Origin: Mya arenaria
Lineage: Eukaryota; Mollusca; Bivalvia; Myida; Myidae
Direction: 5' to 3'
Assembly: GCF_026914265.1 (NCBI RefSeq)
Contig: NC_069126.1
Coordinates: 28,472,354 to 28,536,353 of the forward strand
DNA: 64,000 bases
Positions 1 through 64,000 of the stretch are shown here, piece by piece. The stretch's first letter is position 1, and each line of letters starts with the position of its first letter. The notes under the pieces are model-generated. The model was not told where the DNA came from and did no database searches. It saw only the letters and a list, made by a program, of their open reading frames with translations. The position numbers and the translations under genes are program-made.

Positions 1-603
1 AGTTCTTAACAGCGACCTTTGTCTCTGTCTTTAAATAAGCGACGGTATTTTCCCAGGACAAATATACCCCCGTCTACAATACTTGATAAAGACAACGTAT
101 ATAACAATTCATACATTTGAATGCATGTGTACCCTGTGTGAAATGTTTTAAACCAAGTGTGGCTACCAAAAACATATTTATTTATACCAGTATTTAAAGC
201 AATATGCAGAAATGGATCGTTTTATACCTCGTTTTATACCCCTTTTTGACATTTTTAGTTTAAAGCATCATGCCAAGTGTAAGATAATATTTGACCTTGT
301 GCATTTTACACTGAGATGAGGGCCGCCATTATGTGCTCTTCTTTACATGTCACAATATGCCATTATATTTGTAGTCGATGCAAAGTACTAAGTCATATTT
401 CCCTCTCAGGGCATATAAACGATAATATCCATTCCTGCTTGTTACGTTTCTCATGATTATGATTTCTACAGTTTGATATAAATACAATATGCCGTCGTCA
501 AATATGTCATTTCAAGAACCAAATGATAAATGACGATATAAAATAAACAATCTATTTCCACATTTTATGTTTTTCTTATCATAGAATAAAATGTTTGTCT
601 TAC
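1..603 (-). other. Start of intron 1 of gene 0
   Basis: This stretch lies downstream, on the minus strand, of the gene 0 signal exon. It aligns in patches with intron 1 of gene A (about 24,380-24,800). Shared pieces include the block around 430-500, also recognisable in reverse orientation at about 62,500-62,580 in gene C. No Ig exon is visible, so the rest of gene 0 should lie left of the window. Confidence 0.6.
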
Positions 604-673
604 CTTCACAATTAAGACTAGGTAGCAATAATAAAATGTAAACAGTTTCATAAATGGAAAACGTATATCCCAT
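604..673 (-). CDS. Gene 0 exon 1: signal peptide of an Ig receptor paralogue
   Basis: A 70-bp exon begins with ATG at 673 and ends in GAA G before a GTAAGAC donor, leaving phase 1. It encodes 23 residues: a short polar start, a hydrophobic core (VYILLLLP) and SLNCE. Length, phase and the donor context match the first exons of genes A, B and C. Only this exon is in the window, so whether the gene is intact is unknown. The start codon was chosen because the same position is used in all copies. Confidence 0.72.
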
Positions 674-960
674 ACTTTTAGCTTCGGAATTGACTGAAAT
701 AACAATGAAGATACACGAACGCTGGAATCAAGTTGTACAGCCAATAAGAGATTAACCAGGAAGGCCTGATATTTCCTGCTACTTACGACACTTGATATGA
801 AGAGCATGAACGTATATTCGTAATATGAGTTTAACTAATCGAAATATTAATATAAAATTACCGGCTTTGAAATGTTCCCTTTTTTTCTAAGCATGAACCA
901 ATGAGCAACAGTTTAATGCACCCTCTTGAAAGCTTTTCATTTCCGTATTCCCTTACAAAA
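674..960 (-). promoter_or_regulatory. Conserved 5' flank of gene 0
   Basis: The upstream region resembles those of genes A, B, C and the relic at 27 kb. A recognisable block reads AAGTGTCGTAAGTAGCAGG on the minus strand, about 130 bp before the ATG. B has AAGTGTCTTAAGTAGCAGG, C has AAGTGTCATAAGTAGC, and A has AAGTGTCTTTAGAAGC. Conservation in five copies while spacers diverge suggests a promoter or 5' UTR element; the exact role is inferred. Confidence 0.5.
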
Positions 961-1320
961 ATATATCAACAAATCTGATAGTTTTGTTCTCAAGTATGTT
1001 GATTTCAACCAACACAACCCAAACAAACATTCAAATATTGACTTTTTTTTCGATGTTGACAAATTCTTAAAAAATTGAAACTTTTGATTTTGATGTTATA
1101 AATACTCACCCAGAGCATCTGTCTATAATGTATTGTATATTGTGCCCGACCTCATACCTGTCTGCGAAATAAATGTTTTTACTTTCATTTATTTATTGTT
1201 TTTATTATTTTATTTATAAAAAAATAGTTTTTTGTCTGACCAAATCAACTTCAAATGTAAAACAACATTTTCAGGAAATCATATCAGAACAAAAGCTAAC
1301 GACGTGCCTTGAATAGTTAT
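961..1320. repeat. Segmental duplication shared with 25.25-25.64 kb
   Basis: This AT-rich flank aligns with the region upstream of gene A (about 25,250-25,640). Shared landmarks include a TTGACAAATTCT block and an ACAACATT..TCAGGAAAT stretch followed by GCTAACGACGTGC here and GCTAATGACGTGC there. It shows that genes 0 and A are tandem duplicates that include several hundred bases of 5' flank. No coding potential is seen. Confidence 0.6.
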
Positions 1321-1554
1321 ATTGTGTACTTTTATTTTTCCTCGCCGCTTAACCGGTAGTTATGGTAGTTATGGAACAACTGTTCAAACTTTAAGCATGG
1401 AAATGTAAAGATACTTAACCTTGGTGATGATTCTTGTAAAACAATTTATACTATGATAAATGCTACCCGCCAGAAGAAGCGTTTCTTATAGTACAGCACA
1501 ACTGAATTCAAGTTATCTAAATTTGACTTCATGTAGCTATATCACGATTGACAT

Positions 1555-2600
1555 GAATGATAACTGCGTTGCAGGTGTTTTTGTTATACAAGAATGATAA
1601 CTGCAGAGTTTAACTGCAGAGCTTCTGTTCTTTACACCAATATGATAACTGAGGCGCTTGTTATTTGTATACAATAATAATAATTGAGGCGCTCGTGCCT
1701 TTTAAAACAAGAATGATAACTGCAGTGCTTGTGTATTTTAAACAAAAACGATTACTGCGTTGCAGGTGTTTTTATACAAAATTGATAACTGCAGTGCTTG
1801 TGATTTTATACAAGAATAATAACTGTGCGCTTGTGCTTTTTATACAAGAAAGCTAACTGAGGCGCTTGTACCTTTTATACCAGACTAATAACTGCGTGTT
1901 TGTATTTTAATACAATAATGAAAACTGCAGTGTTTGTGATTCTTATACAAGAATGAAAACTGCGTGTGTGTGATTTTTATCAAAGAATAATAGCTGTAGG
2001 GCATGTGTTCTTTTATACAAGAATGATAATTGCAGTGCTTGTGTATTTTAAACAAAACTGATAAATGCGTTGCTTATGGGGGTTTTTTTTATACAAAAAT
2101 GGTTACTGCGTTGCAGGTGTTTTTATACAAAATTGATAACTGCAGTGCTTGTGATTTTATACAAGAATAATAACTGTGCGCTTGTGCTTTTTATACAAGA
2201 AAGCTAACTGAGGCGCTTGTACCTTTTATCCAGACTAATAACTGCGTGTTTGTATTTTAATACAATAATGAAAACTGCAGTGCTTGTGATTCTTATACAA
2301 GAATGAAAACTGCGTGTGTGTGATTTTTATCAAAGAATAATAGCTGTAGGGCATGTGTTCTTTTATACAAGAATGATAATTGCAGTACTTGTGTATTTTA
2401 AACAAAACTGATAACTGCGTTGCTTATGGGTTTTTTTTATACAAGAATGATTACTGCGTTGCAGGTGTTTTTAATACGATAATGATCACTGTGGTGTTTG
2501 TGCCTTTTTACAAGAGTAATAACTGCAGTGAGTGTGCTTTTCAACAAGAAAGACTACAGCAGTGCCGTTGATTTTAATACACAATAAACTACAGTGCGTG
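1555..2600. repeat. Minisatellite with a ~350-bp higher-order repeat
   Basis: Degenerate units of about 35 bp are built on ATAACTGCAGTGCTTGTG followed by a TTTTATACAAGAATG-like half. Within the array a block of about 350 bp recurs almost unchanged: it starts near 1,751, again near 2,103, and a third begins near 2,451. That indicates a recent duplication on top of an older array. A short cousin lies at 25,650-25,790, also upstream of the paralogous gene A. Small ORFs in it are repeat artefacts. Confidence 0.85.
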
Positions 2601-2687
2601 TTAGGCCAAAACAAGCAAGTAATAATTCGAGCCCTAGATATATTGTTTACACGTCCTCTCAAGATGAAAACCAGGCATGCATGTACA

Positions 2688-2772
2688 GTTTGCGGCGTAG
2701 CGGCCTGGCGGCGTAAAGTAAGCGGCGTAGCGGCGTGAAGTTAGCGGCCTAGCGGCGTGAAGTTAGTGGCTT
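2688..2772. repeat. GC-rich short tandem repeat (GGCCTAGCGGCGT type)
   Basis: Four to five copies of a ~20-bp GC-rich unit (AGCGGCGTGAAGTTAGCGG) stand out from the AT-rich surroundings. The reverse complement of the same unit occurs at 49,605-49,950 inside gene B intron 1, with a similar AT-rich neighbourhood, so both may belong to one dispersed repeat family. Confidence 0.7.
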
Positions 2773-3059
2773 ATAGGTGATCTCTATTTCAAACCAATTG
2801 TGCATGCGTGTTCTTGGAAAACAATGATAAATAAATGTGGTTGTGTTTTTTTTATAAATAAACATTCTGAAGCGATCAACAAGTTAGTGACCAAAATTGT
2901 TTTCTATTTCGAGGCATAATTATACGCGTGTTCGTCAAAACGCAATAATAATTAATAATTATTATGCACAAATAATCACTTGCAAGCGAGTATCAACAAT
3001 TTCAAAAAAGTCGATTAAGCAGTCCAACGGCCAGTAAAATGAACAACAAAGCACCTTTT

Positions 3060-3720
3060 ACATCAATAACTCTACAAATTAACTATTTAAGGTATCTACC
3101 AAACCTTTTAACGCCTTTGAAAATTTCTTATGATCGTCTTTGTTGCCAACAGTTATGTTAAGGCAGTTACCTGATTTTCGTTGTAGAGGTATATTCAAAG
3201 GCTTTCTTATCACCTTTGCATAAAGCAATGCCATTGAACAAATGCAGAACTCAGCAGGCCATTTGAGGAATTCAAAAGCACCTTTCTGTCCCCAAAATGT
3301 CCATATCCAAATGGTGTCTTCAATTATAAGTACGGAATGCTTACAAACAATACCTGAGTCATGGTCTGGTGTTAGATTTAAGAAAACAAAGTTGCCTTCT
3401 GAGCTGGTAACTGCATGCCGAAACCGATTGATTGATCGTAAGTCAATTTTAAAGTGAATATTTCGTTTTCAGCATCAGTGTTACGAATTTTACTTTCTGA
3501 CGTTTTGATCCCTGATCGATTGTCGGCACTCCCTAGACTTTGCTGGTCAGCAATGTTTAAGTCTAAACGAAGTGACAATTGCTTGTCCTCAGGTTGTTTT
3601 CCTGGTATTAAATAGTCATTTTCTTTTGTAACCGGCAAAAGTCACCCTTTTGTACATTGTATTTAAACATCTATTCACAAAATATATAATTGTAATTGCA
3701 AATAGAACTACTGGTCGTGT
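3060..3720 (-). other. Unrecognised coding-like stretch, broken
   Basis: On the minus strand three open segments follow each other. The first has a hydrophobic stretch (VVLFAITIIYFV) after an ATG at about 3,736. The second is an 86-codon polar ORF (3,638-3,378). The third is an open frame of about 90 codons ending at about 3,060 and containing LKWPAEFC and GNCLNITVGNKDD. They are in different frames, with stops between. The layout (membrane anchor then lumenal part) would suit a type II membrane protein, but no family is recognised. It may be a decayed gene or chance. Confidence 0.22.
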
Positions 3721-4825
3721 GGTTTTGTTCATCGTTCTGAAATTAAAAAGAATATTTTTTGAGTATCATAATATATTTTGGTGCAAATCATAGGTGCTTT
3801 TAACAAACTGAGTATATAAAAATTACAGTTCAAATTTAAAAACGATATTGAGACGTTTCCTGTGAATTAAACATGAAGTCTATCTCTATGAAGAGGATGT
3901 CTAATTACAAAAGCTGTAGTAAAGATTCCAAATTTGTTTGTGAAACAATTTGAACTCATTTACTTTCAAAGCTTTACACTGCTTGCTTTGATTTGTTTTA
4001 ATTTTTATTGTTTAATTAATTGCGAACATGATGTTAAACACTTGTAATTGCACATCAAGACAAGGGGTTTACATGATTGAAATAAGTTTGTAGCGGCTTG
4101 ACCTATTAGAATATCATTAACCTAAAGCCGATATATGGTAACACATTGGTTTAGAAATAAATATATTTTCACTTTCTGCATTATTGGATTAGTTTAAGTT
4201 TAATTTCGAGAATGTACTAAAAGGAATATGGTTGAAAAATTTGTAACATTTGGATATATAAGCTAATGTGTTGTGTAAATAAAGAAGTTTAAATCATAAA
4301 TAATGTATTGAAAAATACGTATCGCTTTGTGATTCAATAATATTGAAATATATCGAAGAGCCCTTTTTTGTAATGCATATTCAATTGATGTTTCATTTTT
4401 ACTTTGAATGTCATATGTGTAGAGATATCATAATTAAATATGCATCACGTTACTTTGTTAATCGCCACAGCTATTTCAAATCAGAACAACAAATGAGTTG
4501 CAAACCAAACCTGTTAAAGCTCTTCCTTTTGTGTAAAACAATTTTAATTACTCATAATCCATGAGCATTTACAAATGTATACACTGTCTAATACCGATCC
4601 TTCATCTGTTCATACTAATTTTGAAAATTTGTGTTTGTGTATTGCTTGAGTAGTTCAGTTCAAGCCACATGCTCTTACTGAGCCTTCATATTAAAATAAA
4701 TCTTAAAGAGCTTGAAACTATTGCGATAACTTGACACTTGAAACAAAAGTCCACACGAACTCGAACCAAGAAGGAAGCATATTGTAACTCCTCAAGTATT
4801 GCATAATTATTAAACTAAATTTAAG
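3721..4825. other. AT-rich stretch, no feature seen
   Basis: No coding exon, RNA gene or clear repeat is recognised. The short ORF at 4,343-4,564 has low-complexity AT-driven composition and no family resemblance. Confidence 0.5.
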
Positions 4826-5205
4826 ATGCACTCTCACTCCCAAATAAGATTTACCACAATTAATACAATTGTTTTTATATACAAAAAAGAATGAATAAAT
4901 GTCAAAATCATTGGTTCTTATGAAGAATGCCGAGTTTAATTTGAATGAAATGTGCAGATAACATGATAGTTCTACCTTATAAGACTATAGCAAATCACAG
5001 AAAATATTTTAGCTTTCACCAATCTTTTAATAATTTTGTGTTTTCAGCTATTTAATACACGGTTATAATATTGTTAATAGTAATAATTATTATTTTCCAT
5101 AAGTGCATTATTTAGTAAGTAGTAAAAGGTGTATCACTCAAAATTTATGTTTGTTATACATGGGTATGTATAGATTTTGATTAAGAGTGTCACTTTAAGG
5201 GAAAC
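4826..5205. mobile_element. MITE-like element (~380 bp)
   Basis: The left end reads TTTAAGATGCACTCTCACT and the right end TTAAGAGTGTCACTTTAAG, imperfect inverted repeats of each other around a CACTCT core. It has no coding capacity. The right end recurs in opposite orientation at 26,218-26,330, which supports a dispersed element. The target-site duplication is not resolved. Confidence 0.6.
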
Positions 5206-5620
5206 TAAGAATGAACTGCAATTCATAAATAAGGAAAATAATTGAGATAAAGTAACACCGGTTTAATTTCTATGTAAAATAGTGCATGATTTAAACATAA
5301 AATAAAATGGACACGGGATATCACTTAAGATTTTATGCAATCTAATGACATTTTAATTGATTTTACATTTAATAAAAAAGTAATAGAAGAGTGGTTTCGG
5401 TCAGATATGGATAACATTTCAACACGTGAACAATGAAGCATCGCCACTCATGAAAATAAGGCTATTACTGCTCACTTGATGAAACCAAATAGTCGATATT
5501 TTAATGAATCTAAAATTTGTCCTTTTCGATCATATTACATCAATACTACAATTAATATAATTATTAACATATCCAATTTTAGCAAACTGATTCTTTAACA
5601 AAGCAACATATTATTATATG
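5206..5620. other. AT-rich stretch, no feature seen
   Basis: No gene or repeat is recognised between the MITE and the SINE pair. Confidence 0.5.
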
Positions 5621-5623
5621 TTT

Positions 5624-5945
5624 GTTGTCCGGTTAGCGCAGTGGTTAGCGCATTCTCTTCTCACCAAGGCGACCCGGGTTCGATTCCCGGCCTGAGCGCA
5701 TGTGAGTTTGGTTTGTGGTCATCAAGCCTTCAACAAAACAACATATTAGTATATGTTTGGTTGTCCGGTTAGCGCAGTGTTTAGCGCACTAGCTTTTCAC
5801 CGAGGCGACCCTGGTTCGATTCCCAGCATGGGCGCATGTGAGTTTGGCTAGTGGTCTCCAAGCCGGACAATTGTTTTCTTCGGGTACTCCGGTTTCCCCC
5901 ACAACACAATACCACACTCTCGCGCAACATCGTGCCAACGAGAAT
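5624..5945 (+). mobile_element. Tandem/nested tRNA-derived SINE
   Basis: Two tRNA-like heads start at about 5,627 and 5,762. Each has an A-box-like TTAGCGCAGTG and a B box GGTTCGATTCCC. The first copy is cut off after its head. The second continues into a tail with CTCCGGTTTCCCCCAC and ends near 5,945. A TTATTATATGTTTG-like sequence before copy 1 recurs between the copies and near 6,008, as expected from target-site duplication. The heads do not fold as a clean tRNA, so a functional tRNA gene is unlikely. Confidence 0.8.
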
Positions 5946-6499
5946 GACTTAGTTTAAGGTATCATATCTTTCTTCACAATCATTGTAAAATATATCATGT
6001 TTAAACTAGTATATGTTTTTCTTTGAAACTGAGTTCAGAAGATTCGTTCGTTACAGGACTATTTTCTTCTTAATATTCACGACTTGCTACAGACAAAATG
6101 AAACAACAGAACGAGTAAAACACTCAATCGATTTGCATTTCAAAACAACATGCCGAAAATTTGTACACTATAATATAATTATTTTTATCTTTAAATACTT
6201 TCCGTGTACAGCACACGACTTCATTTGTACCAGGTACAAAATGATACTTTAGTTTAACAGACCGAGTAAAGAAAAGAATCGTTTTAACTTCCGATACACC
6301 AGATCATACAAAACAAAGAAATAATAAATCACTTTCGATTTCTCTGTTTTCCATCAAAGCTACATACATGTCAAGAAGAAGTATTGGTAAAACCTCAACA
6401 CTGTACTTTACAGCTTTAACTCAACTATTGCAATATGTGAAATGATCAGTTTTAGACAACATTTTAAGGCGTTACGGGCATATATGCAGACTATAAATA

Positions 6500-6567
<68 letters not shown>

Positions 6568-8065
6568 CCATACATATATTCTTTAAGTACGACCCCAAAA
6601 TTACATTTCAGCCAATGAAAAGGAGGGTTAAGTTATTCCTAAGATTGAAGAAAAATCATCATACATGAATTACAGAATTGCACAGTCCGCCTTGACAGTT
6701 CTTCCAAAATGACCTTTAAACTTTAAGGCTGTGATAAATTCTTAAATATCTACTCTCAATGTTAAATCAAGCAAGAGTAGATACCCAAGGTATCAACGTT
6801 TCAGGAATTATGACATGTGTTTTCTATTTGAAGTGAATTGAGCATGTGTTAACATATCTATCAGCCGTAAAAACTGAGAAATTTTACATATTGGAAATTC
6901 ATATGACGTAATGGTGTCGTCATATATTAGACTTTCAATGCGAGGCAGCTCATACACTGATAAACCGTATTGTCGAAATTATATTTTTCGTATGATCCCG
7001 TTTTTAGAAGCAATCTCAATATTACATAATCGTCTATATTCCACTACACTTCGGTACAACAGACTTGGTAAAAGTAAACTATTTTGTTTTCCTTTTTATC
7101 GCAATATCATAGTTCACAAAGCATAAATTATGTGTTGTTAAAAAGGGAAGTCAACCAATACACAGTATTAAACCATATTCTTGTAGTTATTTTCCTTTTA
7201 TCTTTCAATAGACCAATGCTCAAAATGCTCTCAAGTGATGTTATTTTTTTAATTAAATTACTATCAGACGCCAAATCATATTTCATATAAAAAATATGTA
7301 ATTTGTATATTCCTTCCACTCTTAGACAAATCTTTTATTAATTATTGAATGGAAAATAAAACCCTGTAGCACTAGAAAGAGGAAATGTACAAATGGGACT
7401 AAACATAACAATTATAAACGGTTAGCAAGCATTATGGGAAACGTCGAGAATGAAAGACGCTATCACTTCTATTGAGACCTAGCTGCCGAGTCGCCAGATG
7501 AAAAAAATAAATAAATAAAATAAACGGATTGTCTGCAAACGGAAAAGGAAAATAATGTTTTCATAAAATCTTGATCATATGCACATTTAAAGAAATTAAA
7601 TTTTAGCAATCGGGACTCAAGGAGGTGGTACCAGGTATGCAAAAGCTCAAAATAGTCACTCATCAGTTTCAAGACACGAAAAATAGTCTATGGTAATGTG
7701 TTTCCGGAGGGAAAATAAAACATTTGGTACGCATGGGTGGAAAGCGGTTATACACACGATGTGGGTTTTGATGATACACTAAGTATTAAGGTAAAACAAC
7801 TTTTTTTATAATTCATATATCAGGAACATGCTCTACAACAGAATATGATATCATTTTTATTCGATAATTTTGTAAGTAGAAACTTGGGTGCAACTGTTTA
7901 AGATAAGGTATGATATTTATAAAGGGCGGAAGGCAATTTATTACAAAGGCCAGCTGCGTTATTGACGGATACCTGTTTACACACCTTACTCGACGTGATA
8001 CAGATCTCCGAAAAAAATTCCCATATAAATCATTTCAATCTGTTTTACACAACGAACTCCTTTAA
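5946..8065. other. AT-rich stretch with a (TA)n run; no gene seen
   Basis: Apart from the (TA)n tract at 6,502-6,567, nothing recognisable is present. Short ORFs at 6,013-6,252, 6,911-7,290 and 7,469-7,672 show no family features. A ~40-bp sequence near 7,750 (ACACGATGTGGG..GATGATAC) recurs near 8,510, on either side of the relic Ig exon. Confidence 0.5.
6502..6567. repeat. (TA)n microsatellite
   Basis: About 33 uninterrupted TA dinucleotides. Confidence 0.97.
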
Positions 8066-8067
8066 CT

Positions 8068-8340
8068 AAGGTATACTTACATTAAACATCAATGTCCGAA
8101 GTTATACAATTCATTATCATTCTTGGTTATGTTTTTGTCGTACTTTCTAAACTAAGCAATTTAAACTCCTAGTATTGTTATATCTGCAGAAAGTTTTTTC
8201 TACAATTTTTTTAGCATCAACTGTGTTATCGCTTTTTTTATTTTGGTAAATCTGTTGCTTACATTGTAAGTTGTTGAATTGTACATGTAGTTGAGTTTTG
8301 ACTCTTATCCCTCATTTGAAGGCTTTGCAAGACGTATGCG
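8068..8340 (-). pseudogene. Decayed third-Ig-domain exon of the receptor family
   Basis: This stretch aligns on the same strand with gene A exon 5 (19,064-19,384). Shared landmarks include TGTAAGTTGTTGAATTGTAC, TTAAACTCCTAGT, TTTTAGCATCAAC and the splice-donor context TACTTACAT at the 3' end. Translation is broken by stops and indels, for example in the block matching the RPEPRLYF region. It cannot belong to gene 0, whose later exons lie left of 604, so it marks a further lost copy between genes 0 and A. Confidence 0.82.
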
Positions 8341-8619
8341 CATGTTTTCATTCTTTAATTGAGACCGTCCGGGAAGGTTATTGTAGAAACCATTCCCTGA
8401 ATGCAAACAAACTTTGAAGAGACATCGTTCATAACCTTTAAACAGACATTCACGTTGTTGAAGTCTTTGTTTCAGTAAATATTCGGTAAGCATGTGCGGG
8501 AGGAGGTTCCATACACGATGTGGGTACTGATGATACCATAAGTATATATCACTGATAAGATAAAGATTCTTAAAAGTTGATACTTTAGAGACAAGCTCTG
8601 TTACAAAATATATTACAGT

Positions 8620-9121
<502 letters not shown>

Positions 9122-11100
9122 CATGGGATAAGACCAAAATTCAAAAAGTAACATAATGAAAAAATAGTGTGAACAAATCTTAATGTTAGTATAATAGATG
9201 GTCAAATGTATTGAATTCAAATTGCCCAAAAATGTTGTTCACGTGTTTTATTTAAACAGTAATGAACTTGACATTATTCACGTTCTTTTGTCCTTCACAC
9301 TCATCTTGTTTAAATACTGTATTCCGAGCTGATATTTTAATCTAAATGCATTTTCTTTCGAACGAGAACAATTTTTAACTTAATCCAACTGTGCTTCAGC
9401 ACTTGTAATAAGAATACGGTTGATTTTCAAGCAGTTTAATAGCTATAACAATGTATGATAACAAGATGCACATTTGCTTCAAATTGGGTAAACAATCGTA
9501 AATTGGCTTTCTTATTATTCAGTAAAAACCACAGTATTTAAAATGATTTCAACAGCTGACATTGTTTTCAGGAATTTAAAACAAATCCTACTATATATTT
9601 TGTATCATCGGAAAGTTCTATGTTCTGAAAAGTCAGAAGATCGATAAAAATGATTTTTGGTCATTTGTTTTTAATAGTTGTATAATTTTAATATTAATCT
9701 GTTAGCTGATATCTATTTTACAAGACAATATAGTGTTTATTATTTAAAAGTTATCCTAATTATATTGGTTTATATTTACAAGTTATCATAATTATATTTG
9801 TTTATATTAACAAGTTATCTTAATTATATTTGTTTATATTTACAAATTATCCTGATTATATTTGTTCTTTTGAACGGGATCTTGTTTGATGTGGAAACAC
9901 TGAAGTTCAGTTAAATACAAACTCGAGTTGAAATAAACGAGCTATCCTATTTTGATTGGGTATTTTAAATTGTACAAAACACCAGTAATATAATCCCGAA
10001 GATTCCTTAAAAATGAATCGACAACATATTTCAAATCTCTAAATAAATATCTTATTAAGAAGTCACACAATGTCGAATATAACTTTTTTCATTGAATTAA
10101 AAATATCTTTGTTTCTGATTGTACATTGTGTTAAGCGGTCACGAAAACATCAAATATCAGAGTCAACATTTTACTTTAAATAATTTATTAAAACATTATA
10201 CATGTTAAAGGTCTCGGCAACATAGCATACAAACTAGGTTTAACATAATGTCAAACAAACAGGAGTTAAGCTAGGTACAAGGCCAATGAGGATGCAGCCT
10301 TTATAATATGCTATATATCTTAGGCTCAAAACTTAAATGTAAATCAAGACGTAATGATCAAAGATATTTCGGGAAAACCGAAAGGGCTAATAATGTTAAT
10401 TTTACAAGGTGTTTAAATTTTCATCTTTTCTCATATAACTTCAGTCAATTAAATTTCCACGTATTGACAAGATAACCAAGACGAAAGAAATTGTTCTTAA
10501 ACGTGCATACTGGCTAATAATCAGATAAAGACTGTGCACAACTATAAATTTGCCTTTAATACATACAGTACATGAATGGCGATAATTTCTACGATATTGT
10601 ACGTCGATAAATTAAAATTATTTATTCGTGTCATACATGACAAAGTTCGACATAATAGTTTTAACATCAGTACGGCAGTATATTTGAACGAATAAAAACG
10701 TTTAACGAATATGGCGTTACTTATATTCAGTGGTGCTTTTAGCAACATAACTTTAACTGAACAATAAATTGTACGGTGTGACACTTTGATCGAATTCTAT
10801 CGAAATTACTGCCGTTTTGAAAGGTGTCGTTGTTTCGTTTAGAAAATTAAGAGAAGGGATACATTTTGAGATAAAGGCAAATAAGGTATTGCATAAGGAT
10901 TAACGCAACATAATAAATAAGACGTAAGAAAAGTCACATCGTTTAAGTTCAGCAGTATGGCCATGCAAGGGAATCGGGCGACGACTTTTTCCAACATCAG
11001 TCACGGTCCTTTTTCAATACCTTAAGTAATAAGCAAAATAAATACAATTAATTATAACGTTACAGTGTCAGTTCTTATGTATGACTAATGTTCGGACTTG
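9122..11100. other. AT-rich intergenic stretch downstream of gene A
   Basis: No gene is seen. The part nearest gene A (about 10,880-11,100) aligns with the plus-strand 3' flank of gene B (about 61,340-61,500), so the A/B duplication extends past the polyadenylation site. Confidence 0.55.
9748..9871. repeat. Short tandem repeat, ~32-bp unit, about 4 copies
   Basis: The unit AAGTTATCNTAATTATATT followed by TGTTTATATTNAC occurs nearly four times with few changes. Confidence 0.85.
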
Positions 11101-11102
11101 AG

Positions 11103-11108
11103 TTTATT
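11103..11108 (-). terminator. Polyadenylation signal of gene A
   Basis: An AATAAA hexamer lies on the minus strand about 150 bp past the gene A stop codon, in a block (CGTAGTTCTGC, CCTTTTAAA) conserved downstream of gene B, whose own AATAAA is at 61,327. Confidence 0.55.
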
Positions 11109-11255
11109 TGCCGTCGGTCTCAACCTTTAAAAGGGGCAGAACTACGTTGCAAAAATACATATAGAGTTATCCAAATATCAAAACTACTCCACTTGTAATA
11201 TACTAATCTAACAATATTTCATTAAGTCACAAATAGGTATTTGGTCATCTTTTCA

Positions 11256-11411
11256 CTAATTGTTTAACACAGATCTATTCATATTTTTTGTCTGGGCAAA
11301 ATCAATTGAAACGTATGTAGTTTCGTCCTCTGATTTTACTGTTGGCTTTCTTCGTGTGGAACCCTCTTTGGGTAGATCAAGATCAGCGTAGATGAGTGCT
11401 CCATCCTCGGT
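11256..11411 (-). CDS. Gene A exon 13: tail with ITIM LIYADL and ITSM TTYVSI
   Basis: A 156-bp terminal exon enters in phase 0 after a TTTAG acceptor and ends in TAG. It encodes 51 residues with LIYADLDLP and TTYVSIDFAQ and ends SVLNN. Gene B has the same exon at the same length with both motifs identical, although the residues between them differ, which suggests selection on the motifs. Confidence 0.9.
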   Translation of the reverse strand, partial: TEDGALIYADLDLPKEGSTRRKPTVKSEDETTYVSIDFAQTKNMNRSVLNN

Positions 11412-14400
11412 CTAAATGGTGAAAAATATGTTGAAAGGTATCATTCAGTGTTAAAGATCAACTGCTACGAATGTTTGTTTTACTGTGTATTATTATTCAA
11501 AGATGGACACAGAAATGGACATAATCATGAAACACAATGAACGAGGGAGGCTAAAAACAAGGAATAATTATCGATACTGACCAACCATATTTCGCAGTTG
11601 GTCATCAATTCCATACGGTTTGTGATATATATTATAGTTTAATATTAAATTAATATTTTAGGGAATTTAAGAGATATAAACTGGGGAGACTAAAGCATTT
11701 CACATATTATCTACAGGGTGGTTTAGCCATATTCACAAAGCGTTAAAGACAAATTAACGACACTGATGGAGTTTAAGCCATATTCACGACAAGGCGATTA
11801 ATACAAATTAACAAGAAGCATTTTTTGACATATTGAGAACAGGGAGTTCTAGCAAACATATTCATTAAATGGAGTTTAATTCACTACAGGGAAGTTAGGA
11901 AATATTCATTACAGGGAGGTTAGGACATATTCACTACAGGTACGTTAGGACATATTTATTACAGTGAGCTTAGGACAAATTTACTACAGGGATGTTAGGA
12001 CATATTCATTACAGGGAGGTTAGGACATAGTCAATACAGGGAGGCTAGGACATATTTATTACAGGGAGTTTAGGACATATTCACTACAGGGAGGTTAGGA
12101 CATATTCATTACAGGGAGGTTAGGACATATTCACTACAGGGAGGTTAGGACATATATACAACATTGAGGTTAGGACACATTCACTACAGGTAGGTTAGGA
12201 CATATTCACTACATGGAGGTTAGGACATATTCACTACAGGTAGGTTAGGACATATTCACTACAGGGAGGTTAGCATATATTCACTACAGGGAGGTTAAGA
12301 CATATTCACGACAGGCAGGTTAGGACATATTCATTACAGGGAGGTTAGGACATATTCACTACAGGGAGGTTAGGACATATTTACAACATTGAGGTTAGGA
12401 CACATTCACTACAGGTAGGTTAGGACATATTCACTACATTGAGTTTAGGACATATTCACTACAGGGAGGTTAGGGCATATTCACAACAGGGAGGTTAGCA
12501 TATATTCACTACAGGGAGGTTAAGACATATTCACTCCATAGAGGTTAGGACATATCCACTACAGGGAGGTTAGGACATATATACTACCGGGTGGTTAGGA
12601 CATATTTACTACAGGGAGGTTAGGACATATTCACTACAGGGATGTTAGGACATACTCACTACAGGGAGGTTAGGATATATTCACTAGAGGGAGGTTAGGA
12701 CATATTTAACAGGAAGGTTAGGACATATTCACTCCAGAGAGGTTAGGACATATTCACTACAGGGAGGTTAGAACAAATTCACTACATGGAAGTTAGGACA
12801 TATTCACTACAGGAAGGTTATGACATATTCACTACAGGGAGTTTAGGATATATTCACTACAGGTAGGTTAGGACATATTCACTACAGGATTTTAGGACAT
12901 ATTTACTACAGAGAGTTTAGGACGTATTCACTACAGGGAGGTTAGGACATATTCCCTACATGGAGTTAAGGGTATATTCACTACAGGGAGGTTATGACAT
13001 ATTCACTATAGGAAGGTTAGGACAAATTAACAACAGGGGGGTTAAAACATATTCACTACAGGGAGGTTTGGACATATTCACTACAGGGAGGTTAGGACAT
13101 ATTCACTACATGATTTTAGGACATATTCACTACAGGGAGGTTAGGACATATTCACTACAGGGAGTTTAGGACATATTCACTACAGGGAGGTAAGGACATA
13201 TTCACTACAGGGAGGTTAGGACATATTTACTATAGGGAGGTTAGGACATATTCACTACAGGGAGGTAAGGACATATTCACTACAGGGATGTTAGGACATA
13301 TTTACTATAGGGAGGTTAGGACATATTCACTGCAGAGAGGTTAGGACATATTCACTACAGGGAGGTTAGGACATATTCACTACAGGGAGGTTAGGACATA
13401 TTGACTACAGTGAGGTTAGGACATATTCACTACAGGGATGTTAGGACATATTTACTACAGGGAGGTTAGGACATATTCACTGCAGAGAGGTTAGGACATA
13501 TTCACTAAAGGGAGATTAGGACATATGCACTACAGGGGGTTAGGACATATTCACTACAGGAAAGTAAGGACATATGCACTACAGGGGGATTAGGAGATGT
13601 TAAATACAAGAAAATTAAGACATAGACTTCCAGAATATAAGACATGTTCACTGATGAGAGTGTTAGAAATATTATCTGCAGTGAGTGTAAATCATATTAT
13701 CTACAAGGAGTTTTAGCCATAGTCACTATAGAGCATTTAAAGACATATTAACATTCGTACCTGAGGTTTTGGAGCCTGTCTCATTGCCCTTTTAACAACA
13801 CAGGAGTACTCAACCGGTTCAGCATTAGCTTCAGAAGCAGCATCACCGTGATTGGAACCAGCGGGATCGTCGTGATCAGGATCTTTTGAAAAACAAAAGA
13901 ATATTTAAGCATTTAGTTTCTTCAGTACTTTCTGAATCCATTTCTTTATTCATTGGCATTTTACGTATATTAGTTAACTGTTTTGCTTCATAAATTGATT
14001 TAGTACGTTGAGTTTGTTTTGATCAAACACATACTTTTGTCAGAAAAAATACAATTCATTCCAGTAACTTAGTACCTGTAACAGTTATCGCGTTTTGGTA
14101 AAATGTTACCGAAAAGAAAAAGGTACTTAATCAACAAAGCATTATTGACAATACCACTGAAAGCAATGTTTATGTCCTTTTCGTACAGAAGTTGTTAAAA
14201 TGTAAAGAAAGCATTCCGAAAGAACGAATAATGAAATGTCATATTGGAGATGCACAATGTGCATGCTATTACCTAGCGGATGAAAGCTCCTGCAAAAGAC
14301 ATAAAGGCGGATGATTAGATTTGTGATTAAACATTCATTATATCTTCACCAAAGACTGTGTTTATCCCTGCCATAAACTGTGTACATTTCGTCATCAGTA

Positions 14401-17400
14401 AATACACCATTTGATCCGCGAACATTTTAGTCATTGATATTCTTAAGGGTATCACGTACTCAATAGTTTGATGTTTTTAAACTTTGTTGAAATTAAGTTT
14501 AGATTTATGAAATGACACAAAACAACAACTGGCAGGTACAACCTATTTTAACAGAATTTTGTAAATCGAAGCCAAAAATAATTTAATCTAAAGTTTTCAG
14601 TTACAGTTTTGAATACTGTTTAAATTGAAATTATTTGAGGGACAATGATGATGCTGTTGTATGATATATTTACACATTTCAAAGAATATCAATTTATTTG
14701 ATAAATAACACTGTAAACGTGATCGAGTAATTTTTAATTAAGAAAAACGTACGGTTGTCGCTCCTGAATATGTACACTATTAGAACGTTTCCTCATCGGT
14801 GTTCGTGTCTTCAATACAATCACACAAACGAATGCTATTATAACGATAATTACAACCGCCATACAACCGCAAATGATTCCGATCAGCATCGATGAAGAGA
14901 TGACTTTACCAGTGGATGGTATCGGCTTTGTTTGTTTGGAAGTTTTTTCTACAATTAATGAAAATTGATACATGTTTCATTTATATTGCAAACATAATCC
15001 GGAAAAAGCGATTATGGGAAAGACAAAATACATAGCAAAGATGATAAAAAGCGTGGACATTAGTCATTTTGCAGCTCAATACGGGCGTTTTCATTGAAGT
15101 GGCAGAGTTTGTTTTGGATATTTGTATAGCCGCTGTTTTTTTCCAAACACCAATCCTACTATAAGAATGCATAAGAATTCCCAGGAAATCTTTGAAGTAA
15201 ATTGGTTATTATTTTTTCCAACACGTATAGTGAAAAAACATTAAAAAAGGTTTGTTAACAGAAAGTATTTGTTTTAGGTTTTAAACTCTTAAGTTTTCTT
15301 TCTTTTTTCGGTTGTTTAGCGAAGAACTCAACGAGATTAATTAACGCCTCCAAGTTAACATTCCAGCAGAATTGCATCCACTTGTAAATACCTTTGACCA
15401 AGATGAACACCACATTTTCCGCCGAACCAATCGTGTTTCTCGCAATGCACGTGAAGTTATGGCGACCAGTGGATTGAAATTGCATGTTAAGTTCTAGGCT
15501 GACATCAGTTCTTTTACCTGAATAAGCAAGTGTTAGTTATACATATATAATATGATGCCATATTTTCCTTCAGACTAATTTTCTGTATTTTGACAAGCAA
15601 ATGGTCATATTGCTTTGTACGTGTATATTATGTTATGCTTTCAAGCAAAGAAATCAGACATAAACATCTACCTATGTTATTCGGGGTAGTGTTTGACCAT
15701 TCGATCTTAGCTGCTGGGTTTGCGTCACATTGACATAAAACGCTTATACTGTCACCCACGTAGGTCGTAACTGAGGAACTGGGAGAAAAACTAATGAACG
15801 GTTTGTCTGAAAAAGTAACATTTGATCAACTGTTCAAAATATTAAAAAAAATACCTGACATCATTGTTAACTTTTAAAAGATACCTTTTATATGACGTGA
15901 AAATATATTTAAAAAAAACATGTACATATGAAACATTTGTCTCAAATCTTAATAAACACACTGCACATGTATATCCATTAAACGTCATGTATAAATATAT
16001 GGATCTATTTTTTACCCACCCCCACCCCCAACATTCTTGGTGAAAGAACGTTTGATCGCTTTAATAACAAAGAACTTTTTTAACTGTTTGATTCAATGGA
16101 GCGCAGATCTGGGGTTGTAGTTACGCCCCTGAAATCGAGCGAGCTCAAATTGTATTCTGTAAAAACTCACTCGGTCTAAATATCTGTGCTAAGTGTTTGG
16201 CACTAGGTGAATGTGGTCGTGTTCCACTTTGCGTGATATATTATTTCAAATGTATAAAAAACAACTGTTGTTAAATTCTGCATATACAAAATCATCGCGA
16301 CCCAAACATTGTTACGTTATGTTAAACGTCAAGACGATATTCGAAGAATAAATTGGGTAACACAAACTAGAGAAATATTAGTTCAGTATGAACTTGGTTA
16401 CGTCTGAACAAGACGTAGGCGACAAACTGTATGACTCAGGGGCAGTTTGACATCGTTAATACACTTTCAAGATGTGATCTCTATAAACATGTTAAATCCT
16501 TACTCAATCCTGAAAAAATATCTCTCCATAAATTTGTCACATAAATTTGTTCGTGCGCGTGCACGATTTAGATGTCTATGGCACCTACTACGAAGTTGGC
16601 CGGCATCTGAACATAGAAAGAAATGACCTAATATCCGTCCTGCTTTATCAACGAGAATAGGCTATTGTTAGAAGATGAAATTTCATGCGTTTTCAAATGC
16701 CCGAGAATCTCCACTGTAAGAAATCAGTTTTTATATAGCTGGTACACAGGTCGTTCTGGCCTTCATGCCTTTTACAGACTCCTACAGTCAGAAAATGGTT
16801 ATGTTATTAGACAAGTGGCAATATTTTTTTATTCATTTTTTACAATCGAGTGATTAATATTAAAATTTGTATAACATTTGTAGTAAGCAATGAAACCCCT
16901 GCATTGTAATTAATGATGTAAATATAATTGTATGCATTTTGGGCCGGAAATATTCTGAAGGATAAAACTTGTGCTTATTTTGCCTGAACCGGTCGTCTTT
17001 TTCTGACTTTTGTAGGCGGGGGGTTAAGAGAGCAACGCCCTAATTGGGCGCTGGTGAATCACCGTGTGTAGAGATCTTACTGCGATTTACTTTGTGCTAA
17101 ATATAGAAAGGAACATTCACACAAACAACTGTTTAAATCATTTTGACACGTAAAATGTCGAAATGCATTTACGAACGTTTAAAAGTAGCGCGGTTCATGG
17201 ATATGCAAAATCGCAGCCGAGCGTTCATACTTTATAAACGCACACAAAAAAAGAATCAATTCTTAAATAAAGTTGAGTTCAGTAAAGCAGTATAAATTTT
17301 ATGGCTAAAAACGATGAAGTTAACAATGTTCTTATTTTAACGATGTTCTGAAAATCAGGACAAAGTAAGCATAATATCATGCTCAGTCTGGTACAGACGG

Positions 17401-20400
17401 ATATTGCTTAAAGTATGTTTGATCTTATGTCAATCTAAAATGATGAGCTCATCATTATTTTATAATATAATATTAAATTGTTGATAAAACGTGCTCCTTA
17501 ACTGGTTTTAATCGATATCAACGACAGTTGCACCATAACCAAAACATTTATTCTTGACGTGTAGCCCTGTTTACCACTTAATGAATGTCAGTCCTTATGT
17601 CGTGTGCACTCAACTAGGTACAATTTTAGAGTTTGGAAAGCTGAGTTTCTGTTAGACGTCAATCCATATGTTGTTCAACTGAATAATTGCTAGAGCTTTG
17701 GAAACCATTATATGTGAATACTTAAACTATGTGCATTGAAATAAAAACATTGTTAGAGCTTTGGAAGCTGAGCGTTCTGGATTTCTGTATTTTATATTTA
17801 CCATTAAACAAAGATTATCAAATATTGCATTGTTAACTTACAAGTAATGTTGATTTTAAAGGTTTTCATTACTTTGATCTCTGGAAACTCAGGATTGTCT
17901 ATATAACATGACAGTAGGTCTCCATTGTTTTTTCGTGTAAGGTTGGCAGATAAAATCTGCAAATGGACAAGCAATATCAATTAACTGACCTTGGTTCTGT
18001 AGTTCAATACTCAATGTAATTTTATCAAAATATATCGATACACATATCATTATAAACATCCTACCATTTGGAAAAAATATCAAAGCAGTAAACTGAATAT
18101 GGGAATCAGAAAAATATCTTAAATCTGTTTTCTAAATTAGTTAGATTAATGGTGTCATGCCAAAAATGTTTTACATAAAACACCGCATGAAATACCCATC
18201 ACATATGAAACTTAACGTCATTGACGGTGCCAATAAAGTAACAGGTAAGGAAATCTTTAACACCCCCCTTATTTAGAATAAGTTTAACTGCTCTTTTCTT
18301 CTTGTCGCAGGTTATCCCATAAAACACACATAATTTTGTGTATTAGAAATCATGAGTGTTATTTATTTTATAATCACTTTAAACGATCTGTTAAAAATAT
18401 ATTATTCTAACAATTGATTGAATGTGCCGTGTTTATCTAACCACAAGTTACTTTTTCGTGTACAAAAATATGGAAAAGATACTCAATATGTTACCTCAGT
18501 CATTACATGACCAGACAGTTGTTCAACCTTTTCATTTTCCTGGGATGATTCATATTGAAAAGTTGACGTAATGTTCCATCTTATTTTACTAATTGGATTA
18601 GATACGTCGCTTTTACACTGCAACATGATACTGGTATGACCTTCTGCATCGTTTGTTCTCTTTTCTTCGAGCTGTAGAAACTTCGCTGGAACTGGGCGAA
18701 AAATAAAATTAATATAAGTGACCAGAATTGAATTAATTCCTTTGGTGGCATATACATGCAATTCAGTTATTAAACTACACGCCAACATTGGTGCAAGGGA
18801 GGAATGACAAGTATACTTCTAAAAAATATCGCATTCTCAATAAATAGGTACGTATGTCACAGTGTTTTGAACATCTGAAATATGAACATACTGTTCATTC
18901 TTTTCACTGAATAATATTATCATTATTGATATATAATATACAAGCATTACTCTCTGTTTTGAATATGGGTGAATCAATATTGCCCTTATTGGTGTAGTTT
19001 TGATCAAGCATGTCGTTTAAATAAGTTTTACATAAAGAACTACTTAAACTGAGATATACTTACATAAAACATCAATACCGGCAGAAGTCGAACATTTCGT
19101 TTTCATTCTAGATTCATTTATGCCATACTCTTTAAACTCAACGCAACAATTTAAACTCCTAGTGTTGTCATAACGGCTGAAAGGGTTTCCTAGGATTGTT
19201 TTAGCATCAACGGTTCCATCGCGTCTCATTTTGGAAAAGCTGTTGTTTGTATTGTAAGTTGTTGAATTGTACATGAAGTAGAGTCTTGGCTCTGGTCTGG
19301 CATTTAAGGATTGGCAAGTTATACGTGGATTCTCTCCTTCTTTAACTGAGCCCGATAATAAAATTGTAGGACTCGATGGTTTCCCTGTAAATCAAAATAT
19401 TAACTTCAATAATTAAGTAATTGTTTATTTTCTCTTTTTTGTTTGACTATGATTATGCCAGGATTTACTGCAAGAATCATGTTCTTTTAAAAGGTTACGT
19501 TGTACTGTTTTAATTTCTCTGTTGTTGTTTTATCATACAATGTTAATGAATCTTCATTTTATACAATATGATTAAATTAATAGAACGTACGCAGAATAAT
19601 AAGAGTGATTGATACTGCAACCGGCTGTTGGCCATCTCCAGTGGCCTCGCAAGTAACGGTATGATCTGTATCTTCTTCACTCGGCATGTATGCATAAAAT
19701 GCTCGATAAAAGGGGAAAGCTTCCGCAGTCACATTGGGAACATCTAGACCATTTCTCGTCAGCTTTAACTCCATGTTCTTCAACAAGTACATATTAAACT
19801 CTAATAAAATTAATGGTAGAGCTAGTTTCTTCAGACTCTTATGCATTTATGTAGCATTTTCTAATTATAAACATTACATTTGCGTATTAACAATGCAATG
19901 AAACAAAGTATAGATAACAATAGAAGAAACAGTAAAGAAAAGTGTCATCGAGAGTCAAAATATTATCGGAAGGCGTTCCTGGTCCATGTTGAAAGGTTTA
20001 GACTTTGATGGTAGCTGACAGCAAAACATAATAAGAAGGTCAAGTTACCTAATTACTTACTTACCGCCTGAACGGTGTTATTGCTGACAGCTATTTGTTT
20101 TACACATGTTAACTGTCTTTTCTTAAACACAATCAACTATATTTAGTTCATTTACGTTCCAATTAGTTTGGATCCGATTTTTAACAGAGCAATATTACAT
20201 TAAACAACGAAAGCATACTTGATTTAAGAGACACAGTATCAATAAAGTAAGGATTTAATATGATAATTAAACCGATTCTATTCTTTCATACCTTTTTTTG
20301 CGCCTATCCTACAATGTGTTTGGAGGACATATGTATGCATTTTCTTTCAAGGCTAGTGGCTTAACATAAACAAGTGATTGAATTAATATTACGAGATTTG

Positions 20401-23400
20401 AAAGTAGTTACCATATTTTTCCGGCTGATTCCAGACACAATACATTCTACGTTGTTATAGGCGCCAACTGTTCCAACCAGGCAATGTGCACAATCCAACT
20501 CTGGGATGGTAACGTTGTCAGGGAATTGGGGAATTATGGTAAGTTTCTTCGACTCTGAAATGTAAATAAGATTTCACAACGTACTAGCCACCAACTTATG
20601 CTTCAAGTACATGTATGCTTGTTTTGTTATTACACCTATGGTGGAAAAATGTGGTATCTTGGTCAAAAATGGAACTTTTGCTTTCATTCAGAAAATACTA
20701 CAGAAGCAGAAATGTGTTTCTCTTCATTTCGAACAGATACGTACCTCCATTGGGCAAAGCTCATGTTAAGCTTAGTATTACTTTTCATAATGTTAAAGAC
20801 AGGCGCTGCCAAGAAGAAAGCGTTAACTATGATAACGAAATTGTATTAAAGTACACATAATATTGTATATATCAATACAAATGTCAATTGTATTCTTGTC
20901 TTCCGCAGCATACTTATACAGTGACAGTTTAATACGTAATGGATATTGTTTATTTGTATTTTTTAAACGTTCAAGCTTACTACAGAATAAAAAATAACAA
21001 TTAAAATGGTTGAAATGATTTCTGTTTACTGACAAGATCCCAACGAACTTTATTCGCCCTTACCGTTTTAATATGTACGCGTGAGAAACTGAAGCAATAT
21101 GGACACGAATATTATAATTATTATGTCAGTTTTTGTTTTCTACTTCGTTTATTTTGCTGAAATAAATTGTCACTGAAGTATGTTTTGCATTAAAATTTAC
21201 TTTACCGAATTTAAGATTATATCGTTTTTCTTTGTTTGTTTTTGTTTTTCTTCAAGAAAATCTTTCATTGTCAGTCATGCAAGACAGCCAATATGGCGTT
21301 GTTGTTACGAAAAACAGATGATTGTTAAATAAATAAAGTTACAAATAATTAAAGACTACTCCCATAAATGAGTTCAGAAAAATATGTTTGTATTGTTTTA
21401 TGATAAGGTTTCAAGCTCTTCGAGTTATATGATGATTCATGAACCGCAGTAAAGGTGAATTGCACAACAAGTCGACTTTTTTATGTCTAAATAAATGTGT
21501 GTAACTAATGGCAAATACGCTCTTCATACGGCAATGTCAAAGAATCATGACGTCACAAAAAATCATACACTCTGTTCTGCTTCACGTTTGATGAGAATGG
21601 CCAATATATTGGGGATTCATCAAATAATCATAGCACGTTAAACGCTGATCAAAGTGATATTCGAATATTTTGAAAAATACTCCCATCCCAATGTTTCAAA
21701 ATAATTCAATCATTGTCAACTTATCATTTCAATTTAACCAACTAAGACATTTGTAAAGAACAATTTATAAAGTCGTTTATCTCATTGGATGCCTTTTTAT
21801 TACATAATATCGACTCAATTACTCATCCACGACTCAAAACTCGAATGAAGGACAACCTGTTTCGTTTCACCAACTAATAAAGAGTAAGTCGCTTAAACGG
21901 GGAACGATAGGTTAACCGAATAAACAACAAGAATGAAAAAAACAACACGTCCTAAGAACTAGCTCGTTTAAACGCGTTTTTAATGACTTACCTTTACAGT
22001 TTTAGTAATAGTTGTAGACTGTTAGTATGTACTTACAACTGTAACTGGTTTGATGCAACGTTGTCACATATCCATTTATTTAAAGTAATTACAAACTTAC
22101 AATCTTTAAGTTTTAGTGGTCTACATAATATTGTGTGAACTACCGACTTACTGGGCCAGCAACTGTTTATCATCACCGCTTCACATGATTAAAGTCAATA
22201 AAGGCTGACTGACGATTTACTCTCTGCAGGAATACTGCCTTATTATTGGACAAACTATAATGCTGGCCACTAACATACTTAACAGTTGCTAAAAGAAAAA
22301 AAGTTCTTTTTAACGGTATATTGTTCAGATGGGTTGTCAAAAGATGGTGTAATCCTGTATGATATCATTGACACCATAATCAATATAAATATTAATGATG
22401 CTGTTCTACTGTCCTACTGTCATCTGTCCTTATATATAGAGGACAGTTGTTGATTTCAGTGTCGGATCTTATTATATTTCTTATGAGTCATAGAGTTGTC
22501 TTATAACCATAAATTAAATACGATCTTACACTGAAATAAAAACAAGAAATATTTTAAGCTTATTTTCAGAGTTTTAGTGGCACTTTAATATAAATAGTTC
22601 AAAATACCCCCTTTTTGAAAAAGTGTTTGCTACGCCGCTACCTGTGGGACGACCCTCACGCAAAGTTTTGATCACAGATGAAGTAGCTGTTATTTCTATT
22701 TCCGTTCTCTTTTTCTGTTCTTTAAGAGTTTTTTGTTATAGTTCATTATTTACTGGTGTTAAGTGCAAACATTAAATGAATATTTATCAATGATTTTTTA
22801 TTAACGCATCCATGTTCTAAATAATTAGTCACTACACGAAAGTGTTTTTAAATTGAACGGCGCGTGAAAACATGATCAAATTACACTGTTCGCCATTACC
22901 TGCCTACAAATTAGAAGGGTCGAACGTGGAACGAAAACAAATGTGATATGACATTGGATTTAAAACAGTTTTCCAAGCTTAAGCGTATGTTTCATGGTAT
23001 TATCGTATTGAATCACCCCTCACTGATTCCCTAGAAGACGGGTCGTTTTCCAGATTATTCTGGAAATCATTAGGCGTGGGCGGAATAAAAAACCCAGTTT
23101 ATTGTTGTGTGAATTTCAGGGAAGTCGTACAGTAGCTTGATAGATAATGTAACATCGAATTTATGTTCGAACTGTCTTTTCGTCTGTATTTTGTATAGTA
23201 TGAAAGTAAATGATCGAGTATTTAGCTTACAGTTCGAGAAACCGTTTGAAAAAACAGGATAACAATTGTCCTAATATCTTTATTTTCAATCATATCTTAA
23301 CGCAACCTTTTTAAATATAACATTTTGGGCAACATTAACTGGTCTAAAAATGATTTGTTTGGTTTTCATGAAGGGGAAGAAACTACATTTAATTTGGAAT

Positions 23401-24873
23401 GTAGATCTTATGGTTGATATCTTAACTTCTTAGTTTGCTGTGGAAATAATATTTCTTTCATTTATAAAACTCCATACTTCATCGAAAAGCATAACATATA
23501 TCATTTTCTTTACTGATCTTATGGTAGCCTAAACATCATTATACTTATAAGATTAAGAAGAAACATATAATTAAGCAATTCTCATCAGCAAAAAAGATAT
23601 ATGATAATAGGATATGAAATGGCTTAATTTCTTCTTTTAAAGGAAACTTAAGCATAAATTAAACCATGCATTTTCAACGCAGATAATAGGAAAATCAAAT
23701 GTTATTACAGTTTAGTTTTAGATTACCTTTAACCGTAAGTAAAATTTTGTTCGGTGGTGAGCACTGTGTCTCTTTTAAATTCACTCCATATTCACCGTTA
23801 TCCCCGACTGTGAAGTTACGTATTGTCAACATGACCCGGTCAGTTTGAACGTCAATAGAGTAACGAGGTAAGGTAGTGTCTATGTTGTTATCATATTTCC
23901 ACCATCGGACCAAACTTGTGCTATAACTTTGGATAATTGAGAATTCTAGTCTCACATCTTCACCTTGATTGATGTCGTCGGTATCTAAGACCCGTAAGGT
24001 GCCACATTCTGCAAAATCAAATTGACCATTGATAACAAATGTATGTTGCAATAATCAAGATAATCTACTCTTCCTAATAATGCTATAAATGGACTTTATT
24101 TCAGGATCATTTTTTATAGATTCGTAATAACATAAAACAAATACCACGCACTTTTTATAGTATTTAATATTATGTCAGCATTTTAGCATGGTCACACATA
24201 AAGCAATTGGTTATCTGTTACCATCAATCTTCGTATTGTCTTTATACATACAACGGTATCTGTTCTGAGAGAAATATAACACGCCCCTGTCTAAAAACAA
24301 ATCATATTGCGAATTCATCTTTTTTATGACCTAAAAATTTGCTCGTTTTTTATATTGAGCAAAGAATTATTTTATTTTGTCCAAAAGCACTTGATAAAGA
24401 TAATGTATGCAATAATGTATACAATTGAATGTACAATCATCAGGGTGTTGCTTTTTTAAATTAAATTGGGCTCTTCTAATAGTCACTTTTAAGCGTCATA
24501 TCAAGTATGTTGAAAGTATCTATAAGCTTATTATCATATCACGAGATGAACGCCGCTAGTCTTTTTGTATTCGAAGCAAGAAATGACGCAATCGTTTCCT
24601 CTGACGTCAGCACTATTATATCCATTCCGGATTGTTGTGGTACTCATGGTAAAGGTTTCTACAGTCTGATATAAATACAATATGCCCTCGTCAAGCGCCT
24701 CATGAAGAGGAAAACAATGAAAAAATGCGACCTAAAATGTTCATCCCATTTTTATGTTTGATGTTATTGCTATGTGTAAACGTCATTAAATAAAGTGTCT
24801 TACTTTGGCTTTGATGACTTGGTAGACACAATAGAATATAAACAATTTTACAAATGAAAAAAATATAATCCAT
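11256..24873 (-). CDS. Gene A: five-Ig-domain transmembrane receptor with ITIM/ITSM tail
   Basis: Thirteen exons on the minus strand join in consistent phases to 2,067 nt (688 codons plus stop). Predicted layout: signal peptide 1-23, V-like Ig domain ~24-117, Ig domains ~118-227, 228-334, 335-438 and 439-525, transmembrane helix ~546-571, then a tail of ~117 residues. Tyr622 (VEYSCV) and Tyr645 (LIYADL) fit the ITIM consensus; Tyr670 (TTYVSI) fits the ITSM consensus TxYxxV/I. In vertebrates such motifs recruit SH2-domain phosphatases or adaptors; that role here is inferred. Introns have GT-AG ends. Intron 2 (3.2 kb) and intron 7 (2.0 kb) hold nothing else recognised. Intron 12 holds the minisatellite. 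Gene B is its inverted paralogue. Ligand and orthology are unknown. Confidence 0.88.
11880..13600. repeat. 25-bp minisatellite in the last intron of gene A
   Basis: About 65-70 copies of a 25-bp unit, plus strand GTTAGGACATATTCACTAC then AGGGAG, with scattered substitutions and small indels. It fills most of intron 12 (11,412-13,760). Read on the gene's strand, the unit core CTGTAGTGAATATG matches the gene B array core CTGTAGTGTATATG in the equivalent intron. The ORF at 12,960-13,169 is a by-product of the repeat. Confidence 0.97.
13761..13882 (-). CDS. Gene A exon 12: tail with ITIM VEYSCV
   Basis: A 122-bp exon, phase 1 in and phase 0 out, encodes an acidic linker and then PVEYSCVVKR. Gene B has the same length and VEYACV. 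Near the start, gene B reads VYDNL while gene A reads DHDDP, so gene A lacks one tyrosine that gene B has. Confidence 0.9.
14273..14289 (-). CDS. Gene A exon 11: 17-nt microexon
   Basis: GAGCTTTCATCCGCTAG lies between a TTTTGCAG acceptor and a GTAATAG donor. It is needed to bring the phase 2 end of exon 10 to the phase 1 start of exon 12, and adds SFHPL. Gene B has an equally long microexon with four differences. Confidence 0.85.
14753..14948 (-). CDS. Gene A exon 10: stalk, transmembrane helix, basic anchor
   Basis: This 196-bp exon (phase 1 in, phase 2 out) encodes a Thr/Ser/Pro stalk, a helix of about 26 residues beginning MLIGIICGC, and a basic juxtamembrane stretch (LKTRTPMRKR) before VHIQERQP. 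The basic cluster after the helix fits a type I orientation. The paralogous exon in gene B keeps the helix start MLIGIICGC and the end VHIQER. Confidence 0.92.
15392..15517 (-). CDS. Gene A exon 9: fifth Ig domain, second half
   Basis: A 126-bp exon, phase 1-1, contains the F-strand signature GRHNFTCIARN and the G strand ENVVFILVK. The cysteine pairs with that in exon 8 (VLCQC). In gene B the codon at the first V of NVVF is TAA. Confidence 0.9.
15672..15806 (-). CDS. Gene A exon 8: fifth Ig domain, first half
   Basis: A 135-bp exon, phase 1-1, encodes KPFISFSPSS, the B-strand cysteine in SVLCQCDANP and the core tryptophan in KIEWSN. An intron splits the domain between the C and later strands, as in gene B. 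Confidence 0.9.
17842..17956 (-). CDS. Gene A exon 7: fourth Ig domain, second half
   Basis: A 115-bp exon, phase 0 in and 1 out, encodes ILSANLTRKN and the F-strand cysteine in LLSCYIDNP. Acceptor CATTTGCAG and donor GTAAGTTAAC are identical to those in gene B. Confidence 0.88.
18495..18691 (-). CDS. Gene A exon 6: fourth Ig domain, first half
   Basis: A 197-bp exon, phase 1 in and 0 out, carries IMLQCKSDVSNP and IRWNIT, the usual cysteine and tryptophan of an Ig fold. Gene B has one codon more. Confidence 0.9.
19064..19384 (-). CDS. Gene A exon 5: third Ig domain
   Basis: A 321-bp exon, phase 1-1, encodes a whole Ig-like domain: RITCQSLNARPEP, LYFMYN and RSLNCCVEF, with a further cysteine pair position in MKTKCSTS. 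Several NxS/T sites suggest glycosylation. A decayed copy lies at 8,068-8,340. Confidence 0.92.
19591..19777 (-). CDS. Gene A exon 4: second Ig domain, second half
   Basis: A 187-bp exon, phase 0 in and 1 out, carries MELKLTRNG, FYRAFYAYMP and the F-strand DHTVTCEATGDG. The length equals that of gene B exon 4. Confidence 0.92.
20412..20554 (-). CDS. Gene A exon 3: second Ig domain, first half
   Basis: A 143-bp exon, phase 1 in and 0 out, encodes KLTIIPQFPDN, a CAHC pair and the B-strand cysteine in VECIVSG. Gene B exon 3 has the same length; there the pair is CQRC. The exon is too short for simple ORF detection and is supported by splice sites and the paralogue. Confidence 0.9.
23727..24008 (-). 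CDS. Gene A exon 2: V-like first Ig domain without the canonical Cys pair
   Basis: A 282-bp exon, phase 1-1, lies between acceptor TTTTGCAG and donor GTAATC. It has V-set features: LVRWWKY and the DNGEYG motif before the F strand. The usual B-strand cysteine is Phe (VRLEFS) and the usual F-strand cysteine is Val (GEYGVNL). Two other cysteines, at the N-terminus (ECG) and near the G strand (TQCSPP), are shared with gene B and could form an alternative disulphide. Confidence 0.9.
24804..24873 (-). CDS. Gene A exon 1: signal peptide
   Basis: A 70-bp exon begins ATG GAT TAT and ends CAA A before a GTAAGAC donor (phase 1). The 23 residues have a hydrophobic core (IVYILLCLP) followed by SHQSQ. Length, start and end match the first exons of genes 0, B and C. 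Confidence 0.88.
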
Positions 24874-25330
24874 CTTTTCTGCTATGAATTTGACTGTGAT
24901 ATTAAATCAGGTTATGCATATGTTATCCTCCATTTTTCACAGGCCTTAAGATATAAGGAAGGTTTCTTTTTTCTTGCAACTAAATACACAAATCAGGATA
25001 CGAATAAGTTATTCCCGAGTTTTCACTGCCATTAAGAAATAAGGAAGGTCTCTTTTTCATGCTTCTAAAGACACTTGAAATGAAAAGGATGAAGAGTGGA
25101 TTTTAAGTATGAGTTTGATTCATCTACAAATTAAAAGGAAGTTGTCGGCTTTTGATATGATTATATTTAGGAATGAAAAAAATAAACATGTTGATTAATC
25201 AATTAATTAAGCTTCTTGAAAGCTTCTCAATCCCATTCTCTCTGATAGTATTAGTATTTCAATAAATATAAAAGTTTGTTCTCATGTTTGTTGAGTTCAA
25301 CCAAAGCAGCGCTTTTCAATGTTGACAAAT
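24874..25330 (-). promoter_or_regulatory. Conserved 5' flank of gene A
   Basis: This flank aligns with the upstream sequences of gene 0 (674-1,030), the relic at 27 kb, gene B and gene C. It includes the AAGTGTCTTTAGAAGC block about 200 bp from the ATG and an ATATCACAGTCA motif just before it, with ATTGTTATCACAGTCAG in gene B. A promoter or 5' UTR role is inferred from conservation. Confidence 0.5.
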
Positions 25331-25639
25331 TCTCAATGATATCACATCGTTTTTAAGTTCGAGCAGTCGCTTTCGTCTGTAATTTGTTTTAAAGTTGATA
25401 TTTTCACTCCTAAATTTGCAGTGATAGTATCGAATTGATACTTTTTACTATTGTTATTTACTGATAAAACTCCATTATTTAACGAAAAGCATAATATAAT
25501 TAGTTTTGCCTTTATTTTCTAATTGTTTTTATCATTTATTTTATAAAAACAAATTTATGTCATAAAAATTGCCTTGATACATTTAACAACATTGTCAGGA
25601 AATTACACCAAAACAACAGCTAATGACGTGCGTGCGTTG

Positions 25640-25792
25640 ATATGCAAGGAAGATTACTACAGAGCGTACGTTTTACATACAGGAGATATCTCTGCCGTGC
25701 GTGTGTTTTTGTGCAAGAAAGGATATGGCAGTACGTATGCTTTAGATACAAGGTTAATTACTGCAGTCCGTACCCTTTGTCTGGAATTTTTA
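25640..25792. repeat. Short cousin of the 1.6-2.6 kb minisatellite
   Basis: Three to four degenerate ~40-bp units alternate CTGCAGTCCGTAC-like and TTTACATACAGG-like halves. It occupies the same position relative to gene A as the large array does to gene 0, so the array predates that duplication and grew only on the gene 0 side, or shrank here. Confidence 0.6.
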
Positions 25793-25799
25793 GTTGATT

Positions 25800-26217
25800 G
25801 ACATTTGTTCTAGTGATTTCGGTGCCTGATCTCCACTTAGATTGTGGCGAGGTTGAGCTCAAGCACGCGACAAATGATGAGTGTTTTGGGTGTTATCTTA
25901 CCCACATGTTTTAAGTGTTGGAAGGTAGTCATTTAATTTCCTTTAAACTATTATTTATGGGATTGTCGGAAAACAAATACTTTATTAACTCTAGCCAGAG
26001 GAATATCATCTGCATGTCATATTCAATAGAAACCAGGCCATTATATCACAAACCTATTGAAGTAATTTCTCAATTGCAATCTTAACTCCTTGTTCCGCAT
26101 ATACGCTTGTATAAATCAAAGTTATAAATGTTTTACTGCTTTTTAGAATCAACTTGTCGTATTGCACTAGAGAGTGTAAGTGGATCTCATACATAGAACT
26201 TTGTCAACAAAGCCAGA
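25800..26217. other. Intergenic stretch, no feature seen
   Basis: No exon or repeat is recognised. Confidence 0.5.
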
Positions 26218-26330
26218 CTTAAAGTGATACTCTTATTCAAAATTAATACATACATATGTATAACAAACATACATTTTATGTGATAAACCTCTGACTACTA
26301 ACTAGTAATAAATTTATGGAAAATATTAAT
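26218..26330. mobile_element. Fragment of the 4.8-kb MITE family, inverted
   Basis: This is the reverse complement of the right end of the element at 4,826-5,205: the terminal CTTAAAGTGATACTCTTA is followed by AACAAACATACATTTTATG and GTGATAAACC. Confidence 0.65.
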
Positions 26331-26559
26331 TCCTGATAAGAAGATTGAAACCGTGTGTTTGGAAGCTGATGTCCATGAAAAGGCATTATAAGTTAAACCG
26401 TTAAAGCTGAGCGCAAAATAATATGTATGCTTCTTAAATAAATGAAGTGCAGATACTGGTTATACGTGCATTCGTTGTGTATTAATTTTAAACAATACAA
26501 AACAAATGTAAATATAATATATTAAATGTTAATACCATTCAAAAATATGAAAAAAAACA

Positions 26560-27450
26560 TTCTTATTGAACACAATACTATTTGATGATGATTAACTGTC
26601 GAAGGCATTTAGTGATCTACATTAAATTGTGTAACTTCACAGGTAGTTATATCGTGTAGTACCGGGGTCAGCCACTGTTTATATCAAACGCCTCACAGAT
26701 AATAGTCAAGAACGGCTAACTGCTGATTTACTGAAAGGAATGTATTGAACAACTTCCTTTTATTGGACAAAATATAATATTGACCGCTTACAATACTAAA
26801 CAATGGCTTAAACGAAACAAATAGTTTTCAACGGTAGATTTTATAAATTTCATAAATCCTTATCGTTACTGAACATATGATAGCAATAACAATGGTATAA
26901 TCTCCTCCTTTGAAACGACATTTTGACATCGTTTTTGAACATTTCATTCAATTCATGCAATTTACAAGTCGGGTTTCATTTTTGACGTTGTTTTTAACAT
27001 TTCAACGTAACTAAAATTTTACTCGGTGGTGAACACTGTATGCTTCCTAAATATGCAGTGTATCCACCGTTATTCTCTGATGTCCCGTAGCTTTGTATCA
27101 ACGTAACATGGTCTTGTCGAACGTTCCAGACAAACGCTATTTTAAACTTTTAAAATGAAAAATATATAATGAACTTTCCTGCTTAAAAATTGACAGTTAC
27201 ATCGATCAGGATATACCAAACGTGACCATACGCTCTTCACAGCCATTACGACAATTTATCATGAACTAGAAAGCCCTCTTTGGCCTGCTACTTCCGAAAC
27301 TTAACACAAAGAGTGAAACCATAGTATGACATCCAAGTTTACATTAGACCGCTACATATAAGTGTACTGTGTCACATGAGCCGCAAAAATGAAATGAAAA
27401 ATAAAACAAATACTTGAAAAACAGAAAGTAAAAAGTATGTAAAATTTAAT
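26560..27450 (-). pseudogene. Relic 5' end of an Ig receptor copy (promoter to intron 2)
   Basis: On the minus strand, 27,170-27,450 matches the 5' flank of gene B, including CACTCTTTGTGTTAAG and AAGTAGCAGG. The signal exon is reduced to a scrap near 27,150-27,170. The segment 27,003-27,135 retains an open V-like piece (VTLIQ, NNGGYTAYLGS, QCSPPSKILV) without a donor. The region 26,560-26,820 matches gene A intron 2 (22,080-22,300). Intron 1 is missing. It is a partial, decayed duplicate. Confidence 0.78.
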
Positions 27451-27669
27451 GGGTTCCAAACAGATTTTCGTTTTTCGTTTATGGCCCAGGTCAATCTTGC
27501 GAAAGCCCGTCTACAGAAGTCACAAAAAGTCACCGAATCATGCAAAATGAACGCATATTGTGTCGTGAGGTAATTCAGGTGCGAATGTAAATATATGTTT
27601 GACGACGACTTTTATAATTTAAAAAAACGGAAACTATTTTTTACAAACAGTTATTTCAAAACAATAATG

Positions 27670-28085
27670 TAATTATTTACCCTTGACCCATCACACCTCG
27701 CATCACCTCTCTCTTTTCCTCTCTTTTCCAATCGCCATTCTTGTCCTTTCATTTCACCACTGACCTCTCCATAAATTCCTCTTTTTTCACTGCTCTCTCT
27801 TTCCCAAATGTTTTTCTGACCCTTTTTATGATCATCAAACTGCCTCAGTCTTTTTCTTCATCTCATCACTGACCTCTACCCTACTCCGCACCTCTTTTTT
27901 GCTCATTTTTCACAGCTTTCATATATTCTGCTGCCATTCTTCATCACCCCTTTCCCCTTCTTCACTATATTTTTTTATCTCATTACTGACCTCTCTCCCT
28001 ATCGCACATTTGTACTTCCCTCTATGTTTTTCCTTCTAAACCCCTTTCCATGTCACCTCTGTCCCACTCTATTTATTCTAATTTT
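27670..28085. repeat. Pyrimidine-rich low-complexity tract
   Basis: About 410 bp of strongly C/T-biased plus strand, with loosely repeated CACTGACCTCT units (near 27,757, 27,867 and 27,984). It has no coding features. Confidence 0.75.
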
Positions 28086-29830
28086 CAATTTGGCTTGAAT
28101 AAACTTTTTATATTTGGTGTTAATGAGCTGTATTTGTTTTCCATCGTATATTAAAATAAAAATATTTGTTATTGATTAAGCTTAACATAATATCAAATGA
28201 CAATTGAATGATAGCTTTTGGTATATCTGGTATTTTCAATGTATCCAGGGAATGATAAGGAATACCTTCATTTCTCCCGTAAATAATGTAAGTATTTTTT
28301 ACTTATAAAGTTATTTTAGGAAACCTCTCCTTATACTGATGTGCTGTTATGTTTCTTTCATTTAAGTCACACTTACATCATTACCCCTTGCTTTTGTTAC
28401 ATATTTTTCTTCAAATATTAGGTGAAAGTATGCGTACTAAGCTGCGTTATTTGCGTTGATGTATATTCGCGCCTGCCTATCATAATGGAAAGCTTCAATG
28501 GATTTTACCACGAACAGACTACACCGTCTTTCTTTAAGCTATAAGCAATTGAGCTAGAAAATAGTCCTGTTGTATTATGCAGTGTTAAATATTATTACGA
28601 AGATGCACAACAAATTATTTAATAAATGTCTCTTGGTTTTCAAGGTCACACTTGAACTATTTATGTTTCCATTACTTTGATATAACTAACAGTATTTTTA
28701 CGGTCAAACAGTGGTATCCTAAAGCAAAGTCCAGTAGCCAAATACATAGCAATAAGTGTAGACTCACGGGCACAATGCAGTAATTACAATTGTTTTGTGC
28801 ATAAACAATATTGTTATTAATAAATATTAAAATACCCCCTTAAAGAAGAGTCAGCAAAACTTAATTGAAACTGCTTCGTTGCACAACTTTGGTCGTATAA
28901 GAGTTTGATATTTCGTTTGTTTCGTTTAGTACATTTTAAAATCGTTCAGTTGATGGTGCACTGATATGATCAAGATAATAACTTTTAAATGTAAGCAATC
29001 GCTGTACGAATACCAATTGAAAAACGGCCACCATGAAATTGAATAGTATATGAAATTGGGTTATGATAACTGAGCCGTATTTATTATGACCTCTTAAAGC
29101 TTTACGAAGGCTATGCACATTAATAAACGTCACTTTTGAAATAAAGGGTTTCTGCTTTCTTTATATGATTGCAGTTTGTATGTGATAAATATTAACGATT
29201 TAATCTGACAATTCTTTTAAGTAGGAAGAAAGTGCCTTGAATGATAAGAACGTGTAGATGCCACTTGAACCTATTCAATACATTTGTAAACAGGATGAAC
29301 CTTCATTATCAAGTGACATTAACGATAGAGCATTTCATCACAAACATCATTTACGCTTTGTGTCAAATAATGAGATTTCATCAGCGTAGTGAAAAAAGGG
29401 AAACTCGATCTCAAAATCTTAGTTTTTTATTCTAACATGAATAGCACAATGAGGAGGGGAGCTTTTTAAGGTACTTAAAGTTTTAAATGAATACGGAAGT
29501 ACTCGTAAATCGTTAAAATATAAAGCCAATCAAACGCTATTGTAAAATCATTGAGTTTATTGAATAAAATTGTTAACCTGTGTAGCAATGTTTGAAGATG
29601 TTAAATCACAAAACTGTATCAAATGTCTTTTTGTTATGACACTTACAAGATATGCAATAGTTCCCTAAAAAAAAGATGTCCTGAAATACTTTAGAGACGA
29701 CACAAAAATAAAAGCAATCAAGAAAAAAACACAGATTAAGCGAAAGTGCACAATACTCAAGCTGCAGTTGGAAATACGTTGTTCCTTGTGGAACATAGGC
29801 TTATGCCCCTATCGAAAGGTTGATTGTTAA
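28086..29830. other. Intergenic stretch, no feature seen
   Basis: AT-rich; short ORFs at 28,936-29,133 and 29,241-29,435 show no recognisable features. Confidence 0.5.
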
Positions 29831-29837
29831 TACCATG

Positions 29838-30835
29838 ATGTGCCACCAAAGCAGTGTCCCAATAAGTTATGTGACGAAACGTTTTCATATATAATGAAAC
29901 ATCATAGATATGGTAAACCATCTTGGAAGAATACCAATGCGTCAGCTTGGTGTTCCAATGAGTGGGAAGTTGCAAAGTGCTTTAGTCCAACCTACGGCTA
30001 CAGTGATTCGAATTCCGCTGAAAAAAGAAGATTTAAAAGGGGTTCGTAATGTCATACAAAACTGTGAACAGTTCGAGATGTATTTTAACGATAATAAGGT
30101 TGATAAGAATTGTTGTGTTGCTTGTATTTGTTACTTAAGAACAACGGTGACGATCTCTTGAAAAGACTTTGTGATTACCTTGAGTAAAAGGGACACATAA
30201 TGTTTTATTAGAGATGTTTGGTTCTTCTGTGGCTTGTGATGCATAGCGAGCAGAGCACACGATAAACTTTCACGAATAAAAATAAAATACGATCAAATAA
30301 AGGATTGCGACCGCATAAGGATTTTAGATGTGCAAAAATCAAGAGACTTAACACTGAACGTATACGAAGAATCGAACGAAAGTAGAGTCGAAAATAACTT
30401 TGAAATGTTGGTATCTGACAAACACATGGATTTTCATTAACCAACTGTTCAGGAACACGACTAGGATCAAATCGCTTGCATGCATTGGCACAATGATTTT
30501 TTAATTGAAGCTAATCTGATATTGATCTGGCTTTCAAGAACTTTTTTAATACGTTATTGTATGTCTTTATTAATGGAGAGCTCAGCAACAATTTCCAATT
30601 TGTGTCACAAAATCTAAATACATTTCGGAGCCTGCACACGTTGGAACTGCGTTTAATACAGTTGACAGAAAGGTTGGATCTTTCCTCATGTAACACACTC
30701 AAATCTCTAACAAAAGCCAGAATTAAGCTCTCAGAAGTGTGGTTACATGCACCAACGTTACACTATTGCGTTCTTCGTACTGTAGATGAAATTGATGCTT
30801 TATATCACTTGTCATTCTCGAACGATCGTTGAATT
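29838..30835 (+). pseudogene. Degenerate fragment resembling a mollusc DZIP3-like / LRR protein
   Basis: Two coding-like pieces lie on the plus strand. Piece one (29,838-30,165) reads PPKQCPNKLCDETF, KPSWKNTNASAWC and WEVAKCF, then shifts frame into NVIQNCEQFEMYF. Piece two (about 30,557-30,832) has leucine-rich repeat-like text: TFRSLHTLELR, ERLDLSSCNTLKSL and LSEVWLHAPTLHYC. From memory both resemble large, expanded mollusc proteins often named DZIP3-like, with an N-terminal HEPN-like module and C-terminal LRRs. The middle part is missing or broken, so it is read as a truncated pseudogene. No search was run. Confidence 0.42.
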
Positions 30836-31370
30836 CCAATCAATAATGGATTTAAAAAATCCTGTTTGATCCAAATCAGTGTAGAAAGAGAGTGCGATAT
30901 AGGCGAGTGTCGACACTTGATAGCAATTTGTTTGAGGAATGTTTAAATTTTGTATTCTCTTCTAATTATTGAACTGCTGCTACCTTTCTTTGCAAACATG
31001 AAAGGATCAAAGTCACATTACAACTTGGTAAACCGGTTTATGTTAGGTCAAGTTGACCAAATTCTTGTCTTTGATATACGCCATTGTATACTTTAACAAA
31101 AACAAACATTAAAGGTAAACATTATGTACAAGCAATAAAGCAAAAGTATGTTGATTTCAGATGTTCTGTTTCTTTACTTCACCTAGCATTTTATAATGCT
31201 CTATTGTCATGAGTTAAAATTATCAAAAAGGAAACTGACTTTGCTACCGATTTGTTTAAACTAACACTATTTAATTCCAACGGCAATTTAGTTAACAAAT
31301 ATGAACAGCTCACACAGAATTTGTTCACTTAAACGTTCTTTAACGTACATGTATTTTCAATACTTTTCGC
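30836..31370. other. Intergenic stretch, no feature seen
   Basis: No exon or clear repeat is recognised between the DZIP3-like fragment and the end of the glycosyltransferase gene. Confidence 0.45.
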
Positions 31371-31572
31371 TCACAATCCAATGATTTCTTTCTGCTGTTG
31401 TATCACATTGTCTACCGCTTTTGCAAGGTCAACAATAGCGGAATCTGCGTGTCGCTTAAAGTTGAAACAGACAGAAGTTGCATATCAAGAAGGCTCATCA
31501 TTCTTAGTTGTTTTCCATTCAACCACTCCTTAGGACATCCACGAAAGTGATGCACGGCAATTTCATTGGGGT
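31371..31572 (-). pseudogene. GT92 last exon, frameshifted
   Basis: After a TTTGCAG acceptor (phase 1) the frame reads PNEIAVHHFRGCPKEW, typical of GT92 C-termini. It then runs to a TAG at 31,412. A neighbouring frame continues as ADSAIVDLAKAVDNV to a stop at 31,371 but contains a TGA, so at least two lesions separate the halves. Confidence 0.6.
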
Positions 31573-33163
31573 CTGCAAATTTCCTTAAAAATATCAAAAT
31601 GAGTATCTTTCAACTTTTTCAAACCGGTCATTTTAATAATTGCTTGACTGACGATTTGGAAAACATATAAAACAACGCCGATTCTTATATATATATATAT
31701 TAATTATGCATTTAGTTTAAGAAACAAGTATCATTATTATTATGACTAGTGATAGCCTATATAAACGTTATTTCACACTGATCACTCGCTGTCATATATT
31801 GTCATGTATTGATTTTACATGTATACAATAGTTATTAGTTTTGTATTTTACGCGATGTCATATATGTTCTGTATATTATAAATATGGCATTGATCACTTG
31901 ACAACTTAAATATATTTATGTTCTCAAATGTATACACATGGACAGTATGTCTAAATGTATTTCTGAATAAACCAAACCATATATTCATTTTCAACATAAT
32001 AATACAGAGGACAAATAAGACAAGCTTACTGTTCAAAGCCCGGCTTCGTGTGTAAAGAATGTGACATAATCTTATCAACGATAACCCGACTTGGTAAATA
32101 TAACTTTTTCGCTCTGTCCACAAACGTCGGTGTTGAATTTAAGAAACGCTTTATCAAAAGGGAACTCGAAGAATTAGATTCCTTCCAAGGGATGTATTTT
32201 TGTTTGGAATTTGAAACCAGCCAACTTCGGGTGTATCTTCAGCTGTTTATCTTGAACCAAAAACAAACGATATTTGTCTGTGAATTGTAGTCTGTACATT
32301 ATATCTTGTACCTCTTACTAATACATATGCAAGGAACGCTATGCTTTTGTTTTGGTTGTCCCTTTACTTAAAACATAAAAGATATAAAGAACCATAGAAA
32401 CGTTCTTAATTTCTGTAACCGTATGCGTAAGCGATATATAATTATGTAAACAAAACACGCTGATGTCAGTAGCATAGCATGGTTCTGCAACAAATCCGTA
32501 GCCAAAGTATATTGTAAACAGTCTATACAATATATATGCTTTAGTCAATGGTCTCAAACATTTAGTCTGCTAAAGTTATATTTACACCTTGGCCAAGACG
32601 TCCACAATTTATAACTTTTGTTTAAAATAAACTGTGATCATACAAAACTGTGGAAAAAATGTTAAACACTTTTGCGCACAGTGGTGAGAAATTGACTCAT
32701 AGAAAGTGATATTTGAACCATGTGCGTAGAAGTGTAAAGGAAAATCGGTATTTATACAATGATTTCATTTAAGACACTCAATGTATAAAGGAATAATGTT
32801 ATCCTTTATGCCGCCATTAGAATAGAATCAATGATACCCAAGTTTATGTTGTTGTATCCCTTAGGTTTGAGCCATCTTAGTGTAGGTGGCATTTAGAAAA
32901 TAAAAACGTTAACAACTTGCATATAAATATACTTTCCTGTATAACTGACACCAATTATTCATTTATATCATAATTTAAATGTCATCGTCTTATCATTTAA
33001 AGTCCGATATTGAGCGGTATTGCAAGAGAAGTCAGATGTAGAAAATGACCTTTAACTCTTTTCACAATGGGTCATTTTTAGAGTATTTACTAAGACATAA
33101 TATAAAGAACATGTTTGCCTTTATAGCTCTTTATCTAGGTCTATTTTGAAACTCTATACTCAC
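31573..33163. other. Presumed GT92 intron; missing exon not found
   Basis: The window should hold the exon(s) between the DxD region and the C-terminus, but none was convincing. Short ORFs at 31,848-32,123, 32,048-32,290 and 32,339-32,557 lack family features. Confidence 0.4.
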
Positions 33164-33284
33164 CATATAAACTTTAATTGCATTTTTTTAAATCAGATGT
33201 GTTTGGAATTAGGAACTCGTCAGTATCGAGCAGAGCATGGTATTTATATCCAGCGAGGCGGTTTTGGCTATCAAACAAAGGAAT
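33164..33284 (-). CDS. GT92 exon 4 with DTDEF (DxD) motif
   Basis: The acceptor is TTTTTCAG and the exon enters in phase 0. It encodes IPLFDSQNRLAGYKYH and ALLDTDEFLIP, the nucleotide-sugar/metal-binding region of GT92. In frame it meets TAA about 10 bp before the GTGAGT donor, just after an A7 run. Confidence 0.72.
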
Positions 33285-35510
33285 CTGAAAAACAAACACA
33301 ACTGAATTTTATTCAAGCTTTCTAACCGCTTAAGTATTACGCTATACCATACGCATCACTCATTTTGAATTAATTATTCAAAATAAAATAATAATAATTT
33401 TCAAACATCATTAAAATGTTTAACGGAAATTTTCTTTTGAGGTTTTGACTTGATTTGATTTATTTCAAAAGCATGATATGTTAGAATAATCAAATTAATC
33501 TACTCTGAAATTATAAATATGTGTTGCCACCCCTGCATTAGGCTGAAATATGCGATCATATTAGGAATTCATACATCATGTTGCAAAAAAAGAAAAACAA
33601 CAAAAACACTTTCAAGTGTAATTTCAAAAGAAAAAGTTATTAAATTGTTGTTTCCCTATACTTAAATTTTAGGCAATGTAGTTGTATGCCTTCTGCAGAA
33701 ACACCTAAATTGTAAGTTTTTCAAAAGCCACTTTAAATATTCATAGATAAATACGTTTTTGTTAAACGCAGGATTCGGATTTAAAAAGGGAATTCGGTAC
33801 ACAACCTATTACATAGAAGCCTGTTCTATCACCTGTATTCAGTTGACTGAGTTTGTGATAAGTCATCTGGCCCATGTTCATGTTTAACATTTCAAACAGA
33901 AAATGCAAAATATCATTGATGAATGTAACTGAAACGTATATCTCATATATTCAAAGGGATTGAAAAACTTATAAAACTGATAAACACAAGTACTAAGCAT
34001 AAATTTCCCTGCGGTCTCCTCACTCAAAGGGATTCGACAACTAATAAAGCTAATAAATACTAGTAACATACATTAAGTTCCCTACGGTCATCTCATTTAA
34101 CTGAATAAATAAATGTTTATAAATAGGGACTTAATTGGAAGAAAGAGGGTATGGTTATGTCCATTATATTGTTCAATACATGTGTACATATTGCCAAATA
34201 TTTACATTCACACTTCATTCCTCGACAACGATGGTTGTTGTTTATCAATTGCACTTTATTTCTGTTTTCTATTTTTTTTCAATGAAATCGTAGTGAAATT
34301 GTTGGCAACATGCAAAACTGTAATCTGCAGTAAAGATGTTAAAACAAAATAAGCAACGATAATTTGATTGATTTTAATGTAGATAATTTCATGATGGATG
34401 GAACAGTTGAAGAAACGTTTGTGTTTAAAAATGCTGTTAAATGTCACGAAAATGCAAAAACAGTTAGTTCAAAACAAACTCTTTAACGAGTGCTTGTATG
34501 ACGTCATGAGTGATGTCATTGAAAAAGTTTTACATTAAGCTCGATTCGGGCTGCAACATAACTCGACAGCTGCATTTTGTTTCGACGCCATTTTTTGCAG
34601 TGTTCATTTGTTTTGAAAGTGTTGTTTTTTTCGAAAATTGACTTGATTACTGGGATTATTTACACACAATACCTATTGGGTAATCAACTTATTACCTATA
34701 CAGTCCTACTTTAACCAGTATTTGTTTTGATAACTAATTTAAGCCTGAAAATTTTGTAAACATGTTCTTGATAAAATGTACAGCATCTTCAGCATCAGAG
34801 AAAAAAATATTTGAAATTTCTTTGTTCATTGCATACGACGTAATGGAATCATGTCCATATCAGTCGGATGTTCTGAATAAAATCGACAAAAATAACTAAA
34901 GTTCGGAGGAGTTAGTCGTTTTAGACAAAATTTAGTGCTTTTAATAGTCAAAACAACTGCAGAAAAAACTATTTAGTAAACACATCAGCTTGCCAGGAAA
35001 AGACAACTCAGCAGAAAATATGTAAGTTATATATGGTTTATTTCATGTTTTGGGATTTGTATGCAGTTACATTATATATTCTAAAATATGTTTTTTTGCA
35101 AAAGTTTGCATCGTTGACCAACTTTCGGTCAGAAACCAGGTCGCTCAGCCTTCATTGTTATGATGCGGGCCCTGAAAGCGCATATGTAAAAAATTACTGA
35201 ATAAAGCACGTTTTCTACCGATAACGCCCGGGTTTTTGCGTTTTAATACACCACGATAACGGACCGAAAACTCACATTTTATGCAATAATACGTATTTAT
35301 AATATTCTTGACCTTGAAAAAATAGAAAATAAACTTATAGATAAGCAACTATTTTATCTGTGCATTCATTGTCGTATAAAATTAGGTTACGATAGCTGTT
35401 CTAATTTACCCACCGTTGAGAATGACGAGAGTAAGAATAAAGAGAAAATGCTATTGAATAATCAATTTATTTTAGCAGAAATGTAGATATAAATAAATGT
35501 AAATATAAGT
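33285..35510. other. GT92 intron 3, left part
   Basis: AT-rich intronic sequence with no exon recognised. The ORFs at 33,884-34,069, 34,113-34,352, 34,256-34,447 and 35,145-35,348 look like chance. Confidence 0.5.
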
Positions 35511-35657
35511 ATTAAAATTCGACATATTGCATTTCATTGGGGTATGGTATGCAATAGCGCAGTTCAAAATGTTGGCGGAGTCCTTCGGACTCCACTCATT
35601 TTGAACAGCCCCATTGCATACCATACCCCAATGAAATACAACATGTCGAATTTTAAT
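35511..35657. repeat. Long hairpin / foldback element (147 bp)
   Basis: Two arms of about 72 nt are nearly complementary around a 3-nt TTC loop. The left arm contains ATTAAAATTCGACAT and TTTCATTGGGGTATGG, and the right arm their complements. A few mismatches lie mostly in the inner half. It sits in GT92 intron 3. It could be a foldback MITE or an expressed hairpin. Confidence 0.88.
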
Positions 35658-35816
35658 CCTTAAGTAATGTTCCGTTTTCGGATTGAATGCATCATTAAAG
35701 TCAAACATGATAATTCATTAAAATAACACCTTTTAGAAACAACCTATACTATATGCCTTTAATAGTCTACGTGTTTAAACAATATTATTCATTTTTGATT
35801 TTGAAACGAGTATTAC

Positions 35817-35872
35817 CTGTTCATCAGCAAAACCCTGCGAGATCTTATCACCAGTTGTGCGCTTTATCAATT
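35817..35872 (-). CDS. GT92 exon 3 (56 bp)
   Basis: It lies between a TTACAG acceptor and a GTAATA donor, phase 1 in and 0 out. It encodes LIKRTTGDKISQG then FADEQ, joining exon 2 (FDIPEK) to exon 4 (IPLF) in frame. Confidence 0.72.
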
Positions 35873-36057
35873 CTGTAATGATATGTAAATATTGAGTACA
35901 GTACGTGTTCAATTAGACATATTTATATATAGAAGAAAGAAATCTTTTTTTCTAATTTGCTTATATAGACTAGTTGTAATTGTTCGAATAGCTGTAATAC
36001 TCTTTAATCCAGATACTATTAATGGTAGCACAAGTAATGATAAAAAAAGAATAGCAT

Positions 36058-36620
<563 letters not shown>

Positions 36621-36697
36621 GACTTTAGTGGTAATACTATATCTAACATAGGAATGTTAGATCCATAGATAGTTTGCAATTTTTCAGAAGTACTTAC

Positions 36698-37394
36698 CTT
36701 TTTCTGGTATATCAAAGCTGAGTATTTGAACGAGCCCTGTCTGCTCATAAAATTTCAATACGGCTAAAGCCTTTTCGTTAAGATTGAAAGTGTAAACAAC
36801 AATAAGATCCGCTCCTAATAGTTTGTGTATTTCAATCCATTCCAACAAGTGACTGGCATTTAGTTCATTGTAAGCAATCTTTGAGCAAATGGCAAGTTGC
36901 GTGTGCGTTTTTGGATCATTTGCTGGTGTTTCTACGTGTATATACTGTTTCTTCTGTACAGGGCAAGCTGTGTTAGGATGTGTTACGGTTATGCCTTTTA
37001 AATTCGATGGATTAAAGTGAGTTCGACAATTAAGTCTTGCTGCCCTCAGTTTTGTTTTCCATACAGCTAGGTCTGCCTCTTGTGAAATATTCCATTCACC
37101 GCCTCCATTCCTTTTTAGAAAACAACACTTGTAATTGAATGGCCTTTGCAAGATCGTACTGCCAATCCATCCAATTAAAGCAATATTGTTGAAGTAATCG
37201 ACTGTCGGTTCTGTGATTGTAGTAAGAGTATGGTTTCTTAACTTATTATTGAATAGTATAGAACTATCCGATGCAGTTTTTGGTTGGCATACTTCATCCC
37301 TTTCTGTCAAAATAGCTGAATAAATGTGCATATGAAGCAAATACGCTCGGTGAAAAGTTGTACCTCCTTCATTCGTTTTTAGAGCTTCGGTTTG
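36698..37394 (-). CDS. GT92 exon 2: lumenal glycosyltransferase domain
   Basis: A 697-bp exon starts after a pyrimidine-rich TTTACTTCAG acceptor (phase 0) and ends at GAA AAA G before GTAAGTA (phase 1). It contains GWIGSTILQRPFNYKCC, then the GT92 hallmark CSKIAYNEL, LLEWIEIHKLLGADL, VVYTFN and ILSFDIPEK. The open frame continues upstream of the acceptor, but that part has no good start and would not match exon 1's phase. Confidence 0.82.
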
Positions 37395-38276
37395 CTGAAG
37401 TAAACATAGATGTTGTATAGATAATATAACTAAAAACTGATTTATCATTGCATTTCTACAAATTTCCAACTCCAATATATCAGCATTGTTATATGCTTGC
37501 AGATAATTAGGATATTGATACCTTATTAGTCAACTAGTTTTCCAAGTTCATGTTCTTTAAATTGTCATATATATATTATCAGATAACTCTTTTCTATATT
37601 TCTCTCAAAAGTTAATTCCTCCTGGTCATTGGACTCTATATGTTGTAGTTTGTACACTAATACCGCTTTACGATAAACTGTACCTGTATTACTGTATCAT
37701 TTAATTAAATCTTGAAACCCTTTGCCATGTTGACGAACTCATCAGACTGTGAACATTCACATGCTATTAACGGTCTCTTATTGTGGTTTGTTTCGTTTTG
37801 GAATAACCTTATTGAAATTCGTTTATAATATAAGCACACATGCATAAAGTTTATGTTTTTATTATACTCGTCCAGGATATATGTTACTAAGCTCGCCAGA
37901 GACTCGCTTACTATTATATTTTCTGCACTTGTTGAATAAAATTGTGTATAATATCATATCTTGTGAAAGGTCCTTTATTTACCATAGCCTTTAAGACGTA
38001 AATTTAGTCTGCAAGTTATGGGAGCTTTTTGTTTAGTTTTAGTTTGAATATGTCATTCTTTTGCATTGTTTACGTATTTTTACCAGACAGAACACTTTAC
38101 TTGTAAGCGCCGGGTGTGCCAGGTGTCCCCAAAATGGATGCCCTTTATGATTAAAAATTTTGAAAATGATTTGAGAATTAAATCAAACAAAACTTATTCA
38201 ATCAAAAAATAAAAAACAGTTATGTAGACTGCCTTCCATAATCGTTTAAGTAAAATATGTTAGTATTAAGACTTAC

Positions 38277-38417
38277 ATCGTTCTTGTTGTAAGACACACG
38301 TGCAGATAAGATCAAACACATATTTCCGATCACAAGAAATATCCCTAGTACGACTATTGCCTGGAAACATCCAACTTTAAATTTAATAAATGTCTTGCTA
38401 AACTGTCGATACACCAT
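38277..38417 (-). CDS. GT92 exon 1: cytosolic tail and signal anchor
   Basis: A 141-bp exon, 47 codons ending in phase 0 before GTAAGT, encodes a short basic N-terminus and a hydrophobic anchor (CFQAIVVLGIFLVIGNM), as expected for a Golgi type II enzyme. The distance and phase suit the following exon. Confidence 0.72.
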
Positions 38418-40059
38418 TTTTATTTAAAATCCGCAAATTATTATAAATTAAAGAATATATCAAAAATTTGATGGATGTCGTTTTAAATTATTCGCATGGG
38501 TTAAGATCGGATATGCATTTAATTTCATACGTACTTGGTTCATGAATAAAATTAAATCCATAAACTGTTGACTGGAACGTATCCATAGCTTTAGTTTATT
38601 ACGATACAGGTTCATTTTTCGCATGATTACTACTTTCAGTAAAAAACAGTATATAAAGAAAAAAAAGCATTTACTATATAACTTTAAATAACAAGCCACA
38701 CATACACCAATCTAGCAAAATATAAATAAGTGTAGTAGAAGTAGTAGTTGTCAAAAGAATGAAACAAAAAAATCCATACACATCACAGTCAGTGCCTGTC
38801 TGAAATGATATTACTACTACTCCATTTTTCTCTTAAACGTGTGTAAGCTCATAACAACACATATGGGTAGATTTAAACTGTACATTTACAATTGTCCAAT
38901 GTCCACTACCGCCAGTGCCAGCCTAAGATAGTAGTGTTCAGTGTTCAGCTGATTTGTTAAATGAAAACCAGGCTTTTTAAAAGGGCATTAAAACCTGTTG
39001 GTGAACGCTCGATTTATTATGTGAATAAAATTGTGCTTTCTTTTTAATTAAACGAACACTGTTTTTGACTAGCACAACAAAAACTAGTCAAGATATCTTA
39101 TTTAATCCCGGGCATATATTAATGCAAATACTTAAATTATATTCAACGTGTATTATATGTATATATAGATATATAGATATGTTGAATAAAATATGATTAA
39201 TTCAAACCCCGGGCACAATGCAAACGACAGGTAACCTACGATTACCACATACACATGAACAAACACACACGCAGCAAAATAGTTTTACCGATAAAAGATT
39301 GATTAAACCGTATTTGAAATGGCAGTAATAGTAGTTTCTTTGTGATGTTTAAAATTAAAGCAGGCGGACATTATATTCCTCTTCTTTTCAAAAAGGTTTC
39401 CTCATCCAACTTTATTATAAGATGTTTTCCTTCATCTAATATTTAACTGCACACCCTAAAATAATGAATATTCTGCGTCTCCAAACATCACAGTATCCGA
39501 AAAATATAAATACAACATTATTTCCGTGTAAGTGAATTCTTTCAAGTAATTACAGCATTAATGTCACTAAGTCCCTATTTCATAACTGCTTGAGGAACGC
39601 CTCACATTCAATTCTTTGATCTAGTTTAAATGAACAAGGGGAAGATGCTTATGTCATAAACTGGTTCTCAAGCTGACAAGTTTACCGACATATATCAATG
39701 AGTCATAAATGTGCTTTGTTTTAAATACAAGATAATATGTTTACATAGCAATAATACATTTAATCAGTTTGTTTGAAATATGCAAATATACAATTGAGGG
39801 GACATAATTCATAATTTGTGTGTGGTTGTGCGAGTATTGGATTTAAAATAACTAGAAATAAACGAGCTACTATACACAACTGATCACTATAACTCCACTC
39901 ACAAAGAAAGTCATAATTGGTTTGTACTTGAATGCAGTTTTCATCGGCAACTCAGTACTTTATTATGCATCCAATGGATCGCTCGTCCAGAATAGGTGTC
40001 GCATTGTTAAACGTAACATATCCATAAATGGTAAATCGTTCGTAGACTTATTACTGAAA
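38418..40059. other. Intergenic stretch, no feature seen
   Basis: AT-rich; no exon recognised. A few short TAG/GTAG runs lie near 38,735. Confidence 0.5.
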
Positions 40060-40208
40060 ACAACACTACTGAATCCAGTGGCTCCCCATGTTAGTCATTT
40101 GCGACTGCCTAGCGGTGCTAATCATCGTTATGATTGCTGTCCAGTGTGTGGTTTTATCTGAAAGTCGAAAGAAAGCGCCGGAAAAAGAGGTTTTTAATGC
40201 TCACTTTC
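40060..40208 (+). pseudogene. Relic transmembrane exon of the Ig receptor family
   Basis: The plus strand reads MLVICDCLAVLIIVMIAV then VVLSESRKK and HFQERQP before GTCAGT, closely matching exon 10 of gene B (MLIGIICGCLAVLIIVM.., VHIQERRP). The upstream stalk is out of frame by one base and a TGA is close by. No companion exon was found nearby, so it is an isolated fragment of a lost plus-strand copy. Confidence 0.82.
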
Positions 40209-43200
40209 AGGAGCGACAACCGTCAGTAATCTGCTATATTTATTAGCACATATAATGACAGTTTCGTCGATCAATATCAACAACCATTTCTTGTGAAATT
40301 TCATTTCAATACCGAACTTCTTTTAACTGTTGTAGTAGTAAATTAAACCGTTTACGTCCGGGACGAACATAAGTTGTCAAGAATTGTAATTGTATTACCA
40401 AATTTGAGCACACACGCATATGTAACGCCAGGGTTTAAGACTGCTTGTTTATTAAAAAAGCTGTCAAATATTAAAATTACCATGTTATTATTCATGTTCA
40501 TGGAATGCTCTCTTAATACAAAAATTGTTCAAAATTGCAGGAAGTTAGCTAGTTAAATTGAAGTAACCCCAACTTATGATAATAAAAAAAATATTATACA
40601 AACATACGTTTATGAACGTGTACGGTTAAATTAGTGGCCAACCATTATATATCTATTCAAAAACTTCATGACGAAGATTTTAGAAGATATTTTAATTACG
40701 AATAAACATAGGCTTCTCTAAAGCTATGGGAAGTCATAGTGAAATGAAGTATGTGTACTGCCTGAATGATCATATGTATAAACAATTGTGACCATATTGT
40801 GTTTTTATATCGGTTACTTGATTTTATCGTCTAAAATGGGGTCTATCTTACAATAACGATGAATAAGTGTTAAATTTGCCATATTTTGATAATAAAAACT
40901 TGTCGACGTGATGAAGAGCAAAACTAGGAGTTTATAAATATACAACATACACATTTACGATATGACAGTATGCAATTAAAGATATATTTAAACAACATAC
41001 ACACTTACGTATTTCATTTGCGAGTACATATATTGGAATTTCACAAAAATGGAATTACCAGGCCTGTGTCTTTTTCGTGTTGCTTTATCAATAGTTACTT
41101 AACTGTATAAGTAAACATAACGCACAATTAAGATACCAATTATATATATATATACACACTTGAAGACAATATCCACATTGCATGCACCTTCTAGATACGA
41201 AAACGATATATCTAGATAAATGTGTATCGAATGAACATCATATTATTGCTACAGATAACTAATATATATAAACTGTCATAACTATATATCAGTTATGATA
41301 TGCCAGCGTGTCTGGGTTTATAAAATTGCTCAGAAATCTATACGAACAAGTTGTAAATGAGGTTCACAAGATATGCAGATGTGTTTCTTATGAGGCAGTC
41401 AACAGCAAATCCGATCAGTTTGTTGCTCTGTATGAAATGAAACTAGCATAATCTAATAGAGTGTCAGAGTTGGTGGTAACATATCTCTACATCAAATGCC
41501 GTTTCGCATCATTAGCACTACAGAAGCAAACTCGATGGACAGCTAAATTGTCTATATGTATCATTTGTTTACAGATGAAACCAATAGTATTACCTTTTTT
41601 AAGCCAGCAACCAAAGATATGCTGGTTTATTGTCGCAAAAAAAGTTCCGACATTAACTCTCCAACATCCTCACGTGAGCACAAAGACATCAACTGTCGCC
41701 GTTTCTCAACAGGGATTACATGTTCGTTCATTATGGTCTTCCAACATGCTTTTAACGGGAGTGTACCATAGTATCTATATCATCGCTTATATAGTTTATG
41801 AGATTATACTTCTGTAAGAGTCTATTTATTTCAGATATGAATCCAAGGCTTTGTTGGTCATAATTAATGAATTTCACCAGCCTAAAACTGTTTAAGCGAG
41901 ATACGCATTTGGCAAGCGGCATAGCTGTCCAAGGAATTGTTATTTCATTTTGTCAATACAAGTCTCCACTAATGTAATATTAATTGCACATAGTCCGTGC
42001 TTACTGTGTGCTCAATAGACTGTATAAATTTAACACAGATCAGAAGAAATCTTATCAGTTTAACGATATCGTTTTTGCATGTTTGTCCTTAACTCACTGC
42101 CAAAAAGTCCTTTGGGTATAAACGCTATTGTATACGTTACTATATGGCTTTCTTTGCCGAAGATCCCGCATGGAGTCAACAACTTACCTCGTTATTTATA
42201 AGACACAATTTAAAAGCGGACCCGAGGTGTCTTTTATAAGAACTATTTGAGGCTTTGCGTGACTGCTCAGTCGTTTGGAGTTTTTTATGATAGCATGCGA
42301 AAAGACAATTATCAATCGGTTTTGCATGGCGTAGGTTATTATTTTCTTTGAATGGAGTGTTGTTGTTTTCAAAAATAATAAAATGAAGATGTTTCTTCTA
42401 AATGAATAAACAGCGAGTGATTGTAAAACTCCTATCTCCATTTTATATTTATTCCAGAAAAAAGAAAATGTGATTTTATGTTTGACCTTTTAACTCCTTA
42501 TGCTAGTTGATTACATTCAGTTATCTATTCAAATTAAGGATGTAATTATAAGAGCAACTGTCTTTATCTCGACCACCTCGCTTATGAAGTTGAATTTTTA
42601 AGAACATAATGTATAAAATCAAATGAAAATGTTAATGATTGGTTCGATTTAGATATTCTTTGAATAAGTTTAGAATTCAAATCACCGACTGTAAAACTAT
42701 GTGTGTGCGCTACCTGTTTAGTTCTTTATCACTCAATATCTTTAAATATAGTTGAAGGACAGTTTTCTGTATTCAGCACAGTATGACACTATATTTTCCG
42801 GATAAGTCGATGTTGCTTGAAATTGGCGTCCCATTCTTGTAAGTGATCGGTGCATAATTGGATTTCACTTGGCGCCGGTCGTATAAACATGTACACGTGC
42901 GTAATTTCACCGAAATGAACTTGCATCGGAATTGCAGTGTGATATGCAAAAATTAATATTCATGCTCACAATGCACTTTCTATCTGTTAACAAGTTTGTT
43001 AAGACCGACATGTTCTGTTATGTAACTTGCATATCAGGGGAGAGGCGAATACTTCGACAGATCCGGTGGCCCTGAAACATTTATAAAAGCAAAAACATCC
43101 AACAACAACATTTCAAATACAGATTATTTTTTCTCATGGAAATGGAAATGAAAGCCATTTTTTCATAAAAAGAACACATAAAGTTTCTCACCAATTGAAA

Positions 43201-43815
43201 CAACTTCGAGGTTCAAGACGCACCAATTTATTCAGGTAAACATATGAACTTGTAATCTTAATGATATAATTATGTCGATGCCTACTTAGCACATTTACGC
43301 CTGAAATAAAATGACAGGATAACGCCTTATATTACAATTGAATGACAGACATTACATTTCCGATGACGTTATTGCACTTTCTTATACAAATGTTTTAAAA
43401 TTACCTTTTTGTATCGTCAAATTACATTTTGAACTTTCACAGTTTTGAATAGTACTAAGAATCCCATTCAAAGCTGTTTTTAACGGATTTCGAATCACTG
43501 TAGCCTTCAGTTGAACAAAAACATTTGCATCTCCTCACTCATTTGAACACAAAACTGACGGATCTGTTTTCTTCCCAGATTGTTTTACCATAGCTATATT
43601 GTTTCATTTTATATGAAAACATTTCATCAAATTCCTCGGGACAAAATGGAACATGAAGGTCATCCTGTAGTTGTTTTTTTTCTCCAAAAGGTGAAACAGT
43701 AAGCTCTGGTTAACTCTCTATCAAGCTTGATCCGCACCTGATTCATGCATATCATATTTTGTCCAGTTAAGAATATCATTGATGGTCATTTGTTTCCCTT
43801 AACTGTTTCAATTTG
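40209..43815. other. Intergenic stretch, no feature seen
   Basis: No gene is recognised. Two overlapping ORFs at 41,461-41,817 have cysteines but no family signature. The remainder is AT-rich. Confidence 0.45.
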
Positions 43816-43817
43816 AA

Positions 43818-44000
43818 GGGGAGCGGTGGTGTAGGTTAAGGTGTCTGCCGCTCATCCCGGAGGTTGCTGGTTTGAGCCACACTCTGGTCACGACCGTAAC
43901 TCATATCACACCAGTACTGGTTTTTCCAGGAAGCGGACTCGAGAGTGACTCGATAAGCTCCAAGCTTTCTCAATTATCGAGCTGAAATAAATCAGTATAA
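43818..44000 (+). mobile_element. tRNA-derived SINE (second family)
   Basis: A GGTGGTGTAGGTTAAGG A-box-like start and a GCTGGTTTGAGCC B-box-like segment 50 bp later are followed by a non-tRNA body (GGAAGCGGACTCGAGAGTG). The ends are not sharply defined. Confidence 0.6.
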
Positions 44001-44329
44001 CCTAACTGGTAAAGTCTTCAGTCGAATGTATAATGTAATTGATAAACTGTAAAATCCAGTGTAAATACAACTACAACAGAGAAAACAAAAACGAATGTTC
44101 TTAAAACATCACAAGTAAATGAGGGTACGGTTATGGCAATTGGGTTTTGAAAAAGTTTTGAAACATTGGTGACAGTAACTGTTCAGAGTGTTATATGAAA
44201 GGATTCTTTGTCAAAATCCACACATGCATACATGATATATAAAACAAATCTGTATTAAATTTTAATAATTCAGGTGATGTTGAGGATGAGAAAAGTTCAG
44301 TGCCACAGTCAAACAGCTACATTTTTGGC

Positions 44330-44745
44330 CTAGAGAGGCAACAAAATTGTTAAAAAGGAAAATAAGAAACAAACTGGGCAAAAAGGAGAACATTCCAATA
44401 TTTTGAAGCAATTGATGAGATTATAACCAAAGGACGTGACATTACACCGAAATATACATCTGGTACAGGATTTGATCGAGGTACAGAGGACAAAATCTTC
44501 AAAATAAAATAAAGCAAGTGTTTCAACATCAGAGGAGGCACAGTGTGAACATTCTAAAAACAAAGGTAAATTTAAGAGAAGAAAAAAAGCAGATAGGTTG
44601 GCAACAATGAAGTTTTGCAATTCTTGAAACAAATGGAATCACAACGCAAAATAGAGCATGAAGATAGGGAAAAAAATAAAACTGCTGAAAGGGCTAAAAA
44701 GAGAACTGATTTATTAAAAGAATTTCGGCAAGTGTTTTAAAGAAA
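44330..44745 (+). pseudogene. Decayed Myb/SANT-like accessory gene of a PIF/Harbinger element
   Basis: Pieces in three frames read FWPREATKLL, then YFEAIDEIITKGRDITPKY, an Arg/Lys-rich middle, and MESQRKIEHEDREKN, then AKKRTDLLKEFRQVF. This is the order of a trihelix/Myb-like DNA-binding domain followed by a charged coiled coil, the usual second protein of PIF/Harbinger transposons. The matching transposase lies at 47,505-48,150 on the other strand. Confidence 0.58.
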
Positions 44746-45059
44746 GGGGATTAGATAATATTATTTTTAAGGATTTGGTTTCAACAAAAAATAAATTCAC
44801 AATTCTCACTCAAATCATCACTCATACGAGCTAGTATGTTGCAAAATTTAAAAAGTATGAATCTGATTTTTTTCAGATTCCTTGATTTGCATGAATAAAC
44901 TTTAAAATGACAAGTGTTAAATCAATATCATTTACAATATTCTAATTTCTATCATTTATATTTTGAATGATCATTTTTCTGACTATATGTTGTACATTCC
45001 AGATTCATTATTACCTGTACGCAAATTTATACACATACAAATAAAAACATTGTAAACTA

Positions 45060-45720
45060 GTTATTGATACAGCTTAAAAAATATTTTATTCATCTTCAGC
45101 AGTTCTGTCAGAGATAGTTCTGAAGATACTTGAGTACTCGGATACTATTGATCCTGACAACAAGGTTCATGTTGTATGCAGGCAACTAAGGGACTTCGTT
45201 TATGTCAGAAAACAAGCGCATAGTTTTCGTTCTAGTGCACTTCAGAATGATTGTGGCCTTCAAATAATGCAAAATTTGAAGCATCTTATGGTAGTTTCAG
45301 ACACGTGTGAGCCAGATGAAACATAACATGTTGCAAATGTTCTTAAAACCATACCATTTAAGTCTTTGTCAAGGTTAAGTTTAAAATAACTTGACTTGAG
45401 TCATCATTTCAAATTCCTAGTGAATGGAATATCCCATGTTCTGTTAAATGTAATGTTCATCGTGTGGGAATGTATCATTGCAAGATATGATGTATTTTCT
45501 TAAAAAAAATCTCAAATGCTGCAATGTTGATGTACAGCTTGAACAGAATTCTGTTGAAATTGCTTTATTTGCAGAGATTGCAAACAATCTTGCAGGCAAA
45601 GTTAACCTGTGTTTGAATGCTATAGATTGTGAACCATTAGGCATGCTTGCATATCCACTACAGTCATACCATGTGGCTTTTCCATCTGGACGTCAGTCTG
45701 GTCTGTGAGAAATGTATAAC
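45060..45720 (+). other. Coding-like remnant, unrecognised
   Basis: One stretch reads EIVLKILEYSDTIDPDN, VHVVCRQLRDFVYVRKQ and LQIMQNLKHLMVVSD (about 45,100-45,325). A second ORF (45,478-45,708) has no family resemblance. Composition looks like old coding sequence, possibly cargo of the Harbinger relic. No function is proposed. Confidence 0.25.
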
Positions 45721-45991
45721 AAGCACATTTTAAGAATTGAAAATGTTGGCTTCCTGTGACAGTTAGTCTCAGTATATATTCATGAGCAAGCACTGATAGC
45801 ATTATTTTCAGCCGAGTTATTGCTGATAGTTGTAGAGTTTAAGTTTGTTCTGATGTTTAAAACTTTTAAGTATGTGGAAAATATCCCAATTAGTAGTTCT
45901 AGTTTTATTTTTCTCGTTTAATTTTAAATTGAAAGTGCATTGAAAATGTCACACTTTCTAGTTTGTGTTATGTGTATGTAAAAGGTACAAA

Positions 45992-46228
45992 TGAGCCGCC
46001 CCATGACAAAACCAACATAGTGCATTTGCAACCAGCATAGAGCCAGACCAGCCTGCACATCCGTGCAGTCTGATCAGGCTCCATGCCGTTCGCTTTTAGT
46101 CAGCATATGCCTTCATTGAGGTAATAGTGAACAGTATGGAGCCTGATGAGACTGCACGTTTGTGCAGGCTGATCTTGATCCATGCTGGTCATAAACGCAC
46201 TATGTTGGTTTTGTCATGGGGCGGCTCA
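45992..46228. mobile_element. MITE with 31-bp terminal inverted repeats (237 bp)
   Basis: It begins TGAGCCGCCCCATGACAAAA and CCAACATAGTGC and ends with the exact complement. The interior has further partly palindromic GCAGGCTGAT-type blocks. It has no coding capacity. It lies between the two Harbinger-relic genes. Confidence 0.9.
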
Positions 46229-47504
46229 ATTATAGTTGTTGTTTTCGTGAGTAAGATTATGTGTTGAAACAGTGTTCTATAAACATTTCCATTTGTCTTT
46301 TACATTCTAACATCTCATTTATTTTGTCATGGGAATGAAGCAAGATTTGCAGAGTTATGTTCCCTTGAATTTATGTGAATTCATAAATGAGTGCTGTGTT
46401 CTTAAGTTGGGTTTCCTTGAACTTGTCATTAAGAGAAATGGTATTCAGGTGAGCAATATAGGGTCATCATTGCCCTCTTGTTTGTTTCATTTCATAATTG
46501 GAAAAGATAGTTTTACTAATTGATGTTAACTTATGCATTGTTTGTTAGCATATTCATGTTTGTTAAAAGTTTATTCATGTTTATGAAAAGTTAAATCATA
46601 TAAAGTTGTTAGCAAATGCTTTCTGCAATAAAACTATTCAACTGTGAAATATTTTCTTCAATTTTAAGTGTTTTGTTAAGCAAGTTAAATATTAACATCA
46701 GCGGTAAATAAAACTCTAACCTCTTAATGGCCTTATAAATCTGTAAGAATCAACAACTTCACTATCCGCCCTAAACGAAATTAACATCAAGAGCTTTTAT
46801 GGGAGATGTTTAACTATTCACTACTTTGTTAGATCTGTGATATCATTTAATGCAAGTAGTCGCTTAAAATATAGTGCATGTAATAGTAAGAGGCTAAAGA
46901 GAGAAAGTTATGCAATATAGAAACCCAAAGGAGAAAGCAATGGCAACCGAATGGGTTTCTGTGTTGGATAACTTTTCTATTTTAGCCTCTGACTTAGTGT
47001 TTGCCCTACATTTAAACTTTATTTACTTGATTTTATGACTTTATGCACAAACACGTCTATAGAGCATGTAGATTCAAATCTCACAAGCAGAGTCCAGTTG
47101 TCACGGTCAGATTTCTCTACATCTAGGATGAAGGGTTTTAAACTAGAATTGAGAAGGATTTCATTTGTACATATTAAATGGTTGAAATATCTTGGAAACC
47201 TTGCGTTTTTATTAAGTATGTACACTAACATAAAACTGCATATATACAAAAGTAGATCTCTTTATTTTCTGCTGACTATGGAAGCACATATCAAATGTAA
47301 TGTCTTCAGCCTGTATGCTGTAATCTAGTGTTAGAGATATAAGTAATGTGACAACATTAATAGATCCCACCAACTGTTATCTAAAGTCTCTTTGCTATGT
47401 CAAGTATTTTTCAAGCTGCCATATTTTGAGCATCAGCATGGAAATTAGCAACATTTGGGGGAGCCTGTGGAATTTATAACTGTATGAACAGATCCTCAAA
47501 TTCA
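46229..47504. other. Stretch between the MITE and the transposase relic
   Basis: No gene is recognised. Short ORFs at 46,329-46,523 and 47,019-47,328 have no family features. It may be the interior of the old Harbinger element. Confidence 0.4.
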
Positions 47505-48150
47505 TCATTATTAATTATACATATGCTGTGAAGAATGTGTAAATCGACCTTTCAATAAACCAAAGGCACGTTCCACTGTACTTCTAATGGCACTATGTGT
47601 TAAATTGTATTTCTTTTGTACTGGTGTTAGGTTTCCAGTGTCCCTGAATGTGAATGGAATCAGTAACCAAGTTAGGTTTGGGTACGCTGAATCTCCCAAG
47701 ACATGGTCATTTCCACAATAGTCTGATCCATTTAGGTACATAGGTGAATGTCTTAATACTCTAGCGTCGTGCACTTTTCCAGGTTATCCTGCAAAAACAT
47801 TTGTAAATCGCAGATTCTCAGCAACAACAGCTTGAAGAACAACGGAATAAAAATATTTTCTATTGTAATTATCGATACCTCTGTCGCTCGGCCTACGGAT
47901 AGGAATATGGCTCCATTCAATCATTCCACACACACCGGGGAAATTCTTAGTTTGTAAATATAACTTTTGCATCTCTTGTAATTCTTCAGGAGTAGGTCAT
48001 TTTATTACATCAACTAAATACTGGGAAATGAACGAAAATAGGTTCCGTATCGTACAAGAAGCTGTAGACTCACTGAGACCGAAACTATTAGCAATGGCAG
48101 CATACTTATCCTTGGAGTTTCGTGAGAAAGACCTTGGTCATAAGCAATGC
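47505..48150 (-). pseudogene. PIF/Harbinger (HARBI1-like) transposase remnant
   Basis: The minus-strand frame reads KYAAIANSFGLSESTAS (helix-turn-helix-like), MIEWSHIPI, YNRKYFYSVVLQAV, PGKVHDARVL, LGDSAYPNLTWLLIPF and STVERAFGLLKGRF, the DDE nuclease signature in order. Two tryptophan positions are stop codons (IK-stop-PTP and AG-stop-PGK), and the first catalytic Asp appears as Glu (IEWSH instead of IDGTH). The element is therefore inactive. The N-terminus is not clear. Confidence 0.85.
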
Positions 48151-48639
48151 TGATATGAAATAATGAATTTAAATAAATTATGTTATATAAAATTTGTTTT
48201 TATTTCCTTATTTTTCATGAACGATTGGTCAAACGTTTGGAAATCCATGAAGCGTGCTATGAAATATTTAAGTTTAAGTTGGAACGTTACACATTAAAAA
48301 GATTGATAGATCTCAAAATATGCACAAGTCCGATTCGGGAGAAAAGCTCTTGGCACCACAGTTTGCACAATATTGAAACGAAATAGTAACCAGCCTACAG
48401 TAGAAGTGTTCTTACACGGTACCACATTCTCCGATTTTCGAAATATGTCCTTTGAATGAAATTATCAAATAAAATATAAACCATACTCACGTTGTTCATG
48501 TAAACATAGGGCACAGCTCCATGACGGAAGTGTCGACAGCTCTTTTTCTTTGCACCACCGTAAAGTGGTGGAGCTTGCGTTTAGAGGCCGTGTAGTTGTT
48601 GCGCATTAAATTTCACAAACATTTTACTGTTTGGTTTAC
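48151..48639. other. Intergenic stretch before gene B
   Basis: No gene is recognised; the ORF at 48,180-48,386 has no features. Confidence 0.45.
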
Positions 48640-48878
48640 AAATAATGGTTTCATATGACTTTCGCAGCTCATATAAAACAATACACTAGTATCTAACGGG
48701 TCAATGTGACTCAAACTTTGAAGATTATATGACGGTTTCACTCTTCGTGTTAAGTGTCTTAAGTAGCAGGACAAAGAGGGTCCTCTAGTCAATTATTAAA
48801 CGTCCTAGTGGCTGTCGAACTAGATGATAACGTTTGTATATTCTGATTGTTATCACAGTCAGTTTTAAAACAAAAAAG
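48640..48878 (+). promoter_or_regulatory. Conserved 5' flank of gene B
   Basis: It contains CACTCTTCGTGTTAAG and AAGTGTCTTAAGTAGCAGG about 125 bp before the ATG, and TTATCACAGTCAG 25 bp before it. The longest match is to the relic at 27.2-27.45 kb; shorter matches are to genes 0, A and C. A promoter/5' UTR function is inferred. Confidence 0.5.
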
Positions 48879-48948
48879 ATGGATTGTATGTGGTTCATTC
48901 TTACAATTGCTTATATTTTATTTTGTCTACCTAGTCACCAGTGCGAAG
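48879..48948 (+). CDS. Gene B exon 1: signal peptide
   Basis: A 70-bp exon, ATG to GAA G before GTAAGAC. The core IAYILFCLP is followed by SHQCE. An upstream in-frame ATG at 48,834 is not conserved in the paralogues, so the later ATG was chosen. Confidence 0.85.
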
Positions 48949-49120
48949 GTAAGACTCTTTATTTAATAGTAAACATTATGATATATTTGAGAAGCGGCAT
49001 TTGGTGTGTGTTTAGACAGGATCGTGTTATATTTATCTTAGAAAAGATACTGCCGTTTATTTATTTAAAGACAAAGACGAATTTCGATGTTAAAACCATA
49101 ATAACATAGCGTATTGCTTA

Positions 49121-50443
49121 GGGCCGAACTCAGAACATCCACTCTCACTCACACTCCAACCACATTCCCGTAAGGGACACTCAAGTGACCACTTGAGTGG
49201 AATAAGGGGATAGACACCCAAGTAAACTGATCGTAGTCAGAGGCCTCGCTAACACTCCACTTCAGCAAGTGACCGATACAGTACAAATCCATGTATGTTT
49301 TCATGATCATATCGGATTATCTGTTTGACTATAGTGGTGTTTACAGTAAACAATGTAAACATGTGTGTACCTTATTGTAAGATACAGTGACAATAACGAC
49401 AATAAATTAGTATTCGAAAACTTAAACTAACATATTTAGACAATTGTTTATAAAATATAATAAAATTCACCTTTTTCTTCTTTTTTTTATATGTAGCCGT
49501 TTAAATTGTATTACGTGATTGAAATATGCTTTCGTATATAATCTTGCTTTTGTAGTCTGCATAAAGCTGTCTTATAATAATAAAAAATATATAATTATAA
49601 TAAATTTTAGGCCGCTAGGCCGCCAGGCCGTCCGCCGCTACAATCACGCCGCTATGCCGCTTGATCGACTTTTTGAAACAAATGTAAATTATCGCTCCAG
49701 AATGATGAATTTTGAATAAAACCAATGATTTTAGCATTGTTTTAGAAGAAAACTTATATAAAATTCTTTGAAATAGAAAACAATATAAGGCCGCATTTAT
49801 AATGTAGAAATTAAAACATTGATTTATCATTAGTTTCCAATTAAACACATGGACAATTACTTTGAGATAGTGAACAAATTGAGGCCGCTAGGCTGCCAAC
49901 TTCATGCCGCTAGGCCGCAAGGCCGCTAACTTCACGCCTCAAGGCCGCAATCGTCACTTGCATAAAGCTGCCTTTAATAGTAGCCATCGATGAATTGCAA
50001 CCATCAAGTTTGCTTGGCGTTTAAGATCAACACCAAACAAACAATATATGTGATTGGTGCATCCTTTTGAAAATTTGATTTTATAGAAGTCCATGTTATT
50101 GAGGTACATGTATTTCAATGGATTATACCGGTCTCTTGAATAGTGTCTGGGAACGAGGATGTCCAATATTTGTTTCAAATATCTCATGTATTCCATCTTT
50201 TCTACTTGTCATGAACATTTATCACTCACACTTATTCAATTTGTATTCACAACCAATCCTCGAGCGTCGTTCAAGTGGCGTAGCCAAGCACTCACAAATC
50301 TCCCACTAACGCAAAACACTAGAGTCTCACACAAACCTGTGAATACGGATATACTTTCACTGAAAAATATCTTAGCCGTTATGTGAATACAGAGGCTTAA
50401 CTCAATGAGGGTGAGTGAGAGTCATTGTTATGAATTCGGCTCT
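49121..50443. mobile_element. 1.3-kb TIR element in gene B intron 1
   Basis: The left end GGGCCGAACTCAGAACATCC then ACTCTCACTCAC is mirrored at the right end, which reads as AGAGCCGAATTCATAAC and ACTCTCACTCACC on the opposite strand: inverted repeats of about 36 bp with some mismatches. No transposase ORF is seen inside, so it is probably non-autonomous. Target-site duplication is unresolved (possibly TA). Confidence 0.6.
49605..49950. repeat. GC-rich tandem repeat (GGCCGCTAGGCCGC type)
   Basis: Two clusters (49,610-49,670 and 49,882-49,950) of a ~20-bp GC-rich unit lie within the TIR element. They are the reverse complement of the repeat at 2,688-2,772. Confidence 0.7.
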
Positions 50444-50574
50444 ATAGCTTTTGATAACGTTTATGATTAGAAATCATTATTATAATCATTGCTCGTGTTA
50501 GAAATGTAAATGATATTTGATAGTTTTGCAGAATATTCATTGCATTTGCTAATAATGTCCTATTTGTTTTGTAA

Positions 50575-50871
50575 TATGTGGGAAACTGCTGCTCTTAAAT
50601 CCTGAACAAATCTATCGAGGTGACGATGTGAAAGTGGAGTTCTCAAGTTCATACATAAATCGTGATACAAGTTTAGTCAAATGGTGGAAATATCTTCAAA
50701 ACAAGCCGAGCCTCATTAATACTACCTTGCAACGTTTTCATACTGACGTTCAGCATGGCAGCGTCACGTTAACAATACGTAACGTCACAGCTGAGGATAC
50801 TGGTCTTTACACTGCATATTTAAGAGGCATTACGTGTTCTCCGCCGGAAACTGTTTTAATTACAGTAAAAG
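50575..50871 (+). pseudogene. Gene B exon 2: V-like Ig domain with lost splice acceptor
   Basis: The homologous span is 297 bp (phase 1-1) with an open frame: CGKLLLLNPEQ, LVKWWKY, VTLTIRNVTAEDTGLY and ITCSPPETVLITVK. The expected AG just before it reads AA (GTAA). The nearest upstream AG (50,531) would shift the frame. The donor GTATAT is present. Like gene A, the domain lacks the canonical Ig cysteine pair. Confidence 0.8.
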
Positions 50872-52334
50872 GTATATAAAACAAATCAGTAATGATTCAC
50901 CGATCATCGGTATTGTAAAGTGCATGCTTTAATTGAAATATTAAATTGATTTTAAGCGTCATATTAAAAAAGGATAATTTAATCTTTCATGTCTTATTCA
51001 TTTATCTATTCATATATTCATTCCAAAGTGTAACGTTTTGCTACCAAAGATTGCTTAAATAAATGTTTATTACTAACCTTTTAAGTGTAATGTTGCTATC
51101 TCTATCATAAGATCAGTAAAAGTAGAATATACAAGGATTGTTATGTTCACAGATGACAGAAACAGTGTAGTATCGTATCATTAATATTTATACTTATCAT
51201 GTGTAAATGTTTATATACGTGATAACACCCTCTATCGACAACCAATAATCATAATTAAATGTTAATGATTGGTTATTGTTTATAATTAGTCAACCGTAAA
51301 AGTAAGTCGTTTAAAACCCGCGTGTAAACGATTTAGTTTTTTCTATTACTATTTTTTTTAATTAATTCTGTTAACCTATCAAGCTCCTCAACTAAGGAAC
51401 TTATTTTTTAAGTTCCTTTAGCGAGGAAATAAGTCGTTTATAGTTTTTGAGTCGTAAATTAACAACTGAGTCGATTTAATGACTTCATTAACTTATCAAA
51501 TAGGTTAGTTGTTTAAATTAAGGATAGTTTGATAATGCTTGAGATAAATTTTGAACCCATTGGTAGCAGTATATTTCATTATTCGATATCGACCTGACAT
51601 TAACGTGTCATGAACTAATAGCAGTAAGGTTAAAAGTACGCGGGTATTTCCAGACTGGTACTGCTTACTAGAATATATACTTCTTTAAAATGCAACACGC
51701 GGCTTTTTATAAAACTGACTTTTACTGCTATCCATAAGTCATCAAAACAGACAAAACATTTTATTTGGCCTGATAACTTATCATAAAATAATGGTAAATA
51801 CATTAATCTTAAGATTCGTATCCAGTGCCAACAATGTCAGTGCACGAAAAACAAACCTTTGTAAGCTTTCCTTGAAGAAAAACAAAACTAAACACAAGCG
51901 AATAGCAAAACAATGTTTTAAACAAACAATGTCAACAACTAGCGTTAAGGAAATATATACGTCACTGAAAAGAATAGTTGAGACGGACAAAAATAACATG
52001 AATACATATAACAACAATGGCAACAATTCATATACTTTATTATGTGCTCTCTAAAACAATTGTATTGTCATTTGTATTGCTTATTTATTGAAAGAACCAG
52101 TCCTAAAACGATATTGAAAGTCCTATATTCAATGAAATTAGGCTTTCCAAAGGAGTTTTTGGTGCGAAAATGAGACACACACACACACATGTCTGATTCT
52201 GAATAAAAAGCAGAAGGATGTTTTTATTTTATTTTTGACCAATATATTACATTCTTTCTGACGTCGATTTAATGATGAAACAAAAATACATGTATTTAAG
52301 ATATAATTTGATGGTTAAAACGTTTACATTTAAG

Positions 52335-52477
52335 AGCCTAAGGTACTTTCCACAAATCTGCAATTCCCTGACAACGTTACCATCCAAGAGTTGGAGTGTC
52401 AACGATGCCTGGTGGGAACGGTTGGCGTCTACACAAACGTGGAATGTGTTGTGTTTGGAATCAGCCAGAAAGACATG
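52335..52477 (+). CDS. Gene B exon 3: second Ig domain, first half
   Basis: A 143-bp exon, identical in length to gene A. It encodes LQFPDNVTIQELEC, QRCLVGTVGVYTN and VECVVFGIS. Confidence 0.85.
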
Positions 52478-52754
52478 GTACACAGCTTTTGCTTCCTAAT
52501 ATTTATTTGGTCACTTTTTTAAACATACAGCAGTCCTCTAAATTACAATTTGATAGGTCAAAAAAGATGTATAATTTCGAATCATAAACCAGACTTAAGA
52601 TGTTACTTCTGAATATCAGTATTGACTCGCGTATATAGGACGGACATTACGTTTTTATTCCTTTACCGCGACATTTTATCTTTTATTTTCATTCCAACTA
52701 CATTCAATGCATGTACACATTTGACCGAATTCAATACACACGTTCACGTGTTTT

Positions 52755-53077
52755 TAAAGCTGCACTCTCACTGATTGAACGTCTTAACAACATTTTTTTT
52801 GTCTTGGAACGAGCCATTTATGCAGAAATACATGGAAACTAGTGACATAGGACTGCCGACAAAAAATCAGATCGCGGATTTTGATATTTAAGTTAAAAAA
52901 TAATGTTTAATGCATTTTTCTTAAACCGTTAGTAACGCTTTTAGCCATAACACATTTGCGATCTGATCTTTTGTCAGCAGTCATATATCACTGGTTTGCA
53001 GAAATTTACGCGAAAATAGGCTAATTCCAAGAATAAAAATGTTGTCAAAACGGTAAATCTGTGAGAGGTTAGCTTTA
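52755..53077. mobile_element. MITE (family 2) in gene B intron 3
   Basis: It starts TAAAGCTGCACTCTCAC and ends near TCTGTGAGAGGTTAGCTTTA, an inverted repeat. A sister copy lies at 62,733-63,035. Internal CTTGGAACGAGCC and ATCAGAT blocks are shared. Confidence 0.8.
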
Positions 53078-53573
53078 ATGTTTAACCGTGTCATTGTCAT
53101 GTACAGATACTGAATGTGGCTGGTTTCAGTTGGTAGTATTTTTTATATAGAGTCATCTACAATATCGTTGTTTTTTATATTGCTCTGTTTAAATATCGGG
53201 TCTAAACTGATGTAAACAACATAGCGTTAATTTTGTTTAATAACCGACAATTACAATGCTTAAAACAAACAGCTGTATGCAATTTCACCGTTCATACGGT
53301 ACGTGAATGAGTATTCCACATGATATTTTTATTTTGTGTTGCATTCAGAGACTGTTTAAGTCTATACTTTGCAACTTGTCTTTAACAATCGTCTATCGTT
53401 TAAAAGTAAGTTCTGTATAATTCTGTTTCGTTTAAAAGAATGGCACCGAAGAATGATAATTATTGTACGTAAGATGATTATTCAAAGATGCATTTAAAGA
53501 AAACACTCTCATATATTGTGATAACTGGGGGATTCTATGAACTGTCTTAGAGTATAATATGTATTTGTTATAG

Positions 53574-53760
53574 GATGTGCAATTGACGCTAAGGAAACAT
53601 GGGCAAGAGGTTCCCAATGTGTCTATCGAAGTTTCTCCATTTTATCGAGCATTTTATGCATACATGCCGAGTGATGAGGACACAGATCATACCGTTACTT
53701 GCGAGGTTGCTAGGGATGGCCAACAGCCGAAAACAGTATCAATCACTCTTCTCGTTTTGC
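53574..53760 (+). CDS. Gene B exon 4: second Ig domain, second half
   Basis: A 187-bp exon, phase 0-1, with VQLTLRKHG, FYRAFYAYMPSDED and HTVTCEVARDG, close to gene A exon 4. Confidence 0.9.
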
Positions 53761-54387
53761 GTAAGTTACATTTGTTTTACCATTAAACCCGTGTTATATT
53801 ACATGAACATATATTAGTAGTAGTATTTACACAATATAATAAACAAAGCAGCAGCGAAAGAGAAAGGGTGTGATGTAACTTTGCATAAATTCAAATGAAA
53901 TGGGCAAGCAAAGAGATTGAACAACGAGATTTTCCAGCATCAGATACGGTCCTTTCTCAAAATGTCACATAATGGTTTAATTGTAAATGAGTGTGTCTCA
54001 TCATGAAAATGTTTGCTTGAAGTGAAAACATCTTTGTAATGATGAAAATATCATTATAGCTCACATGATTGCCAAAGTGAAACTTTGCATTCTTTTAGTT
54101 CTGCAAAATACCATGAAACGACATTACTATTTTAAAGAGATTCAAAATAATTTTAAATGATTCCTTGTAACAATTGTGTACGATGTAGTATTTTCAGATA
54201 TGAAATGCATTTTATTACATCTGAGAAAATTTACAAATAAGTAAAAATGATAGTTTAATCTTATGCGATGACAATTCCGATTAATCGCAAATTTGGTACC
54301 AGTGCAATTCATTTCATTATATTCTTTGGATTATATGAAGAAAGAACACGAATAAAAGTTAATTAATGTTCCTATTTTTACTCAAAG

Positions 54388-54705
54388 GGAAACCATCGAC
54401 TCCTACAATCACGCTTTTGGAAATAACCAAAGAAGGAAAACATGCAAGCATTTCTTGCAAAACCTTCAATGCCAGACCAGAGCCAAGACTTTACTTCATA
54501 TACAATTTAACAACTTACAATACAAGCAACAGCTTTTCCAAAATGAAAGACGATAAAACAGTTGATGCTGAAACAATATTAGAAAACAATTTTAGCAGAT
54601 ATGACAATACCAGGAGCTTAACTTGTTGTGTTAAGTTTCGAGAGTATGACCAAAACACGCAGAGAATGAAAACACATTGCTCAACTTCTGGCATTGATGT
54701 CTTAT
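54388..54705 (+). CDS. Gene B exon 5: third Ig domain
   Basis: A 318-bp exon, phase 1-1, with ASISCKTFNARPEP, LYFIYN and RSLTCCVKF; one codon shorter than gene A exon 5. Confidence 0.9.
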
Positions 54706-55051
54706 GTAAGTATAACTTAGCTAATGGAGTTCGTTATGTTAAACAAATTGAAATGGATAAAACACATAAATTTGGACTATATTGTTCATCCCTGTTCAAA
54801 ATAGAGAGCAATGTTTGTTTATCATATATTGATAAGTAGAGATAACAATGAACTGTATGTACATGTACATTTATTATAAAACAAACAGTGGGTAATGTAC
54901 ATAGTTATTGAAAATGTGATGCCATTTAGAAGTGTGAACTTGTCATTGATCCCTTGCACCAAAATTGGTGTGAATTTTTAAAATCTGAATTCCATGCAAA
55001 TGTAACCACAGAAATCAATTCATTCTTGTCACTTAAATATTTGTCAACCAG

Positions 55052-55251
55052 TTCCACCAAAGTTTATACAGCTTGAAGAATTAGAGAGAACCAACGATGA
55101 AAAAGGTAATACCAGTCTCCGGTTACAGTGTACAAGCGACGTATCTAATCCTGTTAGTAAAATAAGATGGAACATTACGTCCAAATTTGAATATGAATCC
55201 TCCCAGGAGAAGGAAAAGGTTGAACAATTATCCGGACATGTTAGGACTAAG
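55052..55251 (+). CDS. Gene B exon 6: fourth Ig domain, first half
   Basis: A 200-bp exon, phase 1-0, with PPKFIQLEELERTND, LRLQCTSDVSNPVS and IRWNITS. The acceptor GTCAACCAG and donor GTAATACC are canonical. Confidence 0.88.
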
Positions 55252-56070
55252 GTAATACCTCATTGAGCATGTCTTCAAAAATAAATTGAACACGTATATG
55301 TAACGTTTTACGATTGAATCGTTATTTAAATTGTGGTTATACAAAAAACGGCCCCTTGAATCTATCGTTATAGTTACAATTGTTTCTCACATATTGATTT
55401 ATGCTCGATAAACGCTTATTATTTCCTGCACGCAACATTGTGAGTTTTGAATACTTTGATAATATTTACCTTTTACGTTTTTTCTTTATTAAGGATTGTT
55501 GGGATAAAAGTGAGGGATGTGTACTTAAACTGGTTTAAACCCCCAGTAAATTTACATTTTACTGACCGTTTCAATGCGGTTCCTAACAATCCTTGATAAT
55601 CATACGTAGTTTTTTCATATATTGTATGTATACACAGTTCTGTTTGATGAGTTTTGTGCTGTTCTTCCATGTTTCTTGTTTGTAATATTTTGTTTTTATG
55701 TTCTATGTCTTTGGCGTTTACCCAGTGCCATTAAACCGGGTTTATGTTTAAACGTTTTGCTACTGAGCATGTTTCTGTAGTTTTTCGCATAAAATATCAT
55801 GAACTTCTCTGCGAAAAGCAGAAACAAGCAGTTAAGCATAAGTTTAATTAAGCTGGAAAACGTTTGGTATTCGCTTAACTGTTACTTAAATAGCACCGTC
55901 AATGATGTGAAGCTCTATGTATGATTGGTATTATTCATTTTACTGCATGATATTTTCTAGAAGGATACATTAAATGACATGTGTATGATCTATCGATGTC
56001 GATGAAATAACATTTTGTATTGTATTACAGAATCAATGTGAAATTGATCATTTTCCATGTCCATTTGCAG

Positions 56071-56185
56071 ATTTTATCTGCGAACCTCACTCGACATAAC
56101 AATGGAGAACCTATTTCATGTAACATAGAAAATCCTGCATTTCCAGAGATCAAAATATTCAACACCTATAACCTCAACATTACTT
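56071..56185 (+). CDS. Gene B exon 7: fourth Ig domain, second half
   Basis: A 115-bp exon, phase 0-1, with ILSANLTRHNNGEP, ISCNIENPAFPEIK and LNIT; the splice sites match gene A exactly. Confidence 0.88.
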
Positions 56186-56289
56186 GTAAGTTAACACTTC
56201 ATTATTAGCCAATTTGTATTGAATGAAAACAATAAAACGCTAATTTTAAAATTCAGAACGCCAAACATCAAAATCTCTATTTGAACACA

Positions 56290-56660
56290 CAGGGATTTAG
56301 GCAATTTAGGAACTCAGCAACAAAAATTCTAACGATGACCACATTTGATGGCACATAGTTTTTGGCATAACTGAATTCAGCATTCAAAGCTGTATCAATG
56401 ACCGTATTTCAAGGCATATGGATTTAAGCGAAATAAAATTCAGCATTCATATGTTTAACAATGACCCTATTTGAATAATCATAGGTTAAGGCCTTACATA
56501 AACTCAGCATTCAAAATGTTGACATTGTCCTGGTTAAATGAACATGAATCGTTGCCTTACAAATGCATAGCACCGATACTAATAAAGCACATGGACTACG
56601 GCCTTACAGAAACTCTGCATCCAAAACTTTTACAATGTCCATTTTTTTTGTTTACATGGC
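56290..56660. repeat. Degenerate ~70-bp tandem repeat in gene B intron 7
   Basis: About five units share AACTCAGCATTCAAA and AATGACCNTATTTGA phrases with strong divergence. It produces the overlapping small ORFs at 56,471-56,814. Confidence 0.6.
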
Positions 56661-56938
56661 GCAAAACCTGACACTAAGCAAATCATTATGTAATGTATTC
56701 AGGTTCATTATTATAGAAACATACTTTCGGCAATACCCATCTGTATCTGACCATGACCTGATGCTAACAATGGGCCGATTGTCAAGACATTTGTTAAAGT
56801 TAACACAGTTTTAGCTTATAAGACTATAATATCATGCTATAAATATTTCTCATTGAAAGATAATACTGATGTCGTCTGTAAGGTGTTTTTTGCATAAAGT
56901 TCTGAGCAATATGCCTGATGTTCTTTTCACGCTTCCAG

Positions 56939-57073
56939 TCAAGCCGTTCATCAGTTTTTCTCCCAGTTCCCCAGTTACTACCTATGTGGATGACAGTATT
57001 ACCGTTTTATGTCAATGTGACGCAAACCCAGCAGCTACGATAGAATGGTCAAACACTTCTTCGAATGATATAG
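56939..57073 (+). CDS. Gene B exon 8: fifth Ig domain, first half
   Basis: A 135-bp exon, phase 1-1, with KPFISFSPSSPVTTYV, VLCQCDANPAAT and IEWSN. Confidence 0.9.
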
Positions 57074-57251
57074 GTACTTGTTTGTGTCTGATAAGTAAAA
57101 GATCGTAGAACGTATTTCATTTTGCTTTTTAAGAATAAGATGTATATGTACAATACAATAGGACTATACGCTTATTCAAAAAACTGAAAATTAGTCTGAA
57201 GGAAAATAAGACATTATATTCTGTATGTATAACTAACATTTGCTTATTCAG

Positions 57252-57377
57252 GTAAAGAGACTGAAGAGAGCATAGAACTGAACATGAAATTTCACTCAAC
57301 TGGCCGCCATAACTTCACATGCAATGCGACAAACACAATTGGTTCGGCGGTAAATTAAGTTTTCATCTTGGTCAAAG
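57252..57377 (+). pseudogene. Gene B exon 9: fifth Ig domain, second half, with TAA
   Basis: A 126-bp exon with good splice sites (TTATTCAG, GTATGT) reads GRHNFTCNATN and TIGSAVN, then TAA at 57,356-57,358 where gene A has GTG. After the stop the frame continues VFILVK to the donor. The stop leaves the Ig domain almost complete but removes transmembrane and tail. Confidence 0.88.
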
Positions 57378-57479
57378 GTATGTACACTAGGATGAACATT
57401 TGATTTGATACCAACGAGAAGGTGTTTTTTATTTTGTTGAAAAGTTTTGCTTAATAACCGTAAATGGTTCATATCAACA

Positions 57480-57610
57480 TGACATAAGAGCCTTCCTTCC
57501 CAATGAATGGAAAGCATGTTGATTGGAATCATTCTCGGTTGTCTGGTGGTTCTGATCATCGTTGTGTAAAGCCATCGGGTGCGTGGTTTTATCGAAAGGA
57601 GGAAGGAAAA
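57480..57610 (+). pseudogene. Spare, decayed transmembrane exon in gene B intron 9
   Basis: The segment reads SMLIGIILGCLVVLIIVV, then TAA, and resumes one base out of frame with a stretch matching the VVLSKRRKK region. It duplicates the functional-looking exon 10 that lies 400 bp downstream. No good acceptor is visible. Confidence 0.82.
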
Positions 57611-57969
57611 CGCAAATTATATAACGCTACAAAATACTTATTGTTGCAATAACGTTAAAGATAAGCACTAAATGATAAACTAAGTCATGAAAACATCGAT
57701 TTTGTATACATTTTGGCTAAATCAGTTTAAATATTCATTGGAAAATCTAATGTGAAACGATGATACATTTTGGCGTTTAAGAAAATAATAATGGCTATAA
57801 AACGGCTGAACACAAGCCCTACAACTTCAAAAAATCGCCCATACCAGCCCCTGACTGTATTAAATGTATATTGTCATCTCATATTTTCTATGTATGCTTC
57901 CAAATGACCCCTTCGCCGGGATAATTGTCGAATGTTAATAGATTTAGATATCAAATATTATTTGTATAG

Positions 57970-58186
57970 AAAAGTCACTTAAACCAACAATACCGAATCC
58001 AAGGCCTACTTCACCATCCACCGGTAAAGACAACTCTTCCTCCATGTTGATCGGAATCATATGTGGTTGTCTTGCTGTTCTTATTATCGTTATGTTAGCC
58101 GTCGGGTGTGTGGTATTATCGAAAAGAAGAAAGAAAGTCCCGACGAGAGAAGGTTCTTATAGTGTACATATACAGGAGCGACGACC
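57970..58186 (+). CDS. Gene B exon 10: stalk, transmembrane helix
   Basis: A 217-bp exon, phase 1-2, with a Pro/Thr/Ser-rich stalk, helix MLIGIICGCLAVLIIVM, basic LSKRRKKVPTR and VHIQERRP. It is seven codons longer than gene A exon 10, in the stalk and juxtamembrane parts. Confidence 0.88.
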
Positions 58187-58671
58187 GTAAGTTTTTTTCT
58201 AATTTAATTTTCAGTCAGTCGTTCACATTTATAGGGTCAGATATAGAAGAAAGTAATGTTGTTTTCGATGTGAAAACTGCTTGTAACAACATCATCGACC
58301 ATTCAAATTGGAGCTGGAGTTAAACATAGAAATGTGACTGATAAATGTGTCAAACAATTATTAGTTACGTTATAAAATGATTTAATTTAGGCTTATTTAC
58401 AAGTTTCTGTTCGAATAAGATAGTGTTTTTGTTGCTTTAAATTAAATCATCGTCAACAAGTTTAAAAAAAGGTCGTAGCCAGGATTAAACATGTACGTCC
58501 CTAAAAACTAATAATAACTGAAATTGCCTAAGATCAAATAGAAAATACAATTTCTATACACTGATGAAGTAACCTGCACAGATTATATAAGGGACGAACA
58601 TTGTAGTTTATGTTGAAGGACTGGTGTTTGTATAATCACAAATGTAATCATCCACGCTTATGTTTTTGCAG

Positions 58672-58688
58672 GAGTTTTCAACCGCTAG
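58672..58688 (+). CDS. Gene B exon 11: 17-nt microexon
   Basis: GAGTTTTCAACCGCTAG lies between TTTTTGCAG and GTAATTG. It connects phase 2 to phase 1 and encodes SFQPL, mirroring gene A. Confidence 0.85.
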
Positions 58689-59022
58689 GTAATTGCATGT
58701 AAACTGTTGCATTTCAAATGTTACCTTTCATTCTTTCATCTTCTGGAATGCTCTCTTTATATTTTAAAGACTTGTGTACCACAAAAACAAATGCATTGCT
58801 TCTAGCAGTACTGATTTGTTGTTGATGAAATACCATTTTATATAACAATCAACAAACAAAGCGATTTTTACTGAAGGTACTAGGTTAGAGGGATAACTGA
58901 CAATAATTACGATGCGATTAGAGATTTACAAGTTTGATTTCAAAAATGCCAGTTAGGAAATAAAAGGGTGATCAGAATTTAATAAATCATTAAGATGTTC
59001 AATTCTATATAATTGTGGAAAG

Positions 59023-59144
59023 GTCCTGTGTACGACAATCTGGCTGGTTTCAATCACGGTGATGCTCCATCTGAAGCTATTGCTGAACCGGTTGAGTACG
59101 CCTGTGTTGTTAAAAAGGAAGAGAGAAAAACTACAAAACCTGAG
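59023..59144 (+). CDS. Gene B exon 12: tail with VYDNL and ITIM VEYACV
   Basis: A 122-bp exon, phase 1-0. It carries GPVYDNLAG, a YxxL motif absent from gene A, and PVEYACVVKK, an ITIM-type motif. Confidence 0.88.
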
Positions 59145-59449
59145 GTACTTGAATTCCCTGTAATAAAAAAATGTAGTTAATATATCTTAAATACCCTGTA
59201 TTTAATATGTCTTAAACTTATACTCTGTGTAGTTATTTGGACTTAAAGTCCCTTTAGTTAAATTGTCATCTTGTAATTTATTTTACTTACACTTTCCGTA
59301 TGAAGAATGTCTTTAACTTCCCGTATTTGATAAGTCTTATTCTCCCTACACTAATAATTTTATCTTAAACTCATTGAAAGTAATATGTCTGCAACTCTCT
59401 GTTGTAATTATAACCTACTGTCAGTGACTTGAATATGTCTTAAATTACT

Positions 59450-60770
59450 TCTCCTAGACATGCCTTAAACGTCATGTAGTGTATATGCCTTAAACGTCAT
59501 GCAGTGTATATGCCTTAAACGTCATGTAGTGTATATACCTTAAAAGTCATGTAGTGTATTTGGCTTATACTCCAAGTAGTGTATATGCCTTAAACGTCAT
59601 GTTGTGTATTTGGCTTGTACACCCTGAAGTGTACATGCCTTATACTCCTTATAGTGTATTTGGCTTATACTCCAAGTAGTGTATATGCCTTGAACTTCCT
59701 GTAGTGTATATGTCTTATACCCCCTGAAGTGTATATGTCTTATACTTCCTGTAGTGTATATGCCTTATACTCCCTGTAGTGTATATGTCTTATACCCCCT
59801 GAAGTGTATATGCCTTATACTCCCTGAAGTGTATATGCCTTATACTCCCTGAAGTGTATATGCCTTATACTTCCTGTAGTGTATATGCCTTATACTCCCT
59901 GAAGTGTATATGCCTTATACTTCCTGAAGTGTATATGTCTTATACTCCCTGAAGTGTATATGCCTTATACTCCCTGAAGTGTATATGCCTTATACTTCCT
60001 GTAGTGTATATGCCTTATACTCCCTGAAGTGTATATGCCTTATACTCCCTGTAGTGTATATGCCTTATACTCCTGAAGTGTATATGCCTTATACTCCCTG
60101 TAGTGTATATGCCTTATACTCCCTGTAGTGTATATGTCTTATACTCCCTGAAGTGTATATGCCTTATACTTCCTGTAGTGTATATGCCTTACACTTCCTG
60201 TAGTGTATATGCCTTACACTCCCTGAAGTGTATATGCCTTATACTTCCTGTAGTGTATATGCCTTGAACTTCCTGTAGTGTATATGTCTTATACTCCCTG
60301 AAGTGTATATGTCTTATACTTCCTGTAGTGTATATGCCTTGAACTTCCTGTAGTGTATATGCCTTATACTCCCTGTAGTGTATATGCCTTGAACCCCCGG
60401 TAGTGTATATGCCTTATACTTCCTGTAGTGTATATGCCTTACACTTCCTGAAGTGTATATGTTTTATACCCCCTGAAGTGTATATGCCTTATACTTCCTG
60501 TAGTGTATATGCCTTATACGTCCTGTAGTGTATATGCCTTATACGTCCTGTAGTGTATATGCCTTAAACTTCCTGTAGTGTATATGCCTTGAACTCCCGG
60601 TAGTGTATATGTTTAATACTTCCTGTAGTGTCTTTGCCTTATACCCCCTATAATGTCTATGTATTATACTCCCTGAAGTGTATATGCCTTATACTCCGTG
60701 TATTGAATATGTTTGAAATTCCTTGTAGTGTATAAGCCTTAAAATCCGTGTATTGAATATGTTTGAAACT
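59450..60770. repeat. 25-bp minisatellite in the last intron of gene B
   Basis: About 50 copies of a 25-bp unit: GTGTATATGCCTTATACTCC then CTGAA or CTGTA. Divergent units occur at both ends. It occupies intron 12, as in gene A, and the units are alignable (CTGTAGTGTATATG versus CTGTAGTGAATATG). Confidence 0.97.
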
Positions 60771-60991
60771 CAATGTCTTAAATTATCCACGTTGTTACTA
60801 TGTTTTACTCCCTGTGTATGTCTTAATCTCCATGTAGTTAATGTGTTTTAATCTCCTTGTAAGTATTATGTCTTAAACTAAATGTAGTCAAAATGACTTC
60901 AACTCAACTCCATTTGAATTTTATTTTTGAATTACCTATTACATAATCGTAATGAATTGATGAACGTTTTTGTTTGTGTTGTTCAATGTAG

Positions 60992-61147
60992 GAAGAGGAA
61001 AGTGCACTCATCTACGCTGATCTTGATCTACCCGCAGAGGGTTCCACACGAGGGATTCCAACAGTGAATTTTGACGCCGGGACAACATACGTTTCTATCG
61101 ATTTTGCTCAGACAGCTAAAATGAAAGGATCTGTGTTAGACGATTAG
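60992..61147 (+). CDS. Gene B exon 13: tail with LIYADL and TTYVSI, stop
   Basis: A 156-bp exon, phase 0, ending SVLDD and TAG. The ITIM LIYADLDLP and ITSM TTYVSIDFAQ are identical to gene A, while the linker differs. Confidence 0.9.
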   Translation, partial: EEESALIYADLDLPAEGSTRGIPTVNFDAGTTYVSIDFAQTAKMKGSVLDD

Positions 61148-62149
61148 TTAAATGAATGTACACGAGGAAAATGACCCGAATACTTTTTGTGTATTGATGT
61201 AACGTTGCTAGATTAATATATTACACGTGAATCATTTATCATACTTTGAAAGCTAATTGTGATATTTTAACGTAGTTCTGCTCCTTTTAAATTGGTTGAC
61301 ACCGATGTCACATATACTTTATATAAAATAAATGTAATCCTATACAGAGCCCTTGTTCGAACATTAATAATGCATAAGAACTGAACTGTAACAATATCAT
61401 TGATTATATTCAGTTTGCTTACCATTTGATGTATTTAGAATCGGTCGTAACTGATGTTGTTAAACTAGTCGCTTAATCAATGTTCATGTCCATAATGATG
61501 AACGTTTACTTTGCTATATTACAATGCTTCTTTTAACTTTGTCTTCTTTATTGCATAGTGTTAATGTGTTCTCATGCAATAACGTATGATTCTGTCCTTT
61601 TTTTCAACATGTTTGTAGACACTTCATTTTTTAATCCAAATTAAATCTGATCAAAATGTCACAATGTACATGTAAGATTTGCACTGATGACAGCAGTGAA
61701 ACAAAGTAGAATAGCAGTTACGCCGCATTTCTTCTGATTTTATATAGTTTCAAATATAATTTGTCGCACTGATATCAAAATGTTTCTGTCAACATCTACG
61801 AATCGATTGACAAATTGTAAAAATTTCATGTCCTCGCATTCTTTATCGCTTAATTTGTAGATGAGCTGCATCATTTCATAGTGTGTCGGGATTTTTCAAG
61901 ATGTTGTTTTCGTGGCAATAAAATATGACAATGGGCGACAACAAAAACGACAATAGTTAGCCATGCATATGCCAGTACTCTCACATAAATCTGGCATACG
62001 TATTGCATTTATCTTTATTACACATAAATCACAGGTACTGCATCACTTCTCATGTATACATATCGCACACACGGTTGTTATCTAGCTCGCACTAAAAGCA
62101 CACACATTGTTGTTATAGTTCATGAAGGAAAAACACATTCTCTGCAGTT
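61148..62149. other. 3' flank of gene B and intergenic stretch
   Basis: The first ~350 bp align with the 3' flank of gene A in reverse. No further gene is seen before the gene C promoter. Confidence 0.55.
61327..61332 (+). terminator. Polyadenylation signal of gene B
   Basis: AATAAA lies 180 bp after the stop, in a block homologous to the gene A 3' flank. Confidence 0.55.
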
Positions 62150-62283
62150 TACTTCATACGTCGAATTCACTCTACATCCTTTTTCATTCGAAGTGTCATA
62201 AGTAGCTATTAATGAGTGTGAACACTGGAGGATAATGTGTGCATTTCCGGGTTGATATCATAGTCAATTTCAAAGCAGCAAAA
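62150..62283 (+). promoter_or_regulatory. Conserved 5' flank of gene C
   Basis: It contains AAGTGTCATAAGTAGC about 90 bp before the ATG, matching the block upstream of genes 0, A and B. Confidence 0.48.
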
Positions 62284-62353
62284 ATGGATTACATATTTTT
62301 TATTTGTAAAATTGTTTGTTTTTTATTTTGTCTACCAAGTCATCAATGTCAAC
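62284..62353 (+). CDS. Gene C exon 1: signal peptide
   Basis: A 70-bp exon, ATG GAT TAC to CAA C. It encodes IFFICKIVCFLFCLPSHQC, closest to gene A. The donor is GTTAGA rather than GTAAGA, which is weaker. The gene continues beyond the window and its next exon is damaged. Confidence 0.65.
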
Positions 62354-62732
62354 GTTAGACACTTATTATTATTAAGTAACGTGTACACATAACAATAACA
62401 TCAAATGTGAAAATAGAGTGTACATTTGAAGTCATCATTATCAAGTATCATTATTTCCCCTTTTCAAGGCGTGTAGGACGAGGGAATTTTGTATTTATAT
62501 TAGACTGTAAAAGTAATGAGAACCGCAACAAGCAGGAATGGGTATTGTAGTAGATATGACGTAAGAGGGAAATAACGAGTCATACCTTGCCTCGACAACG
62601 AATAGACAAGGGGCGCTCACCTCGTGATATATTAATCAGCTCATAATGCTTTCAACACAATTGACATGACTTTTAAAAGTGACAAATATGTACAGCCTAT
62701 TTCTTCTATCAACGTTTCATGTAGCGTTTGCT

Positions 62733-63035
62733 TAAAAGCTGCACTCTCACACTTTTACCATTTTTTACAACTTTTTTTTATTTTTTTGTTTGGAAAAGTC
62801 AAATTTTTGCGTATATATCTGCAAACCAATGATATAAGATTGCTGACAAACAATCAGATTGTAGATTTTCATATTTCCGTCCGAAAATAAATGTTTTATG
62901 GCTTAAACCGTTACTAACGTTTTACGAAAAATGCATAAACATCAATTCTTGAACTTAAATATAAATTTTGACTCGTTCCAAGACAAAACTTGAAAAAGTT
63001 GCCAAAATGGTAAATCTGTGAGAGTGCAGCTTTAA
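62733..63035. mobile_element. MITE (family 2) in gene C intron 1
   Basis: The ends AAAGCTGCACTCTCAC and GTGAGAGTGCAGCTTT are perfect inverted repeats. It is a sister of the element at 52,755-53,077. Confidence 0.88.
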
Positions 63036-63492
63036 ATGTTTCTTTATATTATTATGTATTTGAGAAGCCGCATTTGGTTTCAAAACAAAATAACTTGATG
63101 AGTTTGCATTTAATTGTATAAACTGTTCCATACATTCTATTAATCACGTGTTTTTCTTTGCTGCATATAATAATACCCCTGAATATTTAGATAATGAACA
63201 AAATGAATTCGGAATATAATTTATGTTTTGACTGGGTAGTGTTATATTTCTCTCAGAACGAATACCATTGTGTAAATAAACACATTACGGAGATAGATGG
63301 TAACTTATAGAGTTAATTGCTTTATATCTGACAATGCTAAAATGTTGTTATAATATTTGAGAACCTAACTATGTAAAATATCAGTAAAATATGATCAGTA
63401 AAAATGAAAAACAGTTTATTTATGTTAGAGGTGTCAACGAGTTTGACTATAGTAGCCATACAATTTTGTAATAAACACTTATTTTCTTGTAA

Positions 63493-63790
63493 AATGTGGC
63501 CCTTTAGCGCGCTTTGATATTGATCAAATAATCAAGGTAACAATGTGACACACGGTTTTTCCCAGTCATCAATATTCAAAATACAGATTTGGTCCGATTA
63601 TGGTAGAAAAAGGAAAAAGAAATAGACACCGCCTTACAGCGTCATTCAATTCAGGGTCAACAACCCCGTGTCACATTGATAATACGTAACGTCATAGCTG
63701 ATGATAACGGTGAATACATTGAGGATTTAGGAAGCAAAATAATTATGTTCAACACCAAGGGCTACTGTAGCACTGTAGTTTTAGTAGAAG
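63493..63790 (+). pseudogene. Gene C exon 2: decayed V-like Ig exon
   Basis: It aligns with exon 2 of A and B from TGTGGCCC to a GTATTT donor. The acceptor reads TTGTAA instead of TTGCAG, as in gene B. The frame is broken by an indel near 63,540 and by TAG after TTATGG. VTLIIRNVIADDNGEY remains readable. Confidence 0.82.
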
Positions 63791-64000
63791 GTATTTCGAA
63801 TCAAATCCTTTAACAATTTTGAAACAAAATAATATAGTTCACCTATAATTTGTGTGGGAACAGCATATCAACAGTATCATTAATAGCTATATGTATCGTG
63901 TGAAAATGATTAAGAACATTTTAACGCCAACCTTAACCCATGATTATACTATACCGTTAAAACTACTTGTTTTATATGAATACAATTAAATTGTTAAAGT
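63791..64000. other. Gene C intron 2, cut by the window edge
   Basis: AT-rich sequence after the decayed V exon; no further exon before the end. Confidence 0.5.

Follow-up and report, generated by a model that had tools for sequence, protein, structure and literature searches.

The locus analysed here, a 64,000-nucleotide stretch of DNA from the soft-shell clam Mya arenaria (the window), raises the question of whether an invertebrate gene with an apparently inhibitory cytoplasmic tail is a real receptor gene, and of what kind of family it belongs to. Our answer, to which we assign a probability of roughly 0.7, is that this gene (the focal gene) encodes an inhibitory type I membrane receptor that lies in a cluster of ~18 genes and acts through clam SHP2.

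Structure of the focal gene

The original prediction described a complete gene of 13 exons in consistent phase, specifying a signal peptide, five Ig domains and one transmembrane (TM) helix, and our analysis bears out each of these elements. In particular, the 13 exons lie on the minus strand (24873-11256), GT-AG ends are present at 12/12 introns, and in the genomic sequence the phases join without a stop to give a protein of 695 aa. The protein has the signal peptide, Ig ectodomain and single TM segment of a type I Ig receptor: its N-terminus is hydrophobic, Pfam detects Ig_3 (9.1e-16, three stretches), I-set (2e-11) and C2-set_2 (4.6e-11), and there is one TM segment, with a best 19-residue hydropathy of ~3.4 at residues 560-578. 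Judged from its genomic sequence, the focal gene is a real receptor gene.

The exons, all on the minus strand, divide the protein as follows. Exon 1 (24804..24873) carries the start codon and signal peptide (MDYIFFICKIVYILLCLPSHQSQ), as indicated by its open reading frame, gtaag donor and hydrophobic N-terminus, and exon 2 (23727..24008) encodes Ig domain D1, which lacks the usual B-F cysteine pair and has Cys25 and Cys106 in its place. The two halves of D2 are encoded by exon 3 (20412..20554; acceptor AG in 3/3 and donor GT in 4/4 copies scored) and exon 4 (19591..19798), D3 by exon 5 (19064..19384; acceptors in 16/16 and donors in 15/15 paralogues), the two halves of D4 by exons 6 (18495..18691) and 7 (17842..17956), and those of D5 by exons 8 (15672..15806) and 9 (15392..15517). 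Exon 10 (14753..14948) specifies the stalk, the TM helix and the juxtamembrane tail; exon 11 (14273..14289) is a micro-exon of 17 nt, phase 2 to 1, that the focal gene has in common with a damaged copy, g7, and with the five class-B genes considered below. Exon 12 (13761..13882) encodes the part of the tail carrying the first ITIM, and the terminal exon 13 (11256..11411) the second ITIM, the ITSM and the stop codon; between them, intron 12 contains a 25-bp minisatellite of 68.9 copies (11879..13595, strand not applicable). Both AG and GT are kept in every paralogue copy scored for exons 5, 6, 7, 10, 12 and 13. The weakest and least certain junction is the acceptor of exon 4, a tandem AGAG of which the second AG is needed for the frame; scripted scoring found this acceptor in 11/13 paralogue copies.

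The gene cluster and relatives of the ectodomain

Related genes, ~18 in number and some of them damaged, form a tight cluster at C5:28.3-28.9 Mb of the 1.216-Gb genome, and we therefore rejected the idea of a single orphan gene. The pattern ALxYADLD has 18 matches in the genome, 13 of them inside the cluster, compared with 0 for the reversed control, and similar tail exons match at 157 genome sites, weak matches included. Within the window itself, an inverted second copy of the receptor gene, g7 (48879..61147, plus strand), has its exons in the same order and carries the tail motifs VEYACV, LIYADL and TTYVSI. Because the acceptor of its exon 2 is lost and its exon 9 contains a TAA, g7 as it stands is probably a pseudogene. 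In g3, g7 and g13, exon 4 contains an in-frame TAG that may merely reflect a shifted acceptor and was therefore not counted as a lesion. Further family sequences in the window are a decayed fragment of a D3 exon (8150..8362, minus strand), a fragment of a D1 exon (27000..27125, minus), an isolated TM-exon fragment (40094..40225, plus) and the signal-peptide exon of another copy (62284..62355, plus), after which comes a D1 fragment, interrupted by a stop, at 63559-63717. The cluster, the wider expansion of tail exons, the second tail class and the inverted g7 did not figure in the original prediction.

Among 57 PDB sequence matches to the ectodomain, the closest were SYG-2 (3.6e-8) and neurotrimin (5.9e-7), with contactin-2, CADM4 and MAG also near the top; the matches to MAG (5.3e-5), a Siglec, and to Siglec-8 (0.11) are general Ig matches. 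KIR, LILR, SIRP and PD-1 were all absent from these 57 matches, in what is a comparison of sequences only, and descent from KIR/LILR, SIRP or PD-1 was rejected on this basis. Since the nearest solved ectodomain sequences are neural adhesion proteins, expression of the focal receptor in immune cells is an assumption. Indeed, these matches, together with a predicted model of D1 that resembles the Ig domains of sDscam, obscurin and titin, would suit an adhesion or axon-guidance receptor of the Ig superfamily (IgSF) outside the immune system, for which ITIM-SHP2 coupling would provide a positive or scaffold signal and not a brake. We regard such a role as unlikely, however, given the ~18 diverged copies, the damaged members and the many similar tail exons elsewhere; clusters and expansions of this kind are more usual at immune or recognition loci than among guidance genes.

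Tail motifs and selective constraint

The consensus for an ITIM is [SIVL]xYxx[IVL] and that for an ITSM is TxYxx[VI]; the focal cytoplasmic tail contains the former twice, as VEYSCV (Y629; 13797..13814, minus strand) and LIYADL (Y652; 11379..11396, minus), and the latter once, as TTYVSI (Y677; 11304..11321, minus). The tyrosines are thus 23 and 25 residues apart, exactly as had been claimed. A set of two ITIMs and one ITSM arose in a fraction of only 2e-05 of 100,000 shuffles of the 119-aa tail, so the set is not attributable to chance. The tail had no PDB sequence match up to E 10.

Comparison of the cluster copies revealed that, across paralogues, selective constraint within the last exon falls on the motifs. 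L[IF]YADL and TTYV[SA]I are each present in 12/12 copies scored (2 of 14 cluster tails having been dropped beforehand), and the motif codons of exon 13 have a pN of 0.012 and a pS of 0.262, compared with 0.150 and 0.234, respectively, for the remainder of the exon; against this, 10/820 window pairs in this exon are conserved as strongly as the motif pair. For exon 12, VEY[STA]C[VI] is kept in 11/11 copies scored and pN is 0.053 in the motif versus 0.155 in the exon remainder, although the signal is weaker than in exon 13, as 5/36 windows are conserved as strongly as the motif. The core tyrosine residues alone would also be consistent with a scavenger receptor whose tail serves mainly to recruit AP-2, as YSCV, YADL and YVSI all match Y-x-x-hydrophobic, the consensus for endocytic motifs. 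What makes this explanation improbable is that conservation extends beyond the tyrosine and the +3 position: the residues at -2, L in the ITIM and T in the ITSM, are fixed, along with both tyrosines of exon 13, in 12/12 scored copies. Moreover, when we read 20 distant tail exons, 19 contained an ITIM together with an ITSM, and in 18 the tyrosines were 26 apart.

Pooled across the family, dN/dS ranges from 0.33 to 0.73 and is <1 in all seven exons tested; for the focal gene and g7 alone, the latter of which looks damaged, it is 1.42 (exon 12) and 0.70 (exon 13). Positive selection on D1 was rejected, as its pooled dN/dS is 0.47 and no window ratio exceeds 0.93. Variation in D1 peaks in loops. 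That the focal gene is no more than an unexpressed remnant within the cluster is very unlikely: although damaged relatives adjoin it and other cluster copies hold stops or split exons, all 13 of its exons are open, every junction is intact, and the pooled ratios argue for constraint.

A second tail class, candidate mechanism and known systems

Five cluster genes, which we refer to as class B, have similar ectodomains and another tail with conserved, non-ITIM tyrosines; an ITIM or ITSM was found in 0/5 of these tails. Identity over exons 4 and 5 is 0.72-0.75 within classes and 0.70-0.73 between them (trees were also built). The class-B tail contains E[ED]Y[TA]DL, which resembles a hemITAM without the full acidic run, and two Yxx[LV] tyrosines that are 36 apart, a distance too great for an ITAM, which we rejected. 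Nor are these genes short-tailed: the in-frame TAA of their TM exon is part of a gtaag donor located at the homologous position, after which come a 17-nt exon and then a terminal exon. The class-B TM cores contain no lysine or arginine in any of the five genes, unlike the DAP12- or FcR-gamma-coupled vertebrate forms, which carry a charged TM segment. In its layout the locus resembles a paired family, one cluster holding two classes of tail on alike ectodomains, and we infer that the class-B genes are non-inhibitory counterparts. Vertebrate paired receptors (KIR/LILR, SIRP, FCRL and catfish LITR) are clustered as well, their similar ectodomains being joined to tails of different classes, one with ITIM/ITSM; the catfish IpLITR comparison draws on sections of PMC4810170.

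For the focal receptor, we infer phosphorylation, SHP2 recruitment, inhibitory output and expression in immune cells. In the mechanism we propose, the five Ig domains of the ectodomain would bind a ligand and thereby place the tail close to a Src-family kinase. Once phosphorylated, Y652 in the ITIM and Y677 in the ITSM, with their spacing of 25 residues, would together occupy the two SH2 domains of clam SHP2; SHP2 so engaged would be activated against nearby activating signals, and Y629 would offer a third site. A candidate partner exists: an SHP2-like gene at C9:63.174-63.194 Mb has its exons in order and encodes two SH2 domains and a phosphatase, with identities to the query of 76-77% (N-SH2), 76 and 64% (C-SH2) and 57-69% (phosphatase); a stop occurs in the matched stretch of 3/8 exon rows, probably past the exon edges. 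The tail resembles that of PD-1 in that an ITIM and an ITSM have tyrosines 25 residues apart; the clam receptor differs in its extra ITIM and its five Ig domains, PD-1 having a single V domain. In the portions of PMC7078208 that concern PD-1, the ITIM and ITSM tyrosines are Y223 and Y248, 25 apart, and the doubly phosphorylated tail binds the tandem SH2 domains at 0.0159 uM, versus 0.775 uM for the ITSM alone. Such tails need not be inhibitory: catfish IpLITR 1.1b is described in PMC4810170 as a case in which an ITIM/ITSM tail promotes activation.

ITIM-bearing Ig receptors have already been reported in the oyster, Botryllus and Hydractinia, and the clam receptor is a variant of this kind of receptor. 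According to the passages on them in PMC11999971, CgIgIT and CgIgIT2 of the oyster (Crassostrea gigas) are IgSF receptors of haemolymph or haemocytes, and CgIgIT2, like the clam protein, has five Ig domains and a TM segment, a likeness that is one of description only. The titles cited there for both name inhibition, yet for CgIgIT2 the text gives an ITAM where the cited title has an inhibitory receptor. Those passages describe each singly, without a cluster, two tail classes or an ITIM-ITSM spacing. The fester co-receptors (FcoR) of Botryllus are likewise an invertebrate multigene IgSF family, with an ITIM or another tyrosine motif (hemITAM, Y-x-x-I/L/V core) depending on the member (PMC12065747, in its treatment of FcoR); they lie in an allorecognition locus and are built of V-type Ig, sushi and two C2-type Ig domains, whereas the clam receptor has five Ig domains and no sushi Pfam match, and is not known to be linked to allorecognition. 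The Alr genes of Hydractinia are also clustered IgSF genes, for which ITIM/ITAM motifs are reported (cited in PMC12065747) and which number 41 in the relevant passage of PMC11999971, but they belong to another phylum, have another domain set and serve in allorecognition.

It is possible, if on balance doubtful, that the locus forms part of a bivalve germline paired-receptor complex in which ectodomains are exchanged between the ITIM-ITIM-ITSM class and a second tyrosine-tail class, with >100 receptors of PD-1-like spacing genome-wide, and that it serves haemocyte recognition of self or of other cells, possibly including transmissible cancer cells. Because the soft-shell clam carries a transmissible cancer (PMC10663159, in the part that describes it), the cluster genes are candidates for the self/non-self decision by invertebrate blood cells, and how such cells choose between self and non-self cells is a long-standing question. 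The spacing of the ITIM and ITSM makes a specific biochemical test possible. If this view is correct, checkpoint-style inhibition in bivalves would extend beyond one or two genes to a large duplicated repertoire, and the layout of the cluster would resemble that of the vertebrate paired receptors, independently reached.

Structure of the focal gene and its cluster

The model of the focal gene, g6, was rebuilt from the raw sequence of the minus strand. Its 13 exons run from 24873 to 11256 and encode 695 amino acids followed by a stop codon; all 12 introns carry a GT donor and an AG acceptor, and the exon-end phases are 1-1-0-1-1-0-1-1-1-2-1-0, which bears out the original prediction of 13 exons in consistent phase. 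It is the only gene of its cluster in which the whole open frame was verified. The signal peptide is followed by the first Ig domain, D1, in exon 2; D2 occupies exons 3 and 4, D3 exon 5, D4 exons 6 and 7, and D5 exons 8 and 9, with the transmembrane (TM) segment in exon 10 and the tail in exons 10–13. Pfam places Ig_3 (three stretches), I-set and C2-set_2 on the protein, each above the cut-off. The tail tyrosines are Y629 in VEYSCV (the first ITIM), Y652 in LIYADL (the second) and Y677 in TTYVSI (the ITSM), confirming the predicted gaps of 23 and 25 residues, and two ITIMs with an ITSM arise in a fraction of 2e-05 among 100,000 tail shuffles.

In all 15 scored copies, D1 starts with a cysteine and carries another in a CSPP-type stretch preceding the last strand; at neither B nor F was the usual cysteine seen in these copies. 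A bond between the two conserved cysteines is our guess. Modelled from a two-row alignment, D1 takes the form of an Ig domain with seven strands (mean pLDDT 77.7 for the best of five models, 33.0 for the poorest), and its best Foldseek matches in the PDB are Ig domains of sDscam, obscurin and titin.

We searched a genome of 1,216,080,610 bases on 18 contigs, in which the window lies at C5:28472354-28536353. A D3 (exon 5) query found 16 full-length and two split copies, all at C5:28.33-28.90 Mb, the remaining matches being cluster fragments and distant ones, chiefly at C5:59.7-60.2 Mb. All 17 copies of D1 with E < 1e-16 lie within the cluster, as do 14 of the 15 sites found with the tail-exon query. 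The genes are numbered g1 to g18 by chromosomal position. The tail at 28.627 Mb, near which no D3 copy was detected, was called gX, and the D1 exon at 28.614 Mb was assigned to it. The window also holds g7 (48879-61147), which repeats the exons and motifs of g6 in inverted orientation, on the plus strand; a missing AG acceptor at exon 2 and a TAA in exon 9 make it a probable pseudogene. Upstream of its usable TM exon, g7 also has a second, decayed one (57513-57566).

Long arrays of a 25-bp minisatellite lie in intron 12 of both g6 (11879-13595) and g7 (59460-60761), with units that appear related by eye, and in the stretches examined the unit also occurs around exons 12–13 of g1, g5, g6, g10 and g11. 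The window further contains a 136-bp tandem repeat with a tRNA-like head (5593-5864), which is probably a SINE; two minus-strand fragments, one of a DDE_Tnp_4 transposase (47514-47783, between g6 and g7) and one with a match to glycosyltransferase family 92 (36687-37529); and long trinucleotide arrays of TGA (8622-9121) and TAG (36061-36601).

Two tail classes and their ectodomains

An ITIM tail exon lies downstream, on the same strand, of 11 of the 16 full-length D3 copies (class A); none was found downstream of the other five, g4, g8, g12, g14 and g16 (class B). A TM-exon search detected divergent TM exons (40-48% identity) beside exactly these five genes, and a class-B TM query matched the same five at 67-100% identity and everything else at no more than 52%. 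In each, the TM exon ends at a gtaag donor in the homologous position; next come a 17-nt exon, ATATATG[CA]AGCC[TG]TTAG, and then a terminal exon, all joined in a splice model predicted from conserved sequence. The resulting tails would read ...E[ED]Y[TA]DL...YM[QK]PLG...QTY[DE][SC][VL] and then stop, with an ITIM or ITSM in none of the five.

Mean identities for A–A, B–B and A–B pairs, in that order, are 0.72, 0.72 and 0.70 for exon 4; 0.75, 0.74 and 0.73 for exon 5; 0.77, 0.77 and 0.71 for exon 6; and 0.76, 0.89 and 0.74 for exon 7. For D1, g6 shares 78% identity with the class-A gene g2 and 74% with the class-B gene g16. We built trees, with 200 bootstrap trees each, from D1 (15 rows, without g15 and g18, which were incomplete or not in frame) and from exons 4–7 (16 rows); no bootstrap tree of either set (0%) separated class B from all other rows by a branch. 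The starred branches of the D1 tree require at least three class changes and its class labels are hardly clustered (as few changes in 55-59 of 500 shuffles). The starred branches of the exon 4–7 tree are compatible with a single class change and its labels are clustered (5-6 of 500); this clustering counts against free exchange. Support for g6 and g12 as a pair is weak (87/84). An exchange of outer domains between the two tail classes is a reasonable, though not proven, interpretation of these comparisons.

Constraint on the tail motifs and a candidate signalling partner

Among 12 of the 14 cluster copies of exon 13 (leaving out L048, with LIHADL and TIYVLI, and L052, cut short), L[IF]YADL and TTYV[SA]I are kept in all 12. 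In the motif codons pN is 0.012 and pS 0.262, against 0.150 and 0.234 in the rest of the exon; when six-residue windows were taken in pairs, overlapping ones included, 10 of the 820 pairs were as conserved as the two motifs. For exon 12, VEY[STA]C[VI] is present in all 11 rows scored of 14 (left out were L055 and L067, for a stop and VEH, and L066, which is the extra exon 12 of g2), with pN 0.053 in the motif versus 0.155 outside; the case for constraint is weaker here, because 5 of 36 windows are as conserved as the motif. The VEY stretch is lost from exon 12 of g18. For g6 versus g7 only, dN/dS is 0.21-0.61 in exons 4–7 and 10, 1.42 in exon 12 and 0.70 in exon 13.

An SHP2 query located an SHP2-like gene at C9:63.174-63.194 Mb, with exons for the two SH2 domains and the phosphatase in order; in three of its eight rows the match includes a stop, which probably lies beyond the exon edge. 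We infer, as the favoured mechanism, that SHP2 would dock on Y652 and Y677, whose distance equals that between ITIM Y223 and ITSM Y248 of PD-1, 25 apart (PMC7078208). The same paper reports that the tandem SH2 domains of SHP-2 bind the doubly phosphorylated PD-1 tail at 0.0159 uM versus 0.775 uM for the ITSM alone, and favours a model in which, in cells, ITSM-Y248 bridges two PD-1 molecules and the ITIM is dispensable for inhibition. A review of catfish receptors (PMC4810170) gives an ITIM/ITSM tail stimulatory roles too.

Similar tails elsewhere in the genome

The pattern ALxYADLD has 18 genome matches versus 0 for a reversed control; the cluster accounts for 13 of them and C5:72.9-74.1 Mb for 3, and the other 2 do not appear tail-like. 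With the C5:73.92 Mb tail as query we obtained 108 sites (E up to 10), and with a C6 tail 125 rows (E up to 0.1); merged with the 15 g6-tail sites, these give 157 sites spread over eight contigs, a total that includes weak matches and stop-bearing rows. In 20 of the 108, hand-picked at E 8e-13 to 0.38 and read, 19 tails carry an ITIM and T-x-Y-x-x-[IV], and the tyrosine gap is 26 in 18, 27 in one and, counted manually, 29 in one. At seven of nine tail sites in the C5:59.7-60.25 Mb cluster, the same strand carries a D3-like Ig exon 4.3-9.1 kb upstream, and a TM-like segment lies within 1.5 kb upstream at one of three loci (L082) at 72.95-74.13 Mb. More than a hundred receptors would be an extrapolation from tail exons to genes, because, beyond the cluster of g6, Ig and TM exons were checked only near these two sets of sites. 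Contig C5 holds 65 of the 150 scored Ig_3 exon matches in the genome.

Literature counterparts are oyster CgIgIT/CgIgIT2 (PMC11999971), Botryllus FcoRs (PMC12065747) and Hydractinia Alr (PMC11999971, PMC12065747). Within the open-licence literature searched, we found no account of the clam family or its two tail classes, and 'immunoglobulin' is absent from the main texts of two clam papers, one on the genome and the other on cancer expression. In g2, the first-ITIM exon occurs as a tandem pair, VEYTCV and VEYTSV (L065 and L066; C5:28355130-28355357), and if both were spliced in, the tail of this receptor would hold three ITIMs and an ITSM.
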